This document shows positions 1 to 64,000 of a stretch of 64,000 nucleotides of DNA, piece after piece (the stretch's first letter is position 1; each line of letters begins with the position of its first letter). Both the position numbers and the translations under genes were made by a program. The notes under the pieces were generated by a model. That model saw nothing but the letters and a program-made list of their open reading frames with translations, had not been told where the DNA came from and did no database searches. Location: the NCBI GenBank assembly GCA_001899205.1, contig MKVL01000031.1, positions 62,001-126,000 on the forward strand, in the 5' to 3' direction. Origin of the DNA: Mesorhizobium sp. 65-26 (GTDB lineage: Bacteria; Pseudomonadota; Alphaproteobacteria; Rhizobiales; Rhizobiaceae).

Positions 1-348
1 CGGCCCTTGGTCGAGGATGCGCTTGTATTCTTCCTGCCGGCGCCAGACGCCGCGAGCCCGGCCATTTTCGCGATCGCGGACGGGGTCGAAGACTATGCCT
101 CCGAAGTGAGCCTGGAAAGCCTCGGCGGCGGTTGGGTCGCGGAAGCAATGCAGGCGCCAGTCCTCGTACTTGCCCGTCGGCCAGATCGCCTGCACGTGGC
201 GTATCCAGAAGTCGTACCCGTGCGAAGCGCAGAATTCCCGGATCAGCGTAAGATTGTGCGCGACACACAGATCATCGGGCAGCGCGATCTGGTGCGGCCA
301 GTCCCGATCAATTGTCGAGGCCGGTGGTATGCTCCGGCTTCTCACCAT
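1..348 (-). CDS. Hypothetical protein, N-terminal part (runs off left edge)
   Basis: From an ATG at 346-348 one minus-strand frame stays open for 116 codons to the window edge, so the C-terminus lies outside. The protein is Trp-, His- and Arg-rich (for example WPHQIALPDDL and FWIRHVQAIW) with no motif I can name and no signal peptide. Its ATG overlaps the stop of the upstream gene (ATGGTGA, 342-348), so the two are probably translationally coupled and form one operon behind the LexA-like box at 1123-1137. The position just left of a tRNA-Leu 3' end suggests it belongs to an integrated element. The function is unknown. Confidence 0.7.
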   Translation of the reverse strand, partial: MVRSRSIPPASTIDRDWPHQIALPDDLCVAHNLTLIREFCASHGYDFWIRHVQAIWPTGKYEDWRLHCFRDPTAAEAFQAHFGGIVFDPVRDRENGRARGVWRRQEEYKRILDQGP

Positions 349-1091
349 GCCGGCGGCAGAAAGCTGTCGGCCTGAAGGCGCATTGCAGCCAGCGTGAGCG
401 CAATCGCGGTATTGGCCGGCGGCTTCTCCATGTGCAGCTGGCCATCAGGGCGGCGCCAAGCCGCGACGCTTCTGTCGTCGTAATCTTCTTCATGCTCCAG
501 TTCTATTATACGAGCATCGCAAGGATCCTGGTCGACCTCGATCTTCCAGCCCTGAAGGGATTTCTCGGTGATCGTTACGACCTCTGCCAGGTTGCCTGTG
601 AGATAAGGCAAACCTAGATCAGCGGCCTTTTCCATCGTGCCCGGCTCATTCACCCAGCCCATGACGTAGCAGATGTCGATGTCTAGCCGCCGGTCGGGGC
701 CGGTTGCGGCTTCCAGGCGTTCGATGATCTCCGGGTAGCGTCGCTGCCTGTCAGGCCATGTCGCCAGATTGGCCGTCTTCACCTTAGGTTCCTCTGGCCC
801 GATCCCCAGGACCCTGCGGGGTTTAACGACCTTATCCGCCGGCCATCCTGCGCAGCAGGCTTCGCAGGCGGCGCGTTCGGCCTCGAACCAGGTGCTGGCG
901 GCCACCTCCTGCGCCTTAGTGGGTGGCGGGAGGTCCGGAAATCGATCAATCATCCAAAGATCGACCGCAAACATGCCGCTCACGGCATCTTCAATCGAAA
1001 TGCCGGATCTGGCAAAAACGGCCTCAGCGGCTGCTATTCCGCGGGCAAGCTCTTCCCATGACGCGTTCGCAATCTCCAAACGAAGTGGCAT
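342..1091 (-). CDS. Hypothetical protein, 249 aa
   Basis: The ATG at 1091 is preferred over the longer frame (1148) because AGGAGG lies five bases upstream. The protein is acidic and soluble, without membrane segments or a signal peptide. It has a CEACCAGWPADK stretch (two or three Cys), and its C-terminal part mentions no family I recognise. It is first in a two-gene operon: its stop overlaps the ATG of the partial gene at 348. A GTTC-N7-GTTC direct repeat upstream implies SOS control. The function is unknown; the context suggests an accessory or prophage-like gene. Confidence 0.65.
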   Translation of the reverse strand: MPLRLEIANASWEELARGIAAAEAVFARSGISIEDAVSGMFAVDLWMIDRFPDLPPPTKAQEVAASTWFEAERAACEACCAGWPADKVVKPRRVLGIGPEEPKVKTANLATWPDRQRRYPEIIERLEAATGPDRRLDIDICYVMGWVNEPGTMEKAADLGLPYLTGNLAEVVTITEKSLQGWKIEVDQDPCDARIIELEHEEDYDDRSVAAWRRPDGQLHMEKPPANTAIALTLAAMRLQADSFLPPAW

Positions 1092-1122
1092 CTCTGCCTC
1101 CTGTGGTTGTCCAGCCGACAGT

Positions 1123-1137
1123 GAACGAAATGAGAAC
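1123..1137 (-). promoter_or_regulatory. LexA-like box (GTTC-N7-GTTC)
   Basis: Read on the minus strand the site is GTTCTCATTTCGTTC, which matches the direct-repeat GTTC-N7-GTTC operator known for alphaproteobacterial LexA. It lies 32 bp upstream of the 1091 start and in the gap to the divergent gene at 1193, so it could control either or both. Only a sequence match supports it. Confidence 0.5.
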
Positions 1138-1192
1138 AAAAGTGTCAAGGAGCATCTTGACGGACTAGGACTATGTTCCTCATTTCAGGGAC

Positions 1193-1507
1193 ATGCCCGA
1201 GCAGTATTGGCCCAAATCGAAGATTTTTCCGCTTTCGCAGCTCAACGAGCAGCGCAGCCTCGTCCGCGTCAAATGTCGGTACTGCAAGCGGCTGCACAAC
1301 TATTTTCCGTCCGACCTGATCCAGATTTTCGGCGACGTGGACGTGGATTCCCTGATGTACCGCATGATCTGCGAAGGGGGTAAGGACCACGGCCGGCTCG
1401 ATGTCTCGACCTTCATCCCATCCGGCAGTGAGGCTGTGGGTCTCCGGATCAGGCGCCTGGAGGCGATCAGGATACGTCGTGAGCCACAGTGGCGCGATGA
1501 TCCTTAG
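1193..1507 (+). CDS. Conserved hypothetical protein with a CxxC pair, 104 aa
   Basis: A small basic protein with a VKCRYCKRLHNYFP segment (CxxC followed by His, residues ~28-34) and another Cys further on, which could hold a small zinc knuckle. It has no signal peptide or membrane segment. An AGGGA Shine-Dalgarno-like sequence ends a few bases before the ATG. It is divergent from the 1091/348 operon. The CxxC and downstream IRRLEAIRIR hint at nucleic-acid binding, but I assign no function. Confidence 0.6.
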   Translation: MPEQYWPKSKIFPLSQLNEQRSLVRVKCRYCKRLHNYFPSDLIQIFGDVDVDSLMYRMICEGGKDHGRLDVSTFIPSGSEAVGLRIRRLEAIRIRREPQWRDDP

Positions 1508-1544
1508 TGTGCGGCTATTTCATAGCGACGATCTGAACGATCGA

Positions 1545-1624
1545 CGCGGCGTGGGGCGCAAGCTGGGGCACAAACTGGGGCGCAAATGGTGCGTCTCGTT
1601 TATCTATTCGGTATTGGCCGTTCT
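1545..1624 (+). pseudogene. Possible decayed integrase C-terminal tail
   Basis: Three near-identical 12-base units (TGGGGC followed by G/A CAA) occur at about 1552-1587. In frame they read W-G-A-S, W-G-T-N, W-G-A-N and then continue to a stop at 1622-1624. A stop codon about 18 bases upstream cuts this off from any longer frame. Trp-Gly-rich repeats of this kind occur at the C-termini of some tyrosine integrases that target tRNA 3' ends, and this one ends ~50 bp from the tRNA-Leu 3' end. It is an inference from position and composition. Confidence 0.25.
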
Positions 1625-1675
1625 AAAATAGATAAGAAAATCAAATCGATAAAGCGGTGGCCGGCACGGAAAATC

Positions 1676-1760
1676 TGGTGCGGATGAAGGGACTCGAACC
1701 CCCACGCCTTTCGGCACTGGAACCTAAATCCAGGGCGTCTACCAATTCCGCCACATCCGC
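1676..1760 (-). tRNA. tRNA-Leu (anticodon UAG)
   Basis: The minus strand folds as a class II tRNA. The acceptor stem is GCGGATG/CATCCGC, the anticodon stem CTGGA/TCCAG encloses loop TTTAGGT with anticodon TAG, there is a long variable arm, and GTTCGAGTC forms the T loop region. CCA is encoded at 1676-1678. The 3' end faces left, the side on which elements would integrate. Confidence 0.95.
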
Positions 1761-2218
1761 GCAGTCCGGCAATCCCATGTAGCCATCATTCTGTCAATGT
1801 CGGCGGCAGAATGATGGTCATTCGTCGGCGCACGATCCGGACGATCGAAGCGGATGGTCGCCTGGCGACCTCCGGTCATCGCGAGATGGTGCGGCGAATG
1901 GAGGTTTTGCTGCGTCTTTGTGACTTTGGAGTACGCTGTGCCGCATATGCGAAGGTGGTTGAAAATTAGCCCCGCCTGTGACAAAAGGCGTGTCGAATGT
2001 GACGGGACGCGACTATCCGCTTCTACGAAATGTGAAAAGAAGTTGGAAAAACAAAGACTTATTCACATTTTGGAGCGCAGCTCGGGAGTGTTTGAGCCGT
2101 ATTAGCGGCCAAATCACCCTGTTCTGTCCCAAAAGCCATTTCCGGCAAGATTGTACCGGCAGGCTGTAGGCGGCATGGGCCGTTCGGCAGGCTGATTGGT
2201 GAAAACAAAGGTTCTATG
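1761..2218. other. Intergenic region between tRNA-Leu and tig
   Basis: No convincing ORF is present. The region must carry the tRNA promoter (reading left) and the tig promoter (reading right). The right half is AT-richer, and AAAGG at 2207-2211 serves tig as ribosome binding site. I see no clear -35/-10 pair or strong hairpin. Confidence 0.5.
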
Positions 2219-3700
2219 ATGCAGGTCACCGAAACCCTCAACTCCGGTCTCAAGCGCGAGATCAAGATCGTCGTGCCGGCCGGCGACATGGAAGCCAAGC
2301 TGATGGCTCGGCTGTCGGATGCGCGTGACAAGGTCCGCATCAACGGCTTCCGTCCCGGCAAGGTGCCGGTCCAGCACCTGCGCAAGGTCTACGGCAAGTC
2401 GTTCATGGCCGAAGTGGTCAATGAAATCCTCAACGATTCGACCCGTTCGATCATCTCGGGCCGTGGCGAGAAGGCCGCAATGCAGCCCGAGGTCATCATG
2501 ACCGAGGACGAGAAGGAAGCCGAGAAGATCCTCGCCGGCGGCGCCGATTTCGAGTTCCGCCTGAACTACGAGATCATCCCGGCCATCGAGATCCAGGATT
2601 TTTCCGGCATCAAGGTCACGCGCCAGGTGTTCGATGTTCCGGATGCCGAGATCGACGACCAGGTCAAGCGCATCGCCGAATCGACCCGCAGTTTCGAGCC
2701 GAAGACCGGCAAGGCCGCCGAGGGCGACCGCGTCACGATCGACTATGTCGGCAAGATCGACGGCGAGGCTTTCGCCGGCGGCGCGGGCAACGACCAGCCG
2801 CTGGTTCTGGGTTCGAAGGAATTCATCCCCGGCTTCGAGGATCAGCTTGTCGGCACCAAGGCTGGTGACGACAAGCAGGTCACCGTGACCTTCCCGGAGA
2901 ATTACCAGGCCGCCCATCTCGCCGGCAAGGAAGCGACCTTCGACGTTACCGTGAAGGAAGTGGCGAAGCCGGGCGATCTCGAGATCAATGACGAGACGGC
3001 CAAGAAACTGGGCCTGGAGTCGCTGGAGCGCCTGCGCGAAGTGGTGCGTGGCCAGATCGAGAGCCAGTTCGGCTCAATGACCCGGCAGAAGGTGAAGCGG
3101 CAACTTCTCGACCAGCTCGACCAGTCCTATTCGTTCGAGGCGCCGTCGAAGCTCGTGGAAGCCGAGTTCAACAACATCTGGGCCCAGGTCAACCGCGACC
3201 TGGAGGCCGCCGGCCGCACTTTCGCGGACGAAGAGACGACCGAGGAAGACGCGCGCGCCGAGTACATGCGGCTTGCCGAGCGCCGGGTCCGCCTCGGCCT
3301 GGTTCTGGCCGAGATCGGCGAGAAGGCCGGCGTCACCGTGTCGGATGAGGAACTGCAGCGCGGCCTGTTCGAGCAGGTCCGCCGCTTCCCGGCGAACCAG
3401 CAGCAGGAAGTGTTCGAGTTCTACCGCGGCAACCCCGAGGCTCTGAACACGCTGCGCGCTCCGATGTTCGAGGAGAAGGTGGTCGACCATCTGCTCGGCC
3501 AGATCTCCGTCACCGACGTCAAGGTGAGCAAGGAAGAGCTGATGGCCGACGACGAGGAAAGCGAGACCTCGACCAAGGCAAAGCCGGCGAAGAAGGCCTC
3601 CAAGAAGGCCGAAGCCAAGGCAAGCGAAGCGGACGACGAGGCGGAAGAGCCGAAAAAGAAGGCAGCCCCGAAGAAGAAGGCCGCGAAGGACGCCGAGTGA
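2219..3700 (+). CDS. tig: Trigger factor (ribosome-associated chaperone / prolyl isomerase)
   Basis: Cytosolic chaperone that docks at the ribosome exit tunnel and shields nascent chains; its middle domain is an FKBP-type prolyl isomerase. The ribosome-binding signature GFRPGKVP is at residues 43-50, the FKBP-like domain at about 160-245, and the helical C-terminal domain follows. A low-complexity Lys/Ala/Glu tail (about the last 45 residues, with several KKAAPKKKA-like units) extends it beyond the usual ~430-450 residues, which is common in this order. Two ATGs are adjacent (2216, 2219); the second is better spaced from AAAGG and gives the usual MQVTET start. A strong terminator follows. Confidence 0.97.
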
Positions 3701-3719
3701 GGCGCTAGCGCATTCCATG

Positions 3720-3748
3720 AAAAAGGCCGCCCCCGAGGCGGCCTTTTT
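3720..3748 (+). terminator. Rho-independent terminator after tig
   Basis: The arms GGCCGCC (3725-3731) and GGCGGCC (3737-3743) enclose loop CCCGA and are flanked by A5 and T5, 20 bp after the tig stop. The A and T tracts would let it work in both directions. Confidence 0.92.
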
Positions 3749-3828
3749 GTTTACTGGGGGACTTGGCGATACGAAGCCTTGATCATTATCTGCACAGTGT
3801 CTGATGGACGCCGGTCTTGGAGGCATCG

Positions 3829-4365
3829 TTGAAGCAATTCGTCGGCTTGAGGGGCGCGGGCACCGCAACGCTGGTGATGGCGGCGGGCTTTCTCGTTTTT
3901 ACCTGCGACGCGGCCGGTGCCGGTGCGCTCGACAATTGGCGCTTCGACAATGGCGCCGACGGCGCGATCACCGCGTCGCTCTATGCCAACAACAAGCTCA
4001 TCACCGCCGGCGGCGCGATAAGCTACAGCCCCGTGCTGACCATCGCCTGCCGGTCGGATGGCGAACCGCGCTGGAGCGAAAGGCTGCAGCTCAATGATGG
4101 CGTTTCGGCCAGCCGGACGATCACGATGTCGGTCGCGGTCGACCAGGGGCACAAGGTAAGCGAGACCTGGTCGGTGGGGCCGCGCGGCAAGACGCTGGTG
4201 CGGGATGGCGCAGATGGCGTCAAGCGGCTAGCCACGGCCAGCCGGCTCCTGCTTTCATGGCGGTTCGGACTGCTGTCGGGACGCGGCGAGGCCGATTTCG
4301 ACCTTGGCGGCGTCGGTGAAGCCGTCGGTCGCCTTGCTGGCGACTGCAACACTTCTCCGCCGTGA
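3829..4365 (+). CDS. Exported protein of unknown function (possibly VasI-like), 178 aa
   Basis: The TTG at 3829 is chosen because GGAGG (3819-3823) sits five bases upstream; the frame is open from TTG 3817. The N-terminus is a clear signal peptide (KQF..., then hydrophobic TATLVMAAGFLVF, then Ala-rich cleavage region). The mature part has two Cys spaced far apart and a beta-rich pattern: W..., P.L.I.C, regular Val/Ser, then a final L.SWRFGL segment. This resembles small exported proteins related to VasI, but the match is by eye and weak. It stands alone between the tig terminator and a convergent hydrolase gene. Confidence 0.75.
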   Translation: MKQFVGLRGAGTATLVMAAGFLVFTCDAAGAGALDNWRFDNGADGAITASLYANNKLITAGGAISYSPVLTIACRSDGEPRWSERLQLNDGVSASRTITMSVAVDQGHKVSETWSVGPRGKTLVRDGADGVKRLATASRLLLSWRFGLLSGRGEADFDLGGVGEAVGRLAGDCNTSPP

Positions 4366-4389
4366 TGATTTCTGGCGGCGGCCCGGTCC

Positions 4390-5004
4390 TTAAAGGCTGG
4401 CTGCCAGTTGCTCCGCCGTCATGACGCGCCCGAACACCTTGCCGATGATGTCGAGGGTCGCGTTGTGCGACGCGTCGTCCAGGCCGCCATTGGCGTCGCC
4501 GATGAAGGCGACCTTGTAGTCGCGCATGAAGGCGCTGCGCGCGGTCGATTCGCAGCAGATGTTGGTGACGGTGCCGATGATGATGACCGTATCCACCTGG
4601 CCCGCGCCGCGAATGTTGCGCAGAACCGTTTCGAGCTGGGTGTTGTGGAACGCGTCGTAGCGGTGCTTCTTGATCAGCACGTCGCCGGCCTGCGGCGCCA
4701 GTTCGTCGACGATCTCCGTGCCGGCGCTGCCTTCGCGCATGCCGGTGGCTTTCAGCCGGGGCTGGTAGCTCGTCTCGAGCGGGGAGATTTCGAACCCGTC
4801 GCTAAGTACATGCTGGGTGTAGATCACGGGGATGCCGACGGCGCGGCAAAGGTCGACGACGCGCCGCATGACCGGGATGCGGTGGCGCGCCGCTGCTACC
4901 TCCATGACAGATCCTTCCTCAACAAAATCCCGCTGCATGTCGATGACGAGCAAAGCGGCGCGATCTTTCTCGAATGTCCATGGTTCGCTGGCGTGCGGCG
5001 GCAT
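4390..5004 (-). CDS. Isochorismatase-family cysteine hydrolase
   Basis: Cytosolic amidase/hydrolase of the isochorismatase-like superfamily (nicotinamidase, N-carbamoylsarcosine amidase, ureidoacrylate hydrolase and relatives). The catalytic triad is visible: Asp22 in VIDMQRDF, Lys in IKKHRYDAF (about residue 112-113), and the nucleophile Cys in TNICCESTAR (about 150), which also has the usual cis-peptide context. The length of 204 residues is normal. The substrate cannot be told. It ends 24 bp from the convergent exported protein gene, and the truncated radC lies just upstream. Confidence 0.92.
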   Translation of the reverse strand: MPPHASEPWTFEKDRAALLVIDMQRDFVEEGSVMEVAAARHRIPVMRRVVDLCRAVGIPVIYTQHVLSDGFEISPLETSYQPRLKATGMREGSAGTEIVDELAPQAGDVLIKKHRYDAFHNTQLETVLRNIRGAGQVDTVIIIGTVTNICCESTARSAFMRDYKVAFIGDANGGLDDASHNATLDIIGKVFGRVMTAEQLAASL

Positions 5005-5074
5005 TGTCTGAAAATCCTTTCGTCAATCGATCGCTGGAGAATGGGGCGGCGCTGGGTCGCATTCGAGCGCGACC

Positions 5075-5243
5075 CTAGATGAGCAGCAGGCCCTTCATGC
5101 TGGAATAGCCCTTCCTGCCGATGATGAGATGGTCGTGCACCGCAATGCCAAGCCGCTTTCCGGCCTCGACGATTTCCTTGGTCATCTCGATGTCGGCGCG
5201 CGACGGCGTGGTGTCGCCGGAGGGGTGGTTGTGGATCAACCGC
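5075..5243 (-). pseudogene. radC: radC C-terminal fragment (element insertion site)
   Basis: The minus strand encodes the JAB/MPN metalloprotease core of RadC: HNHPSG, then [15 protein letters not shown], then [12 protein letters not shown], ending SMKGLLLI and a TAG at 5075-5077. Homology stops just upstream of HNHPSG, at about 5240. Beyond that the sequence changes to lower-GC DNA with no RadC coding. About 55 of the usual ~220-250 codons remain, and no 5' part appears elsewhere in the window. I infer that the mobile element to the right entered this gene. The exact junction is not resolved. Confidence 0.85.
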
Positions 5244-5344
5244 GTCGCATGCGGTAACCTATTGAATTAATGATGGTTTCTGGTAATGCCCGAGGGGGCG
5301 GGGGTATGAGTTTGGGGTCGGTAGATCGTGAAGTTGCGTGACAT

Positions 5345-5575
5345 TCACTTTCGTTCAGCCTCTGTCTCAATGAGTTTATGCGAAGCACGGCAGATCACGA
5401 GATTCTTTTTGTCCCAATCCTCGAGTCCAGGCACGGGGTAAAGCACCGACTTGCCGATTTTGATGTATGGCGGACCGACGCGCTGTGCTCGCCAATTGCG
5501 AAGGGTGCCGACAGAGATCTGACCGCGGTATCGCTCGGAGACCTCTTCGGTGGTCAGAAATTTCTCTTCGGCCAT
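5345..5575 (-). CDS. AlpA/MerR-like helix-turn-helix DNA-binding protein (possible excisionase)
   Basis: A 76-residue protein that begins with the winged HTH pattern of the AlpA/excisionase group: FLTTEEVSERYRG, then TLRNWRAQRVGPPYIKIGKSVLYPV, then LEDWDKKN. The ATG at 5575 is preferred over GTG 5581 because GGAGG is five bases upstream. Such proteins act as excisionases or as activators of integrase genes. Lying ~100 bp from the presumed left end of the element, a role in excision is plausible but unproven. Confidence 0.75.
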   Translation of the reverse strand: MAEEKFLTTEEVSERYRGQISVGTLRNWRAQRVGPPYIKIGKSVLYPVPGLEDWDKKNLVICRASHKLIETEAERK

Positions 5576-5926
5576 CTGCACCTCCGTCGTAAATCCAAGA
5601 CTATGACCCGGGATTTGGTCACCGGTCGCGCATCGAGCGGAAGCCTGCGCATGTCTCCGTCACATTGTGGAGGTGCTCGTCCCGGCTTGTCACGATGGCG
5701 CACGAGCAAGATGAGAGTTGATGCGGCTTGTGGGAAGTCGTTGTTGATTGCGATGGGGCCGCAGGATGGGCGAGGTTAGAAATCGGATGGCCATCGTACG
5801 AGACATGCCACCCGGACCTCTTGGCCCATCCTGCCTTCACGCCAATCGGTCGGCGCCGATCCGTGATATTGCGTGTCTTGGGGGCGGCCTCGTCAGCCTA
5901 CCCGGCCGCATTCGAGAAGAGATTGC
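5576..5926. other. Intergenic stretch near the left element end
   Basis: About 350 bases with only weak overlapping frames on both strands, none with a good ribosome binding site. The one clear signal is GGAGG, which serves the AlpA-like gene at 5575. I see no repeat or hairpin of note. Confidence 0.4.
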
Positions 5927-6166
5927 CTAGCGGCGCAACTTATTTAGACTTATTCGGATCATTATGAGGATAACCAGAGCGAAGGTGGCCAACGTCGCAA
6001 ATATCGTGGCCTTTCCCGTAATTACCTCGTACCCACATACAATCGAGACGATGACGGACAATGTAGCCAAGGCAATGTAACTTGGAATCGGGCGCTTTAT
6101 GGCGGCAATAACGACGACGATCATGGTGAAAAGATTTGCAACAAGCGTTATTTGCGTAGCACTCAC
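5927..6166 (-). CDS. Small membrane protein, 79 aa
   Basis: Two to three predicted transmembrane helices make up most of the chain: residues ~8-24 (VANLFTMIVVVIAAI), ~30-48 and ~52-72 (ATLATFALVILIMIRI), with a basic tail NKLRR. The frame starts with GTG and only a weak ribosome binding site (GGGATT). Base composition is lower in GC than the neighbours. There is no recognisable family. It is probably real because of the coherent hydrophobic pattern. Confidence 0.55.
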   Translation of the reverse strand: MSATQITLVANLFTMIVVVIAAIKRPIPSYIALATLSVIVSIVCGYEVITGKATIFATLATFALVILIMIRISLNKLRR

Positions 6167-6283
6167 TGTCGAATCCCTATCGTGATCGCTTTCATCTTGT
6201 TGCGCTGGCTTGCTGAGAATGCACAGGCGCTGAGGGATGAGGCGCTCTTACCTGCTCGCCGTATCAGACCACTTTAGGCGTGC

Positions 6284-6574
6284 TCATTCTCTTGAAACTC
6301 CGATGAGATTCCCGCGGCGCCAGATTATGCGGCATGACATCGTTATGCCGGCACTCGGTACGTCCAGCTCAAACTTGTCCGGGATGTGGATCGAGGGCTC
6401 GACTTCGAGACGGGCGCCGGACTCCGAAACATTTCGCACCATGCAATTGATGACCGAGGATTGCTGATTGAAAATTATTCGGCCTGCGAGGAGTGTGCGC
6501 CGGCGCGGAGAGTTGCGGCGATCGTTTGCAGGGACATCCCGCCGACCGCTGGAATTGTTTATCGGATTGCTCAT
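6284..6574 (-). CDS. PilZ-domain protein, 96 aa
   Basis: A PilZ domain covers most of the chain. It has a basic RRNSPRRRTLLAGRI segment that supplies the RxxxR c-di-GMP contact, the NVSESGARLEV (D/NxSxxG) motif at about residues 50-60, and ends CRIIWRRGNLIGV. The fold binds cyclic di-GMP, and single-domain members act as adaptors. A TATACC-GA-GGTATA dyad lies ~120 bp upstream and could tie it to the metal regulon; distance makes this uncertain. Confidence 0.85.
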   Translation of the reverse strand: MSNPINNSSGRRDVPANDRRNSPRRRTLLAGRIIFNQQSSVINCMVRNVSESGARLEVEPSIHIPDKFELDVPSAGITMSCRIIWRRGNLIGVSRE

Positions 6575-6695
6575 GTATCGAGCAGCCTCAAACGTTCAGA
6601 GAGCCTATGAACTGTCGAGTGCCACCGTTCATAGGGTTGCATTGATTTCAATTCCTTCCCGCGATTTAGCTAGCCCTCCCGAGGGCACCAAGTCG

Positions 6696-6709
6696 TATAC
6701 CGAGGTATA
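6696..6709. promoter_or_regulatory. TATACC-GA-GGTATA dyad (candidate CsoR-like repressor site)
   Basis: A perfect 6-2-6 inverted repeat of the same type as the sites in front of the CsoR-like gene. It lies upstream of the PilZ gene and downstream of the small-protein gene at 7264. Confidence 0.45.
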
Positions 6710-6832
6710 TTGTGCGGTTGTATGCGAACCGCCTGTGCGAGAAGAGCGGTCGAGGTTGCCGTGCGTGCCAATACCAGGCCCGGAAACCATGATGACCTCG
6801 CACAAGATGGCAGCTTTCCGCCTTGCGGCGCC

Positions 6833-7264
6833 TCATCGAAATGCAAGCTTGAATCCCCAGGCGCGAATGCGATGTGCAGCTCGGAGCGTTGCCTTGGTAA
6901 AGCGTGCGTCGACCAAGCGGCGACGGTACAGCCACAGCGTTGCATGACAGAGACGGTCCGCACTCGCCAGCACGACGCCTGCCAGCCAAAGCTGTAATCG
7001 GACGGGGCGACGGCCTGCTCGGGCGCGCCGGCCCGTGTTGCCGGAACGTCTTGGTGGCTCGCGGTCGTAGAAATCTGATCCAAGGGAGGACCGCGCCAGT
7101 CGCTGGGCGGAATCGAAACCGTCGCGCGCGCACCGTTGTGGAACTGTATTCGGGGTGTTGACCTGAGCTGTACAGAGCGTGCGTAACTGTGGCTCAAAGA
7201 ACGAAAATAGCGCTTGCCTAGTGCCGGTCGCTAAGTTGCGCGCAATACGAATATAGCTGGTCAT
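6833..7264 (-). CDS. Unknown small protein, 143 aa, related to the protein at 16462
   Basis: The ATG at 7264 has GGGAG six bases upstream. The chain is basic (many Arg). Near its C-terminus is a ~40-residue segment with a hydrophobic helix (LQLWLAGVVLASADRL) followed by an amphipathic Arg-rich helix. This segment aligns without gaps to the C-terminal half of the protein at 16462-16779 (about 13 of 38 residues identical by eye). It lies directly downstream of the ABC transporter operon and may belong to it. The middle of the chain looks low-complexity, so a decayed gene is possible. Confidence 0.45.
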   Translation of the reverse strand: MTSYIRIARNLATGTRQALFSFFEPQLRTLCTAQVNTPNTVPQRCARDGFDSAQRLARSSLGSDFYDREPPRRSGNTGRRARAGRRPVRLQLWLAGVVLASADRLCHATLWLYRRRLVDARFTKATLRAAHRIRAWGFKLAFR

Positions 7265-7345
7265 AACATGCTCCCAAAGTGCGGGATGCGTCGCCAAATT
7301 CAAGGCGCGACTCTGTGTTGCTTACGGTGTCTGGTCGGTTTTCGT

Positions 7346-8651
7346 CTAAGTTGGGTCATCGAGACTGAACAGATCGGTGGTTTCGTGGTAGGCAAAGACC
7401 TCCGCGTATCGTGCCCATTGCGTCACTGCCTTAAGTGTTCGGCTGGCGTAGCTTTCGGACATGAAGTCTTCGAGCTCGTCGTGAAAACGCCGGGCTTGGG
7501 ATTTGTGACTTGGGCGATCGTCGAGGACGCGCCGGATGTGTGCGGCCAGGGGCACATAACTGAGAAGCTGCTGCGCAAAGATCTTCTTGCGTTCATCGAC
7601 ATCGGCCAGTGCATAGCGTCTGCCCGCCGGAAGAAGTTTGATGTCCCCACCTACCAATTCGGCGAAGCGGAGCAACTGCAGAACCTCTGCTATCGGAAAT
7701 AGATCGTCGGTCTCATAGAGGAGACCGCTCGCAAGTTCGGGCAGATCGGCTCGGCCGTTATTGGGTTCTGCATTTATGGCCTCGATCAGACCGGCCAACG
7801 CATTCGTCGAAACAACAGGAAGAGCCATCCCTATGCCGGATCCCGGAAAGAGGCCGTCTCGGGGCTGACTGTCGTCGTTCTTTTGCGTCATGCGGACGTA
7901 GATCTGTTCGACCAGCGCACGGAAGGTCGGGTCCTGTCGGTTGCGTGGCTGCGGAATCTCCACCTTGATTTCGCCGATGACGCGCCCGGGATTTGAGGAA
8001 AAGAGCAAGATGCGGTCACACATCAGCACCGCCTCTTCGATATTGTGGGTGACGATCAGGATCGATTTGAATTGGCATGCGCCCTTCGGACCAAAGGTCG
8101 AGAAGATCCGTGCGCAGCGTTTCCGCGGTTAGCACGTCAAGGGCAGAGAATGGTTCGTCCATGAGCAGGATGTCCGGATCGACAACCAATGCTCGCGCCA
8201 AGCCGACGCGTTGGCGCATGCCGCCCGACAGCTCTTTCGGATAAGCGCTTTCGAAACCGTCCAAGCCGATGAGGTCGATCGCCGCCAACGCGCGCTTGCG
8301 TCGGTCAGTCGGGGGCACGTTCTTCGCCTCGAGGCCGACTTCAACGTTCTGTAAGACCGTGAGCCATGGAAAAAGCGCGAAGGTTTGAAATACCATCGAA
8401 ACGGTGGCGCGCTGTCCGTCTTCGATTTTGGGAAACTCAATGACGCCCTGTGTCGGCGTCACGAGGCCGGCAATGGACCGGAGCAGCGTCGATTTGCCGG
8501 AGCCGGATCGGCCGAGCAGCCCGACGATTTCATTCTCTTTGAGGGTGAGATCAACGTCGTCGAGGACCAGCAAATCGGGTCCCCCGGACTTTCCGTAGAC
8601 CTGGCGGACTTTCTGCACTTCGACTAAATTGCGGCTCTCAATGACAACCAT
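7346..8651 (-). pseudogene. ABC transporter ATPase with C-terminal AAA-associated domain, frameshifted
   Basis: The N-terminal part (8651-8016) carries a complete NitT/TauT-type nucleotide-binding domain: Walker [11 protein letters not shown]-loop [10 protein letters not shown], signature LSGGMRQR and Walker [13 protein letters not shown]. The frame then slips. The next frame supplies [22 protein letters not shown], with the switch His, and continues into an alpha-helical AAA-associated domain to 7346. Skipping one base near 8069 rejoins the two frames into a normal ~434-residue protein. It pairs with the double-permease gene 15 bp upstream. It may be a genuine lesion or a read error. Confidence 0.85.
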
Positions 8652-8666
8652 GAACTGATCCTCCTC

Positions 8667-10424
8667 TTAATCGAAGCGCAGCCGGCGCTCGGCGTACCGA
8701 TAGAGTGGGCGCCAAAGCGTGCGATTGAGGGTGACGACGAAGGCCGACATCACGACGATGCCGACGGCGACCCGCGGCAGGTCGCCAGCAGCGGTCGCGT
8801 CGGCGATGAAGGAGCCGAGACCAGTGGCCTGCAGACGTTTGTCGCCCCAGGAAACGGATTCGGCGACGATGCTGGCGTTCCACGACCCGCCTGACGCCGT
8901 GAGCGCGCCGGTCACGAAGTAGGGAAAAATGCCGGGCAAGGCGACTTGGCGCCACCATTGCAGGCCGCGCATGTTAAACGTCCGCGCCGCTTCCCTCAGA
9001 TCGTTAGGAAGTGCGCTAGCTCCAGCAATGACATTGAAGAGAATGTACCATTGCGTGCCCAGAATCATGAGCGGCGAAAGCCAGATGTTCGGATCAAGCC
9101 TCAGCCCGATGATGATCACGACCGCGAAGGGAAACAGCACATTGGCCGGGAAGGCGGCCAGGAATTGGGCGACGGGTTGCAGGCGCTCGGACCAGGTCGG
9201 CCGTAATCCGATCCACACGCCGATCGGCACCCAAATGATGCTGGCGATCGCAATGAGGACGGCGACGCGAACCAAGGTCGCAAAGCCCAGGCCAACAATT
9301 GATATGATGTCCGCCGCTGTCAGGGATGTCGAAATAAAGCGCAGCAGCCAGAGCGAGGCGCCGAAGCAGACCACGGCGATGAAACCGATCCAGAGGCCGT
9401 CGGGGACACGAATGATGTGTTTATTGGGGTGGAGCGTTTGACGTCGAGGTGGGGCCGACCAGCTCAGCGCACTCAGGGTTCGGCCAGCCACCAGCAGAAG
9501 CTCGATGATCGACGGCAGAAGGCGCGTGCGGCGTGCGAGGTCGTATACCCAGGAGCGCGGTCGTTCACGCGACGCGGTTTGCTCGAATCTGAACTTGTCA
9601 GCCCAAGCGACGATTGGCCGGAATATGAGGTGGTCGTAGAGGACGATGACGACGGCCATTGCGAAGACTGCGCAGGCGACAGCGCCGAAATCTTTCCGCT
9701 CAATTGCGAGCGCCAACCAGGAGCCGATACCGGGCAATGCGATCGTCGTGTTGCCAACCGCGATCGCTTCCGAGGCGACAACAAAGAACCATCCTCCCGA
9801 CATCGACATCATGGCGTTCCAGACCAGACCTGGCATGGCGAACGGAAGCTCGAGGCGCACAAATCTGCGCCAGGACGAAAAGCCAAACTGCCTGCTTACC
9901 TCATCGAGATCCTTCGGGACCGTGCGAAGCGACTGGTAGAAGCTGAACGCCATGTTCCAGGCTTGGCTTGTGAAGATCGCAAAAATCGCGGCGCACTCGA
10001 CCCCAAGCTGGCGCCCAGGAAACAAGTTCATGAAGAACATGACGGTGAACGTCAGAAAGCCGAGCACCGGAACCGACTGTAGAATGTCGAGAGCAGGAAC
10101 GATGATCAGTTCGGCTTTGCGGCTCTTTGCTGCGAGGGTCGCAACAGTCAGAGTGAATATCAGAGATGCCGCAAGTGCCCCGAACATGCGCAGGGTCGAG
10201 AGAAGCGCATATTCAGGAAGGTGCAGGAGCTGAAGGTCGACGGGCGCGGCATTGAGAGCCGTCAGCGGTTGGCGCATTTGGCCAACCCCGACGATGACGA
10301 GCAATGCGATGACTAGCAGAAGGGCTATGGCGGCGAGGTCTGCCCAACTTGGCCCGGCGAGACGAGGCGCCAAGCTCCTATCGAAATGGCGGTGTTTGCC
10401 GTCACTCCTGGAATGAAAGACCAT
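8667..10424 (-). CDS. ABC transporter permease with two fused membrane domains
   Basis: Inner-membrane protein of 585 residues with two BPD_transp_1 domains, each with about six helices. Both EAA-type coupling loops are visible: LRTVPKDLDEVSRQFGFSSW..LELP at about 185-215 and LPNDLREAARTFNMRGLQWW..ALPG at about 500-530. A cytoplasmic linker with ERPRSWVYDLARR joins the halves, so one polypeptide replaces the usual permease pair. It belongs to the nitrate/sulfonate/bicarbonate group, but no substrate-binding protein gene is nearby. GAGG precedes the ATG. The operon (permease, ATPase) lies behind the dyads at 10622 and 10660. Confidence 0.9.
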   Translation of the reverse strand: MVFHSRSDGKHRHFDRSLAPRLAGPSWADLAAIALLLVIALLVIVGVGQMRQPLTALNAAPVDLQLLHLPEYALLSTLRMFGALAASLIFTLTVATLAAKSRKAELIIVPALDILQSVPVLGFLTFTVMFFMNLFPGRQLGVECAAIFAIFTSQAWNMAFSFYQSLRTVPKDLDEVSRQFGFSSWRRFVRLELPFAMPGLVWNAMMSMSGGWFFVVASEAIAVGNTTIALPGIGSWLALAIERKDFGAVACAVFAMAVVIVLYDHLIFRPIVAWADKFRFEQTASRERPRSWVYDLARRTRLLPSIIELLLVAGRTLSALSWSAPPRRQTLHPNKHIIRVPDGLWIGFIAVVCFGASLWLLRFISTSLTAADIISIVGLGFATLVRVAVLIAIASIIWVPIGVWIGLRPTWSERLQPVAQFLAAFPANVLFPFAVVIIIGLRLDPNIWLSPLMILGTQWYILFNVIAGASALPNDLREAARTFNMRGLQWWRQVALPGIFPYFVTGALTASGGSWNASIVAESVSWGDKRLQATGLGSFIADATAAGDLPRVAVGIVVMSAFVVTLNRTLWRPLYRYAERRLRFD

Positions 10425-10721
10425 GGCGCCCTCGTGTCAGCCGTGCCGGCCGTCACGAGCGAGCTCTTGTCTAGGCTCGGCGAAACGTCCGTGGCGGCGT
10501 AAGCTGTCGACTACCGTCGTTCGGCATCGTTCGGTTTCCTAGAACTGCTCAAGCGAGGCTAGACGATTCCCGCCAAGCAGATTTGCTGTGTCTATAGAGT
10601 GCGATCGTTGTTTGCGCTACTTATACCCGGAGGCGTTCTTCGCTCGAAAAGTGTCTGAAGAATATACTCGGGTATATTCGGCGTGGCGCTTTGGCCGTCC
10701 GCCGCGCGGATTCGCCGGTGT
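10425..10721. promoter_or_regulatory. Promoter region of the ABC operon with two dyad sites
   Basis: No gene is present. The stretch holds the half site TATACCCGG at 10622-10630 and the perfect inverted repeat GAATATAC-TCGG-GTATATTC at 10660-10679. These are the same motif class as at the CsoR-like gene. A repressor bound here would sit upstream of the leftward ABC operon. Confidence 0.55.
10660..10679. promoter_or_regulatory. Candidate CsoR-like operator upstream of ABC operon
   Basis: An 8-4-8 perfect inverted repeat. It shares the 11-mer CTCGGGTATAT with the sites at 11382-11392 and 13592-13602. Confidence 0.6.
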
Positions 10722-11306
10722 TCAGCGCATCGTAGTCCAGCCGCTCAATGCAAGAGCAAGAAACGCGACGGCTTCGTGCCAGTAGTTCAGGCGCGCGAGC
10801 GTCCAGGCCTCACGACGCACGAGCGCCAGACCAATGCAGATCATGCCCGATAACGCCGTCAAAGCGACGAAGGCGTAACCGAACCCCCATCGCGACGGTA
10901 TTTGCGCAAGGGCAAAGACGAGAAGTATTGCGAGCTTTAACGCAAAGCGCTTCACGACGTAGCGGATGCTCGGACTATCAGGTTCTCGTGGCCAAGCCTT
11001 GATCTTATGGTTGTTGATCGTCGTTGTTTCGATCCCGTTCAAAAGCCTGGGAACGAGTCGGCCGCTCGGCCCGAATAGCGAGGTGATCGCCGCTCGGCCG
11101 GTCGAGGTGAGTTCAAGCGTATATTGGTGTTCAACAACGAGGCCTTCGCGAGTCAGCTCTTGCTGACCGAGTTTTCGGACGTGAGCGTCGCCAATATAAT
11201 CGGTGATCTCGTCGTATCTCAGAGTATCGCCGGCGCTCTTGTGGAGCTGTGCGAACACCGCCAGGATCGCTTGGGCCCTATGTCCTAACGTGGCGGTGTG
11301 GGGCAC
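10722..11306 (-). CDS. Winged-helix-like N-terminus with C-terminal membrane segments, 194 aa
   Basis: Residues 1-85 look like a winged helix: helices with QAILAVFAQLHK and DEITDYIGDAHVRKLGQQELTREGLVVE, then a beta pair HQYTLELTSTGRAAI. The second half holds three hydrophobic segments (LAILLVFALAQI, GYAFVALTALSGMICIGLAL, WHEAVAFLALALSG). A membrane-anchored regulator or sensor is a reasonable guess, but I know no named family. The degenerate dyad at 11376-11392 in front of it suggests co-regulation with the ABC operon. Confidence 0.65.
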   Translation of the reverse strand: MPHTATLGHRAQAILAVFAQLHKSAGDTLRYDEITDYIGDAHVRKLGQQELTREGLVVEHQYTLELTSTGRAAITSLFGPSGRLVPRLLNGIETTTINNHKIKAWPREPDSPSIRYVVKRFALKLAILLVFALAQIPSRWGFGYAFVALTALSGMICIGLALVRREAWTLARLNYWHEAVAFLALALSGWTTMR

Positions 11307-11375
11307 GATCTCCGCCCTTTTCTTCTCGGAGGTACGACTCCGATAGAGCGTTGCGACAAATCAGCTCGTCGCACA

Positions 11376-11392
11376 ACTATCCTCGGGTATAT
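11376..11392. promoter_or_regulatory. Degenerate CsoR-like operator before the 11306 gene
   Basis: The right half GGGTATAT (11385-11392) is perfect and shares CTCGGGTATAT with two other sites. The left half (ACTATCC) is degenerate. It lies 70-86 bp upstream of the start at 11306. Confidence 0.45.
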
Positions 11393-11422
11393 CGAGCAGC
11401 AGCGATCCGACCGTGGCTTCTT

Positions 11423-12082
11423 CTACCGGAGCTCCGCGGGTCCGCTTCTCATCCTTTCCAGTTTCTCTGACATGCGTCCGAGGTCGAGCATGGAATTCGC
11501 CTGCATCTTCGTCATGATTTGCCGGCGGCAGACCTTAACGGTGATTTCGCTAAGGTTGAGTGTTGCCGCAATCTGCTTCGTGAGTTGACCCTTTGTAATC
11601 AGATCCATCACCTCTCGCTCGCGATTGGACAGCGATTGGTATCGAGCTTCCAATTCGGCATTCATCTCGAGCGCGTTACGGCGCATACGACTTTTCGCCA
11701 AGCCGCCGTTGATGGCGTCGAGGAGGTCCTGATCCCTGAACGGCTTTGTCAGGAATTCGATGGCGCCAGCCTTCATGGCGCGGACAGACATGGGAATGTC
11801 ACCGTGCGCCGTGACAAACACGATCGGAATTTCAGCGTGAGACTTCGCTAGCTCGACTTGAAAATCCAGCCCGTTTTCGCCCGGCATGCGGACGTCCAAG
11901 ACCATGCAGACGGGTGTCTCCGGAATCGACCAGCGCAAGAATTCGGCCGTAGAGGAGAACGCCACGACGTCGAACCCTTCGGATTCACATAGATTGCTAA
12001 TGGCTTTCCGGACGGACGGATCGTCATCCACGATCGCCACGGTTGATTTCTGAGTGCGGGTGGCTGGAGCGCCGAGGTTCAT
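11423..12082 (-). CDS. FixJ-family response regulator (receiver + LuxR HTH)
   Basis: Cytosolic two-component regulator. The receiver has the acidic pair DDD at ~19-21, phospho-acceptor Asp63 in MVLDVRMPG, the conserved Thr in VFVTAHGD, and Lys in FLTKPF. A LuxR-type HTH follows (LSNREREVMDLITKG...LNLSEITVKVCRRQIMTKM, ~147-200). The helix has Cys-Arg where many FixJ-like proteins have His-Arg. Its ATG overlaps the histidine kinase stop (ATGA, 12079-12082), so the kinase is the likely partner. Confidence 0.93.
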   Translation of the reverse strand: MNLGAPATRTQKSTVAIVDDDPSVRKAISNLCESEGFDVVAFSSTAEFLRWSIPETPVCMVLDVRMPGENGLDFQVELAKSHAEIPIVFVTAHGDIPMSVRAMKAGAIEFLTKPFRDQDLLDAINGGLAKSRMRRNALEMNAELEARYQSLSNREREVMDLITKGQLTKQIAATLNLSEITVKVCRRQIMTKMQANSMLDLGRMSEKLERMRSGPAELR

Positions 12083-13269
12083 TGGTTTGCCTCCTGAGTC
12101 CCAGGCAGCGTGAAGTGGAAGGTGGCTCCTGAAGGCTCGCCCTTTTCGGCCCAGATGCGGCCATGATGAGCTTCAATGATCGAGCGGCAGATCGAGAGAC
12201 CGATGCCCATGCCCCCGGTCTTCGTCGAAAAGAATGCATCGAAGATCTGATTGACATCAGTCGTAGTCAGTCCGCCGCCGGTGTCCTCAATGCTGACCTC
12301 GACGCCACTCGGCCGTGTCTTGCGTGATCTAATGCGAATTTCTCGGGGGTCTGCTTGTGCAGCACCGATTGCGTCGATGGCGTTGACGATGAGGTTGAGA
12401 ACGACTTGCTGTAATTGGATTCGGTCACCGAAGACGCTCGGCAGGCCGTTGTTAAGTTCAGCTCGGACCACGATGCGGTTTTCGTTCAACTGAGACTGGA
12501 TGAGGACAAGCACCTCTTGTATCACCGCGTTGATGTCGACCCATGCGTTTTGGGGTTCAGCGCGTGTGGTCAGGGCTCTAATTCGAGCGATAATCTCACT
12601 CGCGCGCCGTGCGTCCTCGACGATGCTTTCGATCGAACTCGTGACCTTCTGCGGATTTGGCGGCTCACTGCGGATCCAGCGTGTGGCGGCATTCGCATTC
12701 GTGATGACCGCCGTCAGGGGTTGGTTCAGCTCGTGAGCGATTGAGGCGGAAATCTCGCCAAGTGTTGTCAGACGAGCCACGTGGGCGAGGTGCGCTTGCG
12801 CGCGTTCAGCCGTCTGGCGGGCGGTCTCGGTAGCCAGCGCGAGGTAAGCAGTTGCTGCGATCGCAGTCAGACTGATCGACGTGTTGATGACACCGAGACT
12901 GAAGGTGCTCCCGGCGGTTGGAACATAGCTCACGATGGTAAGTACGGCGCTGAGGATGCTGAGCGCGGCACAGCCTAGCGACACGAAGATGACGCCTTGT
13001 TTCCGGCAAAAGCGCAGGGACAGGAGGACGACCACGACCTGGAGGCTCGCGGCCGCGATTTCGTAGGGTGTGACCGTGTCGAAAATGAAGATGGCGATGG
13101 CGAGTGCTGCCGTGAAGATCGGTAGCATCGGCGAGAAGAGGGCCTGTGGTCGCGGGTCCAGGCGGGAGACAAAGTATGCCCATGGCCGAGCAAAGCGGCG
13201 CGCCCGGTTCGGGTGTGCGGGCGCGTTCGGCTCGTCAACGCCCTGAGCTTTGGCGTGAGGCGGCATCAT
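12079..13269 (-). CDS. Membrane sensor histidine kinase
   Basis: The frame is open from 13299, but ATG 13269 has AGGTGA at good spacing and avoids overlap with the upstream gene. Four to five hydrophobic segments at about residues 45-150 form an integral membrane sensor without a large periplasmic domain. A HisKA dimerisation domain follows, with phospho-His in IAHELNQPL (~178), then an HATPase with N box NLIVNAIDAI, G1 DTGGGL, F box and G2 GMGIGLSICRSI. It is the middle gene of a transcript with the CsoR-like repressor upstream and the FixJ-like regulator downstream. The signal is unknown; the context suggests metal or envelope stress. Confidence 0.92.
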   Translation of the reverse strand: MMPPHAKAQGVDEPNAPAHPNRARRFARPWAYFVSRLDPRPQALFSPMLPIFTAALAIAIFIFDTVTPYEIAAASLQVVVVLLSLRFCRKQGVIFVSLGCAALSILSAVLTIVSYVPTAGSTFSLGVINTSISLTAIAATAYLALATETARQTAERAQAHLAHVARLTTLGEISASIAHELNQPLTAVITNANAATRWIRSEPPNPQKVTSSIESIVEDARRASEIIARIRALTTRAEPQNAWVDINAVIQEVLVLIQSQLNENRIVVRAELNNGLPSVFGDRIQLQQVVLNLIVNAIDAIGAAQADPREIRIRSRKTRPSGVEVSIEDTGGGLTTTDVNQIFDAFFSTKTGGMGIGLSICRSIIEAHHGRIWAEKGEPSGATFHFTLPGTQEANQ

Positions 13270-13273
13270 TACG

Positions 13274-13558
13274 TCACCTAAGATATGTTCGCAGGACACT
13301 GACCAACTCGTCCGCGGCGTTTCGCTCGCTCTGGCTGGGCGCGCGGTTGGGGTCGACCATGTGGGTGCGGATGTGGCCGTTGATAACTTCCGCCATGATT
13401 CCGTTGATCGCTCCGCGGGTTGCAGTGACCAGGCGCATGACGTCGTTATAGGCTTCGTCGGCGATGAGAGCCCGCTCTAATGCGTCGACCTGGCCGCGCA
13501 AGCGGCGGACACGGTTAAGGAGTCGCTGCTTCTCGGCAACGACGTGCGATCTGCCCAT
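13274..13558 (-). CDS. CsoR/RcnR/FrmR-family repressor lacking the usual Cys ligand
   Basis: An all-helical DUF156 repressor of 94 residues: basic VRRLRGQVDALERAL at 17-31, then TRGAINGIMAEVINGHIRTHM at 47-67. In CsoR, RcnR and FrmR a Cys near residue 35 is the near-invariant metal or aldehyde ligand. Here that position is Tyr37 (DEAYNDVM). His62 and His66 match RcnR's His60 and His64, and His5 may match its N-terminal His. The gene starts right next to two dyads (13563-13576 and 13583-13602), which points to autoregulation. It heads the operon with kinase and regulator. The metal is unknown; the His pattern hints at a borderline or hard divalent ion. Confidence 0.9.
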   Translation of the reverse strand: MGRSHVVAEKQRLLNRVRRLRGQVDALERALIADEAYNDVMRLVTATRGAINGIMAEVINGHIRTHMVDPNRAPSQSERNAADELVSVLRTYLR

Positions 13559-13562
13559 TTCG

Positions 13563-13576
13563 TATACCCGGGTATA
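13563..13576. promoter_or_regulatory. Perfect palindrome TATACCCGGGTATA
   Basis: A 14-bp palindrome five bases upstream of the CsoR-like start codon, overlapping where its ribosome binding site or promoter would lie. CsoR-family operators typically contain G/C tracts flanked by ATA/TAT. Confidence 0.65.
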
Positions 13577-13582
13577 GTTGCA

Positions 13583-13602
13583 ATATACCCCCTCGGGTAT
13601 AT
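13583..13602. promoter_or_regulatory. Operator ATATACCC-CCTC-GGGTATAT
   Basis: An 8-4-8 inverted repeat with a C5 tract, the form expected of CsoR/RcnR-type operators. It is shared with the sites at 10660 and 11376 and lies between the divergent repressor and NRAMP operons. Confidence 0.7.
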
Positions 13603-13849
13603 ATCAAAACCGTGGCGCTGTGAAGACCGGCAACGATTTCACGCGCCAAGGTCCAGCCTATGGTGGGCTGGATTTTCCATTGGCACAGCAAGGGATCGAT
13701 ATGAACCCGCGACCTAGCAGTCTGGCCGACGAATGCGACAGTAGACGCTCGACGTCTGCTCTCGTTTCGCTGCGGCTCGGCTATGCTCAGGGCGACGACA
13801 CGATTGTCGAGGGCCGCGCGATCCACTTCGCGCTGCTTTGATGCGTGCC

Positions 13850-13876
13850 GCCTCCTGAGCCCAGGCATCAGGAGGC
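13850..13876 (+). promoter_or_regulatory. Hairpin sequestering a Shine-Dalgarno
   Basis: GCCTCCTGA (13850-13858) is the exact complement of TCAGGAGGC (13868-13876), with a 9-nt loop. The 3' arm contains the AGGAGG that serves the ATG at 13882, so folding would hide that ribosome binding site. Confidence 0.65.
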
Positions 13877-13881
13877 AAAAA

Positions 13882-14037
13882 ATGACCTTCCAGTTTTCCA
13901 GTGTGCGTCCGCAAGGCGTCACTTCCCCAGCGAGCTCGGTTCTCTCTTTCAAGCGCAGGCGCCCGCGGTTGACAGCCCGTTGGCGACTGACGGCGGCAGG
14001 GCGCCTCGAATGCCGGTGGTTTCTGTCACCGGACTGA
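13882..14037 (+). CDS. Short upstream ORF (51 aa) before the NRAMP gene
   Basis: It has the best ribosome binding site in the region (AGGAGG 13870-13875, six bases before the ATG). The peptide is basic, with a C-terminal pattern PRLTARW...GRLECRW. Arg/Trp-rich C-termini of this sort occur in small alphaproteobacterial proteins. It ends 92 bp before the NRAMP start. Its SD is masked by a perfect hairpin, so it could be a regulated leader peptide or a small protein. The function is inferred from position. Confidence 0.55.
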   Translation: MTFQFSSVRPQGVTSPASSVLSFKRRRPRLTARWRLTAAGRLECRWFLSPD

Positions 14038-14129
14038 GCGCGGTCGCGTGTCGTGCGCGACAGGTCGAGCCGCACGACCGCTCCAACGCAAGAACCCTCA
14101 AGTCAACGCCATTTCAAAGGCGGTTAATC

Positions 14130-15758
14130 ATGCTGTCTAACCTCGATACTCCCGTGCGTCACGCTGTGCTGGATGAAGCGCATATCGGCGACATCAAAGG
14201 CGCGCTCGGCACAATCAAGAAGAACGATACGGGTCCCAGGAACGGTTGGCGTGCTCGTTTGATGACGCTGCTGGCAATCCTTGGACCGGGCCTGATCGTC
14301 ATGGTCGGTGACAACGATGCCGGCGCCTTCGGCACCTACACGCAGGCGGGCCAGAACTATGGCACCTCGCTGTTGTGGACGCTCATCCTGCTCATTCCCG
14401 TCCTGTACGTGAACCAGGAAATGGTTTTGCGGCTCGGCTCGGTGACGGGCGTCGGCCACGCGCGGCTCATTCTCGAACGGTTTGGCAAGTTCTGGGGCGC
14501 CTTCAGCGTTGTCGACCTTTTCTTGCTGAATGCTCTGACCATCGTCACCGAGTTCATCGGAATCAGCCTGGCGCTCGAGTACCTCGGGCTTCCGCGAGGC
14601 GTAGGCGTCATTGCCGCAGCGGCCGTCATTATCGCCGCGGCTGGGACGGGCAATTTCCGGCGATTCGAAAGATTTTCGCTGTTTCTCGTTTTCGGCAGTC
14701 TTCTGTTGGTGCCGGTGCTCGTCTGGGTTCATCCCCCGGTCAGCCAGATCGCCCATGATCTCGTCGTGCCGCAGTTTCCTGAAGGCGGGAAGCTGAGCGA
14801 GGTGATGCTCCTGATCATTGCCATTGTCGGGACAACGGTCGCGCCCTGGCAGCTCTTCTTCCAGCAGAGCTATGTGATCGACAAGCGCATCACGACGCGC
14901 TTTCTGAGCTACGGGCGCATCGATCTCGTCCTTGGCATTGTGCTGGTCGTCATCGGCGCAGTGGCGATGATGGCGTTCACCGCAGCGACGTTCGCAGGTC
15001 GTCCGGAGTTCGGGAATTTCCAGGACGCCGGAGCCGTGGCTGCCGGGCTTGGCGCCTATGTCGGGAAGACGGCTGGCGTCTTCTTCGCCCTTGCGCTGCT
15101 CGATGCCAGCGTGATCGGCGCGATGGCGGTCTCGCTGTCGACGGCCTACGCGATAGGCGATGTGCTGTCGCTGCGGCATTCGCTGCATCGGAAGCCGCAG
15201 GACGCCAAGGGCTTCTATGCGGTCTATGGCGGCCTCGTTACGTTGGCTGCTGCGCTGGTTTTGACCCCCGGCATGCCGCTCGGCCTGCTAACCAACGCCG
15301 TGCAGACTCTGGCCGGCGTGTTGCTACCGAGCGCCACCGTGTTCCTGCTGCTGCTTTGCAACGACAAAGCCGTTCTGGGTCCGTGGATCAATGGGCGGTG
15401 GATGAACCTGTTCACCGGCGCCGTCGTCGGTGTCCTCGTGATGCTGTCAATCATCCTGACCGCATCGGTGCTGTATCCAAACATGAGCGAGAGCACGATC
15501 CTCGCGATACTCGGGATCGGAGGCGTATTCACGCTCGCCGTCGCTGTCGCCTTCCTCTTCATCCACCGCGAAGAGCCGGCCAACGCGAAGAACGAGATGG
15601 TGCGCGCGACGTACCGCATGCCGCCGCTGGATGAGCTTCCGTCAGCTCGGATGACGCCGATGACTCGTCTCTGGATGCTGGTCTTGCGCGGTTATCTGAT
15701 CTTGGCCGGCGGGCTTGTCCTCGTGCGGATCGTGCAGCTTTCGCTCGTCGGCCGGTGA
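14130..15758 (+). CDS. NRAMP-family divalent metal transporter, non-canonical metal site
   Basis: Inner-membrane transporter of 542 residues with about 11 helices. The start at 14130 has AAAGG upstream; the frame is open from 13845. Helix 1 reads LIVMVGDNDAGAF (GDNDAG at 60-65) where classical MntH has DPGN. Helix 6 reads GTTVAPWQLFFQQS (~233) where MntH has the Met-Pro-His motif. This places it in the divergent NRAMP branch that includes Mg-transporting members, so Mn2+ should not be assumed. The C-terminus (RATYRMPPL...VRIVQLSLVGR) is closely similar to the partial gene at 63701. It is divergent from the CsoR-like operon. Confidence 0.9.
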   Translation: MLSNLDTPVRHAVLDEAHIGDIKGALGTIKKNDTGPRNGWRARLMTLLAILGPGLIVMVGDNDAGAFGTYTQAGQNYGTSLLWTLILLIPVLYVNQEMVLRLGSVTGVGHARLILERFGKFWGAFSVVDLFLLNALTIVTEFIGISLALEYLGLPRGVGVIAAAAVIIAAAGTGNFRRFERFSLFLVFGSLLLVPVLVWVHPPVSQIAHDLVVPQFPEGGKLSEVMLLIIAIVGTTVAPWQLFFQQSYVIDKRITTRFLSYGRIDLVLGIVLVVIGAVAMMAFTAATFAGRPEFGNFQDAGAVAAGLGAYVGKTAGVFFALALLDASVIGAMAVSLSTAYAIGDVLSLRHSLHRKPQDAKGFYAVYGGLVTLAAALVLTPGMPLGLLTNAVQTLAGVLLPSATVFLLLLCNDKAVLGPWINGRWMNLFTGAVVGVLVMLSIILTASVLYPNMSESTILAILGIGGVFTLAVAVAFLFIHREEPANAKNEMVRATYRMPPLDELPSARMTPMTRLWMLVLRGYLILAGGLVLVRIVQLSLVGR

Positions 15759-15988
15759 AGGGGGGAGCATGTGCATACGTCATTCCACATCGCTGCGGCC
15801 TCACTCGACGACTGCGGCGTCTGGCCGGCGCCGACCAACAATCTGGGACCGGCTTGTATCGGGTTTCGCCCCGTTTGCCGATCCGGAGCTGTGGTTGCGC
15901 GCCTGCACGCTTGCGGCCCTCAGAGAGCGCGACGGCTCTGTTGGGCTGGAGGTCGTGAGCTTATCGGCTCTGTTTGGCGGAGGCAGCC

Positions 15989-16189
15989 ATGATGACCCGC
16001 AAGATCCAGCATCGGGAGCGGCCTATCAGCGTTCGGCTGCAGCTCTGGTGGCTCGGGAAAGTGGAGGTCCTTGTTCTCAAACACGTGCCGAAAGGCCCGT
16101 TTGCGCGATCCGCTCTCGCATGGGTGGACCAGAGCCACGTGCGAATCCGGCAAAGGCTCGGTCGCAACGAAACCGGCGGGAAGCGCTGA
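15989..16189 (+). CDS. Small basic protein, 66 aa
   Basis: GGAGG (15979-15983) lies five bases before ATG 15989. The peptide is Arg/Lys-rich with a short hydrophobic stretch (VRLQLWWLGKVEVLVLK). No family is recognised. It follows the NRAMP gene by 230 bp, and its stop overlaps the ATG of the next small frame (TGATG). A longer frame that starts at 15769 behind a G-rich tract overlaps it in another register; I prefer this one for its spacing. Confidence 0.45.
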   Translation: MMTRKIQHRERPISVRLQLWWLGKVEVLVLKHVPKGPFARSALAWVDQSHVRIRQRLGRNETGGKR

Positions 16190-16416
16190 TGCGCTCTCCG
16201 CGGTCAATCGCGCGTCACTTGGAAGAACGGGCCTGCCTGTTCGGTGCGATCTGGGTTGTGAGGGTCGCGCGCATTCTTGTGCGGGAGGGGTTTCTGAACA
16301 GGCGTGGCGCGTTCGCGGCGTTTCGCCTTTCGTCGCGCCTTTCGAGGAGGTCGTGGCGCATTTGGAAGTCCGAGCGAGCCCGCCGTCGAAGCGCAATGTG
16401 GGGTGAGTCCAACTGA
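16189..16416 (+). CDS. Possible small protein coupled to the 15989 ORF, 75 aa
   Basis: The ATG overlaps the previous stop (TGATG), a layout typical of translational coupling, and a weak GGGAAG precedes it. The peptide is Arg-rich with one hydrophobic segment (CLFGAIWVVRVARILV). No family is recognised, and the ORF may be fortuitous. Confidence 0.3.
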   Translation: MRSPRSIARHLEERACLFGAIWVVRVARILVREGFLNRRGAFAAFRLSSRLSRRSWRIWKSERARRRSAMWGESN

Positions 16417-16461
16417 CCTGGCTCGGTCGGCCAGCAGCGAAGTCTACTGAGGAGACGTGCA

Positions 16462-16779
16462 GTGCAAATGAGAAAGCGAGCTGAATTCTTTCATGGCGAA
16501 AGAAGCGCATTCGGCAGCCGGTTGGTGACCGAGCGGCGACGGGACATCGTGAAAACGCGGGGGCGCTCAAGCGCCGCACTTCGGGTTGCTGTCCGTCTGC
16601 GGGTCGGCGGGCTGTTGGCGGCGGGTGCCCATTGGCTCGCCCGCACTGCCTTTCAACTCGCGCGGGAGCGCTTGATTTCCGTTGCGCAAGCAAAGGCGCT
16701 TTTGCGCATGGCGGCGCAGGTCAATCGGCAAAGTATCCGCCTGCGGCAGCGGGAGCGTTTTAGAACAGATCGCTGGTGA
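16462..16779 (+). CDS. Small membrane-associated protein, 105 aa, related to the protein at 7264
   Basis: GAGGAG precedes the GTG at 16462 by seven bases; an ATG follows at 16468. The second half has a hydrophobic helix (VGGLLAAGAHWLARTAF) and an amphipathic helix (RERLISVAQAKALLRMAAQ). This half aligns without gaps to the C-terminal part of the 143-aa protein at 6833-7264. Both lie beside metal-transport genes. The function is unknown. Confidence 0.5.
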   Translation: MQMRKRAEFFHGERSAFGSRLVTERRRDIVKTRGRSSAALRVAVRLRVGGLLAAGAHWLARTAFQLARERLISVAQAKALLRMAAQVNRQSIRLRQRERFRTDRW

Positions 16780-16814
16780 GCAAACTTTGCGTACCAAATC
16801 GAAAGGAATCAACC

Positions 16815-16880
16815 ATGCCAGAACCTCCTAGTTGCTGCGTGAGTGAATACTCACGCAGCGCCCCAATACCCCGAAAATAG
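16815..16880 (+). CDS. Proline-rich 21-codon leader ORF before the porin
   Basis: AAAGGA (16802-16807) lies seven bases before the ATG. The peptide is MPEPPSCCVSEYSRSAPIPRK. The Pro/acidic start recalls leader peptides such as MgtL, whose translation depends on proline and Mg2+, but this is analogy only. A perfect 11-bp hairpin (16834-16859) lies inside the ORF, so ribosome progress would decide whether it forms. The porin starts 58 bp downstream. Confidence 0.45.
   Translation: MPEPPSCCVSEYSRSAPIPRK
16834..16859 (+). promoter_or_regulatory. Perfect 11-bp hairpin inside the leader ORF
   Basis: GCTGCGTGAGT and ACTCACGCAGC pair perfectly around the loop GAAT. No T tract follows, so it is not a standard terminator. 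An attenuation or RNA-stability role is an inference. Confidence 0.6.
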
Positions 16881-16938
16881 AGCGGCCTCACGTCGATCAC
16901 GAGATGGCTTGCTCGTCCCGTGATCAGTGGAGCTGCTG

Positions 16939-19059
16939 ATGATCTGTGATGAAATTGAAGTTCGCAAGAAGGATGCGCCTGTACGGAATTACGGCCGTGA
17001 ACCGCGGTTCGGTCGACGCGGTCTGTCGGCGCGCGCCTGCTTCCCCGTTCTGGTGCTTGTCGCCGCGACAGGCGCGGGAAACGCGCACGCCCAGGAGATT
17101 CCGGCCGGCGCCGACCGCTTGGGCACGGAACGGCGTCTTGATGTTCGGACCAAAGCGGATCGGCCGCCCAGCGAGGCCGAAATGAAGAGGGTTTATGACT
17201 GGACCGGCTTTTATGTCGGTGGTCACTTCGGCTACGGTGGCGGCCGCTTGGGCGATGACTCCCACCCCAAGCCTGAGCAGGGCGTCTTCCTGCCTCATAG
17301 TCCGACCGGCCTCATTGGTGGTTTTCAGGTCGGCTATAACCGGCAACTCGCCAATCATCTGGTGCTCGGTGTTGAAGCCGATGCGTCGTTCACGAGCCCG
17401 ACCGACGAGCCGGCGTTGGCGCCGTCGCCGTTCAATTCTACGGTCGACTACGTAGGCACCGCGCGTGGCCGAGTGGGTTACGCATTCGATCGGTGGATGC
17501 CCTATGTCACGGGTGGCTTCGCCTGGGGGCATGGTCATATCGAGGTCAACGACGGCAGCGGTGCGCAGCTCGGCCGCTATCAGACGGGCTGGACCGCAGG
17601 CCTCGGTGCGGAATTCGCGGTGAGCGGCAATTGGACGGCGAAAGTTGAGTACGACTATGTGAATCTTTCTGCGGCTACTTATGATCTGGGCCGCTTCGAT
17701 CTGCCGAACGCCCGTCTTGCTCCCGGGCTTCACCTCGCCAAAATCGGACTGAACTACCACTTCAACGATCTGCCGTGGGCGGCGTCCGGCTCGCAGAGCG
17801 CGACGCCACGCTTGCCGGATTCGAGTGACTGGAACGTCCATGCGCAAACGACGGTGATTGCGCAGGGATATCCAAGCTTCCGCTCCCCCCAAGCGGGTGC
17901 GAACAGCTTGCCGGGGGGCGGCGAGGTCCGCGAGACGTGGACGACGACCGCCTTCATCGGGGTGCGGCTGTGGCAGGGCGGCGAGTTCTATTTCAATCCC
18001 GAATTGGCGCAGGGATTCGGCCTGAATGGGACATTGGGTCTGGCGGGCTTCCCGAACGGCGAAGCGCAAAAGGCTGGAGCCGCATTCCCGAAGATTCGGC
18101 CGCAACGCTATTACTTCAAGCAGACCTTTGGCCTCGGCGGCGAACAAGAGGACGTCGACGACGGTCCCAACCAGCTCGCGGGCAAACGTGATATCGATCG
18201 CATCACGGTGATCGTCGGACGCTTTGCCATCGGCGATTTCTTTGACAACAACACCTATGCGCACGATCCTCGCGCCGATTTCATGAACTGGGCGCTGTGG
18301 TCGTCCGCGGCTTACGATTTCCCCGCGGATCTCCCCGGATACACGCGCGGCGCAATCGTCGAATTGAATAAGAAGGACTGGGCAGTCCGCGCGGCATTCG
18401 TTCAGGTGCCGTCCGAGCCCAACAGCGATGTCTTGAAATTCAACACGGGCGGCGCCGTGGTGGAGTTCGAGAAGCGTTACGCCATCGCGGGCGAGCCTGG
18501 AAAACTGCGGCTCGGCGTCTTCGGCACCCAGGGCGTCATGGGCAACTACCGCCAGGCACTGGCAATCGAGAGCCAGGATTCCGCGCAAGACATCAATACG
18601 GTAATGGCGAGTATTCGCCACGTGAATCCGAAATACGGCTTCTACGCGAACTTGGAGCAGCAGATTGCGCCTGGGATCGGCGTTTTCGGTCGCGTGAGCT
18701 GGAACGACGGGCAAAACGAGACGCTGTCGTTCACCGACATTGACCGCAGCCTGTCAGGCGGCGTTTCGATCAAGGGCAATCCTTGGGGTCGGCCGAACGA
18801 TACCGTTGGGATCGGTGGGGCCATCAATGGGCTGTCTGCGGCCCATCGCGACTTCCTTGCCGCTGGTGGAAACGGACTCCTGATCGGTGATGGGGCGCTG
18901 AACTACAGCACCGAGCGGATTTTCGAAAGCTATTACGCGCTGGCGATCGGGAACGGGCTCACCTTCACCGCCGACTACCAACTGATCGTCAACCCTGCAT
19001 ACAACGCCGACCGCGGTCCGGTGTCGGTCTTTTCTGGCCGTCTTCACGCGGAGTTCTGA
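16939..19059 (+). CDS. Outer-membrane protein: OmpA-like barrel fused to an OprB-type porin
   Basis: Exported protein of 706 residues. ATG 16939 is preferred (GTGGAG six bases upstream) over GTG 16927. A signal sequence (ARACFPVLVLVAATGAGNAHA) is followed by a short linker. Residues ~65-275 form an OmpA-like small barrel (DWTGFYVGGHFGYGGG ... GRVGYAFDRWMPYVTGG ... GLNYHFND). Residues ~300-706 are a carbohydrate-selective porin domain (WNVHAQTTVIAQG ... GRFAIGDFFDNN ... YYALAIGNGLTFTADYQLIVNPAYN) ending in a C-terminal Phe. The fusion is unusual. It lies in a metal/ion cargo block, so it may be the outer-membrane entry for that system. Confidence 0.88.
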   Translation: MICDEIEVRKKDAPVRNYGREPRFGRRGLSARACFPVLVLVAATGAGNAHAQEIPAGADRLGTERRLDVRTKADRPPSEAEMKRVYDWTGFYVGGHFGYGGGRLGDDSHPKPEQGVFLPHSPTGLIGGFQVGYNRQLANHLVLGVEADASFTSPTDEPALAPSPFNSTVDYVGTARGRVGYAFDRWMPYVTGGFAWGHGHIEVNDGSGAQLGRYQTGWTAGLGAEFAVSGNWTAKVEYDYVNLSAATYDLGRFDLPNARLAPGLHLAKIGLNYHFNDLPWAASGSQSATPRLPDSSDWNVHAQTTVIAQGYPSFRSPQAGANSLPGGGEVRETWTTTAFIGVRLWQGGEFYFNPELAQGFGLNGTLGLAGFPNGEAQKAGAAFPKIRPQRYYFKQTFGLGGEQEDVDDGPNQLAGKRDIDRITVIVGRFAIGDFFDNNTYAHDPRADFMNWALWSSAAYDFPADLPGYTRGAIVELNKKDWAVRAAFVQVPSEPNSDVLKFNTGGAVVEFEKRYAIAGEPGKLRLGVFGTQGVMGNYRQALAIESQDSAQDINTVMASIRHVNPKYGFYANLEQQIAPGIGVFGRVSWNDGQNETLSFTDIDRSLSGGVSIKGNPWGRPNDTVGIGGAINGLSAAHRDFLAAGGNGLLIGDGALNYSTERIFESYYALAIGNGLTFTADYQLIVNPAYNADRGPVSVFSGRLHAEF

Positions 19060-19103
19060 GCCATGGACCGCGTGTACTTGCCAGATGACGGGGGGTGGTT
19101 CTG

Positions 19104-20831
19104 ATGACCGGGACCATCGTTCTGTTCGAGCTCGCCGGCTACGTCGGATTGCTCCTTTGGGGCACTCATATGGTGACGACCGGCGTCCAGCGAGGCTTCG
19201 GCCATGTCCTTCGGATATGGCTGGAGCACAATCTGACGCGGCGGTGGCGGGCGTTTCTTGCCGGCGTCGGCATTACGGCGCTTCTGCAAAGCAGCACCGC
19301 GACGGGTCTCATGGCCTCCGCATTTACGGCGAACGGTCTTATCGGGCTCGGGCCCGCCTTGGTGGTGATGCTGGGCGCCAACGTCGGAACCACGCTGGTT
19401 ACGCAGGTGCTGTCGTTCGACGCCGGTGTCGTCGGCCCTCCTTTGGTCCTGCTCGGGGTCATGGCTTTCCGCTCGTTCGACGATGATCGGCTGCGCAATG
19501 CCGGGCGAATCGCGATCGGGCTGGGACTGATGTTGCTGGCCTTGTCGGGGATGGCGCATGAGTTTGCGCCAATCGAGAACGCGCCTTTGCTGAAAAACGT
19601 TCTCGCTGCAATCGGCAACGAGCCTCTCCTTGCGGTGTTGGTGGCAACGCTGCTCACCTGGGCTTGTCATTCCAGCGTGGCGGTCGTGCTTCTTATCGTG
19701 TCGCTGACTGCGAGTCAGACCGTTTCGCCGATCGGCGCGCTGGCGTTCGTTGTTGGCGCCAACATCGGCGGCACATTGCCCGCGCTCTTTGAGGCGGGTT
19801 CACCGGTTGCTCGTCGTCTTCCGCTCGGCAACTCCCTGGTTCGAATCGTGGGCGCGGTCGTGGCGCTTCCGTTGCTGGCAATATGCGTGACGCTTCTCGC
19901 CCACATCGATCCTGCGCCGGGGCGGATCGTGGTGAACTTCCACACCGCGTTCAACCTGATCCTGGCGGCGGTGTTTATCGGGCCGTCTCATTGGTTGGCG
20001 CGGTTGCTCGTCCGCATACTTCCCGACCCGCCGGCGCCTGATGATCCCGGAAAACCAATCTACTTGGAGGAGGCAGGATTAGGGGCGGCGACCGTCGCGT
20101 TGGCGAATGCCGCGCGCGAGACGCTTCGCATGGGCGACATGGTTGAAGCAATGTTGAAGGGCGCTTCGGAGGTGTTCCAACAAGACGATCCTCGGCGCGC
20201 CACCGCGATCAGCCGGATGGATCGATCGGTCGACCGTCTTGGAGCCGCGATACGCAGCTATCTGGCAGATCTCGGAAATGAGCAGCCGTTGCATGACGAT
20301 AGCGAAGGCGCCCGGGTCCAGGAGATATTGTCAGCCGTCATCAATCTCGAGCACGTTGGCGATGTCGTCGCCAACAACCTCATCGAATTCGTGGTCAAAC
20401 GGATCAAGCGGGGGAGGCCGTTTGCGAAGGACGAACGCGATCTCATCGTTTCGATGAATGCGGAAATCCTGGAAAGCCTCCACATGGGGCTTGCAGTGTT
20501 TCTGACCCGTGATCCCGCCGAGGCGAACCGGCTCATCTCGCGAAAGAGCGCTCTGCGGCGACTGGAGGCGCGTGCGACCGCGCTCCATGTGCAGTTGCTG
20601 CGGGTCGCGGCTACCACGGCGCGAGCGGATGCTGGCGAGGGAGTCGCTCGTGTCGCCGAAGATGGCGGCCAGTTTCTGCGTATTGTCAGAGACCTCCGGC
20701 GCGTTCACTCGCACATCGCAGCGCTGGCATATCCGATCCTGAACGGTGCCGGCACCGCTGATGGGACACCGGCGCGAGAAGGAACTGCAGAAGAAGAAGC
20801 CAACGAATCCGAGCTGCAAGGCGCGCAATGA
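19104..20831 (+). CDS. Na+/phosphate cotransporter-like protein with PhoU domain
   Basis: The ATG at 19104 is preceded by a G-rich tract. Two inverted Na_Pi_cotrans repeats carry the hallmark motifs LLQSSTATGLMASAF and CHSSVAVVLLIVSL, in about eight membrane segments up to residue ~310. The C-terminal ~230 residues are cytosolic and helical with the PhoU-like pattern (MDRSVDRLGAAIRSYLADL; INLEHVGDVVANNLIEF). The family imports phosphate with sodium, and the PhoU part regulates or senses. It starts 45 bp after the porin gene, consistent with one transcript. Confidence 0.92.
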   Translation: MTGTIVLFELAGYVGLLLWGTHMVTTGVQRGFGHVLRIWLEHNLTRRWRAFLAGVGITALLQSSTATGLMASAFTANGLIGLGPALVVMLGANVGTTLVTQVLSFDAGVVGPPLVLLGVMAFRSFDDDRLRNAGRIAIGLGLMLLALSGMAHEFAPIENAPLLKNVLAAIGNEPLLAVLVATLLTWACHSSVAVVLLIVSLTASQTVSPIGALAFVVGANIGGTLPALFEAGSPVARRLPLGNSLVRIVGAVVALPLLAICVTLLAHIDPAPGRIVVNFHTAFNLILAAVFIGPSHWLARLLVRILPDPPAPDDPGKPIYLEEAGLGAATVALANAARETLRMGDMVEAMLKGASEVFQQDDPRRATAISRMDRSVDRLGAAIRSYLADLGNEQPLHDDSEGARVQEILSAVINLEHVGDVVANNLIEFVVKRIKRGRPFAKDERDLIVSMNAEILESLHMGLAVFLTRDPAEANRLISRKSALRRLEARATALHVQLLRVAATTARADAGEGVARVAEDGGQFLRIVRDLRRVHSHIAALAYPILNGAGTADGTPAREGTAEEEANESELQGAQ

Positions 20832-20882
20832 TAGCGGTGGTCGCGATCAATTTGCAGGATCGTCACGCCGCGGTCTTATGAA

Positions 20883-21770
20883 ATGGACCTCGCCGACCTC
20901 CAGTTTGTGACGGCGGCGGTGGATGCAGGAAACTTTGCGCGTGCAGCGCTCGTGCTCGGGTTGCATGCGTCGACGATCAGTCGGCGTATCGCACGGCTTG
21001 AGGATGAGCTTGGCCTCACCCTCTTCGAGCGCAACCGTGCCGGTGTGCGGCTCACGCCGAGCGGACAGACGGTCATGCGGCACATTAGACGTGTCCTCGC
21101 TGAAGTCGATGCCGTGAAGGCCGCAGGTCATCACAACGGCCTTGGCACGACGGGCGAGATTCGTCTGGGCCTACGAATGCCGCCGATCGGAAAGCCTCTG
21201 GGGGATTTGTTGCGGTGCTGGCACGGACGATACCCTGGTGTTTCGGTGGTGCAATTCGAGATGCATGAACGGGAGATCGCCGCCGCGCTGGCCGATCGAC
21301 GACTTGACGCCGCGTTTGTCCCGAGCTTCGCGTTGTGGCCGCATGCGGCGATGCTGCCCATCTATAGTGAGCGGCTGATGGCGGCGCTTCCCGCGAAACA
21401 TTCCCTGGCGAGGCGTAAGGCGCTTGGTTGGAAGGAATTGTCGGGCGAGACGGTTCTTGTCGAAGGCTGGGGCGAAAGTCAGGCGCAGCGCGAATTCTTC
21501 GCCTCGCTTCTTGGCAGGAACGTAGACTTTCAGTCGCACGCCGCCAGCAAGCAATATATTCTCGCGTTTGTGGCAGCGGGCTTTGGCGTGACGCTCGCGG
21601 CAGAGAGCCAAGCCGAGCTCGGATTTCCTGACGTGGTCTTCAGGCCGATTTCGGAGGCGAATGCATCATTTTGTGTGAATCTCGTGTGGCTTCCTGAATG
21701 CGAAGAACCCGTTGTAGGACGGTTTGTCGCGTTTATGCGCGATGAAGCGAAGGATCGCGGGCTGCTTTAG
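20883..21770 (+). CDS. LysR-family transcriptional regulator
   Basis: An N-terminal winged HTH (LQFVTAAVDAGNFARAALVL, then STISRRIARLEDELGLTLFERNRAGVRLTPSG) and a type 2 periplasmic-binding-like effector domain from residue ~90 to the end. The length is normal at 295 residues. It is convergent with the DUF2274 end of the trb operon and lies 51 bp after the Na/Pi gene. LysR genes often sit at this border of trb-type ICEs, but its target is unknown. Confidence 0.93.
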   Translation: MDLADLQFVTAAVDAGNFARAALVLGLHASTISRRIARLEDELGLTLFERNRAGVRLTPSGQTVMRHIRRVLAEVDAVKAAGHHNGLGTTGEIRLGLRMPPIGKPLGDLLRCWHGRYPGVSVVQFEMHEREIAAALADRRLDAAFVPSFALWPHAAMLPIYSERLMAALPAKHSLARRKALGWKELSGETVLVEGWGESQAQREFFASLLGRNVDFQSHAASKQYILAFVAAGFGVTLAAESQAELGFPDVVFRPISEANASFCVNLVWLPECEEPVVGRFVAFMRDEAKDRGLL

Positions 21771-21792
21771 CAGAGGCAGCCTCGGCACGTCA

Positions 21793-22029
21793 TCACGATG
21801 TCTTCTGCGACGACGAGGTCCGGCGGGTCTTTCGGAAGGCTCGGTCCGTCGCCATGAAGCGCGCCAGCATCGGTGGAATCAGCTTGGCGGGCTCGATACC
21901 GCTCTGGTTGGTCTCGTGGGAGAGCGCTTCGGCATAGGCCTGGAGGTCACGATGAACGGCCGCCGGCAGCTCGATCGTCATCTTCACCGGTTTGTCGTCT
22001 TCCAATGCGCTTAGTTTGAGTTTGCTCAT
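21793..22029 (-). CDS. DUF2274-domain protein, last gene of the trb operon
   Basis: A 78-residue protein that starts MSKLKLSAL, then has a ribbon-helix-helix-like KMTIELPAAVHRDLQAYAEAL and ends in a basic tail. DUF2274 proteins follow trbI in trb-type ICEs of alphaproteobacteria, as here (7 bp after trbI). The RHH-like strand suggests DNA binding; the function is not established. Confidence 0.85.
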   Translation of the reverse strand: MSKLKLSALEDDKPVKMTIELPAAVHRDLQAYAEALSHETNQSGIEPAKLIPPMLARFMATDRAFRKTRRTSSSQKTS

Positions 22030-22036
22030 CGGGCAC

Positions 22037-23212
22037 CTAGCCTTTGTAGGGTTCGAGGACCAGGTCGTGTGTGACCATGACCCGCACGGGGAAGCCCGGT
22101 CGGATTGTGATCGTCGGCTGGATATTGAGGGAGCGGCCTACGATCTGTTCGCCAGCCTGGTTGAAGCTTTGCGACGCGCCCATCCGGATCGCCTGGGCGA
22201 GGTTGTTCTCGCTATTGCTCGTTCCAGCCTCGGCGCCGACGGATAAGATGGTCGAGAGGATCGCAGCCTTGAACAACATGCCCCAATGGTTGTCGACCTC
22301 GTCTTCGAGCCCGGCATAGCCCTCGGTGTCGGCGCCGGGCTGGCGTTCGAGTACGATCGACTTGCCATTCGGCATGATGAGGCGGTTCCAGACGAGCAAG
22401 GCGCGCGACTGGCCAAATGCGATCTGCGCATCATACTGGCCGACGAGGCGCGACCCCTGCGGAATCAATAAGGTCTTGCCCGTCGGACTGTCGTAGACGT
22501 CCTCGGTCACCTGCGCGGTGACCTGTCCGGGCAGATCGGACCGCAGGCCTGTGATCAGCGATGCCGGAATCACGGCGCCCGCCTGCAATACATAGGGGCT
22601 TGCTGGCGGCTGGACGCGATCGGAGCTCGTTGTTCTGCGGTCGATGTTGCCATTGAGGAATGCGAGTTTGTGATCTTGCGACGTGAGATCAGACGATGTG
22701 CTCGCCGGCGTCTGTCCCGGCGAGACAGCCGTTGGAGATGGCGCGATCGGCATGCTCGGCGCGACGACGTTCGTTGTCGCGAAGAGATGACTGGTGCGGG
22801 CGGCCTCCATCTCCTGAGCGAGCCGTTGCTCCTCCGGTGTCGGTCCCGGCATTGGCATGCTGGGCGAAGGCGCTCCGGCGTTGAGGATGGGCTTGCCGAG
22901 ATCACCGGGCAGCGGCGGTCCAAGCTGTGGCACGGGCTTTGGCAGCCCCGTATAATCGCGCGGCAGGTTCGCGAGACCATCTGGCGTGTTGCGGTTGTTG
23001 GTGTTGAAGAGTTCGGCGCCGGTTGTCTGATGCTGCGGCTTCAAGGCGAAGAGTAGTGCGCCTCCAATGCCAATGGCCGCGGCGGCGCCGACGCCAAGCA
23101 GGACCTTGCGGGACAGCCGGGTTACCGGCGGTCGCTTGGCGCGCAAGCGCATCTCCTCAGCCGGACGTGCGGCCGCGCTCGGCCCCACGTCATCCCTGGC
23201 TTCGTCCGTCAC
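22037..23212 (-). CDS. trbI: TrbI, VirB10-like T4SS core protein
   Basis: An inner-to-outer membrane channel scaffold. The short cytosolic N-terminus is followed by one membrane helix (VLLGVGAAAAIGIGGALLFAL, ~36-56), a Pro-rich periplasmic linker, and the conserved VirB10 domain (LQAGAVIPASLITGLRSDLPGQVTA ... LLIPQGSRLVGQYD ... GRSLNIQPTITIRPGFPVRVMV). It starts with GTG overlapping the trbG stop by four bases (GTGA), so it is coupled. Confidence 0.95.
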   Translation of the reverse strand: MTDEARDDVGPSAAARPAEEMRLRAKRPPVTRLSRKVLLGVGAAAAIGIGGALLFALKPQHQTTGAELFNTNNRNTPDGLANLPRDYTGLPKPVPQLGPPLPGDLGKPILNAGAPSPSMPMPGPTPEEQRLAQEMEAARTSHLFATTNVVAPSMPIAPSPTAVSPGQTPASTSSDLTSQDHKLAFLNGNIDRRTTSSDRVQPPASPYVLQAGAVIPASLITGLRSDLPGQVTAQVTEDVYDSPTGKTLLIPQGSRLVGQYDAQIAFGQSRALLVWNRLIMPNGKSIVLERQPGADTEGYAGLEDEVDNHWGMLFKAAILSTILSVGAEAGTSNSENNLAQAIRMGASQSFNQAGEQIVGRSLNIQPTITIRPGFPVRVMVTHDLVLEPYKG

Positions 23213-24195
23213 CGCGGCCTCCCATCGGTGCGGACGATGCGCACCAGCTCCTGGTGCTTGCCGCCGAGCTTCAGCTCCGCCGCAGCGAACAGGCGGTCGA
23301 CGATCATGTGATTGCCGCGGACACGGTAGTTGACGAGCTGGCCGTCGCCTTCCGCGCCGATCACCCAGAGCGGTGGCAGCTCACCCTGTGAGATCCCGGT
23401 CGGGAATTCGATGAACACCTGCCGGCCGTCATCGAAGGCGCGCAGCGGCCGCCACGGCGGAGTATCGCCCTCGATGCGATAGCGGAAGTTCAGTGCATTG
23501 ATGTCGACGCCGGTTGCGACGGGGGCAGCGGCCTCGGCGGCCGCATTCTGCTGGCGCAGCGCGATGAGCTGATCCTGCGCATAAGCCCAAGAGACCGACG
23601 CCATATACGTCTTGTCGTCGGAATGCAGCTCGAGGTGATAGGTCCGGCGGTCTGTATTGATGACAAGGTTGGTGATGAGATCCGCACGGGTGGGCTTCAC
23701 CAGGATGTGGACACGTTTGGCTGGCCCGGCGCCGCTCTCGGTGTCGCCGATGATCCACCGCACGGTATCTCCGGCAGCGACAGGCCCTGAGCCCGTCAAC
23801 TGCTCGCCCGGCTCGAGCGCGATGTCGGTGATTTGGCCCGGCGCGGCATAGACCTGATACAGCGCGCCATCGGAAAAGGGGTAGACCTGGATAGCGTTGA
23901 GATAGCCTGCCCGTGTCGGCTGGACGCGGGCCGCGCCATTGGCCTGATCGACGCGAGCATGCGGATCCGCAGGTTCGGGGGCGCGCTTCGTGTTCCCGGG
24001 CAGCGGCTTGAGTTGTCCGGGCAGCGGCAACGGCTTCGGCACCTCGACGATCTGAATGGGCTTGGGCGGCTCGGCCTGCAGCACCGCGGGCTTCGGCGTG
24101 TTGTCGTAGCTGATCTGCGGCGGTTTCCAGGCTGTGGCGCAGGCGCCGAGGGAGACAGACGCAAGTAAGAGCGACGAGATCGCAAGCGGGCGCAT
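23209..24195 (-). CDS. trbG: TrbG, VirB9-like T4SS outer-membrane core component
   Basis: The ATG at 24195 overlaps the trbF stop (TGATG) and begins a lipoprotein signal: MRPLAISSLLLASVSLGAC, lipobox LGAC. The longer frame to 24309 is a shadow of trbF. The mature protein has a Pro-rich region and then the VirB9/CagX beta domains (YPFSDGALYQVYAAPGQITDI; VLVKPTRADLITNLVINTDRRTYHLEL). It forms the outer core ring with TrbI. Confidence 0.94.
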   Translation of the reverse strand: MRPLAISSLLLASVSLGACATAWKPPQISYDNTPKPAVLQAEPPKPIQIVEVPKPLPLPGQLKPLPGNTKRAPEPADPHARVDQANGAARVQPTRAGYLNAIQVYPFSDGALYQVYAAPGQITDIALEPGEQLTGSGPVAAGDTVRWIIGDTESGAGPAKRVHILVKPTRADLITNLVINTDRRTYHLELHSDDKTYMASVSWAYAQDQLIALRQQNAAAEAAAPVATGVDINALNFRYRIEGDTPPWRPLRAFDDGRQVFIEFPTGISQGELPPLWVIGAEGDGQLVNYRVRGNHMIVDRLFAAAELKLGGKHQELVRIVRTDGRPR

Positions 24196-24875
24196 CAGCC
24201 GAGCTCCTTTGACCAATTGAGGGCGTGGACGTAGACGCCGAGCGGATTCTTCTTCAGCCGATCGGCGTCGGTCGGCATCTGCAGCGCGATGGTGAGGATG
24301 GCGCTCCATCGCTCAGTCGAGGCAAGCGCGCCGTCGATGTAATGACGCTCCGTCCATTCGACGCGAAAGCTGGAGTCGGAGGCGCGGATGACGCTCGCGA
24401 CGTCGACGGAGACTTGGTTCTTGCCGACCTTGGAAAACGGATCGCTCGTCCGCGCATAGTCATTGAGCGCGAGCGCCCCCTTGTCCGTGACGTAGTTGTA
24501 GGCGTCGAGCCAGTTCTGACGCAGCACCACGGGGTCGGCGGGGATGCCGCGCACTTCCTGGATGAAGCGCGCCAAGTGCCACGCGATCTGCGGGTCGGTC
24601 GGCTGGTAGTCCGCGGTGGCGGGCGCGACGGCCTGGGCCTGGCCGAGCTTGTCAACCTGCACAACCCAAGGCGTGATGGTGCCGCGGGCCGATTGCCAGA
24701 CCAGGCCGCCGGCGAGCCCACCGCTGAGAACGAGTGCGCCGAAGAAAGCCAGGCGCCAGTTCTTGGCCTGAACGCGCGCGGAGCCAATCCGCTCGTCCCA
24801 GACCTGGCCGGCCTTTTGATATGGCGTCTCCGCGTCCGGCGTCTTGCCATAGCGCACGGTCGATCGTCGGAACAT
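24195..24875 (-). CDS. trbF: TrbF, VirB8-like T4SS assembly protein
   Basis: Bitopic inner-membrane protein of 226 residues with one helix (LAFFGALVLSGGLAGGLVW, ~38-56) and a periplasmic VirB8-type domain (VQVDKLGQAQAV ... WHLARFIQEVRGIPADPVVLRQNW ... VEWTERHYIDGALASTERWSAILTIAL). It sits between trbL and trbG as in other trb operons. Confidence 0.94.
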   Translation of the reverse strand: MFRRSTVRYGKTPDAETPYQKAGQVWDERIGSARVQAKNWRLAFFGALVLSGGLAGGLVWQSARGTITPWVVQVDKLGQAQAVAPATADYQPTDPQIAWHLARFIQEVRGIPADPVVLRQNWLDAYNYVTDKGALALNDYARTSDPFSKVGKNQVSVDVASVIRASDSSFRVEWTERHYIDGALASTERWSAILTIALQMPTDADRLKKNPLGVYVHALNWSKELG

Positions 24876-24878
24876 GAG

Positions 24879-26141
24879 CTATTCCCCCTCGGAAAGATCG
24901 ACCTGATGCCCGCCGCTTGCCCGATCACCGGAGCGGATTGCGTGGTCGGCGGCGGTGACGCCGCGGTTGATGGTCTGGCCGCGCTTCATGCGCTGGGCCC
25001 ATGCTGGCGGGCTGTCCGACGCGGCGGACGCGCCGGCGGATGACGACGAGCGCGCGCCGCCGCTCATGACGGCACGCTCGCCAGAGGCGAAGCTTTCTTG
25101 AAGGCTGCTGGCGGCGCGGCGCAGTGGGCTCATGGCGACTGAGCCGGCAGCTTGGGCGACACCCGCTGCCCCACCCGCGCGATATGCGGCGCTGGCGCCG
25201 CCCGCGACCGCGGCTCCCGCGCGCGCCGTCCCGGCGATCGCGCCGCCGGCCGCGGCGACACCCCCGGCGGTCGCCGCAATGCCGGCCGCTCCGATCCCGG
25301 CCGCTCCCAATCCTGTCGCGACAGCCGCGCCGGCGCCGAGCTGCGGTCCGCCCGCGATCAGGCCATTGGCGATGCCTGGACCGAAGATCGTGAGGCCAAG
25401 GAGCGAGAGCGCTGCGAGGATCAGCGTCAGCGCGTCGGAAATTGTCGGCGGATTGTTGAAGCCGCTGGTGAATTGATTGAAGATCGTGGAGCCGATGCCG
25501 ATGATGACGGCGAGCACGAGAATCTTGATCCCGCTGGACACCACGTTGCCCAGCACCCGTTCGGCGAGGAAGGCCGTACGGCCGAAGAGCCCGAACGGCA
25601 CGAGTACGAAACCGGCCAACGTCGTCAGCTTGAACTCGATCAAACTCACAAAGAGCTGGATCGCCATGACGAAGAAGCTGATGACGACGATCAGCCACGC
25701 GACCAGAAGAATGACGATCTGCACCAGATTGGCGAAGACGCTGGTGAAGCCCATCATACCGGAGATGGCGGTGAGGATCGGCTTGCCGGCATCGATCCCG
25801 ACCTCGGCGATCTTGCCGGGCTGCAGGAGCTGCGCAGCGCTCATCGTGCCGCCACCGGCCTTGATCCCGAGGCCGGCGAAGCTGTTGTAGATGATCTGCG
25901 CGAGATTGTTGTAGTTGCCGATGATGAAGGCGAAGAGGCCGATATAGAGCGTCTTGCGGATCAGGCGCGCGAGCACGTCCTCGTCGGGCGCCATCGCCCA
26001 GAAGAGCCCCGCCAGCGTGATGTCGATGGCGATGAGGACGCTGGCGAGCCAGCGCACGTCACCTTGAACGAGGCCGAAGCCGGAATCGATATACTGGGTG
26101 AAGGTGCCCAGGAAATTGTCGATGACTCCCGTGCCGCCCAT
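24879..26141 (-). CDS. trbL: TrbL, VirB6-like polytopic T4SS protein
   Basis: Inner-membrane protein of 420 residues with about six helices in residues 25-280 and a Gly/Ala/Ser-rich cytosolic tail (repeated AGAAVATGLGAAGIGAAGI-type sequence) ending in a charged segment with DLSEGE. It forms part of the inner-membrane platform for DNA transfer. Ends 3 bp before trbF. Confidence 0.93.
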   Translation of the reverse strand: MGGTGVIDNFLGTFTQYIDSGFGLVQGDVRWLASVLIAIDITLAGLFWAMAPDEDVLARLIRKTLYIGLFAFIIGNYNNLAQIIYNSFAGLGIKAGGGTMSAAQLLQPGKIAEVGIDAGKPILTAISGMMGFTSVFANLVQIVILLVAWLIVVISFFVMAIQLFVSLIEFKLTTLAGFVLVPFGLFGRTAFLAERVLGNVVSSGIKILVLAVIIGIGSTIFNQFTSGFNNPPTISDALTLILAALSLLGLTIFGPGIANGLIAGGPQLGAGAAVATGLGAAGIGAAGIAATAGGVAAAGGAIAGTARAGAAVAGGASAAYRAGGAAGVAQAAGSVAMSPLRRAASSLQESFASGERAVMSGGARSSSSAGASAASDSPPAWAQRMKRGQTINRGVTAADHAIRSGDRASGGHQVDLSEGE

Positions 26142-26146
26142 GATGC

Positions 26147-26461
26147 TTACCTGTCGGTGTTCTTGGCTGGAGCCGGAGTCGGGTTCTTCGGTCCGGAGGC
26201 CGGCGTATAGGTGAAGAAGCGGCGGCGGTTTTCAGCCCAGGCCGCCTCGCAGGCCGGATCGTCCTTGGCCTGGTCGGCGATGAGCTGACACCGCTTGAGC
26301 TCTTCGGCGAGCGAGTCGGGCGTGTGTTCCTCCATCGCACGCGGCTCGAGGCGTGGAGGCGATGTGTGGAAGTGCAGTGCCGCCGCGACGATCGCGATGG
26401 CGACAAGCAAAAAGCCGACAGCCCGGCCGACAGCAGGCAGATTGAGAAGCCGGGTTCGCAT
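26147..26461 (-). CDS. TrbK-alt, putative entry-exclusion protein
   Basis: An ATG at 26461 overlaps the trbJ stop (TGATG). One N-terminal helix (AVGFLLVAIAIVAAAL) is followed by a periplasmic part with two Cys (RCQLIADQAKDDPACEAAW) and an FTYTP tail. This fits the 'TrbK-alt' family between trbJ and trbL. By analogy with RP4 TrbK it would block redundant entry of the same element. Confidence 0.85.
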   Translation of the reverse strand: MRTRLLNLPAVGRAVGFLLVAIAIVAAALHFHTSPPRLEPRAMEEHTPDSLAEELKRCQLIADQAKDDPACEAAWAENRRRFFTYTPASGPKNPTPAPAKNTDR

Positions 26462-27207
26462 CAATGGAACATCTGCGCGGAGCCGGCCTGGTAACCAGCG
26501 CCGTAGTTGAGGAATGCCTGTGTCTGCGCTTGTGCCTGCGCCTGCGTCTCAAGGGTCCGCGCGGCATCGAGGCTCTGCGCGCGTGCGATCGACGCCATCA
26601 GCGCGGTCAGGTCCGCAAGCTGCGTGGTCTGAAGCGCCACGAGCTGATTGCCCGACTGTGCGGCCTGCAGCGCGCCGGTCGCCGACTGGCTGGAGGACAC
26701 CAAAGCGTTGATCTGCGTCCGCGTGGTGTTGAGATTGCTCACAACGCCGGCTTGCACGCGCATCGTATCCTGGAACCCGGCGAGTGCGTTCTGCCAGCGA
26801 CTCTTCGCATCCGTGAGAAGCTGCTGCGACGACGTCCCGCTGGAATAGGCCTGCGGATAGGTCTGCGTGAACGACTGGTCGATGCTTGAGACGCTGTAGG
26901 CGATGCGCTGCGCCTGCGCGAGGAGCTGCTGGGTCTGGGTGATCTGCTGCTGAAGCTGCGTGAGCGACGAGTACGGCAGGCTTGCGAGATTGCGCGCCTG
27001 ATTGATCAGCGACGTCGCCTGGTTCTCCAGCATCTGGATTTCATTGTTGACCTGCTGAAGCTCACGCGCGGCGGTTAGGATGTTCTGCGCATAATTGGTC
27101 GGATCGAACACGATCCATTGCGCACGCGCCGGTCCGCTGGCGATGGCCGTAATGGTGAAAGCGGCGGCGCCTGCGATGAGCAAGGCGCGCAAGCGGTGAC
27201 GGATCAT
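26461..27207 (-). CDS. trbJ: TrbJ, VirB5-like T4SS minor pilus component
   Basis: An exported protein: the signal peptide ends ASGPARAQWIVFDPTNYAQNIL. The mature chain is alpha-helical with coiled-coil-like Gln-rich stretches (LREL QQVNNEIQML; LTQLQQQITQTQQLL). It starts with ATG overlapping the trbE stop. It is thought to sit at the pilus tip and contact recipients. Confidence 0.93.
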   Translation of the reverse strand: MIRHRLRALLIAGAAAFTITAIASGPARAQWIVFDPTNYAQNILTAARELQQVNNEIQMLENQATSLINQARNLASLPYSSLTQLQQQITQTQQLLAQAQRIAYSVSSIDQSFTQTYPQAYSSGTSSQQLLTDAKSRWQNALAGFQDTMRVQAGVVSNLNTTRTQINALVSSSQSATGALQAAQSGNQLVALQTTQLADLTALMASIARAQSLDAARTLETQAQAQAQTQAFLNYGAGYQAGSAQMFH

Positions 27208-29636
27208 GACGTGGTCTCCTGGTTGTGGGTGAGCATGTCCGCTGCCCAGTCGAGATCCTTTCGGCGCAGCCAGGCGGCGGTGAAGCCGCCGCGGCCGTGT
27301 TCCGCGAGCAGCTCTTCGATGGCGGTCTGATCGGATTTCGCCGAGGCGGCGGTGAAGGCGAGCGCGACTTCGGACAGCCCGAGTTCGAATAGGCGATTGC
27401 CGCGTCGCGACTGGCAGTAATATTCGCGCTTCGGCGTCGCGCGGCTCAGAATCTCAATTTGGCGATCGTTGAGACCGAAGCGCTGGTAGATCGCCGCGAT
27501 CTGCGGCTCGAGCGCGCGCTCGTTGGGAAGCAGGATGCGGGTCGGGCAGCTCTCGATGATGGCTGGTGCGATCGCACTGCCGTCGATGTCGGCAAGCGAC
27601 TGCGTGGCAAAGATGACGCTGGCATTTTTTTTCCGAAGCGTCTTCAGCCACTCTCTCAGTTGCCCGGCGAAGCCGGGATCGTCGAGGGCGAGCCAACCTT
27701 CGTCGACGATGAGCAAGGTGGGTCGGCCGTCGAAGCGATCTTCGATGCGATGGAAGAGATAGGATAGGACGGCTGGAGCCGCGCCCGCGCCGATCAACCC
27801 TTCCGTTTCGAAAGCCTGGACTTCGGCCTCGCCGAGCCGCTCCGTCTCGGCGTCGAGCAGTCGTCCCCAGGGGCCTGCCACGGTGTAGGGCTGGATCGCC
27901 TGTTTCAGGGCATTTGATTGCAGGAGCACCGAGAGCCCGGTGATGGTGCGCTCCTGGATAGGCGCGGACGCAAGCGAAGTCAGCGCTGACCATAGGTGTT
28001 CCTTCAGTTCCGGAGTGACGGTGACGGACTCGCGACCGAGGAGCGCCGCGACCCATTCGGCGGCCCACGCGCGCTCTCCGGGATCATCGACCCGCGCGAG
28101 CGGTTGGAGCGCGACGGGCTCGGCGGCGCTGTCGGAGAGCGCTCCGCCGAGATCGTGCCAATCGCCGCCCATCGCGAGCGCCGCCGCCCGGATGCTGCCG
28201 CCGAAGTCGAAGGCGAAGACCTGTGCACCGGCATAGCGCCGGAACTGCAAGGCCATCAACGCGAGCAGCACACTCTTGCCGGCGCCCGTCGGGCCGACGA
28301 TCAAGGTGTGGCCGACATCCCCGACATGGAGGCTGAGGCGGAACGGGGTCGATCCCTCGGTCTTGGCGAAGAGAAGCGGCGGCGCCTGGAAGTGCTCGTC
28401 CCGTTCAGGCCCGGCCCAAACCGCCGAAAACGGCATCATATGCGCGAGGTTGAGCGTGGAGATCGGCGGCTGCCGGACATTGGCGTAGACATGCCCTGGG
28501 AGAGACCCAAGCCAGGCTTCGATCGCGTTGACGCCTTCGCGCATGCAGGTGAAGTCGCGGCCCTGAATGGCCTTCTCGACCAGGCGAAGGCGCTCGTCCG
28601 CGATCCGCGGATCATCGTCCCAGACGGTAACAGTGGCGGTGACGTAGGCCTCGCCGACGAGGTCGGTGCCAAGTTCTTGCAGAGCGGCGTCGGCATCGAG
28701 CGCCTTGTTGGCGGCGTCGGAGTCCATCAGCACCGACGCCTCGTTGGTCATCACCTCCTTGAGGATCGCCATGATGCTCTTGCGCTTGGCGAACCACTGA
28801 CGGCGGATCTTGCCGAGGAGCTTGGCCGCGTCGGTCTTGTCGAGGCAGATGGCGCGTGTCGCCCAGCGATAGGAAAACGCCAGGCGATTGAGGTCGTCGA
28901 GCAGGCCCGGCCAAGTCTGTGATGGAAAGCCCATGATGGTGAGCGTGCGCAGATGTGCGCGGCCGAGCCGTGGTTCGAGGCCACCCGTCAGGTCCTCGTC
29001 CACCAGGATGGCGTCGAGGTACATCGGCGTTTCCGGCACGCGCACGCGCTGGCGCCGCGTCGAGATGCAGGAATGCAGGTAGGTCAGGGTCTCGGCGTCA
29101 TCGAGCCAATCCGATTCCGGCATGAAGCCTTCGAGCAGCGCGAGCACGCGATCGGTGCGGTCGACGAAACCTTCGAGCGTGGCACGCCAGTCGGCGGCGC
29201 CCTGGGCGCGGTTCTCATAGAGCCAAGCTTCCGCGCGGGCCGCGTCATCGGCGGGCGGCAGCCAGAGCAGTGTCAGGAAGTAGCCGCTCTCGAAATGCGC
29301 GCCTTCTTCTTCGAATTGGGCTCGACGTTCGGCATCGACCAGCGCCGAAACGGGATCCGGAAATTGAGTTGACGGATACCTGTGCGCCGGCACGCGCTGG
29401 GCCTCAATGAACACGGCCCAGCCGGAGCCAAGGCGACGCAACGCATTATTGAGACGCGACGTGATGGCCACCAACTCGGCGGGCGTGGAAGAATCCAAGT
29501 CTGGACCGCGAAAGCGTGCGGTGCGCTGGAAGGAGCCATCCTTGTTGAGAACAACGCCCTTGGCGACGAGCGCCGCCCACGGCAGGAAGTCGGCGAGGCT
29601 CTGGTTATGGCGACGATACTCGGCAAGGTTCATCAT
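27204..29636 (-). CDS. trbE: TrbE, VirB4-like T4SS ATPase
   Basis: The ATG at 29636 (MMNLAEYRRH) is the real start; the frame upstream overlaps trbD. The protein has 810 residues. An N-terminal CagE/VirB4 domain is followed by a RecA-like ATPase with Walker A VGPTGAGKS (~449) and Walker B TLLIVDEGW (~642), then ATQSLADI. It powers substrate transfer and pilus assembly at the inner membrane. Confidence 0.96.
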   Translation of the reverse strand: MMNLAEYRRHNQSLADFLPWAALVAKGVVLNKDGSFQRTARFRGPDLDSSTPAELVAITSRLNNALRRLGSGWAVFIEAQRVPAHRYPSTQFPDPVSALVDAERRAQFEEEGAHFESGYFLTLLWLPPADDAARAEAWLYENRAQGAADWRATLEGFVDRTDRVLALLEGFMPESDWLDDAETLTYLHSCISTRRQRVRVPETPMYLDAILVDEDLTGGLEPRLGRAHLRTLTIMGFPSQTWPGLLDDLNRLAFSYRWATRAICLDKTDAAKLLGKIRRQWFAKRKSIMAILKEVMTNEASVLMDSDAANKALDADAALQELGTDLVGEAYVTATVTVWDDDPRIADERLRLVEKAIQGRDFTCMREGVNAIEAWLGSLPGHVYANVRQPPISTLNLAHMMPFSAVWAGPERDEHFQAPPLLFAKTEGSTPFRLSLHVGDVGHTLIVGPTGAGKSVLLALMALQFRRYAGAQVFAFDFGGSIRAAALAMGGDWHDLGGALSDSAAEPVALQPLARVDDPGERAWAAEWVAALLGRESVTVTPELKEHLWSALTSLASAPIQERTITGLSVLLQSNALKQAIQPYTVAGPWGRLLDAETERLGEAEVQAFETEGLIGAGAAPAVLSYLFHRIEDRFDGRPTLLIVDEGWLALDDPGFAGQLREWLKTLRKKNASVIFATQSLADIDGSAIAPAIIESCPTRILLPNERALEPQIAAIYQRFGLNDRQIEILSRATPKREYYCQSRRGNRLFELGLSEVALAFTAASAKSDQTAIEELLAEHGRGGFTAAWLRRKDLDWAADMLTHNQETTS

Positions 29637-29646
29637 CGGGCGAACC

Positions 29647-29916
29647 TCACGAGACCATGTGCTGCGGATAACGCAGATGCCGACGCACGACGTCGACGAA
29701 GGCGGCGTCACGCTTCGCCGCCCAAACGGCGGCGATGTGACCGACAAGCCAGATGAGGCCGCCCACGATCCAGAGCCGAAGACCGAGCCCGATCGCGGCA
29801 GCAAGCGTGCCGTTCACGATCGCCACGGCGCGCGGCGCGCCGCCCAAGAGGATCGGCTCGGTCAACGCTCGGTGAACGGGCGCATAGAAGCCGGCGATGG
29901 CGCCATCTTGCTCCAT
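29647..29916 (-). CDS. trbD: TrbD, VirB3-like T4SS inner-membrane protein
   Basis: A small protein of 89 residues that starts MEQDGAIAGFYAPVHRAL and has the TrbD/VirB3 pattern: EPILLGGAPRAVAIVNG, then two membrane helices (LAAAIGLGLRLW, VGGLIWLVGHIAAVW) and a basic RHLRYPQ tail. The ATG overlaps the trbC stop (TGATG). Confidence 0.93.
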   Translation of the reverse strand: MEQDGAIAGFYAPVHRALTEPILLGGAPRAVAIVNGTLAAAIGLGLRLWIVGGLIWLVGHIAAVWAAKRDAAFVDVVRRHLRYPQHMVS

Positions 29917-30242
29917 CACACCGTCACCCCGCCGCCGAACTGGAAGAAGGTCAGGAAGAAGCTCGACGCTGCGAAGGCGATGCTGAGGCCGAAGACGATC
30001 TGAATGAGGCGACGGAAGCCGCCGCTGGTCTCGCCGAAGGCGAGCGTCAGACCGGTGACGATAATGATGATCACCGACACGACCTTGGCCACGGGCCCTT
30101 GGATGCTCTCCAGGATCTGGTTGAGCGGCTGCTCCCACGGCATGTTCGATCCGGCCGCATAGGCCGGCGCGGTTGCGAGGGCGACGAAGACGAAGGCGGT
30201 TGCCGTGGCGAACGCACGGCGGGCATCCTTGATTAACATCAC
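29916..30242 (-). CDS. trbC: TrbC, VirB2-like T4SS pilin
   Basis: A 108-residue prepilin: signal-like helix (AFATATAFVFVALATAPAYA), then MPWEQPLNQILESIQGPVAKVVSVIIIIVTGLTLAFGE with the two-helix pilin core. It starts with ATG overlapping the trbB stop. Expected to be processed, and in the RP4 system cyclised by TraF, which is also encoded here. Confidence 0.94.
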   Translation of the reverse strand: MMLIKDARRAFATATAFVFVALATAPAYAAGSNMPWEQPLNQILESIQGPVAKVVSVIIIIVTGLTLAFGETSGGFRRLIQIVFGLSIAFAASSFFLTFFQFGGGVTV

Positions 30243-31204
30243 GGTTCTCCTGCGGGGGTGAGGACGTAGTCGCCGGCGGGCGAGAGGCCCTTCACCGCTG
30301 CGAGCTCGGCGAGCCGGCGCGCGGAGCCGCGGCCGGTGAGGACCGCGATGAGGTCGATCGTCTCGGCGATGAGCGCGCGCGGAACGGTGACCACGGCTTC
30401 CTGGATGAGCTGTTCGAGCCGGCGCAGTGCGCCGATGGCGGAGCCTGCGTGCAGCGTGCCCACGCCCCCGGGGTGTCCCGTGCCCCAGGCTTTCAGAAGA
30501 TCGAGCGCCTCTGCCCCGCGAACCTCGCCGATTGGGATGCGGTCGGGCCGCAGGCGCAGCGACGAGCGGACCAGATCAGACAGCGACGCAGCCCCGTCCT
30601 TGGTGCGCAGCGCCACGAGGTTCGGCGCGGCGCATTGCAACTCGCGCGTATCCTCGATGAGCACGATGCGGTCGCCGGTCTTGGCGACTTCTGCGAGGAT
30701 CGCGTTGACCAGCGTCGTCTTGCCGGTGCTCGTCCCGCCGGCGACCAGCACGTTCTTTCGGTCGCGCACGGCCGCGCGGAGCAGCTCGGCCTGGTCGGCC
30801 GACATGATGCCGGCCTCGACGTAGTCGCCGAGCGTGTAAACGGCGACGGCCGGCCGCCGGATGGCAAAGCACGGCGCAGCCACCACGGGCGGCACCAGGC
30901 CCTCGAACCGCTCCCCGCTTTCCGGCAATTCCGCCGAGACGCGCGGGCTGCCGGCATGCACTTCGACCCCGACATGGTGCGCGACCAGGCGCACGATGCG
31001 CTCGGCGTCCGCGGGCGTGACGCGACAGCCGGTGTCTTCAAGACCGCCTGACAGCCGATCGATCCAGAGGCGACCGTCAGGGTTGAGCATCACCTCGACG
31101 ATGCTGGGATCTTCGAGATAGCCGGAGATCGCCGGACCAAGCGCCGTGCGCAGCATGCGCGCGCCTCGGGCGAATACTTCAGATCGGAGGGAGATCGTCG
31201 TCAC
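30239..31204 (-). CDS. trbB: TrbB, VirB11-like T4SS ATPase
   Basis: A hexameric cytosolic ATPase of 321 residues. Walker [10 protein letters not shown] is at ~156, Walker B-like [10 protein letters not shown] follows, then [20 protein letters not shown] (His/Arg box) and [12 protein letters not shown]. It drives pilus biogenesis and transfer. First trb gene in the direction of transcription; a 139-bp gap separates it from the CopG-like gene. Confidence 0.96.
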
Positions 31205-31343
31205 AAGAGCCCCGCAAATTAGCCTCCTGTGGAGGCGCAGATGTCAGCGGGGTTGAGTAGAAAGAGCCGGAACTGGGACTGCGCAACAACAACAAGGAGG
31301 CGGGAGGGCTCTGGGATAGAATGACAAGCGAGAAGGACGATCG

Positions 31344-31781
31344 CTATTCTGACTGCGTGTCTGCTGAACCCTCCTTTTGCGGCGGCACGTCGCGAATCAC
31401 CTCGTCAGCTAGTTTGTGACCGCGCGCGAGACGACGGCCGAGCGCTTCGATGTAACCTTCGTAGCGCTCTCGTCCTTTTGTTTGCGCGGCGGCAAGCGCC
31501 GTGTCAGGCAGCGGCGGCGTGCTGGTCAGCCAAAACCGGACGAACACCGCGAGCGCTTCATTTGAGATCGTGACGTGGCGCTCGATGCGCTCCATGTCGC
31601 GGACCATACGGTCCAGGCGTCGCGCGAGCGCCGCTTCTAGTCGGTCCGCGGCATCGGGCGAAAGATAAGAGGCGAGCGCTGCCTCGACGATCAACGCCTG
31701 CGGCACGCGCTTGCGGGCGGCGTAATCGGCGAGCTTCGTAGCCAGGTCGGGTGGAAGCCGAAAGGTGTGCTTCGTGCGCAC
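31344..31781 (-). CDS. CopG-like ribbon-helix-helix regulator
   Basis: The N-terminus RTKHTFRLPPDLATKLADYAARKRVPQALIVEAAL is a typical RHH fold. The rest is helical and charged. GTG start two bases after the traG stop. Proteins of this type lie between traG and trbB in many such ICEs and probably regulate transfer genes. Confidence 0.85.
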   Translation of the reverse strand: MRTKHTFRLPPDLATKLADYAARKRVPQALIVEAALASYLSPDAADRLEAALARRLDRMVRDMERIERHVTISNEALAVFVRFWLTSTPPLPDTALAAAQTKGRERYEGYIEALGRRLARGHKLADEVIRDVPPQKEGSADTQSE

Positions 31782-31783
31782 GG

Positions 31784-33766
31784 CTACATCTGCATGTCAT
31801 CGTCCGCGTCGAGCGAGATTTGTCGCGCGCTGCCGAAATTGCGCTGCATGATCCGCTGGCGCTGGGCGTCGTCGTCTGGCTCGTCCTCGACGGGCTCGAA
31901 TTCCTGCACCGGCTTTCGTGGCTCGGGAACAATCTCCTCATGGTCCGGAAGTTCGGGTTCGCGCCGGATTCCCGCATTGTCCGGATCGTCCGTCTCTGCG
32001 GCGGTTGGCGCTGACGCGATCGCGCCGCTCCAGGTATTCACCTGGGACATGTTGGGGGCTGGCGGTCGAAGAACAGCGTTTCCGCCCGATGATCTGGGCG
32101 GCGGAAGAATCCGCCCGGCGAGCTCGGGGTCTTCGTAATACCGAGCTTTCTTCGCCCGGACGGGCGCACTTCCCGATATCATGACGATCTCGTCGTCGGG
32201 CGGGAGCTGCATGATCTCGCCGGGAGTCAACAGCGGCCGCGCGGTTTCTTGCCGGGAGATCATCAGATGTCCAAGCCACGGACTGAGTCGGCTGCCGGCA
32301 TAGTTTTTCATCGCTCGGATTTCGGTGGCCGTGCCAAGTGCATCCGACACGCGTTTCGCCGTGCGTTCGTCGTTGCTGGCGAACGAGACGCGCACGTGGC
32401 AATTGTCCAGGATGGAATTGTTCTGACCGTACGCCTTCTCGATCTGGTTCAGCGACTGCGCGATCAGGAAGGATTTCAATCCATAGCCCGCCATGAACGC
32501 CAATGCCGACTCGAAGAAGTCGAGCCTGCCGAGCGCGGGAAACTCATCGAGCATCAGCAGCAGGCGATGTCGCCGCCGCTTGTTCTCTAGCTCTTCGGTT
32601 AGCCGTCTTCCGATCTGGTTGAGGATGAGGCGCACGAGCGGTTTCGTGCGGCTGATGTCCGAGGGTGGCACGACGAGATAGAGCGTCACCGGATGCTCAG
32701 CCTCGACCAGGTGGCGGATGCGCCAGTCGCAGCGTTGTGTGACCGCCGCGACCACCGGATCTCGATAGAGGCCCAGGAAGGACATCGCGGTCGACAGTAC
32801 GCCGCTGCGCTCGTTCTCGCTCTTGTTCAACAGCTCTCGCGCGGCGCTGGCGACGACGGGATGGACTCCCTTCTCGCCGAGATGCGGCGTGGTCATCATC
32901 GCCCGAAGCGTCTTCTCGATTGGTCGCTTCGGATCGGAGAGGAAATTGGCGACGCCGGCGAGCGTCTTGTCGGGTTCGGCGTAAAGGACATGCAGGATCG
33001 TGCCGACCAGAAGCGAATGGCTGGTCTTCTCCCAATGGTTCCTGCGTTCCAGTGCCCCTTCGGGATCAACCAGCACGTCGGCGATGTTCTGGACATCTCT
33101 GACTTCAAACTCACCGCGCCGGACCTCGAGCAAAGGATTGTAAGCGCTGCTTTGCGGATTGGTCGGATCGAACAGGACCACGCGGCCGAACCGCGCACGC
33201 CAGCCGGCGGTGAGCGTCCAGTTCTCCCCCTTGATGTCATGGACGATGCAGCTTCCCGGCCAGGTCAGCAGCGTCGGAACAACAAGACCGACGCCCTTGC
33301 CGCTTCGGGTCGGTGCGAAACACAGCACATGCTCGGGCCCATGGTGACGGAGGTAGGCTCCGTGCCAGCGGCCGAGCAATACGCCATCTGGGTGAAGAAG
33401 GCCGGCTGCGCGGATCTCGCGTTCCTCGGCCCAGCGAGCCGAACCGTAGGTCGTGGCGCGCTTTACCTCGCGCGCACGCCAGACCGACATGGCGACCGCG
33501 ACGACGAAGGCAGCGACCCCGCCTGCGCCAGCGATGAAGCCGCCGGTGACGAAAATGTCGTGTGCGTAAGCGTCGAAAGAGAACCACCACCAGAAGAAGG
33601 CCACCGGGAAATAGACCGGCCATCCGAAGAGCGAGAACCAGGGGCTGCCGAGCTGCGGCTGGAAGGCAAGCTGCCACGCCGTCCATTGCGTCGCGGCCCA
33701 GACGAAGCCGAGCGTGGTCGAGCACACAACGAAGACTTGCAGCCAGAGTATTTTGGTCGGGTTCAT
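31784..33766 (-). CDS. traG: TraG/VirD4-type coupling protein
   Basis: A membrane-anchored ATPase of 660 residues that links the relaxosome to the T4SS. It has two N-terminal helices and a third near residue 90. Walker A is in CFAPTRSGKGVGLVVP (~150), then TNPQSSAYNPL, Walker B LLMLDEFPALG (~405), and SLNQIEKAYG. An acidic C-terminal tail (EPVEDEPDDDAQ) may contact partners. Confidence 0.96.
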   Translation of the reverse strand: MNPTKILWLQVFVVCSTTLGFVWAATQWTAWQLAFQPQLGSPWFSLFGWPVYFPVAFFWWWFSFDAYAHDIFVTGGFIAGAGGVAAFVVAVAMSVWRAREVKRATTYGSARWAEEREIRAAGLLHPDGVLLGRWHGAYLRHHGPEHVLCFAPTRSGKGVGLVVPTLLTWPGSCIVHDIKGENWTLTAGWRARFGRVVLFDPTNPQSSAYNPLLEVRRGEFEVRDVQNIADVLVDPEGALERRNHWEKTSHSLLVGTILHVLYAEPDKTLAGVANFLSDPKRPIEKTLRAMMTTPHLGEKGVHPVVASAARELLNKSENERSGVLSTAMSFLGLYRDPVVAAVTQRCDWRIRHLVEAEHPVTLYLVVPPSDISRTKPLVRLILNQIGRRLTEELENKRRRHRLLLMLDEFPALGRLDFFESALAFMAGYGLKSFLIAQSLNQIEKAYGQNNSILDNCHVRVSFASNDERTAKRVSDALGTATEIRAMKNYAGSRLSPWLGHLMISRQETARPLLTPGEIMQLPPDDEIVMISGSAPVRAKKARYYEDPELAGRILPPPRSSGGNAVLRPPAPNMSQVNTWSGAIASAPTAAETDDPDNAGIRREPELPDHEEIVPEPRKPVQEFEPVEDEPDDDAQRQRIMQRNFGSARQISLDADDDMQM

Positions 33767-33872
33767 GGCGCCACACCAGCGCTTCCGCGATCGCTTGCTG
33801 CAAGCACGAACCGTATGGGATCAAAGGGCCGGACACGCTGGGTCAGAAATCGGATGCACCGCAGGCGCGCCT

Positions 33873-35624
33873 TCACAGGCCCAGTCCCCGTTTCCGCCCC
33901 GGGTCCCAGTCGACTCGTCCGCCCGGCGCCATGACGCCACGGACTTCGCGGCCGAGGTTCTTTTCCAAAGCCGGACGCCACGGCACGAGTTGGAATCCCA
34001 ACCCATCATCGATCATGGCGAAGCGCCCCGACGCGAGTGTCACCCGTTCGCGATAAACGCCAGCGACACGCTCGCCTTCAGCGGCCGGGTGGTACGCCAG
34101 ACCCGTGTCGGCTGATAATCTGGCCGTGGCCTCCTCAAGCTCGCGTCGCTGGAGTGTCGAAAGGAGATCGCGGGCGACGATCACGCGCTGGCCCTGTCGT
34201 CTGGCCAGGCCTTCCTCGACCAGGTGATCAGCGCGGGCATCCATTGCGTCGCGGACTTCGGCGCCGAAGCCGCTGGCGCTGAGCGGTGGGTCTTTCGCAA
34301 GAAGCTGACGATCGAGCCAGGTCGCTCCCGATGCCCCGACCTGATCAGAAATGGACAGATCCGACCTGGTCGCGAGCGATAGTCGTCGTCGTCCATCGGG
34401 ATCGTCATAAGCGCGCACCTCGACGATCGCGTCGGGCGTGGCATCGCCGGTGAATTCGAGGTCTGCAAACCGCAAATGGTGGGTATGGCCGTCGACGCCG
34501 GCGACGATGACGTAGGCCGTGCCCTTGAGCTCGTCATCGAGACCACGCTGGACGAGTCGGCCGAGCACCGGATGGGAAGGCTCGTCGCCATGCAGCGCGA
34601 AGCGGCTGACGTCCGGTTCTGATCCGCTTCGGCTCATGGCTTGGTGCATCGTCTTGATGATGTCGCCGCGGATACCGAGCTGGCGCAGTGTTCCGTCGAG
34701 GCCGGGCTTGAGGGTCCAGCAGGCCGGGCCAACCGGATCGGCCAAGCCGAGACGTTCGAGCTTGGCCGCCCGTCCGAGCAACAGGCGACGCAGCTCCGGA
34801 TCCTCGGCGTTCGGACCAGGCCGAAGATCTGCGACGCCGCCGCATTCGTCCGAAATGTCGCGCAGCGCCCGATCGAGACTTGTCCAGCGCTCGGCCTCCA
34901 CCTCGCGTTGAAGCGCGCTGTGGATTTGCTGTTCAGTGCGGGGACCAAGTTCGAGCGTGATCCGCTCGGCGGCCCGGTCGCGGATTCCTCGGCTGATATA
35001 GTCGCGGCTGATCACCAGATCCTGGCCGTCATCGGCGCGGCCGCGGATCAGGAGGTGGACATGGGGATTGTCGGTGTTCCAGTGATCGACGGCGACCCAG
35101 TCGAGCTGGGTGCCGAGGTCCCTTTCCATGTCGGTGACCAGCTCGCGCGTGAACGTCTTGAGGTCGCCGATCTCGGCCGCATCCTCTGGAGAGACGATGA
35201 AGCGGAAATGGTGGCGATCGTCCTTGCAGCGCTCGGCGAACGCACGCTCGTCGGCTTCGTCTCCGGCCGCATCGAACATCCGCGCCGGCTGACCGTCTTT
35301 GGTGACGCCTTCGCGTTTGAGATAGGCGATGTGCTTCGGCAAAGGCGCCGAGCGGAATCGCGGACCCTGGTGACGGACGACGCGCGCCTTGGTGACGACG
35401 CGCCGGGCATTCGAGCGCAGCCGGATCGAGACTGCGGCGCGCCGGCCACGGCCGAAGCGGGAGCGGCTCCGCCCCTGGCCGGAGCGGAAGCTGTTCCCGA
35501 CATGCCCGGCCTTCTTTGCGGCCCGCATCACCTCGCCGACGAAGGTCTGCGGACGTTTGCCGCCGCGGTTGCCATGCTGGATGCGGCCGGGCCGGATGCG
35601 CAGGTCGTCGTCGCGCGTCGTCAT
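33873..35624 (-). CDS. Relaxase/mobilization nuclease (VirD2-like, DUF3363)
   Basis: A nicking enzyme of 583 residues that starts and ends transfer at oriT. A very basic N-terminus is followed by a relaxase core with the HxH metal motif in DNPHVHLLIRG (~187-191), RDYISRGIRDRAAERITLELGPRTEQQ, and a C-terminal DUF3363 domain. A catalytic Tyr is expected in the N-terminal third (HIAYLKREG is a candidate). The likely oriT lies just upstream (35625-35871). Confidence 0.93.
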   Translation of the reverse strand: MTTRDDDLRIRPGRIQHGNRGGKRPQTFVGEVMRAAKKAGHVGNSFRSGQGRSRSRFGRGRRAAVSIRLRSNARRVVTKARVVRHQGPRFRSAPLPKHIAYLKREGVTKDGQPARMFDAAGDEADERAFAERCKDDRHHFRFIVSPEDAAEIGDLKTFTRELVTDMERDLGTQLDWVAVDHWNTDNPHVHLLIRGRADDGQDLVISRDYISRGIRDRAAERITLELGPRTEQQIHSALQREVEAERWTSLDRALRDISDECGGVADLRPGPNAEDPELRRLLLGRAAKLERLGLADPVGPACWTLKPGLDGTLRQLGIRGDIIKTMHQAMSRSGSEPDVSRFALHGDEPSHPVLGRLVQRGLDDELKGTAYVIVAGVDGHTHHLRFADLEFTGDATPDAIVEVRAYDDPDGRRRLSLATRSDLSISDQVGASGATWLDRQLLAKDPPLSASGFGAEVRDAMDARADHLVEEGLARRQGQRVIVARDLLSTLQRRELEEATARLSADTGLAYHPAAEGERVAGVYRERVTLASGRFAMIDDGLGFQLVPWRPALEKNLGREVRGVMAPGGRVDWDPGRKRGLGL

Positions 35625-35871
35625 CGGGCCGAATCCGGGTGTTCAGGCGTGCGACGGCGGTTCAGACATTGATTTGCTTGGACAAATCGAGGTGAGCGCC
35701 AGCAGGGGTAGTCGGTGATATCGGTAAATTGTCCAATACAACCAACCACATAAGCCGCGCCGAAGGCCGGCCTTTTCCCTTGCCGTCCGTGGTTGTGGTT
35801 CCTCTGCCGACCTTCCGACCCTCGCAACTGTCGGGGTACGCAGTTCAATGCACCTGCCGAACTGACACCGC
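35625..35871. other. Intergenic region upstream of relaxase, candidate oriT
   Basis: No gene is present. It contains the inverted repeat TTGGACAA (35678-35685) / TTGTCCAA (35729-35736) and an AT-richer centre followed by a C/A-rich run. An origin of transfer usually sits next to its relaxase gene. No known nic sequence is recognisable to me. Confidence 0.35.
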
Positions 35872-36690
35872 TCATGGGGTTCGTCGATCAGACGACAGCA
35901 CGACGAAGAGCCCGTCGGCTTGCGGTGCGAGTCCGGTCCAATCCTGCGGCGAACGGACGCTCGGCGCGTTGGACGACTGCGGCCCGCCGGTCTTCGTTGT
36001 GTCGTCCGATGCGGTGGACGGCTGTTTTGGAAACAACGATGCCTCGGTCCATGATCGGACGACGGACGCGAGCAATGTCGTGTCGTCGATCACGCTGCCA
36101 CCGACAATGGGCGCGAGCCTGGTCAGGTAAGCGCGCGTTTCCGCCGGCAACGGGCGGCCGGTGGCGAGATGATCTTCCCAGCGCGCTGGACCGGCGTTGT
36201 AGGCCGCAAGGAAGCCGGGAACCCCATAGCGGTCGTGCAGTTCGCGCAGATAGCCGGCACCGGCGATGATGTTGTCATGGACGTCGTAGGGATCAGCGCC
36301 GAGATGGTAGCGTTGTCGCAGTGTCGCCCAGGTTTGCGGCATGATCTGCATCAAGCCCATCGCCCCTTTCGGCGATATCGCGTGTACGTCGCCGAAGCTC
36401 TCGGCGCGCATCACGGCCCGCATCCACGTTGTCGGAATGCCGAAGCGCTGCGAGGCCTCGGCCACGAACGCTGCAAAGCGTGTGGCATCTGGAACGCGCG
36501 CGATATGATGGATGGGCGTCGATTGGGCGCACACCGGCCCGCCAGCCGCGATCACCCCGGCGGACAGACAAGCGCTGATCAGCGCGATGCGAAGATGCGA
36601 TGGCTGTCCGGATCGGCAGGCCGGAAAGGAGAAGGGGGATCGACCGTGCGCCGACGAAGCTCGGCCGCAGGACGGCTGGAGGTGAAGCAC
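35872..36690 (-). CDS. Conjugation-associated lytic transglycosylase (SLT domain)
   Basis: A GTG at 36690 with GGAGGA seven bases upstream is taken as start; no ATG is available before the signal sequence. The export signal (LRIALISACLSAGVIAAGGPVCA) is followed by an SLT domain: AESFGDVHAISPKGAMGLMQIMP with catalytic Glu (~96), AGAGYLRELHDRYG, and FLAAYNAGPARWEDH. It opens peptidoglycan for T4SS assembly. It follows traF by two bases. Confidence 0.93.
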   Translation of the reverse strand: MLHLQPSCGRASSAHGRSPFSFPACRSGQPSHLRIALISACLSAGVIAAGGPVCAQSTPIHHIARVPDATRFAAFVAEASQRFGIPTTWMRAVMRAESFGDVHAISPKGAMGLMQIMPQTWATLRQRYHLGADPYDVHDNIIAGAGYLRELHDRYGVPGFLAAYNAGPARWEDHLATGRPLPAETRAYLTRLAPIVGGSVIDDTTLLASVVRSWTEASLFPKQPSTASDDTTKTGGPQSSNAPSVRSPQDWTGLAPQADGLFVVLSSDRRTP

Positions 36691-36692
36691 GG

Positions 36693-37205
36693 TCAGTCCT
36701 CCTCCCGCGTCCATATCGGGTCGGCGCGGCCGGCGATCGTCGTGCGGGAAAGCAGCCCGAAATAACGGCCGTCGAGCGAGTCTGCGGATTGCCAGTTCAT
36801 GAGGAAGACCTGGCCGTCGGGAATGCGCTGGCAGCCTTGCCAGACGGGCAGCGGTCGATCGTGCGTGTCGCGATCGAGCGCATCGCCCATCGCTATGCCG
36901 TCGACGGTGATGGTGCGCTGGCGGCGGCATACCGTCTGGCCTGGAAGCGCGAGCACACGCTTCAGCATGGGCACGCCCTTGGGCAAATAACGGCGGTCGG
37001 AGAGGAATTGGGCCAGGGCGTCCGGTGGACGCACGACGACAAGTTGGGTGACGTGGAGCGCGCCGACAGAGTGGATGGCGTAGAGGCCGATCGGCACGCT
37101 GTCGCTGGCGTTCCAAATGAATTTGGGCGAGACAGGGAAGATCGCGCTGCAGGCGGAGACGAGCAGCACCAGATACGTCGTCATGACGTAGCCGAACCGC
37201 GTCAC
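36693..37205 (-). CDS. traF: TraF, S26-type signal peptidase for conjugation
   Basis: The GTG at 37205 overlaps the DUF2840 stop (GTGA). One membrane helix (YVMTTYLVLLVSACSAIF) precedes the S26 box NASDSVPIGLY with Ser36, and the second box has Lys in MLKRVLALPGQ. A late box with DSLDGRYFGLL completes the fold. In RP4, TraF cyclises the TrbC pilin. Confidence 0.94.
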   Translation of the reverse strand: MTRFGYVMTTYLVLLVSACSAIFPVSPKFIWNASDSVPIGLYAIHSVGALHVTQLVVVRPPDALAQFLSDRRYLPKGVPMLKRVLALPGQTVCRRQRTITVDGIAMGDALDRDTHDRPLPVWQGCQRIPDGQVFLMNWQSADSLDGRYFGLLSRTTIAGRADPIWTREED

Positions 37206-37708
37206 TTGAGCACCCGGTCGCGCAAGAGCCACGCGCGATGCTGGTCGCGGCTGTAGGGGCGGGGCTCGTAACCTGCCCCGAGGCGATTGTGGACGTGCCT
37301 CCAGTAGTCCGGCGCGACGGCTGCAGGATCAATGCCGAGCGTTTCGACCGTGTCGATTGTGGCGAGGACGCGCTCGACTTTGGGCCAGCCGCTGATCCGG
37401 AGCAGGATCTCGCCGCCGGGACGGACAAAAGGCAGCGTCTGATAGGCCTCGCCTGGCGCGATCGCGCGCAAGATGTCGATGCGTGAAACGATCGTGCCGT
37501 AATCGTTGGAAGCCCAGCGAACGAAGCCGAAGATCGTGTTCGGCGCAAAGGTGAGGACACGTCGGCGACGATCGATGATCGTTTCGCCCGTGTCGTGACC
37601 GAATCTTATCCAGTGCTCGATGCGTTTCTCGAGCCACGTCAGTTCGACTGCCGTCAGCGTGTCAGGCGAACCGGCTCGCGCGTGTGCGAAGGCGGGATTG
37701 GTCATCAT
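37202..37708 (-). CDS. DUF2840-domain protein
   Basis: Soluble, 168 residues, with the typical conserved text TFAPNTIFGFVRWASNDYGTIVSRIDILRA and LRISGWPKVERVL. It occurs between parA-like genes and traF in trb ICEs. The function is unknown. Coupled on both sides by 4-bp overlaps. Confidence 0.88.
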   Translation of the reverse strand: MMTNPAFAHARAGSPDTLTAVELTWLEKRIEHWIRFGHDTGETIIDRRRRVLTFAPNTIFGFVRWASNDYGTIVSRIDILRAIAPGEAYQTLPFVRPGGEILLRISGWPKVERVLATIDTVETLGIDPAAVAPDYWRHVHNRLGAGYEPRPYSRDQHRAWLLRDRVLK

Positions 37709-37959
37709 GTTTGTTCTCCATCGGTGTTGGGGAATTCGCGCGTGAGGAGCGCCCGCAGCATGTCGGCGACCGTCTGGCCGCGTTGGAAGGCCGCGATTTT
37801 GATGCGGCCGCGGAGCGCGGGCGTGATGTCCACGGTGAGGCGCGCCGTATAGGGATCGCTCTCCGGCGTCGCACCGGCGCTGCGATCGGGCGCCTTGATC
37901 CAGGCGTCCGCATCGCGTGGTCGGGATGCGAAGCCGCCGTTCGAACGCCGCGCCGTCAT
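37705..37959 (-). CDS. Small ParG/RHH-like partner of ParA
   Basis: 84 residues with a disordered basic N-terminus followed by ARLTVDITPALRGRIKIAAFQRGQTVADMLRALLTREFP, an RHH fold as in ParG-like centromere-binding proteins. Immediately downstream of parA with an ATGA overlap, so a partition partner is likely. Confidence 0.82.
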   Translation of the reverse strand: MTARRSNGGFASRPRDADAWIKAPDRSAGATPESDPYTARLTVDITPALRGRIKIAAFQRGQTVADMLRALLTREFPNTDGEQT

Positions 37960-38594
37960 GGTGCGAGCCTTTCGGTCTCGACAGCGAGGGAGGCGATCTC
38001 GCGGGCAGCGGCGCTCGTCGCGCTTTGCTCGAAGGCGAGCTGACCGGTGCGCGCGGCGTCCGCGAAAACCACACGCTGGCTGATGCGCGTGGCGAGCGCC
38101 GGCGGATCGTGGTCAGCGAGACTCTGCGCCGTGTCGCGGGCGATGACGGTGCGCGCGGCACAGCGGTTGAGCACGAAGCGTGCGACAAGGGCAGGACGGA
38201 AGATGCGCGCTTCGGCGATCAGGGCCAGCATCTCGGCGGACGCCCAGCCATCGAGCGGCGATGGCTGGGCCGGTACAAGAACGGCGTCGGCCGCGAGCAA
38301 CGCCGAGCGCAACAAGGCGGCGATGCGAGGCGGGCCGTCTATGACAATATGGTCCGCATCGCGGGCAAGCTCGGGAGCTTCACGGTGGAGCGTATCGCGG
38401 GCGAGACCGACCACGCCGAACAAACGTGCGTGGTGGCGCCGGGCGCGCTGCTCGGACCAGTCGAGAGCCGATCCTTGGGGATCGGCGTCGATGAGGGTCA
38501 CGCGCTTTCCGTGACGGGCCCAGTGTCCTGCGAGGTGCAAGGCGAGTGTCGTCTTGCCGACGCCGCCCTTTTGATTGAGCAGCGCGACGATCAC
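37956..38594 (-). CDS. parA: ParA-family partition ATPase
   Basis: Deviant Walker A QKGGVGKTT at residues 8-16, DADPQGSALDW, and VIDGPPRIAALLRSALLAAD. 212 residues, so it is a small ParA without an N-terminal HTH. The GTG start overlaps the repA stop. It keeps the excised element segregating. Confidence 0.95.
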   Translation of the reverse strand: MIVALLNQKGGVGKTTLALHLAGHWARHGKRVTLIDADPQGSALDWSEQRARRHHARLFGVVGLARDTLHREAPELARDADHIVIDGPPRIAALLRSALLAADAVLVPAQPSPLDGWASAEMLALIAEARIFRPALVARFVLNRCAARTVIARDTAQSLADHDPPALATRISQRVVFADAARTGQLAFEQSATSAAAREIASLAVETERLAP

Positions 38595-39646
38595 GGCGCG
38601 TCACCATCGGTTTTCCACCCTGCGGGCCGATGGGAAACAACAGAATCGTTAGATTCTTGTTTGTTAGATTCTAAGTTAGGGGCGTCGTAAGCAGCGGATT
38701 TTCCGTTTGAAAATGCGCCTTCCGGTTCCTGATGGCACGGGCGCGCGGTTCCCGATGGCACGGGAACGGTGGTTCCTGATGGCACGACCGCTTCCACAGG
38801 CTGTCCACATGCTGCTGTGGACAAACGAGCCGGAAGGAAAACGAGCAGTTCATGTCCGCCGTGGTCGCGCTCGACATCGAGCCGATAGCCCGGAAGCGGC
38901 TGGCGGCGCGCGATGTCGCGCAATTCGAAGGCAAAGCGTTTGAACGGCGAAAGGCTTGCGGACTTGTCGTAGAGATGACGAAAGGCGAACCGCCAACCTG
39001 CACGCTGGCGACCGGCATGCTTGCGCACGATGCGATAAAGCCAGCGCTCCAGGCCGCCGGTCAGCCTGAAGTAGTCGCGGTCAATCGTGAGCACCAACGC
39101 TTCGTCGAGAACAGCTTTGTAGAACCAGTCCGGTACGATGAGATCGATGCCGTCGGCGCGCCCATGCGCATCCGCGCGCTCCGTCCATTCGTTGATCCAC
39201 GAGAAGCGGTGCGCGCGGCGTTCGTTGGTCTGGCGCAGCGTCGTGGCGACGGTCGTCGATTGAAGGCGGTCGAGGGCCGCTTTCAGCCTGTGATAGTCGC
39301 GTGCGCTGTCACCGCGACCGATGAACGACAGAATCTCATAGGGTGTTGCCGCCATCAGGCGTGAGGTGCGCAGGCCGCTGTCGCGTGCCTGGACGATCTG
39401 GGAGGCGGCCCAGATCAGGATATCGGCGTCCCAGATGGTCGCCATGCCGTGCTCCGGCACGGCCTCGACGCGGATGGCAATCTCGCCGCTCCGGTAGTCG
39501 ATCGGCGTGATGCGATGGGTCTTGGCGAGCGAGAAGAAAGGATAGGCCATGAGGTCCTGGGCGTCGCGCGGCGCGAGATCGCCTGGCAGCGCCCGAAACA
39601 GTTCGAGCTGCTCGCGTTCGGAGCGTGAGCGGTGGCGCGACGACAT
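38591..39646 (-). CDS. RepA-like replication initiator
   Basis: A replication initiator A family protein: PFFSLAKTHRITPIDYRSGEIAIRVEAVPEHGMATIWDADILIW, GRGDSARDYHRLKAALDRL, and WFYKAVLDEALVLTIDRDYFRLTGGLERWLYRIVRKHAG. The start at 39646 is chosen because the upstream frame overlaps the AlpA-like gene. It points to replication of the excised circle. Confidence 0.9.
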   Translation of the reverse strand: MSSRHRSRSEREQLELFRALPGDLAPRDAQDLMAYPFFSLAKTHRITPIDYRSGEIAIRVEAVPEHGMATIWDADILIWAASQIVQARDSGLRTSRLMAATPYEILSFIGRGDSARDYHRLKAALDRLQSTTVATTLRQTNERRAHRFSWINEWTERADAHGRADGIDLIVPDWFYKAVLDEALVLTIDRDYFRLTGGLERWLYRIVRKHAGRQRAGWRFAFRHLYDKSASLSPFKRFAFELRDIARRQPLPGYRLDVERDHGGHELLVFLPARLSTAACGQPVEAVVPSGTTVPVPSGTARPCHQEPEGAFSNGKSAAYDAPNLESNKQESNDSVVSHRPAGWKTDGDAP

Positions 39647-39654
39647 GGCGGTGA

Positions 39655-39939
39655 TCAGCGGCGCGGATGACGCGCCTGCTCGAGCTCGGCAGGCGAATGG
39701 CGGCGCGCGGGCAGGACGACGGCTTTGCCAGGGTCGGACGTCGACGCCTTGGCGGCTGCGTCGACCCACTCCTGCAGGTCTTCGACGCGATAGACGACAC
39801 GTCCGCCAAGTTTCGAATAGCGCGGGCCAGTGCCGTAGATGCGGTGCTTTTCAAGCGTGCGGATGGAAAGACCAACGAAGCGTGCCGCTTCGGGCGTACG
39901 CAGGTAGCGTTGCGGCACGCCTGCGAGAGTGGTGGACAT
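39655..39939 (-). CDS. AlpA-like HTH DNA-binding protein
   Basis: 94 residues with the MerR/AlpA winged HTH: RYLRTPEAARFVGLSIRTLEKHRIYGTGPRYSKLGGRVVYRVEDLQEWV. It lies 8 bp before repA and probably regulates the repA-parA-traF transcript. Confidence 0.9.
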   Translation of the reverse strand: MSTTLAGVPQRYLRTPEAARFVGLSIRTLEKHRIYGTGPRYSKLGGRVVYRVEDLQEWVDAAAKASTSDPGKAVVLPARRHSPAELEQARHPRR

Positions 39940-40059
39940 GGGATACCTCGGTGATCGTTGGGGCGGCCGTCGGAGGACGGCGGCTACTGGCGATCACGGT
40001 GGCGGAGGGGTCTCGGCCAAAATAGTGCGATGTCGGCAGGCAGTGAGATCGCACCGGTC

Positions 40060-40831
40060 TCAGATGCGGCGCCGGTAAGGATAGAGAACAAGCTGCCGGT
40101 AGCCGCCCTTCATCATCTCGAAACCGAGCCGCACGAGACGGCCGGTCTGATCCCGCAGTTCGTGCGAAATCCAGTCACGTTTGGTGATAGGGGCGGTTTC
40201 GAAGAGACCAGCCGCGATGTCCGGATATGTCGTTCCGAGCAGGCGTGCATCGAGCGCGCGCAGCGCAAGGATGAAGCGCTTGCGGCGCTCTTGAGTAAGG
40301 GCGCCGGCATCCGGTGGCGTTCGACGCCCGCCGAGGCCATGCCAAAGGCGTAACGCGGTAGCGACGCGGATTTCGAAAAGCCGGTCGAGCGGTAGGAGCA
40401 CAGCGTATGGACCATCCGTGTTGAGGAATTCAACACGGACCGGCGTGCCGCCGAGCGTTAGAGCCCGTGCGGCGGCCGCTCTTGCAATTGCGCTAAGAAG
40501 TCTCGGCGGCAAGCCGAGTTCAGGATTGACGAGTTCGTCGGGCGCATCTGTGATGGTGACGACGCGAGGGAGCGCTTTGGCTGTCCATTGAGCGGCCGTT
40601 GCGGGGAGGTCGGGCAATTCGGGGGCGAAATCGCACCCCCCAGCGTTCGGCGAACGCAGCCGTCTCGGCGTCCAAGGGATTGATAGCGCGGCCCCGGCTC
40701 CGGTGTGCAAGCCGCCTATGGTCTTCCTGAAATTCGGAGTTCCGGCGCAAGAATTCAAATGCGAAAGCCGGCGCGTCGAGCAACCGCAGTTCCTGGTACG
40801 CGTCCGCCGATCGCCAATCGGCAGCACTCAT
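40060..40831 (-). pseudogene. DUF6499/DUF2285 protein split by a frameshift
   Basis: The 5' frame (from ATG 40831) encodes the DUF6499 part: SAADWRSADAYQELRLLDAPAFAFEFLRRN, then FAERWG. The 3' frame continues with CDFAPELPDLPATAAQW and the DUF2285 domain to 40060. The slip falls in a run of six C (40636-40641 on the plus strand); one base less restores W-G-C-D and one protein of ~256 residues. DUF2285 proteins are ICE regulators in mesorhizobia. It may be a lesion or a homopolymer read error. Confidence 0.8.
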
Positions 40832-40953
40832 TGTGATGTCTCCTCCAGCGTCCGCTCATGCGCGGATGTGGATAGGAGAATGCACGTTCAGGTGGTGTTC
40901 TGAAACCCACAGCAACAGCAGCGCATGCTGCGCGGTCTGCACGGAACTATTTT

Positions 40954-41232
40954 CTAGTGCGGCGCTCCACCATAGAGAAGATGGCGGTAACCCTTCTCCG
41001 TCATCCATCGTGCGCGGGCGAGATGCGTCTCCCAGGCGCGGCGTGCGCGATCGGGTTCCGTCGCCGGGTCGATGCGCAACACGAGCTTTGCGACCTCTTG
41101 CCAGTCGGCGCCATCGGAGTCGGCATCAAGCAGACGGAGATATGTCACGAGGTGGCGCTCGTCATAGCCGGTCAGGATTGCGGCTGTCGGCGCGATATCA
41201 TCCACTGCTGGATCCCGGGGTGGCGACTGCAT
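40954..41232 (-). CDS. Short DUF2285-domain protein
   Basis: ATG 41232 has GAGGAGC seven bases upstream. 92 residues: ILTGYDERHLVTYLRLLDADSDGADWQEVAKLVLRIDP, then ARWMTEKGYRHLLYGGAPH, the DUF2285 core. It lies next to the longer DUF6499/2285 gene, and together they resemble the paired DUF2285 activators of other ICEs. Confidence 0.85.
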   Translation of the reverse strand: MQSPPRDPAVDDIAPTAAILTGYDERHLVTYLRLLDADSDGADWQEVAKLVLRIDPATEPDRARRAWETHLARARWMTEKGYRHLLYGGAPH

Positions 41233-41280
41233 CAAAGCTCCTCGACGACACGGTTTCTTAAACGTTAACACATGCTGGTT

Positions 41281-41559
41281 TCAACGTTTCAAGTTTGCCG
41301 ACCTTCGCCCTGAAGCCGTTGCAGGCTTTGCCTCGTGAAGCAGCATGATTCCGCGGCCACGGTCGGATTCGACAAAAAGAATCCCCGCCGCCTCCAGCGC
41401 GCGGCGAACTTGGTCCCGCGTGCTCTCGTGCGTCGGGAGCCCGCGCTCGGACTCCAGACGTTTGAGGGCGGTCAACGCCACCAGGGCTTTTTCGGCGAGC
41501 ATCTCTTGCGTCCAATTCAGCAAGGCTCGCGCCGCCCGCACTTGTCGGCCGGTGATCAT
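41281..41559 (-). CDS. XRE-family HTH regulator
   Basis: 92 residues: ITGRQVRAARALLNWTQEMLAEKALVALTALKRLESERGLP is an XRE HTH, followed by RRALEAAGILFVESDRGRGIML, typical of ICE/phage repressors. Upstream GGAGG. The perfect palindrome at 41600-41618 overlapping a TATAAT box lies 41 bp before it and is a likely operator. Confidence 0.92.
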   Translation of the reverse strand: MITGRQVRAARALLNWTQEMLAEKALVALTALKRLESERGLPTHESTRDQVRRALEAAGILFVESDRGRGIMLLHEAKPATASGRRSANLKR

Positions 41560-41599
41560 TCATGATCACCTCCGACAGACGATCTGCGCGCACCAGAAA

Positions 41600-41618
41600 A
41601 ACGACTATAATAGTCGTT
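41600..41618. promoter_or_regulatory. Palindromic operator over a -10 box
   Basis: AACGACTAT-A-ATAGTCGTT is a perfect 9-1-9 inverted repeat containing TATAAT at 41606-41611 on the plus strand and TATAGT/TATTAT on the minus strand. A repressor bound here would block promoters in either direction. Confidence 0.6.
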
Positions 41619-41641
41619 ATGGGTCGTCGCAACGGTGCGCC

Positions 41642-41659
41642 GAGGCCATATTTGGCCTC
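41642..41659. terminator. Hairpin between the XRE gene and the receiver genes
   Basis: GAGGCCA-TATT-TGGCCTC, a 7-bp stem, lies about 95 bp beyond the last receiver gene in its direction of transcription. No T tract follows, so termination is only possible. Confidence 0.35.
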
Positions 41660-41753
41660 AGGAGCGGGTGGGCGGGGTGCGGGGTGATTCGGGTCAGGCC
41701 GGGACGGTTGTGAGATGCTCGGGGGCGATCCGACGCACCGCCTAGCACGGTTG

Positions 41754-42143
41754 TCAGGCCTGGTCGCCGCGGTTCTTGGCAGCCAGAAGACGCTGGATAC
41801 GGTCCAGCACGAGGCGGTGATCATAAGGTTTCGATACGGCCGGCCCGTCCTGACAAAGATCCGCAGCTTTCTCGACAGAGCCCGTAATCGTTCCGGCGAG
41901 GATTACGCGTGGACCTGGGGCGCGATCGCGTATCCAATGCGCGAGAGCGAATCCGCTTTGGTCTTCAGCGCCGACATCGATAAGCACGACGTCAATGGGA
42001 CGAGCCGTGTTGTTCAATACCTCTTTGGCTTCTACAGAATTGGTGGCTTCCAGCACTTGATAACCGCACTCGCGGAGATATTCGGCGAGCGGTGTGCGGA
42101 CCAGGACGTTGCTGTCGACAATGAGGATGCGTGTGTCGCTCAC
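41754..42143 (-). CDS. Stand-alone receiver-domain protein
   Basis: 129 residues, a receiver only: VDSN acidic start, phospho-Asp in VVLIDVGAEDQSGF, Thr-like ILAGTITGS, Lys in VSKPYD. GTG start overlaps the stop of the other receiver gene (GTGA). There is no output domain or kinase nearby; it resembles CheY-like/DivK-like single-domain regulators. Confidence 0.88.
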   Translation of the reverse strand: MSDTRILIVDSNVLVRTPLAEYLRECGYQVLEATNSVEAKEVLNNTARPIDVVLIDVGAEDQSGFALAHWIRDRAPGPRVILAGTITGSVEKAADLCQDGPAVSKPYDHRLVLDRIQRLLAAKNRGDQA

Positions 42144-42541
42144 GCGGGCGTTCCCGGCGGCGCGACGCCCAAAGTTACAAAAACCAATGCCACTGTCTGT
42201 GTGATGTCATATGGCTTCGCGATAAAGCGCCCGGGCATCGTCTCGCTGTTCAAGTGATCGTTTCCGGACGTGAGGATCACTGGGACGGTCGGAAAATCTG
42301 CGCGGACTCGCTCGGCGAGCTGCAGGCCGTTGAGGGAGCCAGGCATCTGGATATCGGAGAACATAAGATCGACCTTGCCGCCGGCCACGAGATAATCGAG
42401 CGCCTGGTCAGCGGAGTTGGCCTCGATGACGGCGCAGCCTGCTGTTCGCAACTCGTCGGCGATGAGTGCGCGCATAAGGACTTCATCCTCGACAACGAGC
42501 ACATGAGGTTTCTCGCGATCCAACGCCGGCTCAGGCAACAC
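42140..42541 (-). CDS. Stand-alone receiver-domain protein
   Basis: 133 residues: VLVVEDEVLMRALIADELRTAG, phospho-Asp in LMFSDIQMPGSLNGLQLA, ILTSGND and FIAKPYD. It is the typical alphaproteobacterial single-receiver type. First of a coupled pair; the partner kinase is not in the window. Confidence 0.9.
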   Translation of the reverse strand: MLPEPALDREKPHVLVVEDEVLMRALIADELRTAGCAVIEANSADQALDYLVAGGKVDLMFSDIQMPGSLNGLQLAERVRADFPTVPVILTSGNDHLNSETMPGRFIAKPYDITQTVALVFVTLGVAPPGTPA

Positions 42542-42705
42542 TTTGATGCCCTCCTATTGAGCGAAAACGGAGGGCTTGCTGTGGCGTTCCTTGCGAAGAC
42601 GAAAATAGTTGCTTTTTTCGGCGACTGTGGTGGTCGTCGGCGGAATTGGGTGAGACCGGGATTAGGGGGCGTCGGTGCGGCGCGAGGTTTCCTGCTGAGA
42701 ACCTC

Positions 42706-42736
42706 TTGCTCCTCTAGTCACTAGAGGATTTAGGAT
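42706..42736 (+). promoter_or_regulatory. MerR-type promoter for the zinc-ribbon/ZIP genes
   Basis: -35 TTGCTC (42706-42711) and -10 TAGGAT (42731-42736) are separated by 19 bp, the long spacer MerR activators act on. The spacer contains the perfect dyad CCTCTAG-TCA-CTAGAGG (42711-42727). Confidence 0.8.
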
Positions 42737-42772
42737 CTCCTTCCAGCTTGGTGAAGGAAGGAGTTCTTTGCG

Positions 42773-43114
42773 ATGGAGCGAACCGAAGGCACTGGCATGT
42801 TGTGCCCCGTCTGCCGTGTCGATCTCGTGATCAGCGAACGGCAGAACATCGAGATCGACTACTGCCCGAAATGCCGCGGGGTATGGTTGGACCGTGGTGA
42901 GCTTGACAAGATCATTGAGCGGAGCGCGGCCGAGACCTCTCAGGTTTCCCAGCAGAGGTCTTCCGCACCGCCTTCGTCCTCAGAGGCACCGAGCGCGCCG
43001 GGACCGTGGGGCGGATATGATCAGCACGGCGGTCATGGTGGCCACGGGTCACGTGATGGCCACGGCAGCCGCGGTGGTCACGGACGCGGCTTCCTCGGTC
43101 GGATATTCGACTGA
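42773..43114 (+). CDS. TFIIB-type zinc-ribbon protein with His/Gly-rich tail
   Basis: 113 residues. CPVCRVDL...YCPKCRGVWLDRGELDKI is a zf-TFIIB ribbon with two CxxC pairs (residues ~11-35). After a Ser/Pro linker the tail has HGGHGGHGSRDGHGSRGGHG, a potential metal-binding or buffering region. Controlled by the MerR-type promoter at 42706 and followed 36 bp on by a ZIP transporter gene, so it probably belongs to a Zn/Cd response. Confidence 0.88.
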   Translation: MERTEGTGMLCPVCRVDLVISERQNIEIDYCPKCRGVWLDRGELDKIIERSAAETSQVSQQRSSAPPSSSEAPSAPGPWGGYDQHGGHGGHGSRDGHGSRGGHGRGFLGRIFD

Positions 43115-43150
43115 CGCCAACAACAACAAGAGCAACGAACAAACAATAAG

Positions 43151-43849
43151 GTGCTTGGGGTGGCCTCAGCTTGGCAATTCACCTTGATCCCGGCTGCGGC
43201 CGCAATGATCGGCGCCGTGATTGCGGTGAACGCGCGGCCGAAAGCAACTTTGGTCAGCGCGATCCAACATTTTGCTGCCGGCGTTGTATTCGCGGCGGCG
43301 GCTGGCGAGATCCTGCCCGATGTCATGCATCGAGGCTCGCCCTGGGCGACGGCGATCGGTGGCGCGATCGGCGTCGTCACGATGCTGCTGGTAAAACAGT
43401 TGGAAGAGTGGGCGAAAGGGCCAGCGGGCCTGTTGACGGCAATTGCCGTCGATATTCTGATCGACGGTCTGGTGCTTGGGATCGGATTCGCGGCGAGCCC
43501 AAAAGTTGGCATTCTGTTGACGATTGCCTTGACGATCGAGATTCTGTTTCTCGGCCTTACTGTGGCGACGGAGCTCGGAGAGAGTGTTCACTCCAAAGCC
43601 AGAATCGTCGGAATAACGGCCGGGCTGATCATCCTGCTGCCTGTCGGCGCTTTACTCGGGGCTCCGGTCGCGTTGCTGCCCGGTCCGATTCTGACCGGTT
43701 TCTTTGCATTCGGACTGGTCGCTCTTCTCTACCTTGTGACCGAGGAATTGCTGATCGAAGCTCATGAAACGCCCGATCGGCCGTGGGTGACAGCGATGTT
43801 CTTCTTCGGCTTCTTGGCGCTTTTGCTTGTTGAGGAGGCGATCGGCTGA
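43151..43849 (+). CDS. ZIP-family metal transporter
   Basis: 232 residues with about seven or eight helices. Family motifs include HFAAGVVFAAAAGEILPD in an early helix and IAVDILIDGLVLGIGFA with ELGESVHSKAR later, which supply the His/Asp/Glu metal sites. Starts at GTG 43151 or 43160. The 3' end overlaps the convergent merR gene by 88 bp. Direction of Zn2+ flux within a resistance block is not obvious. Confidence 0.88.
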   Translation: MLGVASAWQFTLIPAAAAMIGAVIAVNARPKATLVSAIQHFAAGVVFAAAAGEILPDVMHRGSPWATAIGGAIGVVTMLLVKQLEEWAKGPAGLLTAIAVDILIDGLVLGIGFAASPKVGILLTIALTIEILFLGLTVATELGESVHSKARIVGITAGLIILLPVGALLGAPVALLPGPILTGFFAFGLVALLYLVTEELLIEAHETPDRPWVTAMFFFGFLALLLVEEAIG

Positions 43850-44268
43850 TTGTGCGGGTGCATGCACTGGCCATGGTCAGCTAGCACCTCGATGACACGA
43901 CACTCCGCCAGGCGTCCGTGACTGCAACCGTCGATCATCACCTCAAGCTCGGCCTTGAGCGCACCTAGGCTCGCAATGCGCTGCTCGACCTCGACAAGGC
44001 GGGCTTTCGCGATTGCATCCGCCGTCGCGCAAGACTGATTGGGCTGATCCTGCAAGGTCAGCAAGGTCCGTATCGCTGGGATCTCGAACCCCAATTCGCG
44101 AGCGTGGCGAATGAACATCAGCCGGTGAAGATCGCGCGTATCGTACGTGCGACGATTGCCTTCGGTTCGGGGTGGGGCCGGCAGCAAGTCGATCTGCTCG
44201 TAATAGCGGATCGTCGGTACTTTCACGCCGCTGTGTCTGGCTGCCTCGCCGATGGAGATGTGGCGCAC
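43762..44268 (-). CDS. MerR-family Zn/Cd/Pb-type regulator
   Basis: 168 residues from GTG 44268. The HTH is ISIGEAARHSGVKVPTIRYYEQIDLLPAPPRTEGNRRTY. After the coiled coil come Cys (NQSCATAD) and the loop DGCSHGRLAECRVIEVL, matching the ZntR/CadR/PbrR metal-binding pattern, then a CMHPHN tail. The dyad CCTCTAG-TGA-CTAGAGG lies right at its 5' end (44279-44295), so it is probably autoregulated and activates the two flanking promoters with the same dyad. Confidence 0.92.
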   Translation of the reverse strand: MRHISIGEAARHSGVKVPTIRYYEQIDLLPAPPRTEGNRRTYDTRDLHRLMFIRHARELGFEIPAIRTLLTLQDQPNQSCATADAIAKARLVEVEQRIASLGALKAELEVMIDGCSHGRLAECRVIEVLADHGQCMHPHNQPIASSTSKSAKKPKKNIAVTHGRSGVS

Positions 44269-44278
44269 GACGGTCACT

Positions 44279-44295
44279 CCTCTAGTCACTAGAGG
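44279..44295 (-). promoter_or_regulatory. MerR dyad at its own gene
   Basis: CCTCTAG-TGA-CTAGAGG on the minus strand, identical in its arms to the sites at 42711 and 44427. A -35/-10 pair is less clear here. Confidence 0.7.
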
Positions 44296-44421
44296 AATTG
44301 GCGATTGCGCACCAAAAATCAAGGGCTGCCAGTGGGGAGCTCTTTCTCGCCCGGGCTCTGCCCAGCCGCGAGATCGACAGCGCGCCGTGCGCATTTTCTA
44401 TCCCGCAGCGGATCTTTGCCC

Positions 44422-44452
44422 TTGCTCCTCTAGCGACTAGAGGACGTAGCGC
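44422..44452 (+). promoter_or_regulatory. MerR-type promoter for the P-type ATPase gene
   Basis: -35 TTGCTC (44422-44427), dyad CCTCTAG-CGA-CTAGAGG (44427-44443), and -10 TAGCGC after a 19-bp spacer. Same design as at 42706. Confidence 0.75.
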
Positions 44453-44476
44453 TATGGCTGAATCGAGGATTTGGTC

Positions 44477-46765
44477 ATGACGAAGCATTCGCAACAGAGC
44501 CGCTATCGGGTCGATGGCATGGACTGCGCTTCATGTGCGGCAAAGATCGACACCGCGGTGCGCCGCGTGCCGGGTGTCGAAGATGTCTCCGTGTCGGCCA
44601 CCGCCGGCACGATGACCGTGCGCCACGGTGACGATGAGGCAGTTGGTCCGGCGATCACGAAGACGGTGACCGGACTGGGATACAAGCTCAGACTGCTGAC
44701 AGAACATTCGATCGGCGACGGCGGACCGAAGGCGGTCGAGGCCTGTGGTTGCCAAGGTCGCAGCGGCCCGGACGCTCACGCGCATGACGATGCCCGAAAG
44801 AGCGAGGGTCCTGAGCATCGTCATCACAACGGGCAGAACGACGGCAAGGCGTCTAGTGCCGAACTGCACGGTCACGACCATGGTCCGACAAACGGCCCAT
44901 GGTGGCGGAGCGGTAAAGGACGGCTCACGATTGCCAGCGGCATCGCGCTGATCGCGGCCTACGCGATAGGCAAGTTGGTTCCAGGATTTGAACCCTGGAT
45001 ATTCACGGCGGCGATGCTGGTTGGACTCGTGCCGATCGCCCGGCGCGCCATCATGGCGGCTATCGCCGGCACGCCTTTCTCGATCGAGATGCTGATGACG
45101 ATTGCCGCCGTCGGCGCCGTCGCCATAAGCGCAAGCGAAGAAGCGGCAACTGTCGTCTTTCTCTTTCTGATCGGCGAACTGCTCGAAGGGGTCGCGGCGG
45201 GCCGAGCGCGCGCCAGCATTCAATCGCTGACCGCGTTGTTGCCGAAGACCGCTTTGCTCGAAGAGGGAGGCAAGACGCGTGAGGTCCCGGCCGAGGACCT
45301 CATAGTCGATTCCTTGATCCTCGTGCGGCCCGGCGACCGCATTCCTGCGGACGGCTTGATCGTATCGGGTGAAAGCGCGATCGATGAGGCGCCCGTCACC
45401 GGCGAAAGCACGCCCGTCCGTAAGGGCGTAGACGCTATCGTCTTCGCTGGCACCGTTAATGGCGAGGCGGCGCTGCGCATCCGCGTGACGGCCGCCGCTG
45501 CCGACAACACCATCGCCCGCGTTGTGAAGCTGGTCGAGGAAGCGCAGGAGAGCAAGGCTCCAACCGAGCGCTTCATCGACCGGTTTTCGCGCTACTATAC
45601 GCCAGGCGTCGTCGTGGTCGCCGCTTTGGTCGCCGTCATACCTCCGCTGCTGTTTGGCGGCGCCTGGAGCGAATGGATCTACAAAGGCCTTGCCATCTTG
45701 CTGATCGGATGTCCGTGCGCGCTGGTGATCTCGACCCCGGCGGCGATCGCAGCGTCGTTGTCGGCCGGCGCCCGGCGCGGCTTGTTGTTGAAGGGCGGCG
45801 CCGTTCTGGAAAAGATCGGAACGATTACCGCCGCCGCCTTCGACAAGACTGGCACGTTGACAGAAGGCAAGCCGCAAGTGACCGACATTGTCGGCTTCGG
45901 CCGGCCGGAGGCAGACGTGCTGAGGCTCGCCGCGGCGCTTGAAACCGGCTCAAACCATCCGCTCGCTAGGGCGATTCTGGAGCGCGCGGCGAGTGATAAT
46001 GCTGCCGTGCCCCAGATCACCGACGCCAAGGCGATCGGTGGAAAGGGGATCACCGGGACGGTCGACGGCAGCGAGGTGTTCTTCGGCTCACCGCACGCAG
46101 CGGGCGATCGCACGGCGCTTACGCCCGATCAGATCGCACGGATCGCTGCCTTCAACGACGACGGAAAGACCGTATCGGTGTTGCTCGCCGATGGACAGGT
46201 TGCCGGCGCCATCGCGATGCGGGACGAACCGCGTGTCGACGCCAAGGCCGGTCTGAAAGCGCTGGCTGATGCGGGAATCAAGACCGTGATGCTGACAGGA
46301 GATAATCGGCGAACCGCGGACGCGATCGGCAAGCAGCTCGGTATCGAGGTGCACGCCGAATTGCTGCCGCAAGACAAGCAGCGTGTCGTCGGCGAGTTGA
46401 AGCGCCAGGGCTTCTCAGTGATCAAGGTCGGCGATGGCATCAATGATGCGCCGGCTCTCGCCGCGGCGGATGTCGGCATCGCCATGGGCGGCAGCGCGGA
46501 CGTGGCTCTCGAAACGGCCGATGCTGCCGTCCTTCACGGACGGGTGGGGGACGTCTTCGCGATGATCGCCCTATCGAAGCGAACCATGGCCAACATTCGA
46601 CAGAACATCGCGATCGCGATCGGGCTAAAGGCGGTGTTCCTTGTAACGACCGTCGTCGGCATCACGGGGCTTTGGCCTGCAATCCTCGCCGATACGGGGG
46701 CGACGGTGCTTGTGACCATGAACGCGTTGCGCCTGCTCAAGGTCGGGCAAGCTCAGGGTTCCTGA
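44477..46765 (+). CDS. cadA: P1B-type Zn/Cd/Pb-exporting ATPase
   Basis: 762 residues, inner membrane. HMA domain GMDCASC at 14-20, then a His-rich linker (HAHDD, EHRHH, HGHDHG), about eight helices, metal-site CPC in IGCPCALVIS (~411), phosphorylation DKTGT (~456), and GDGINDAPAL (~651). CPC with NxxA-type last helices fits Zn/Cd/Pb rather than Cu specificity. Regulated by the MerR gene next to it. ATG 44477 preferred over TTG 44471 (GAGG at 44465-44468). Confidence 0.94.
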   Translation: MTKHSQQSRYRVDGMDCASCAAKIDTAVRRVPGVEDVSVSATAGTMTVRHGDDEAVGPAITKTVTGLGYKLRLLTEHSIGDGGPKAVEACGCQGRSGPDAHAHDDARKSEGPEHRHHNGQNDGKASSAELHGHDHGPTNGPWWRSGKGRLTIASGIALIAAYAIGKLVPGFEPWIFTAAMLVGLVPIARRAIMAAIAGTPFSIEMLMTIAAVGAVAISASEEAATVVFLFLIGELLEGVAAGRARASIQSLTALLPKTALLEEGGKTREVPAEDLIVDSLILVRPGDRIPADGLIVSGESAIDEAPVTGESTPVRKGVDAIVFAGTVNGEAALRIRVTAAAADNTIARVVKLVEEAQESKAPTERFIDRFSRYYTPGVVVVAALVAVIPPLLFGGAWSEWIYKGLAILLIGCPCALVISTPAAIAASLSAGARRGLLLKGGAVLEKIGTITAAAFDKTGTLTEGKPQVTDIVGFGRPEADVLRLAAALETGSNHPLARAILERAASDNAAVPQITDAKAIGGKGITGTVDGSEVFFGSPHAAGDRTALTPDQIARIAAFNDDGKTVSVLLADGQVAGAIAMRDEPRVDAKAGLKALADAGIKTVMLTGDNRRTADAIGKQLGIEVHAELLPQDKQRVVGELKRQGFSVIKVGDGINDAPALAAADVGIAMGGSADVALETADAAVLHGRVGDVFAMIALSKRTMANIRQNIAIAIGLKAVFLVTTVVGITGLWPAILADTGATVLVTMNALRLLKVGQAQGS

Positions 46766-46803
46766 GTTTCGTAAGAGGCCGCCGTCTAATGCTTGCGCGT
46801 GCG

Positions 46804-46832
46804 AACCCCGCCCGGCGCGGCCGGGCGGGGTT
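46804..46832. terminator. Bidirectional hairpin between cadA and DUF736
   Basis: AACCCCGCCCGG and CCGGGCGGGGTT form a perfect 12-bp stem around a 5-nt loop, in the 79-bp gap between two convergent genes. No long T tract, but position and stability favour termination. Confidence 0.75.
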
Positions 46833-46844
46833 GCTGCGAAGGCC

Positions 46845-47165
46845 TCAGTCGCCGTTCTTGCGGGGCCGCGACCAGATGAGGGTGTAGCCGTCGGCCTCTT
46901 CGTCATCGAACAGGTTCGCGTAGATCGGAGCGTTGAAGGAAGGGTCGTCGAGCTTGAGCGAGAGGTAGTCGCGGCCTTCTTCGGAGCGCTTCGACCACGC
47001 TGCCCCGATCTCGGCCCGGCCCACATAGACGCGGTGGCTGGGGGCGTTCTCGTTGGAGCGGTTGGTCTCGGCGACGATCCGGACGCCTTTCGTCTGCAAG
47101 CTCAGGGTGACGATCTCGCCCTGGAAGTCGCTGCCGACCTTCTTGAAAGAACCGATGTTAGCCAT
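46845..47165 (-). CDS. DUF736-family protein
   Basis: 106 residues: MANIGSFKKVGSDFQGEIVTLSL, VYVGRAEIGAAWSKRSEEGRDYLSLKLDDPSFNAPIYANLF, then a charged end. DUF736 proteins are found in almost all trb-type ICEs of this group; the function is unknown. GGAGA upstream of ATG 47165. A structured element lies ~95-180 bp upstream, and a piece of a second copy occurs in inverted orientation at 47678. Confidence 0.9.
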   Translation of the reverse strand: MANIGSFKKVGSDFQGEIVTLSLQTKGVRIVAETNRSNENAPSHRVYVGRAEIGAAWSKRSEEGRDYLSLKLDDPSFNAPIYANLFDDEEADGYTLIWSRPRKNGD

Positions 47166-47258
47166 GTCACTTCTCCTTGCTGATTTCGAGCCCGCGACCA
47201 CCGCGGCCTCGATGGCGATCGACAGGCCGGGGACGATCGACGACGCACCCGCTCGCGG

Positions 47259-47344
47259 GCCGGAGCGCAGCGGAGGATGACGGCGGTGAGACTTTCTTGC
47301 CTCGCGAGGAATGGGCTTTAGCCCAGGGGAAGAAAGTCGAGCCG
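47259..47344 (-). ncRNA. Structured element A upstream of DUF736
   Basis: Plus-strand order: conserved AGCGCAGCGGAGGA (47264-47277), outer arm GACTTTCTT (47290-47298), two bases, CTCGCG (47301-47306), inner hairpin GGGCT-TT-AGCCC (47313-47324), five bases, outer arm AAGAAAGTC (47330-47338). The same layout with different paired bases occurs at 49989-50078. Reported on the strand of the downstream gene; whether it acts as RNA or DNA is unknown. Confidence 0.45.
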
Positions 47345-47599
47345 ACGGCGTTGCGGCTCAGGCGATCGAGGCGCAGCCGGTCTTCGGCCAGATCAGGCCA
47401 TCACGAGGCCAGGTGCGTCCGTGCTCTGAACAGCATCCTCAGGAGGAGACGTGGCGGATATCGGTTCTCTTGCACAAGACGTCGGCGAGTTCAGGCGTAG
47501 AGAAAGAAGCCATGGCGTAGAAAAAGGCGGGATCGATTGCCGGGGACTCGCCGCGACTGAACGCCTTCATCCGTCTTTATGTGAGTGCCGGGAGATCGG

Positions 47600-47711
47600 T
47601 GCTGCGGGCTCTGCGCTTCGATAGGCCGGGGCCGTCCTCGTTTCTCAACCGAGACCCGATGGCGCTGGACCGTGCTTCGCGAACCTGTTCGATGACGAAG
47701 AGGCCGGCCTC
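47600..47711 (+). pseudogene. Remnant of a second DUF736 gene
   Basis: The 29 bases at 47678-47706 are an exact inverted copy of 46892-46920, the segment encoding ANLFDDEEA near the C-terminus of the DUF736 protein. On the plus strand it reads ANLFDDEEAG with no intact gene around it. The rest of 47166-47711 holds only element A and no convincing ORF. Confidence 0.6.
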
Positions 47712-48194
47712 TCAGCCTTCCCGTGTTGCGGCCGTAAGAACCGGCTGCGGCTCATCCGCATTTGCCCCGTCCGGTCGCAGCGGAAGGGGTTCGGCCAACA
47801 CCGTCATGCGCGCCCAAGCCGTGCAGCCGATGATGATGGCGCCAACCCAAGCGAAGGTCTCCCGCCAGAACAGCGATGGCATGCCGATCTGCGAGAGCCC
47901 CAACACGGCGTGGTAGCCGGCGATCGCGGCCGGGATGGCGAAGGCCGCTGCAATGGCCGCGCGCAAGGGGATCGGCTTGACGAGCGCAAAAGCGACCTGG
48001 CCGACGCCCAGCGTCAACGCGCCCACGACGATGCCGATAAGGAGGGCGCCGAGGACGCCCGCGCCGCTGTGGAAGGCGGCCATGCCGGCGGTGAGGCCGA
48101 CGAAGAAGGGCAGCGCATAAACCGCAAGGGCGAAGATCAGCCAGCAGAACAGGCCGATCCCAAAAATGCTGAGTATGAGTCCGATGACGAGCAT
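47712..48194 (-). CDS. Conserved ICE membrane protein, 160 aa
   Basis: Four or five helices fill residues 1-130 (LVIGLILSIFGIGLFCWLIFALAVYALPFFVGL; LGALLIGIVVGALTLGVGQVAFALV; AFAWVGAIIIGCTAWA), followed by a Pro-rich tail. No function known; similar membrane proteins lie near DUF736 genes in this class of elements. Confidence 0.75.
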   Translation of the reverse strand: MLVIGLILSIFGIGLFCWLIFALAVYALPFFVGLTAGMAAFHSGAGVLGALLIGIVVGALTLGVGQVAFALVKPIPLRAAIAAAFAIPAAIAGYHAVLGLSQIGMPSLFWRETFAWVGAIIIGCTAWARMTVLAEPLPLRPDGANADEPQPVLTAATREG

Positions 48195-48363
48195 CGCGGC
48201 GTCTCCGTGACAAAGCGTGTGACGGTCGCGCCTTCCACCACCACCACGGCGCGATCCGAACTATAACGAAAATTGGCCTCGAATGGGAGAGGAAACCCGT
48301 CCCACCAGACATCGGCGGTGTCCGCGACCGTGCCAGGGGCCTGACCCGACCGCAGGAGGAACG

Positions 48364-48930
48364 ATGGCGAGACGCTCAGAAAAGCTTGATTTTCCGGTCT
48401 CTCAGGTTCGGCGCTACCTTGAGCCTGGGCCAATCGTGATGGTGTCGTCAGCGCTGGATGACAGGCGAAACATCATGACGATGGGGTGGCACACGATGAT
48501 GGAGTTTACACCGTCACTCATCGGTTGCGTCATCGCCGGCGCAAACTACAGCTTTGACCTGGTCTGCAAGAGCCGTGAGTGCGTGATCAATCTCCCGACC
48601 ACGACGTTGATCGACACCGTGGTCGGCGTTGGCAACACGACGGGCGCTGAGGTCGATAAGTTCGAGAGGTTCGGGCTCACGGCGCAATCGGCAACGCGCG
48701 TGAAGGCGCCGCTGATTGTCGAGTGTCACGCAAATTTTGAATGCCGTCTTGTCGATGATGCGCTGGTCGACAAATATAATTTCTTCGTTTTCGAAGTGGT
48801 GAAGGCGCATGTCGCCAAGTCGCCGAGGCATCCGGAGACGCTGCATTACACCGGCGATGGGGTATTCATGGTCGCCGGCAAGATCATCAGCCGGCGCCGG
48901 CTGTTTCGGCCGGAGCTGCTCGATACCTGA
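48364..48930 (+). CDS. Flavin reductase-like domain protein
   Basis: 188 residues with an AGGAGGA ribosome binding site before ATG 48364. PGPIVMVSSALDDRRNIMTMGWHTMMEFTPSLIGCVI is the typical FMN-binding start of the flavin reductase/DIM6 family, followed by YSFDLVCKSRECVINLPT. Cytosolic NAD(P)H:flavin oxidoreductase is the likely class; the partner is unknown. An unusual cargo gene on the opposite strand to its neighbours. Confidence 0.88.
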   Translation: MARRSEKLDFPVSQVRRYLEPGPIVMVSSALDDRRNIMTMGWHTMMEFTPSLIGCVIAGANYSFDLVCKSRECVINLPTTTLIDTVVGVGNTTGAEVDKFERFGLTAQSATRVKAPLIVECHANFECRLVDDALVDKYNFFVFEVVKAHVAKSPRHPETLHYTGDGVFMVAGKIISRRRLFRPELLDT

Positions 48931-48948
48931 TGCCGTAAGTGGCGGCGC

Positions 48949-49887
48949 TTACGCGCCGCCTTCGTCGTGCTTCCAGACCGGAATGCCGAGCTTGCGTGCC
49001 TTGTCGGCGAGGTTGTCCTGGATGCCGGTGCCCGGGAAGTGCAGGACGCCGATCGGCAGGACCGCCAGCATCGCGTCGTTGCGCTTGAACGGAGCCGCCT
49101 TCGCGTGCTTCGTCCAGTCCGGCTTGAAGGCGATCTGCGGCACGTTGCGATTGCTCGCCCATTTGGCGGCGATGAGCTCCGCGCCTTTCGGCGACCCGCC
49201 ATGCAGCAACACCATGTCGGGATGCTTGGCGTGGACTTTGTCGAGTCGATCCCAGATCATGCGATGGTCGTTGAAGTCGAGCCCGCCGGTGAGCGCGATC
49301 TTCGGACCAGGCGGCAGCATGACCTCGGTCTCGGCCCGACGCTTCGCAGCCAGAAAGTCGCGGCTGTCGATCATCGCTGCGGTGAGCGCGCGATGATTGA
49401 TCAGCGATCCTGACCGGGGACGCCAGGGTGTGCCGGTGTGCGTCTCGAAGTGTTCGGCGGCCTGGTCGCGGAAGAGCTCCATGCTGTTGCGGCGCTCGAT
49501 CAGCGTGATGCCCTCGGCCGTCAGGCGTTCGAGCTCGACCGATTTCACTTCCGAGCCGTTCTGCTCGCGCTGGCTGCGCCGCTGCGCCTGTTCGTTATCG
49601 TCGAGTTCGCGCTCGATGCGATCGACGGCGCGGTGGAAGAGATTGACCGTTGACCAGAGCAGATCCTCGAGGTCCGGCTCAAGGCGCGTTTCACCCAGAG
49701 TCGAGATCAGGGCGTCGAAGATGTCGACGACGGCGCCGGCCACGACATTGCCTTCGGGAAGCGGCCTCGGGTCGGGTTCGCCCTGGAAGGGACGGTAGCC
49801 GTAGAGCTGAAGCTCGTTGAGGACGTGATCGGTCGGGGATGAGCTGTGCGGCGGTTCGAAGTCGATGTCGTCATGGTCGGTCGTCAT
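48949..49887 (-). CDS. DUF2493-domain protein
   Basis: 312 residues from ATG 49887; upstream codons are not supported. The C-terminal half holds the DUF2493 (SLOG-like nucleotide-binding) domain: KIALTGGLDFNDHRMIWDRLDKVHAKHPDMVLLHGGSPKGAELIAAKWA, then IAFKPDWTKHAKAAPFKRND. The N-terminal part is helical and acidic. A regular member of this ICE class; the ligand is unknown. Structured element B lies ~100-190 bp upstream. Confidence 0.9.
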   Translation of the reverse strand: MTTDHDDIDFEPPHSSSPTDHVLNELQLYGYRPFQGEPDPRPLPEGNVVAGAVVDIFDALISTLGETRLEPDLEDLLWSTVNLFHRAVDRIERELDDNEQAQRRSQREQNGSEVKSVELERLTAEGITLIERRNSMELFRDQAAEHFETHTGTPWRPRSGSLINHRALTAAMIDSRDFLAAKRRAETEVMLPPGPKIALTGGLDFNDHRMIWDRLDKVHAKHPDMVLLHGGSPKGAELIAAKWASNRNVPQIAFKPDWTKHAKAAPFKRNDAMLAVLPIGVLHFPGTGIQDNLADKARKLGIPVWKHDEGGA

Positions 49888-49988
49888 GGTGAGGTCCTTT
49901 GCCGGATCGGCCGCGCCCATCGCGGCCTTCGTGGCGATCACTGGACCGGGAGCGGAACGGGCTTGCACCGCGGCGCCCTCGCGCCGCG

Positions 49989-50078
49989 GCCGAAGCGCAG
50001 CGGAGGACCGAAGGGGCCGGCTATTTTGTCTCGCGCTGTAAAGGCGGCTTCGCCGCCGACGGAAAATAGTCGGCCCTT
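49989..50078 (-). ncRNA. Structured element B upstream of DUF2493
   Basis: Plus-strand order: AGCGCAGCGGAGGA (49994-50007), outer arm 50011-50027 pairing with 50063-50078 (15 pairs, one G-U, one bulged G), two bases, CTCGCG (50030-50035), inner hairpin GGCGGC-TTC-GCCGCC (50043-50057), five bases, outer 3' arm. Same spacing as element A but with changed paired bases. The 310-bp gap 49888-50197 holds nothing else I can identify. Confidence 0.5.
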
Positions 50079-50197
50079 GAGGTTGCTGGACCGGGGCGCT
50101 TCTGGTCCGATCGCCCTCTAGAAGGCCAGGGTGCGGACTCTTTCCGGCTTGCGGGGCCTCACCAGACCAACCATGGCGACACGCGAACCGTCGCCCT

Positions 50198-51262
50198 TCA
50201 TCCCGTCTCGGCGGCGTCAACGTGCATGAAGCGCGCGACGTCCTGCGGGATAAGTTCGATCCGCAAGGCTGCTGCCAGCACGTCGACGCCGATGCCGCGC
50301 AGATCCTCGTTGAAGTCGCCCCGCCTCGGGGTCCAGGTGATCGCCTCGACCCCGGCCGAGCGGGCCCGCTCGGTCAACGCGATCGCGGCCCCGTCGCCGG
50401 CCGCATCGTTGTCGCGAGCGATATAGAGCCGGCGCAGCGTCGGCGGAAGCAACAAGGCTGCGAGGTGATTGGCCGAGAGCGCAGCGGCCATCGGCAAGGT
50501 CGGCAACACGCAGCGCAGCGACAGCATGGTCTCAATGCCTTCGCCGGCCGCGAGCACATCGGTGGCCACACCGAAACGGACGGCGTTGCCGAGAAGATCG
50601 CCCATCGCGCGCCGTGGCGTATCGATCGGCGCCTTGCCGAGACGGACGAGATCGAAGCCGGCGGGATTGAGCCAGGTGCGGTGCGCGCCGGTGATGCGCC
50701 CATCAAGGTCGGTCACACGTGCGATCATCGCTGGCCAAATTTCGGTCGGCGAGTAATCATCCGGGCGATAGTAGCAGCGCGGGTGGAATCGCAATGCGCC
50801 GGCTTCGTGCAAAGGCGTAATGCCGCGATTACGGAGATACGTCTCTGCGAGTGTGCGCATCATCGGCTGCGACATCGCAAAGAGCCGCCGTGCGGCCTCC
50901 GGCGAGCCAGTCTGCGCAGGTGGTCTGGCCGAGTTTGGCGAAGGCTCCTGTTCGCTGCGCGGCAGGTTCAAGAAGCGGCGCGCTTCGTCAGCAACATCGT
51001 GGAAGTCGACGAGGCCGCAGCTCTCGCGGATGATGTCGAGGAGATCGCCATGTTCGCCTGTTGCGGCATCGGTCCACTTGCCGGCTGGTCCTTTCGATGA
51101 CTCCTTCAACCGAACGAACATGGATCGACCGGGTGTGTTGCGGGCATCGCCAACCTGCCAATAACGACCTTCGCGGCGGCCATTGGAAAGATAGTGACGG
51201 CACACCGTCTCCGCGTCGCGCGCGAGCCGGCGTGCCAGGTCGGAAGCGTCGCGCGGCATCAC
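50198..51262 (-). CDS. Toprim-domain protein (DUF7146-like, primase-related)
   Basis: 354 residues. The N-terminal part has a primase-like zinc-finger-free region (WTDAATGEHGDLLDIIRESCG). The middle reads RNRGITPLHEAGALRFHPRCYY and ITGAHRTWLNP. The Toprim core follows: EGIETMLSL (catalytic Glu) and RDNDAAGDGAA (acidic DxD-like). Likely acts on ICE DNA in replication or priming. Its ATG overlaps the stop of the upstream helicase gene (51259-51262). Confidence 0.9.
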   Translation of the reverse strand: MMPRDASDLARRLARDAETVCRHYLSNGRREGRYWQVGDARNTPGRSMFVRLKESSKGPAGKWTDAATGEHGDLLDIIRESCGLVDFHDVADEARRFLNLPRSEQEPSPNSARPPAQTGSPEAARRLFAMSQPMMRTLAETYLRNRGITPLHEAGALRFHPRCYYRPDDYSPTEIWPAMIARVTDLDGRITGAHRTWLNPAGFDLVRLGKAPIDTPRRAMGDLLGNAVRFGVATDVLAAGEGIETMLSLRCVLPTLPMAAALSANHLAALLLPPTLRRLYIARDNDAAGDGAAIALTERARSAGVEAITWTPRRGDFNEDLRGIGVDVLAAALRIELIPQDVARFMHVDAAETG

Positions 51263-54200
51263 GCGGCCTCCCGTTCGCCGACGCGCTCGACCGGATAGCG
51301 ATCGAGCACGCGATTGAGTGTTTCGACGCCGCTCGCATCGGTCGGCACGAACATGCGCAGCTTCCAGGAAATGATCTCGTGGAAGAGGCCATAGGCTTTC
51401 AGCCGGTCGCGCATCGTGTCGTCGAATCCCGACAGCTCGATGCGGTTGGCGCCCATGACGCGAACACGGCGAAGCTGCAGGCCCTCGGCGAGGTCGAGGA
51501 TGGTTCGCCCCTCCATCAGTGCGCCGAACGCCATGTCAGGCGTCAGGGTCGGCGTGTCGGCCGCCAGCGCGTTCGCCGCCCAGGCGGCCGAAACCTTGCG
51601 GCCAATGATGCGCTCACCCGTATCGGTCTGGAGTCGGTAAACCCGGGTCGACTCGTTCGGCAGCCGCTTCCAGATCGGGAGGAGCAAGCCTGCCACCACA
51701 TGGATGGTGCTGTCGGTGAAATCGGAAACTTCGCCGAGTTCGACGTGCCAAGCCTCCGCGAAGCGCTCACGGTTGGCCTCCATCCAATGGCTTTCCGCCA
51801 TTGTCTTCAGCGGAAGGCTGTGATGCTCCATCGGCCGGATCAGCCGTACCCGCCGTTCAATCTCGCCGTCGTCGAGCATGAGGCTCGGCGCCGGGACCTG
51901 AACGGCGGCGCGTCCCGATCGCTCGTTGATCAAGAGCACCGCGCGCGGATCGGAGAGACGATCGAAGGCTTCCGCCAGCGTCACCGGAAGGTTGCGTCTG
52001 CGCTCGGTGATGGTGAGCAATCGCGTCTCGGCGCCGGTCGCGGGATGGCTGTAAATGACGCTTCGATCCGTGATGACGAAGCTCTCGGCGCGCAGCGTCT
52101 CGAGGCCCGCGTCATAGCTGCCGGATGCGATCGCCCCTTCGATGCGGGCGGTGAGCAACTGTTCGAACGCGGTGAAGAGGACGTTCTGCAGGTCGATGGT
52201 CAGCGCCAGCAGACGATTGAGGAAGGTGGTAATCGGCGGCAGTTCGTCCTTGATGCCGTTCGCATCCATCAGCTTCAGACCCGTGGAATCCTCGAAGGTC
52301 TGAAGCGAGCAGCCTTCGACCTTGCCACGCGCCAGCAGCATGTAGAGCTGACGGAGCGCATCGCGGCCGTAATGACTTTCGAGATTGTCTTCAGGCCGGA
52401 ACAGGTTCTGGCCGCCGGTCTGACGCTGTCCGCGCGTGATCGCTCCGAGCGTATCGAGACGGCGGGCGATCGTGCTCAGGAAACGCTTTTCGGCCTTCAC
52501 ATTGGTCGCGATCGGGCGGAAGAGCGGTGGCTGCGCCTGGTTGGTGCGGTTCGTGCGACCCAGGCCTTGGATGGCGGCGTCCGCCTTCCATCCGGGTTCG
52601 AGGAGGTAGTGAACCCTCAGCCGGTGGTTCCGCGCCGACAGTTCGGCGTGGTAGGAGCGCCCCGTGCCGCCGGCCTCGGAGAACACCAGAATGCGCTTGG
52701 CGTCGTCCATGAAAGCCGCGGTTTCTGCAAGGTTCGCCGAAGCCGCGCGGTTCTCGACCATCAGCCGATCGCCCTTGCGGATGACGCGGCGCGAGCGTCC
52801 TGTCACTTCGGCGACCATGTCCGTGCCAAAGCGCTGCACGATCTGATCGAGCGCGCCGGGCACAGGCGGCAACGAGGCGAGCTTCTCGATCAGCCGGTCG
52901 CGGCGGGTAACCGCTTCGCGGCTTTCGACCGGCTGGCCGTCGCGAAAGACCGGCCGCGACGAGAGATTGCCTTCCGAGTCGGTGAAGGGCTCGTAGAGCT
53001 GCACCGGAAAGGAGTGGGCAAGATAGTCCAACACATACTCACGCGGTGTGATGTCGACCTGGACGTCGCCCCAATCCTCAGTCGGGATCTCCGCGAGCCG
53101 GCGCTCCATCAGCGCTTCGCCGGTCGAGACGATCTGGACCACGGATGCGTGGCCGGCCTCGAGATCGCGCTCTATCGAGCGGACCAGCGAGGGCGTTTTC
53201 ATCGAGGTGAGCAGGTGGCCGAAGAAGCGCTGCTTGGCCGACTCGAACGCCGAGCGCGCGGCGGATTTCGCCTGCGCGTTCAGCGTGCCGCTGTCACCGG
53301 TGATGTTGGCGGCCTGCATCGCGGCATCGAGGTTGTTGTGGATGATCGAGAAAGCGCCGGCATAGGCATCGTAGATGCGGATTTGCTCCGGCGTGAGCTC
53401 GTGTTCGATCAACTCGTATTCGACGCCCTCATAGGAGAGCGAACGGGCGGCATAGAGGCCGAGTGCGCGAAGGTCGCGCGCCAGGACCTCCATCGCCGCG
53501 ACACCACCGTCTTCGATCGCCTCGACAAACTCGGCGCGTGTCGCGAACGGAAAGTCCTCACCGCCCCAGAGGCCAAGGCGCTGGGCATATGCAAGATTGT
53601 GAACGGTGGTGGCGCCTGTCGCGGAGACGTAGACAACCCGCGCATTCGGCAGCGCGTGCTGCAGCCGTAGGCCGGCGCGCCCCTGCTGCGAGGGTGCCTG
53701 GTCGCCGCGTTCGCCCTTGCCGCCCGCGGCATTCTGCATGGCATGAGACTCGTCGAAAATGATCACTCCGTCGAAATCGGCCCCCAACCATTCGACGATC
53801 TGCCGGACACGCGAAAGCTTCTCGCCGCGCTCATCGGTGCGTAGCGTCGCGTAGGTCGTAAATAGGATGCCTTCTGCGAGGCGGATCGGCGTGCCCTGGC
53901 GGAATCGAGAGAGCGGCGTGACGAGCAGACGTTCCATGCCGAGCGCCGACCAGTCGCGCTGCGCATCCTCGATCAGCTTGTCGGACTTGCTGATCCACAG
54001 CGCACGCCGACGACCCTTCAGCCAATTGTCGAGCAGGATGCCGGCGACTTGGCGGCCCTTGCCGGCGCCGGTGCCATCGCCGAGGAACCAGCCGCGACGG
54101 AAGCGTACGGACGTCTCGGCGTCGTCGCGTGCGGCGGTGACGAGATCGAAGGTTTCGTCCACGGTCCATGCGCCGGCGAGGAAATCGCCGTGCGCTTCGC

Positions 54201-55593
54201 CGGCGTAAATGACGCTCTCGAGCTGCGCGTCGGATAGCAGGCCGCCCGTGACGAGGTTCACTGGAAGATGCGGCCTATAGGAGGGCTTCGGCGGTGCAAC
54301 CGACGCCATCGCGGCCGATTGCACGAGTTTGGTCGGATGCGCCTGCGAGCCGGGAATACGGATCGACTGCAATCCGTATTCTTCATAAAGCGCATCGGTG
54401 AGGCGGGCGCCCTCGGGCGGCGCCCATTCGAGGATCTCGTAGGAAAGCTCAACGCCTGCAGGGTCCGCAAGCGCGGCGGCCGGTTGCCGCGAGGCGGCGC
54501 GGGCGAGATAGCCGCGAACGCTGCGAGGCGTGGCGACGCCGACGGCGGTCGGCGCGGCGAGTGATCTGGCGACCGGGCGGCGCGGGGGAACATGCTTGGT
54601 GATCCAGCCGAGCAGCGTGGCGATGTCCGGCGCGATGCCGGCGGACGCTGGAAACTGAGCCGGATCGGACGCGGGCATCTTGTCGATGACCATCAGCCGC
54701 GTGTCGATTGTCGTGCCATGCTTCGCGTAGACTGCGCCGTCGACCGCCGCGGTGAAGACGACAGTGCCGCGCTCCTGCAGACGGACGAAGGCGTCGCGCC
54801 ACGCCGGCGTTTCCGGGCCGAAGTTCGCGCCGGTGATCGCGACAAGCCGCCCGCCGTCGGCGAGACGTGCCAACGCCGAGGCCACATGGCGGTAGGCGGC
54901 ATCTGCCATCCGGCCACTGACATTCGCCATCGCCGAGAATGGCGGGTTCATAAGGACGACGGTCGGATCGATCGTGGAGCCAAGATGATCGTCGATCTGC
55001 GCAGCATCGAACCGCGTCACGGGGACGGCCGGAAAGAGGGAGGAGAGCAACGCGGCGCGGGCCTCGGCCAACTCGTTGAGTGCGAGCGCGCCGCCGGCGA
55101 TTTCCGCCAGAATGGCGAGAAGGCCGGTGCCTGCTGATGGTTCAAGCACGTGGTCGCCAGGTGTGATGGCGGCGGCACAGAGCGCGGCGAGGCCGAGCGG
55201 GATCGGCGTCGAGAATTGCTGGAGCGCCTGGCTCTCCTCTGACCGCCGCGTATGGGTGGGAAGAAGGCTCACGAGCTTCACGAACTGCGGCAGCGCTGCC
55301 GACGCAGAACCGGCTTTACGGAAAATCGGCTTGCCGTATTTGCGCAGAAACAGGACGGATGCTGCCTCGCAGGCGTCGTAGGCCGTCTTCCAGTCCCAGG
55401 CGCCGGACGTGTCGGAGCGGCCGAGGGCTTGCTCCATCGCCGCACGCAAAATGGCGGCGTCGACGCGCCGGCCTTGCTCAAGGTGGGGAAGAAGAAGCTG
55501 CGCGGCCTCGGCGAGGCGTGGCGCAGGAGCTACCGTGGGAGTGCACGGGATTGGCGCGGCCGTCGGATCGGCCGCTGCGGAAGGATGCGACAT
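51259..55593 (-). CDS. Methyltransferase-like / strawberry-notch helicase fusion, 1444 aa
   Basis: Residues ~100-320 hold an N6-adenine methyltransferase-like domain (LEPSAGTGLLA, MNPPF at ~214). From ~450 follows a strawberry-notch superfamily 2 helicase: Walker A GDGTGAGKGRQ (~504), DESH box (~614), VVYVSATGATTVHN, and C-terminal QGLGRTNRTNQ (~1013), then a long Sno-type C-terminal domain. Commonly present in large ICEs and some phages; the role is unclear (methylation-linked remodelling or anti-restriction are proposals). It is the largest gene in the window. Confidence 0.93.
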   Translation of the reverse strand: MSHPSAAADPTAAPIPCTPTVAPAPRLAEAAQLLLPHLEQGRRVDAAILRAAMEQALGRSDTSGAWDWKTAYDACEAASVLFLRKYGKPIFRKAGSASAALPQFVKLVSLLPTHTRRSEESQALQQFSTPIPLGLAALCAAAITPGDHVLEPSAGTGLLAILAEIAGGALALNELAEARAALLSSLFPAVPVTRFDAAQIDDHLGSTIDPTVVLMNPPFSAMANVSGRMADAAYRHVASALARLADGGRLVAITGANFGPETPAWRDAFVRLQERGTVVFTAAVDGAVYAKHGTTIDTRLMVIDKMPASDPAQFPASAGIAPDIATLLGWITKHVPPRRPVARSLAAPTAVGVATPRSVRGYLARAASRQPAAALADPAGVELSYEILEWAPPEGARLTDALYEEYGLQSIRIPGSQAHPTKLVQSAAMASVAPPKPSYRPHLPVNLVTGGLLSDAQLESVIYAGEAHGDFLAGAWTVDETFDLVTAARDDAETSVRFRRGWFLGDGTGAGKGRQVAGILLDNWLKGRRRALWISKSDKLIEDAQRDWSALGMERLLVTPLSRFRQGTPIRLAEGILFTTYATLRTDERGEKLSRVRQIVEWLGADFDGVIIFDESHAMQNAAGGKGERGDQAPSQQGRAGLRLQHALPNARVVYVSATGATTVHNLAYAQRLGLWGGEDFPFATRAEFVEAIEDGGVAAMEVLARDLRALGLYAARSLSYEGVEYELIEHELTPEQIRIYDAYAGAFSIIHNNLDAAMQAANITGDSGTLNAQAKSAARSAFESAKQRFFGHLLTSMKTPSLVRSIERDLEAGHASVVQIVSTGEALMERRLAEIPTEDWGDVQVDITPREYVLDYLAHSFPVQLYEPFTDSEGNLSSRPVFRDGQPVESREAVTRRDRLIEKLASLPPVPGALDQIVQRFGTDMVAEVTGRSRRVIRKGDRLMVENRAASANLAETAAFMDDAKRILVFSEAGGTGRSYHAELSARNHRLRVHYLLEPGWKADAAIQGLGRTNRTNQAQPPLFRPIATNVKAEKRFLSTIARRLDTLGAITRGQRQTGGQNLFRPEDNLESHYGRDALRQLYMLLARGKVEGCSLQTFEDSTGLKLMDANGIKDELPPITTFLNRLLALTIDLQNVLFTAFEQLLTARIEGAIASGSYDAGLETLRAESFVITDRSVIYSHPATGAETRLLTITERRRNLPVTLAEAFDRLSDPRAVLLINERSGRAAVQVPAPSLMLDDGEIERRVRLIRPMEHHSLPLKTMAESHWMEANRERFAEAWHVELGEVSDFTDSTIHVVAGLLLPIWKRLPNESTRVYRLQTDTGERIIGRKVSAAWAANALAADTPTLTPDMAFGALMEGRTILDLAEGLQLRRVRVMGANRIELSGFDDTMRDRLKAYGLFHEIISWKLRMFVPTDASGVETLNRVLDRYPVERVGEREAA

Positions 55594-55659
55594 GGGAAGG
55601 GACCTCGGGAGAGCTGGACACGGGCGAGCCGGCCGGCGCTCTCTCTGGTCCGCACCGGC

Positions 55660-56001
55660 TCAAACCCGTCCCGGCCACACTCTCCCTCTCGTCATCCCGC
55701 CAGCCTTGACGCCGCGCCACCACGCGATCCGCGCTTCGCGTGTCGCGTTCGCGAGCCGCAGCAAGAAATCGCCGTGGCATGGTCGCGGCGCGCAGAAGCA
55801 GACGAGATCGCAGCCGCGAAGCTCGTCGAGCGCGCGCAGGAGATGATGCTGGTCTGCGAGCCAGCGCTCGTACTTCGCGATGACGGCGGCGCGGTCGCCG
55901 TCGGGGCCAATTCGGAAAGGATTGCCCCATTTCGAGCCGCGCCCGACATAGACGGCGCTCGCCGGCACGCCTGCGTGATGCTTGTTGAGAACCCTGTACA
56001 T
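55660..56001 (-). CDS. DUF4326-domain protein
   Basis: 113 residues: MYRVLNKHHAGVPASAVYVGRGSKWGNPF is the usual DUF4326 start, then LRGCDLVCFCAPRPCHGDFLLRLAN with clustered Cys/His. Function unknown; frequent in phages and ICEs. Confidence 0.9.
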   Translation of the reverse strand: MYRVLNKHHAGVPASAVYVGRGSKWGNPFRIGPDGDRAAVIAKYERWLADQHHLLRALDELRGCDLVCFCAPRPCHGDFLLRLANATREARIAWWRGVKAGGMTRGRVWPGRV

Positions 56002-56148
56002 TGTAGACCGCCTCCTGATCTCCGTTGCGACGGGGCTGGCGACCGGGATGCGGTCAAGGCCTGGCGGTCACGCATCGCGCGCGATGCGGAAACGGCTTGC
56101 CCGTTGACCGACGGGCCGCCGCGTCCAGACAGGTCACGACGCGGGGTG

Positions 56149-56391
56149 TCAGGAGGCTGATTCGTCCGATAGGTTCTCAGACGGCGGCACATAGGCGTCG
56201 TAGGGATTGCCATCGGCTAGGTGGCCAAAGGGCGTGAACAGGAAATCCGCGCCATCGCGTCCGACGGCGCAGATGACGTAACGGGTCTCGCCGGTCGCTG
56301 CATCGGCACATTCCATGAGGGCGAGGTTGCCGTCTGCCGCAGCGTGGAGCAGCGTCTGAAAGTTGGCGCGCGCGTGATCGGGAATGCTCAT
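56149..56391 (-). CDS. DUF6117-like small protein
   Basis: 80 residues from ATG 56391, overlapping the upstream stop by ATGA: IPDHARANFQTLLHAAADGNLALMECADAATGETRYVICAVGRDG..FLFTPFGHLA. The pattern matches the DUF6117 group of ICE proteins. Function unknown; the long frame around it (to 56586) is a shadow. Confidence 0.82.
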   Translation of the reverse strand: MSIPDHARANFQTLLHAAADGNLALMECADAATGETRYVICAVGRDGADFLFTPFGHLADGNPYDAYVPPSENLSDESAS

Positions 56392-56813
56392 CGCGCACCG
56401 CGCTTTCCGCGGCCCGGCGACAAAGTCCGCGCGAGCCAGCCGCGCGTGTCGGTCCATGCGATCGTCTCGCGGGTGGCGAGATCGAGACAATGGGCCCCGC
56501 CGCTGAAGGCGTCGATGCGGGGCCGGGAGCATGTGTTGGCCCATTGAAAACCCCAGCGACCCTTGAGATCGAAGATCTCCGCACAACGAAGGACGAAGGT
56601 GATGACTGTTTGCGGATCGCCCGTGACATCATCACGGATCCACAGCACGGCGCCGCCGTGTTCGGGCTGGATGGAGAGCAGAAAAGCATCCGAGGGCGGG
56701 TCTTCCCGGGCGTTCTCTTCCATCAGCGCATTATAGAGTTCGAGCGCGCGCGCCGCGTTGTCGGGCGTGCCGACATCGAGCACGCATGAGAAGTGCGTGA
56801 AGAAATCAGCCAT
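56388..56813 (-). CDS. Conserved ICE hypothetical protein, 141 aa
   Basis: An acidic N-terminal half (MADFFTHFSCVLDVGTPDNAARALELYNAL) is followed by LLSIQPEHGGAVLWIRDDVTGDPQTVITFVLRCAEIFDLKGRWGFQWANTCS and a basic end. Found next to DUF6117 genes in this element type; no known function. Coupled to the downstream gene. Confidence 0.8.
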   Translation of the reverse strand: MADFFTHFSCVLDVGTPDNAARALELYNALMEENAREDPPSDAFLLSIQPEHGGAVLWIRDDVTGDPQTVITFVLRCAEIFDLKGRWGFQWANTCSRPRIDAFSGGAHCLDLATRETIAWTDTRGWLARTLSPGRGKRGAR

Positions 56814-56880
56814 GATGGCCTCCTGAAACGAAATCGCCCAGCGCGATGGCCGGGCGGAGGGAATTCGATGGAGAGAAGTA

Positions 56881-56906
56881 AGCGGGGCGACTCATGCCGC
56901 CCCGCT
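56881..56906 (-). terminator. Hairpin after parB
   Basis: AGCGGGGCG and CGCCCCGCT form a perfect 9-bp stem 9 bases beyond the parB stop. No T tract on either side. Confidence 0.6.
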
Positions 56907-56914
56907 CCTGGGCG

Positions 56915-59050
56915 TTACTCGGCGGCGATCACGACTGGCGCGTCGGTCTCGTCTTCGCTGGCTGTGTCTTCACCGTCGGCGAGAAAGGCGGGCAGTGCTT
57001 CCTCTTCGCCGCCGTTGGCGTCGGCATCGCCGATGTCGGCAGTCGTCGCTTCGGAAGACCGGAGCGGCTCGGGCAGCCAGCCGGTGCCGTTGAGCAGCCG
57101 TTCGGCCTCCTTCGCCATGTCCGCCTTCTTCAGATGGTCGATGAGCTGCGCCGACTGCTCGCCGTTCGCCTCGCGCACCGCTTCGAGGATACGAGGCTTG
57201 GTGACGCGGCCGAGATAATTCTCGACCGTTGGCCGCCAACCGGCGTCGACCATGTCGAGCCCGACGGCCCGTGCGAGGCGGTCAGCCTGGGCGAGACGAT
57301 GTTGGACGCCGTGAACGGAGAGACCGGGACCGCCATAGCGATCGCCTTTCTCGTAGAGCGCGTTGACGCCGAAAGAGACGCAGTGCGCCAGCAGTGCGGC
57401 CCGGCTGGCGTCGTCCAGTGCGGCGAGCCAATCCCAGAGCGCGGCTTCATCCTTCGGCATGTCGGCCTTCCAGGCATCGTGCCGTTCGGTGACCGCCTTG
57501 GCGGACGGGCTTTCCTTGAGGTCGGCAGACTGGATCGAGAAGAACACGTGCCGCACCGACGCTTCGAGACAGTTGCCTGTCGCTGTGTGCTGGAAGGCGT
57601 CGAGGCAGAGTTTGTGCAGGAGCGCCGTCATCGCGACATGCGGATTGTTCGCCACGGCATCCCGCAGCGCCAGCGTGCGGTACGCGGTCAGTTCGCTAAG
57701 CAGCCGATCCGGCAACGGCTTAACGACGTCGTCCTCATCGTCTTCCGGCTCGGCCTGGCCGCCGATGGTGATGACGACACGCTGAACCGGCGACGTGTCG
57801 TTGTCGATCCTAACCTGCTCGAGATCGTCGCGGTCTTCCTGACCGGGCTCGACGACTGGAGCTTCATCCTCGGGGCGAACATAGCCACGATCGACCTGGA
57901 GCTGGCCGTCGTGAGCGATGCTGACAAACACCCCGGCCCGGGAGATGTCGGCCGGATCGAAGACGTGCGGTCGCGACTCGAACGCCTCAAGCGCGGTTTC
58001 GATCTCGCTGAGGCGCTGGTCGACCTCGTCGGGCAGTTCGTCGGCATCTTCGTATTGCGCCTGAAGCTGATCGAACTCGGTGCGCAGCGCTTCACGCGTG
58101 GCACGTTCGTCGTCGGTGAGATCGGCCGGTATGCCGTCGAGCTCGCGCAGGCCGTGGTCGTGACCGTAGGGGAAGTCCACTGCGACCTCGATCCATTTCC
58201 AGCCCTCGGTGGCGATATGTTCCGCGTCGGTCTTCAGTTTTTCGGCGACAAGGGTTTCGAGAAGCCCGATATTTTCAAGCCAGCCACCGTCGTCCTGCTG
58301 GAAGAGATCGCGCATGACGACACCGCCCGCGTTCTCGTAGGCGCCGATGCCGACGAACAGCACGCGGCGATCCGACGCGCGGACGGTTTTCTCCGTCAGC
58401 ATGCGCCGGATCTGATAAGGCTCCTGGCTGTAGGACCGCTGGAGCGCGTCCCAGACCTGGAGCTGGCGCGCATGGTCCGTTGTCACGGTGAACGCCATGA
58501 GCTGCTCGAGCGACATGCCATCCTCGGCATAGATGTCGAGAAGCTTCTCCGACACCGCGGCGATGCGCAGGCGCTGCTTGACGACATTGACGCCGACGAA
58601 ATAGGCGGCCGCGATGTCTTCGTCGCATAGGCCCTTGTCGCGCAGGGTCTGGAAGGCGCGGAATTGATCGAGCGGGTGTAGCGGCACGCGCTGGACGTTC
58701 TCAGCCAGCGAGTCGTCCTCGGCGAGGATCTTGGTGGAGGGATCGCGGACTACGCAGGGCACGGGCGCGGTCTTGGTAAGGCGCTTCTGCTTGACGAGGA
58801 GCTGCAACGCCTGGAAGCGCCGGCCACCGGCAGGCACTTCGAACATACCTGTCTCGACGCCCTCCTCATCAAGAACCGGGCGGACATTGAGGCTCTGGAG
58901 CAGGCAGCCGCGACGGGCGATATCCGCCGCGAGATCCTCGATCGAGACGCCGGCCTTCACGCGCCGGACATTCGACTGGGAGAGGATGAGCTTGTTGAGG
59001 GGGATGTCGCGCGAGGACGACAGGGTGATCTTCTGAACGGCACTGGCCAT
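56915..59050 (-). CDS. ParB/Spo0J-family protein, 711 aa
   Basis: N-terminal ParB domain: IPLNKLILSQSNVRRVKAGVSIEDLAADIARRGLLQSL-like start, FEVPAGGRRFQALQLL, SLAENVQRVPLHPLDQFRAFQTL, then the HTH GLCDEDIAAAYFVGVNVVKQRLRIA. A long C-terminal part (residues ~250-711) is acidic and unlike classical ParB. Large ParB proteins of this kind are ICE-borne; partition or transcriptional roles are possible. No ParA partner adjoins it (parA is at 38 kb). Confidence 0.92.
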   Translation of the reverse strand: MASAVQKITLSSSRDIPLNKLILSQSNVRRVKAGVSIEDLAADIARRGCLLQSLNVRPVLDEEGVETGMFEVPAGGRRFQALQLLVKQKRLTKTAPVPCVVRDPSTKILAEDDSLAENVQRVPLHPLDQFRAFQTLRDKGLCDEDIAAAYFVGVNVVKQRLRIAAVSEKLLDIYAEDGMSLEQLMAFTVTTDHARQLQVWDALQRSYSQEPYQIRRMLTEKTVRASDRRVLFVGIGAYENAGGVVMRDLFQQDDGGWLENIGLLETLVAEKLKTDAEHIATEGWKWIEVAVDFPYGHDHGLRELDGIPADLTDDERATREALRTEFDQLQAQYEDADELPDEVDQRLSEIETALEAFESRPHVFDPADISRAGVFVSIAHDGQLQVDRGYVRPEDEAPVVEPGQEDRDDLEQVRIDNDTSPVQRVVITIGGQAEPEDDEDDVVKPLPDRLLSELTAYRTLALRDAVANNPHVAMTALLHKLCLDAFQHTATGNCLEASVRHVFFSIQSADLKESPSAKAVTERHDAWKADMPKDEAALWDWLAALDDASRAALLAHCVSFGVNALYEKGDRYGGPGLSVHGVQHRLAQADRLARAVGLDMVDAGWRPTVENYLGRVTKPRILEAVREANGEQSAQLIDHLKKADMAKEAERLLNGTGWLPEPLRSSEATTADIGDADANGGEEEALPAFLADGEDTASEDETDAPVVIAAE

Positions 59051-59194
59051 CGGGACTTACTCCGCGACGGGCGCCGAAAGACTCTCTCTCGGCTTTCAAC
59101 CCGCCGCGAAGACCGGCGCAGCCCTCTTCCTCTTATGGGTTTTCGCCCCGGACATCGCCGCAGCCTTCCCGGCCAGACCCAAGTCTCACCGCCG

Positions 59195-59218
59195 ATGACT
59201 GTCGTCGGGAACAGTCAT
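59195..59218. terminator. Weak hairpin at the end of the EamA gene
   Basis: ATGACTGT and ACAGTCAT pair around an 8-nt loop and overlap the stop codon at 59215-59217. Only a T4 tract follows on the plus strand, so termination is uncertain. Confidence 0.35.
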
Positions 59219-60285
59219 TTTGCCTGGACGTGCGTATGCCGATGATGCAGGTCGGGGTAATGGGCGTGACCGTGGCGCAAGGGTGCGTGCCGATGCCAAT
59301 GCGAATGCGGTTCTGTTACCAGACCATCATGCTCATGTTGGTGGTGCTCGTCGTGCACGTGCACATGCTCGTGCGCTAGGGCATCGTGTAGATGCTCATG
59401 CTCATGCCGCTCCGCGAGGTGAAGCCAGAGCCCCACCATCATCAGCATTCCGGCGGCGATCAATTGGATCGTCAAAGGCTCGCCTAGCAGAACCACGGCG
59501 ATGATCGCCCCAATGAAAGGCGCCAGCGAGAAGTAGGCGCCGGTGCGTGCGGCTCCGAGGTTGCGAAGCGCAAGCATGAAAAGAACGAGGCTTACACCGA
59601 CGCCGAGGAAGCCGACGGCGGCCGCGGCCGCGATCGTGGTCGGCGTCGGCAGATGCGCGCCAAGCACCATCGCCAAGGCGACGTTCGTACTGCCGGCCGC
59701 GATACCCTTGATGGCCGCCGTGATCACCGGATCGGCCAAAGACAGTTTGCGCGTCAGATTATTGTCGATGCCCCACGCTAGGCACGCGACGGCGATAAAG
59801 GCACCGCCCGCGTCGATGCGTACACCTGTTCCATTCCACGCGAGGATCGCCGCTCCCGCAAGGATGGCGAAGGCGCCCAGCATTAGCCGCCGATCCACGT
59901 TTTCCCGGAACACGACCCACGCGATCGCCATGGTCGCGAGCCCTTCCAAGTTCAGTAGTAGGGACCCGGAGGCGGCGGACGTACGCGCCAACCCCAACAT
60001 CAAGAGGAGCGGTCCGGCTACCCCGCCGCATAGGACGACGGCCGCGAGCCAGGGGAGGTCATGGCGCCGTAGGGGCGCCTCCGGAGCCGGAGCGCCGAAG
60101 GCTGCTCTGCTAGCGATGATGGCCACCAGACCGATGCCGGCCCCGAGATAGAGCAGTCCGGCGAGGAGCTGCGGCGGCATCGAGCCGAGCAAGAGCTTCG
60201 CGAATGGCGCCGAGGCACCGAAGAGCACTGCCGATATGAGCGCCAGTGGCACGCCTGGCCAGAGGGGAGAGCGCGACTGTGTCAT
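59215..60285 (-). CDS. EamA/DMT-family transporter with His-rich tail
   Basis: 356 residues with ten predicted helices in two EamA repeats (GVPLALISAVLFGASAPFAKLLL; MVLGAHLPTPTTIAAAAAVGFLGVGVSLVLFMLALRNLGAARTGAYFSLAPFIGAIIAVVLLGEPL). The last ~70 residues are extremely His-rich (HEHEHLHDALAHEHVHVHDE and more), a likely metal-binding sensor or shuttle. The location beside Kup, MgtE-N and NRAMP suggests a cation exporter; the substrate is unproven. Confidence 0.9.
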   Translation of the reverse strand: MTQSRSPLWPGVPLALISAVLFGASAPFAKLLLGSMPPQLLAGLLYLGAGIGLVAIIASRAAFGAPAPEAPLRRHDLPWLAAVVLCGGVAGPLLLMLGLARTSAASGSLLLNLEGLATMAIAWVVFRENVDRRLMLGAFAILAGAAILAWNGTGVRIDAGGAFIAVACLAWGIDNNLTRKLSLADPVITAAIKGIAAGSTNVALAMVLGAHLPTPTTIAAAAAVGFLGVGVSLVLFMLALRNLGAARTGAYFSLAPFIGAIIAVVLLGEPLTIQLIAAGMLMMVGLWLHLAERHEHEHLHDALAHEHVHVHDEHHQHEHDGLVTEPHSHWHRHAPLRHGHAHYPDLHHRHTHVQAK

Positions 60286-60377
60286 GCCGCAAGCTTAGCA
60301 GAATAGAGGTGTGTCCACCTCCTTCTTCGCTGCATCGACGGCGGGACTGTCTTGTCTGAGCACTTGACGGGGATGAC

Positions 60378-62270
60378 TTACAACTCGATCTGCCGCGCGA
60401 TTTCCACGACGCGGTCGGGCGGCAAGCTGAAGCGATCAACCACCTTTACGGCATTGCGATAAAGAAAGGCGAACACTGGAAGACGCCAATGCGCAAACAG
60501 CGAGCTTCCGGCCCTTGCAACGATAATATCGCGTGTCGCGAAATAAATGGCGTGATCGAGATCGATCGACGGATCGAGACCCTTAACCCGCTTCAGAGCG
60601 GCGGTGAGGTCTGGTATTTCGACGAAGCCAAAGCGCATCGTCACGCGCCAGATCCCGTCGGCAATCTTTTCTACGCCACAGCGCTCCTCATCATCGATGC
60701 GCGGCGATTCCTCGAACAGAATCGTCAAGGCGATTACCGACTGATGGAGGGCGCCCATGTGTTTGACGTGGTCGATCAGCAGCGGCGGGATTTTCTGATA
60801 GGTCCGGGTCAGGAAGATCGCCGTGCCGGGGACACGGGGCACCTTGCCGGCGGCCAAGTCAGCGACAAATCTTTCGGGTGCTTCCGACGCTTGCGCCAGG
60901 CTCTCGCGAACCGCATCGATCCCCGACCGCCAGGTCAGCATCAGGAAGAAGACGAGCGCGCCGAAGGTCAGGGGCAGCCAGCCGCCTTCGGCGATCTTCA
61001 GCAGATTGGCGCCAAAGAACCCGACATCGACGATCAGGAAGAGTCCGGCGATTAGGATCGAAACCGCGAGCGGCCAACGCCATGTTTTCCGCATAGCCGT
61101 GAAGAGCAGGCAGGTGGTCAGCAGCATCGTTGTCGACACCGCCGTGCCGTAGGCGCCGGCAAGCCTGTCGGAACTGCCGAAGGCGATGGTGATCCCGATG
61201 GTCGCTACCATCATCATCCAGTTTACGACGGGCACGTAGATCTGGCCGTAAACTTTGTCGGACGTCTGGCGAATATGAAAGCCGGGCAGCCAGCCGAGTT
61301 GCATCGCCTGCCGTGTCATCGAGAACGAACCCGTGATGATCGACTGGCTGGCGATGATGGTGGCAATCATCGCCAGGAACACAAGCGGATAGACTCCCCA
61401 TGTGGGGCAAAGCTGAAAGAACGGATTGCCTTCGATCGTACCCTTCTGGATGAGCAAGGCGGTCTGTCCGGCGTAGCTGAGCAGCAGCGACGGCAGCACG
61501 ATCGCGTACCAGGACAGGCGTATGGGGCCGGGCCCGAAGTGTCCCATGTCGGCGTAAAGCGCCTCGCCCCCGGTGATGCAGAGGAAGACGCCGCCGAGCA
61601 CCAGCATCCCGTTTCCTCCGCTATGGGCCAGGAAGCCGATTGCGTGACGCGGATCGAGGGCGGTGAGGACGCTGGGATTGCGAACGATCCCGGTGAGCCC
61701 AAGGACCGCGATAACAAGAAACCAGAGCAGCATGATCGGGCCGAAGGCGGCGCCAATTCTAGCCGTGCCGAACCGCTGGGCTGCGAAGAAGACAATCAGG
61801 ATGGCGACGGCCGCCGGCATGACGAAGGGCTTGAGCGAACCCGTCACGACATTGACACCTTCGAGCGCGCTGAGCACCGAGATGGCCGGCGTGATGACGC
61901 CGTCGCCATAGAGCAAGGCCGCGCCGAGCAGGCCCATGACGGCCAGGATTTTGGCGGTCCCTTTGAATCTGTTGGCGCCGACCAGCGACATCAGGGCAAG
62001 GATTCCGCCTTCCCCATGGTTGTCGGCGCGCATGACGAACAGACAATATTTGATCGAAATGGTGATGATCAGGGTCCAGACGAGCAGCGACAGGATGCCT
62101 AGCGCGCTGGCGGTCGTGAAATGTCCGCCGGTTGCTTGGACGACGGTCTGGAGAGTGTAGAGCGGGCTGGTGCCGAGATCGCCATAGACGATGCCTAGCG
62201 CGCCGAGCGCCGCCCAATGCTGGGGTTCGCGGGTGCGTGTGGATACGTCCTGGGCGACAGTGGGGGTCAT
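60378..62270 (-). CDS. kup: Kup potassium uptake transporter
   Basis: 630 residues from ATG 62270 (an ATG at 62303 would add 11; neither has a clear ribosome binding site). Motif LGIVYGDLGTSPLYTLQ in helix 1, then NHGEGGILALMSLV, ALYADMGHFGP and 12 helices, with a cytosolic C-terminal domain ending PDRVVEIARQIEL. H+/K+ symport in the inner membrane. Downstream of the MgtE-N gene by ~85 bp, so possibly part of the same transcript. Confidence 0.95.
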   Translation of the reverse strand: MTPTVAQDVSTRTREPQHWAALGALGIVYGDLGTSPLYTLQTVVQATGGHFTTASALGILSLLVWTLIITISIKYCLFVMRADNHGEGGILALMSLVGANRFKGTAKILAVMGLLGAALLYGDGVITPAISVLSALEGVNVVTGSLKPFVMPAAVAILIVFFAAQRFGTARIGAAFGPIMLLWFLVIAVLGLTGIVRNPSVLTALDPRHAIGFLAHSGGNGMLVLGGVFLCITGGEALYADMGHFGPGPIRLSWYAIVLPSLLLSYAGQTALLIQKGTIEGNPFFQLCPTWGVYPLVFLAMIATIIASQSIITGSFSMTRQAMQLGWLPGFHIRQTSDKVYGQIYVPVVNWMMMVATIGITIAFGSSDRLAGAYGTAVSTTMLLTTCLLFTAMRKTWRWPLAVSILIAGLFLIVDVGFFGANLLKIAEGGWLPLTFGALVFFLMLTWRSGIDAVRESLAQASEAPERFVADLAAGKVPRVPGTAIFLTRTYQKIPPLLIDHVKHMGALHQSVIALTILFEESPRIDDEERCGVEKIADGIWRVTMRFGFVEIPDLTAALKRVKGLDPSIDLDHAIYFATRDIIVARAGSSLFAHWRLPVFAFLYRNAVKVVDRFSLPPDRVVEIARQIEL

Positions 62271-62357
62271 GAGCCATTCATGTAGGGCGGTGGCCCGCAG
62301 CATGGAGGAAGACGAGGATGGTCGTCTCGTTGGGCTGGAATCCGTGGGTGTCGGACA

Positions 62358-63635
62358 TCATCCCAGTCGGCGTTGCGGCGAGCCACTTGCCCCCTCGCGC
62401 CGGGCCCAGTCCTGCGGGATGGCGGCTTCCAGCGCGTCGTCTACGGTCACCAACCCCAGCAATTTCCCCTCGGCATCAACAACCGGCAAGCTCAACAAGT
62501 TGAAGTCAGCCATCCGCGTGGTGACCGCAATGATGTCGTCATCAGGCGATGCGACGATTGCGCGCGCGTCGACTGCGTCGCGAAGTAACGTCGAGGGACT
62601 AAGTTGCAGGGCGCGCACAACGCTTAGCGTTCCGGCCAAGGCGCCGTCCGCATTCAGGCTGTGAATCGTCACCAAGGCCTCGGGCTGCACGGTTGTCAGT
62701 GTTCGCAGTTGCTCAAGCGCATCGCCGATCGTGCGATCCTCCGGCACGGCGAGGAAATCGGCGCCCATCAGGCCGCCCGCCGTCGCCGAATTAAAGCCGA
62801 GCAGCATGCTGACCTTCATCTTCGTCGCCGTCGGGAGACGATCGAGCACGTTCTGTCGGCGTTCCTGCGGCAACTCCATGATCGCGTCGGCCGCGTCGTC
62901 GGCGCGCATGCGCGACAGTACGTCGGCCACCTCGTCGTCGTTGCGCGATTTCAGCAGTTGCGCCTGCTTGTCATCGTCCAACTCCTCGAAGACATTGGCT
63001 TCCAGGCTGGGATCCGTATGCACCAAAGCCAGCAAGACATCCTGCTCTTGGCTCGGAGCGCGTTCAATAATATCGGCGATCTGAGCCGGCTTCAGCGCCT
63101 CGATGCGGCCGAGCGATGATGTAGATCTGGCCTGCGCTGCGTCGCGGGTGAGCGGCAGGAAGTCGTGCCAGTCCCGGGCCGGGTGGTGCTCATGCGAGCC
63201 GAAGTGCAGCCAGCTATGCTTGTGCACGTCCACGCTGACCATGCGCCAACCCGACGGGGTTGCGTCGAAGCGCACGTCGTGCGCCTTGACCAACACGCCG
63301 CGCGGCAGATCGACCAGACGCCGGCCGAGCATCTCGGCCTTCAGCAGCGTTTCCCCAGCCTCTTGTGAGAAGGGTCGTCGTTCTCCCGCCGCGATCCGCA
63401 CAGCGCCATCGGGCTTGATCTCGATGACGTCCGCCATCGGCACGAATACCGGGCCGCTGCCGACCAGGAGGCCTTTCAGCAGTGGATAGTCATTGTCCCG
63501 CAAGACGGCGACAACGTCTTCCAGGCGGCCGGCCGGGGCGCCGTTGGCGTCCACGACGCCATGCTTGAACATGGAGACCAGGGAGACCGTCTCGTGGACG
63601 GGCGCATGAGGGGCATCGGTGGCGTTAGGAGTCAT
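62358..63635 (-). CDS. Soluble MgtE-N/CBS protein with PRC-barrel-like N-terminus
   Basis: 425 residues from ATG 63635 (AGAGG upstream). The first ~150 residues contain two PRC-barrel-like segments (LVSMFKHGVVDANGAPAGRLEDVV; LVDLPRGVLVKAHDVRFD). Then the MgtE superhelical N domain (LKPAQIADIIERAPSQEQDVLLALV ... FEELDDDKQAQLLKSRNDDEVADVLSRMRADDAADAIMELPQERRQNVLDRL) and two CBS motifs (GGLMGADFLAVPEDRTIGDALEQL; LLSLPVVDAEGKLLGLVTVDDALEA). There is no membrane domain. In MgtE these cytosolic domains bind Mg2+ and gate the pore. It lies 65 bp after the NRAMP-like gene at the right edge. Confidence 0.9.
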   Translation of the reverse strand: MTPNATDAPHAPVHETVSLVSMFKHGVVDANGAPAGRLEDVVAVLRDNDYPLLKGLLVGSGPVFVPMADVIEIKPDGAVRIAAGERRPFSQEAGETLLKAEMLGRRLVDLPRGVLVKAHDVRFDATPSGWRMVSVDVHKHSWLHFGSHEHHPARDWHDFLPLTRDAAQARSTSSLGRIEALKPAQIADIIERAPSQEQDVLLALVHTDPSLEANVFEELDDDKQAQLLKSRNDDEVADVLSRMRADDAADAIMELPQERRQNVLDRLPTATKMKVSMLLGFNSATAGGLMGADFLAVPEDRTIGDALEQLRTLTTVQPEALVTIHSLNADGALAGTLSVVRALQLSPSTLLRDAVDARAIVASPDDDIIAVTTRMADFNLLSLPVVDAEGKLLGLVTVDDALEAAIPQDWARREGASGSPQRRLG

Positions 63636-63700
63636 GGCAAACCTCTTCAACAGGATGAGCCCGGTGGAATGCCTTGGCGAGAAGGCTGGTGACGGCAGGG

Positions 63701-64000
63701 TCAGTGGCCAAGGGCAACCTCCACGACACGAACGATCACCAGGATCATCGCGATCAACAGATAGGTGCGGAGGACAGTCAGACCGATCCGCACCTCGGCG
63801 GAGAGCTGCGGCGCCTTAAGGAGCGCCAGCGGGGCCATCCGCCAGGTAGCGCGGAGGCTGGTGTCGACGGCGACCTTGGGCGCCGCGGGATGCAGGCGCC
63901 GGTAGGTGAAGAAAGCTGCGGCGCTGACCGCGGAAACCGCTGCGCCGATCTCCAGGATCAGGATGATGGTTTGGGCGCTGATGTCGGGGAACAGCACGCT
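63701..64000 (-). CDS. NRAMP-family transporter, C-terminal part (runs off right edge)
   Basis: The frame is open to the edge (…SVLFPDIS). It aligns end to end with the C-terminus of the NRAMP-like protein at 14130: SVLFPDIS/SVLYPNMS, LRATWRMAPL/VRATYRMPPL and VRVVEVAL/VRIVQLSL, with the same last two helices. The N-terminal ~440 residues are outside. It is the first visible gene of the MgtE-N/Kup group. Confidence 0.85.
   Translation of the reverse strand, partial: SVLFPDISAQTIILILEIGAAVSAVSAAAFFTYRRLHPAAPKVAVDTSLRATWRMAPLALLKAPQLSAEVRIGLTVLRTYLLIAMILVIVRVVEVALGH

Follow-up and report, generated by a model that had tools for sequence, protein, structure and literature searches.

In MgtE channels, Mg2+ bound between the N domain and the CBS domains closes the cytosolic part of the protein, and a plug helix helps to shut the pore. 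The NRAMP-related transporter EleNRMT has been shown to carry Mg2+ (PMC8806188). According to the passages of that paper used here, its metal site departs from that of classical NRAMPs in three exchanges (Met to Ala, Ala to Thr and Asn to Gly) and in having lost the helix-6b histidines, and the NRMT signature comprises Ala and Thr in helix 6, Trp for the first 6b His, Asp in helix 1 and Gln in helix 10. Shin et al. 2014 (PMC4072509) found that a gene for an MgtE fragment adjoins most NrmT genes and proposed feedback regulation by the fragment, although the role of this gene was left open. Two Clostridium NrmTs were functional without the fragment. The Acidobacterium NrmT, judged to be a Mn2+ transporter, also rescued alone, and co-expression of the fragment (their one such test) gave no further improvement.

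The locus described here is another case of this published pairing, which is not new. It lies in a window of 64,000 nucleotides (the whole stretch of DNA that was analysed, from whose first letter positions are counted) that is part of a 129,908-base contig of Mesorhizobium sp. 65-26. An earlier note on this DNA had described an NRAMP gene followed 65 bp later by a protein with MgtE N and CBS domains and no membrane domain. Both genes and the 65-bp gap are confirmed, and the downstream product, called the sensor below, has 425 aa. The features are as follows.

63701..64000, minus strand: C-terminal 99 codons of the gene for the predicted NRMT (Mg2+-type NRAMP); full protein 548 aa
Contig C31:126001-127347: remainder of the NRMT gene, beyond the window
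62358..63635, minus strand: putative soluble sensor, PRC-PRC-MgtE_N-CBS-CBS, 425 aa; a TTG at 63650 could also serve as its start
63141..63593, minus strand: tandem PRC-barrel region of the sensor, about residues 15-165
62790..63095, minus strand: MgtE N domain of the sensor, residues 181-282, with D246 and D250
62418..62780, minus strand: CBS pair of the sensor, residues 286-406, with D400
62394..62423, minus strand: C-terminal segment AIPQDWARRE of the sensor, residues 405-414, at the place of the MgtE plug helix
60378..62303, minus strand: Kup-type K+ transporter, next gene downstream of the sensor
14130..15758, plus strand: second predicted NRMT, 65% identical to the paired one, without a sensor; longest ORF from 13845
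13546..13901, plus strand: leader in front of the unpaired NRMT gene; shares 85% identity with the stretch upstream of the paired NRMT and contains a small ORF (13701-13841)

At least positions 45841-64000 of the window match the Bradyrhizobium sp. BTAi1 chromosome at 99.99-100% identity, aside from a BTAi1 insertion of about 6.5 kb at 58679-58683 (L198:124-6658) that is absent from the Mesorhizobium genome. Window bases 58679-58683 are found on both flanks of this insertion, which looks like a 5-bp target duplication, and the insertion site lies inside a gene (56915-59050) that appears ParB-like by eye. Membership in the unit is not supported for Kup, which the earlier note had named as the gene after the pair. 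There is no sign that Kup is a conserved partner: it adjoins the pair at this locus and in the near-identical BTAi1 copy, but none of six actinobacterial plasmid regions has an annotated Kup, the gene tables of those regions being incomplete.

The NRAMP protein matches the Pfam Nramp family (2.8e-80) and passes the broad NCBIfam equivalog Nramp_1 (NF037982; 58.8 versus 50 bits), a superfamily-level name that leaves the metal undecided. Its score with the NCBIfam model for the Mn2+-uptake protein MntH (109.5 bits) is far under the 430-bit cut-off. The closest solved structure is EleNRMT (7qia; 6.2e-57), the next is 10ky (5.6e-23), and the best entry named MntH reaches 1.7e-13. All of the signature residues listed above are present (A242 and T239 in helix 6, W244, D67 and Q396). 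In the alignment D67, T239, A242, W244 and Q396 correspond to EleNRMT D55, T224, A227, W229 and Q379, and they are invariant across 83 aligned NRMTs, 74 of which adjoin a sensor and 9 of which have no adjacent sensor. The Gly-for-Asn exchange in helix 1 is not found, as Ala 70 occupies the place of EleNRMT Gly 58. Position 70 is Ala in 22/22 NRMTs whose gene precedes that of the sensor (this one counted) and in 9/9 unpaired NRMTs, Gly in 51/52 NRMTs from sensor-first loci, and Asn in none of the 83. Because Ala 70 concerns only one exchange of the signature, the protein is filed as an NRMT with this reservation. In our reading it is a Mg2+-type NRAMP with Ala replacing one Gly, and its sequence predicts Mg2+ transport.

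NRMTs of this long type are rare among close relatives, with 5 in 347 genomes from the order having one (this genome counted) and none of the eight same-genus genomes listed. Nine have no adjacent sensor, including the second one on this contig. Five positions passed the filter for differences between paired and unpaired NRMTs, and only 351 (Gly/Ser) and 522 (Gly/Trp) also separate the unpaired from the sensor-first proteins; since there are just nine unpaired NRMTs, from one clade, these two positions are a hint only.

The earlier note had also proposed a PRC-barrel-like start for the sensor. The N-terminal ~165 residues were modelled separately, since VIA-align hardly touched the PRC part of the full model, and Foldseek identifies this predicted model as a tandem PRC-barrel. 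Each of its four matches below 1e-3 is a chain from the CdpB1/CdpB2 complex, and among the next, weak matches (0.08 to 0.4) are single PRC domains and RimM. Pfam PRC is above its cut-off at the N-terminus of five of six relatives scanned singly, though not in this sensor. The best matches of the whole sensor model are MgtE cytosolic domains, but the arrangement of its domains is unlike that of MgtE, with no superposition (rmsd 11-13 A). The sensor has neither a Pfam match to the MgtE membrane domain (PF01769) nor a hydrophobic segment, the latter by a crude scan that finds a hydrophobic 19-mer in 41 of 89 soluble sensors.

The Mg2+ site residues of Thermus thermophilus MgtE (TtMgtE), as given in the portion of PMC5882242 consulted, were mapped onto the sensor through an alignment. 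Two Mg4 residues (D246 = TtMgtE D91 and D400 = TtMgtE D247) and a Mg6 residue (D250 = TtMgtE D95) are kept. The acidic residues on which the earlier note had made its proposal depend are thus present at Mg4 and Mg6, while Mg5 (N379/E403) and Mg7 (N214) are altered in this sensor. Among 89 sensors, a set that includes this one and the BTAi1 copy, Asp is found at the equivalents of TtMgtE D91, D95 and D247 in 88, 89 and 89 proteins, and in 42, 28 and 43 of 43 control MgtEs. The equivalent of TtMgtE E59 is Asp in 86 sensors and Asn in three, and the Mg7 position is Asp in 86/89. At Mg5, the TtMgtE D226 equivalent is Asn in 87/89, and that of TtMgtE D250 is Glu in 79 and Asp in 8. The plug helix is missing from the sensor. 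A PxDW motif follows the second CBS domain in 74/89 sensors, and its longer form PxDWR occurs in 61/89 (this one excepted) and in 0/43 MgtEs. Control by ATP was considered and set aside as uninformative: the residues that contact ATP in TtMgtE are mostly lost in sensors, yet most MgtE controls lack them too, and this loss says little because Phe227 is Leu in 39/43 of those controls as well. A fourth MgtE_N-like match of this genome (L008:2535-3107, minus strand) lies in a flagellar gene cluster, and by eye its product looks like MotE and not like a Mg2+ sensor.

A scan of GTDB genomes for the sensor gave at least 217 relatives, the best 80 of which, BTAi1 included, were kept as loci. Four of these are proteobacterial (Bradyrhizobium and three metagenome bins) and the others are actinobacterial. 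An NRMT gene adjoins the sensor gene on the same strand in 75 of the 80; of the five remaining loci, four run into a contig end on the partner side and one (L123) is a true orphan. The pair is therefore kept in 75 of 76 judgeable loci (best 80 of at least 217), with one orphan in 76; confinement to this element, which the earlier note would have taken as a refutation, does not apply. Restriction to this genus or phylum is likewise rejected. These counts rest on related sequences that are not independent. NRMT comes first in 22 paired loci and the sensor in 53, and in 36/53 of the latter the NRMT can be given an in-frame start 4 bp inside the sensor stop, an outcome favored by choosing the start nearest to that place. 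The survey for natural NRMT-sensor gene fusions that the earlier note had called for found none among the 80 loci; long frames that apparently span both genes were rejected, as the two genes are in different reading frames. In Pseudarthrobacter sp. Fe7 the NRMT frame is interrupted (L085:2226-3871).

Annotated plasmid copies of the pair occur in Arthrobacter, Pseudarthrobacter, Rhodococcus, Mycolicibacterium, Leifsonia and Cellulomonas, and more distant ones in Alicyclobacillus and Citrobacter. The proteobacterial pairs nest inside the actinobacterial NRMT-first group in both gene trees, so a transfer of the pair from actinobacteria is likely on these sequences. The two trees broadly agree except for the Leifsonia sensor (L073), which is placed differently; they were built with FastTree from a selection of 44 NRMTs and 39 sensors among those available, and several of the local supports are low. 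In 190 same-class and 398 same-phylum genomes, all sensor matches apart from the protein itself start at or after query residue 145, and thus at the thresholds applied none covers much of the PRC part.

We propose, with a probability of roughly 0.6, that the pair is a two-gene Mg2+ uptake unit in which the sensor acts in trans to throttle the NRMT at high Mg2+. The NRMT would import Mg2+, and the soluble protein would regulate it as a Mg2+-responsive subunit. Mg2+ may bind between the N domain and the CBS pair of the sensor, as in MgtE, and make them change shape, with the tandem PRC domain as the likely docking part or tether on the NRMT. At high internal Mg2+ the closed sensor would keep the NRMT in a nontransporting state, and at low Mg2+ it would let the NRMT go. 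Trans control is favored because the sensor retains part of the sensing interface but neither plug nor pore, and has a different C-terminal segment after the second CBS domain. This proposal draws on the adjacency of the genes, the domain make-up, the Mg4 and Mg6 residues, the NRMT signature and the riboswitches that precede some related pairs, whereas physical contact, PRC docking, the direction of control and Mg2+ as the ligand are inferred. It is also favored by the close spacing of many sensor-first pairs, the broad agreement of the two gene trees, and the MgtE relatives lacking pore residues and the PRC-only genes found next to NRMTs. Counted against it are the NrmTs that work without a fragment, the nine sensor-less NRMTs, the altered Mg5 and Mg7 sites, the lost plug helix, the domain arrangement unlike that of MgtE, the lack of an M-box at this locus and the single orphan. 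The subunit role named in the earlier note gains from the kept sites and the wide pairing, but it had already been proposed by Shin et al. 2014, whose co-expressed fragment added no rescue (PMC4072509).

The sensor could instead answer to Mn2+ or be a metal chaperone, with NRMTs of this clade mainly carrying Mn2+, but we regard this as unlikely. It would agree with the behavior of A. capsulatum NrmT, which has an adjacent MgtE fragment and fully rescued a Mn2+ defect, with rescue of a Mg2+ defect only at low millimolar Mg2+ (PMC4072509), and with Ala 70 in place of EleNRMT Gly 58. However, every other residue of the Mg2+-type site is kept, and Mg2+ riboswitches lie ahead of some related pairs: of 12 loci searched, a set that includes this locus and the BTAi1 copy, five have an M-box (RF00380) before the pair (Alicyclobacillus, Leifsonia, a Microbacteriaceae strain, Arthrobacter and Sinomonas). 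MgtC/SapB-family genes, also annotated near the pair on two plasmids (L072:11514-12224 and L073:9265-10047, both plus strand), are in keeping with a Mg2+ role, and a further one, assigned by eye, adjoins an unpaired NRMT (L048:9827-10543, plus strand). The substrate leans to Mg2+, by the site residues, the likeness to EleNRMT and the five M-boxes.

No M-box is present upstream at this locus, and an Rfam search of both NRMT leaders of the contig gave nothing near a gathering score. These leaders, of about 355 bp, are 85% identical, and the coding DNA of the two genes is about 70% identical. They lie at window 13546-13901 (plus strand) and at L081:1752-2104 (= L005 7532-7884, minus strand), and a third copy was not found in the genome at E 0.01. 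Pieces of the leader fold better than shuffles (z -2.0 to -4.0). A small ORF that starts in the leader begins MNPRPS. When at most one mismatch is allowed, its first 18 bases are found in 2 of 297 genomes from the order, namely this one (twice) and G660; they are also exact in G004 and G043, and an NRMT gene lies downstream at every occurrence. The two copies of the ORF differ by 3 synonymous and 8 nonsynonymous codons, so only its start looks constrained. The shared leader may play the part that the M-box has in some actinobacterial relatives.

It is also improbable that the sensor does not touch the NRMT and is a Mg2+ or nucleotide sensor for something else, merely co-expressed. The nine NRMTs without an adjacent sensor would fit this idea, as would a second sensor group that adjoins DUF1003 proteins instead. 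The 75/76 linkage in the best 80 of at least 217, often with little or no gap, argues against it, as does the apparent movement of the pair between phyla together, and both PRC-only genes and MgtE relatives without pore residues adjoin NRMTs as well.

The second, more distant group of soluble PRC-MgtE_N-CBS sensors adjoins DUF1003 membrane proteins at 41/41 loci (22/22 in one set, the query's own locus counted, and 19/19 in another), and it has Asp at the D91, D95 and D247 equivalents in 41, 41 and 40 of 41. This group and the pore-residue-less one come from a single query (the L077 sensor) against 25 genomes or records reached through the loci and 149 sampled genomes, and only the best matches of each became loci. 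Among the open-access papers searched, two contain DUF1003 or COG4420, and neither has MgtE or magnesium in its main text. The DUF1003-type sensor frames are interrupted in L181 (Mycobacterium lepraemurium) and L183 (Pseudarthrobacter sp. Fe7), and the product of a gene near this sensor in L195 and L196 presumably resembles Mrp/ApbC ATPases.

DUF1003 neighbors aside, 18 further matches with frames of at least 600 aa encode proteins that are 597-666 aa long and have between four and six hydrophobic segments; the three scanned with Pfam are all PRC-MgtE_N-CBS proteins. Twelve, from other actinobacteria, adjoin an NRMT. The membrane region of these 12 resembles the MgtE membrane domain (hhalign 97.4%, E 1.2e-11), versus less than 1% for control stretches of NRMT. 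The equivalent of the pore Asp D432 is present in 0/12, as compared with 32/32 MgtEs chosen by their GGNxGxQ motif. The motif itself is found in 0/12 versus 32/43 MgtEs, and its absence alone is weak evidence because just 32/43 have it. The six long relatives without an adjacent NRMT also lack the D432 equivalent and GGNxGxQ, although in them the membrane region is more like that of MgtE (99.5%, E 3.2e-23). Each of these six genomes has one NRMT elsewhere, and all six of those NRMTs are followed by a tandem-PRC frame of 191-244 aa. Such a frame is present at 3 of the 12 NRMT-linked loci as well. Of the nine frames, six were scanned with Pfam; each exceeds the PRC cut-off, and no MgtE_N match is seen in any. 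The gene order of these PRC-only neighbors gives the best hint of docking by the PRC part on the NRMT.

More tentatively, PRC-MgtE_N-CBS might be a portable Mg2+-gating module, taken off the MgtE pore, that serves two or more unrelated membrane proteins, NRMT and DUF1003, by PRC docking, with the pore-residue-less MgtE relatives as an intermediate step; this is possible, though on balance doubtful. If the module does gate DUF1003, that family would gain a functional lead, and the regulatory half of a channel would be seen to have become a general subunit.

We consider it very unlikely that the sensor is a positive subunit (an assembly factor, or an activator at low Mg2+) and not an inhibitor at high Mg2+, since NrmT proteins complemented without the fragment (PMC4072509), even though the PxDW segment in place of the lost plug helix would suit such a role and means that the closing mechanism of MgtE cannot apply unchanged.

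Four known systems come closest to this pair. The sensor shares with the MgtE channel of Thermus thermophilus its N domain, CBS pair and the Mg4 and Mg6 residues, and it differs in having no membrane domain or plug helix, in its altered Mg5 and in the tandem PRC in front. The CdpB1/CdpB2 complex of Archaeoglobus fulgidus (8qzo) has a similar tandem PRC-barrel fold (Foldseek 5.6e-05), a match that covers only the PRC part of the sensor and is a likeness of fold, not of shared function. EleNRMT (PDB 7qia) is the best solved relative of the NRMT, which keeps its D55, T224, A227, W229 and Q379; it has 438 aa, compared with 548 aa and longer N- and C-termini here, and the passages used from its paper mention no partner protein (PMC8806188). 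The NrmT/MgtE-fragment pairs are alike in placing an NRMT gene beside a gene for the cytosolic part of MgtE, and the regulatory idea is the same, whereas the main text describing them does not contain the words PRC, barrel, plug or DUF1003 (PMC4072509), and the locus described here differs in lacking an M-box. As far as our searches reach, the DUF1003 pairing, the pore-residue-less MgtE relatives beside NRMT and the PRC-only NRMT neighbors are new, and the last two, together with the kept Mg2+ residues, make the role of the MgtE-like gene directly testable.
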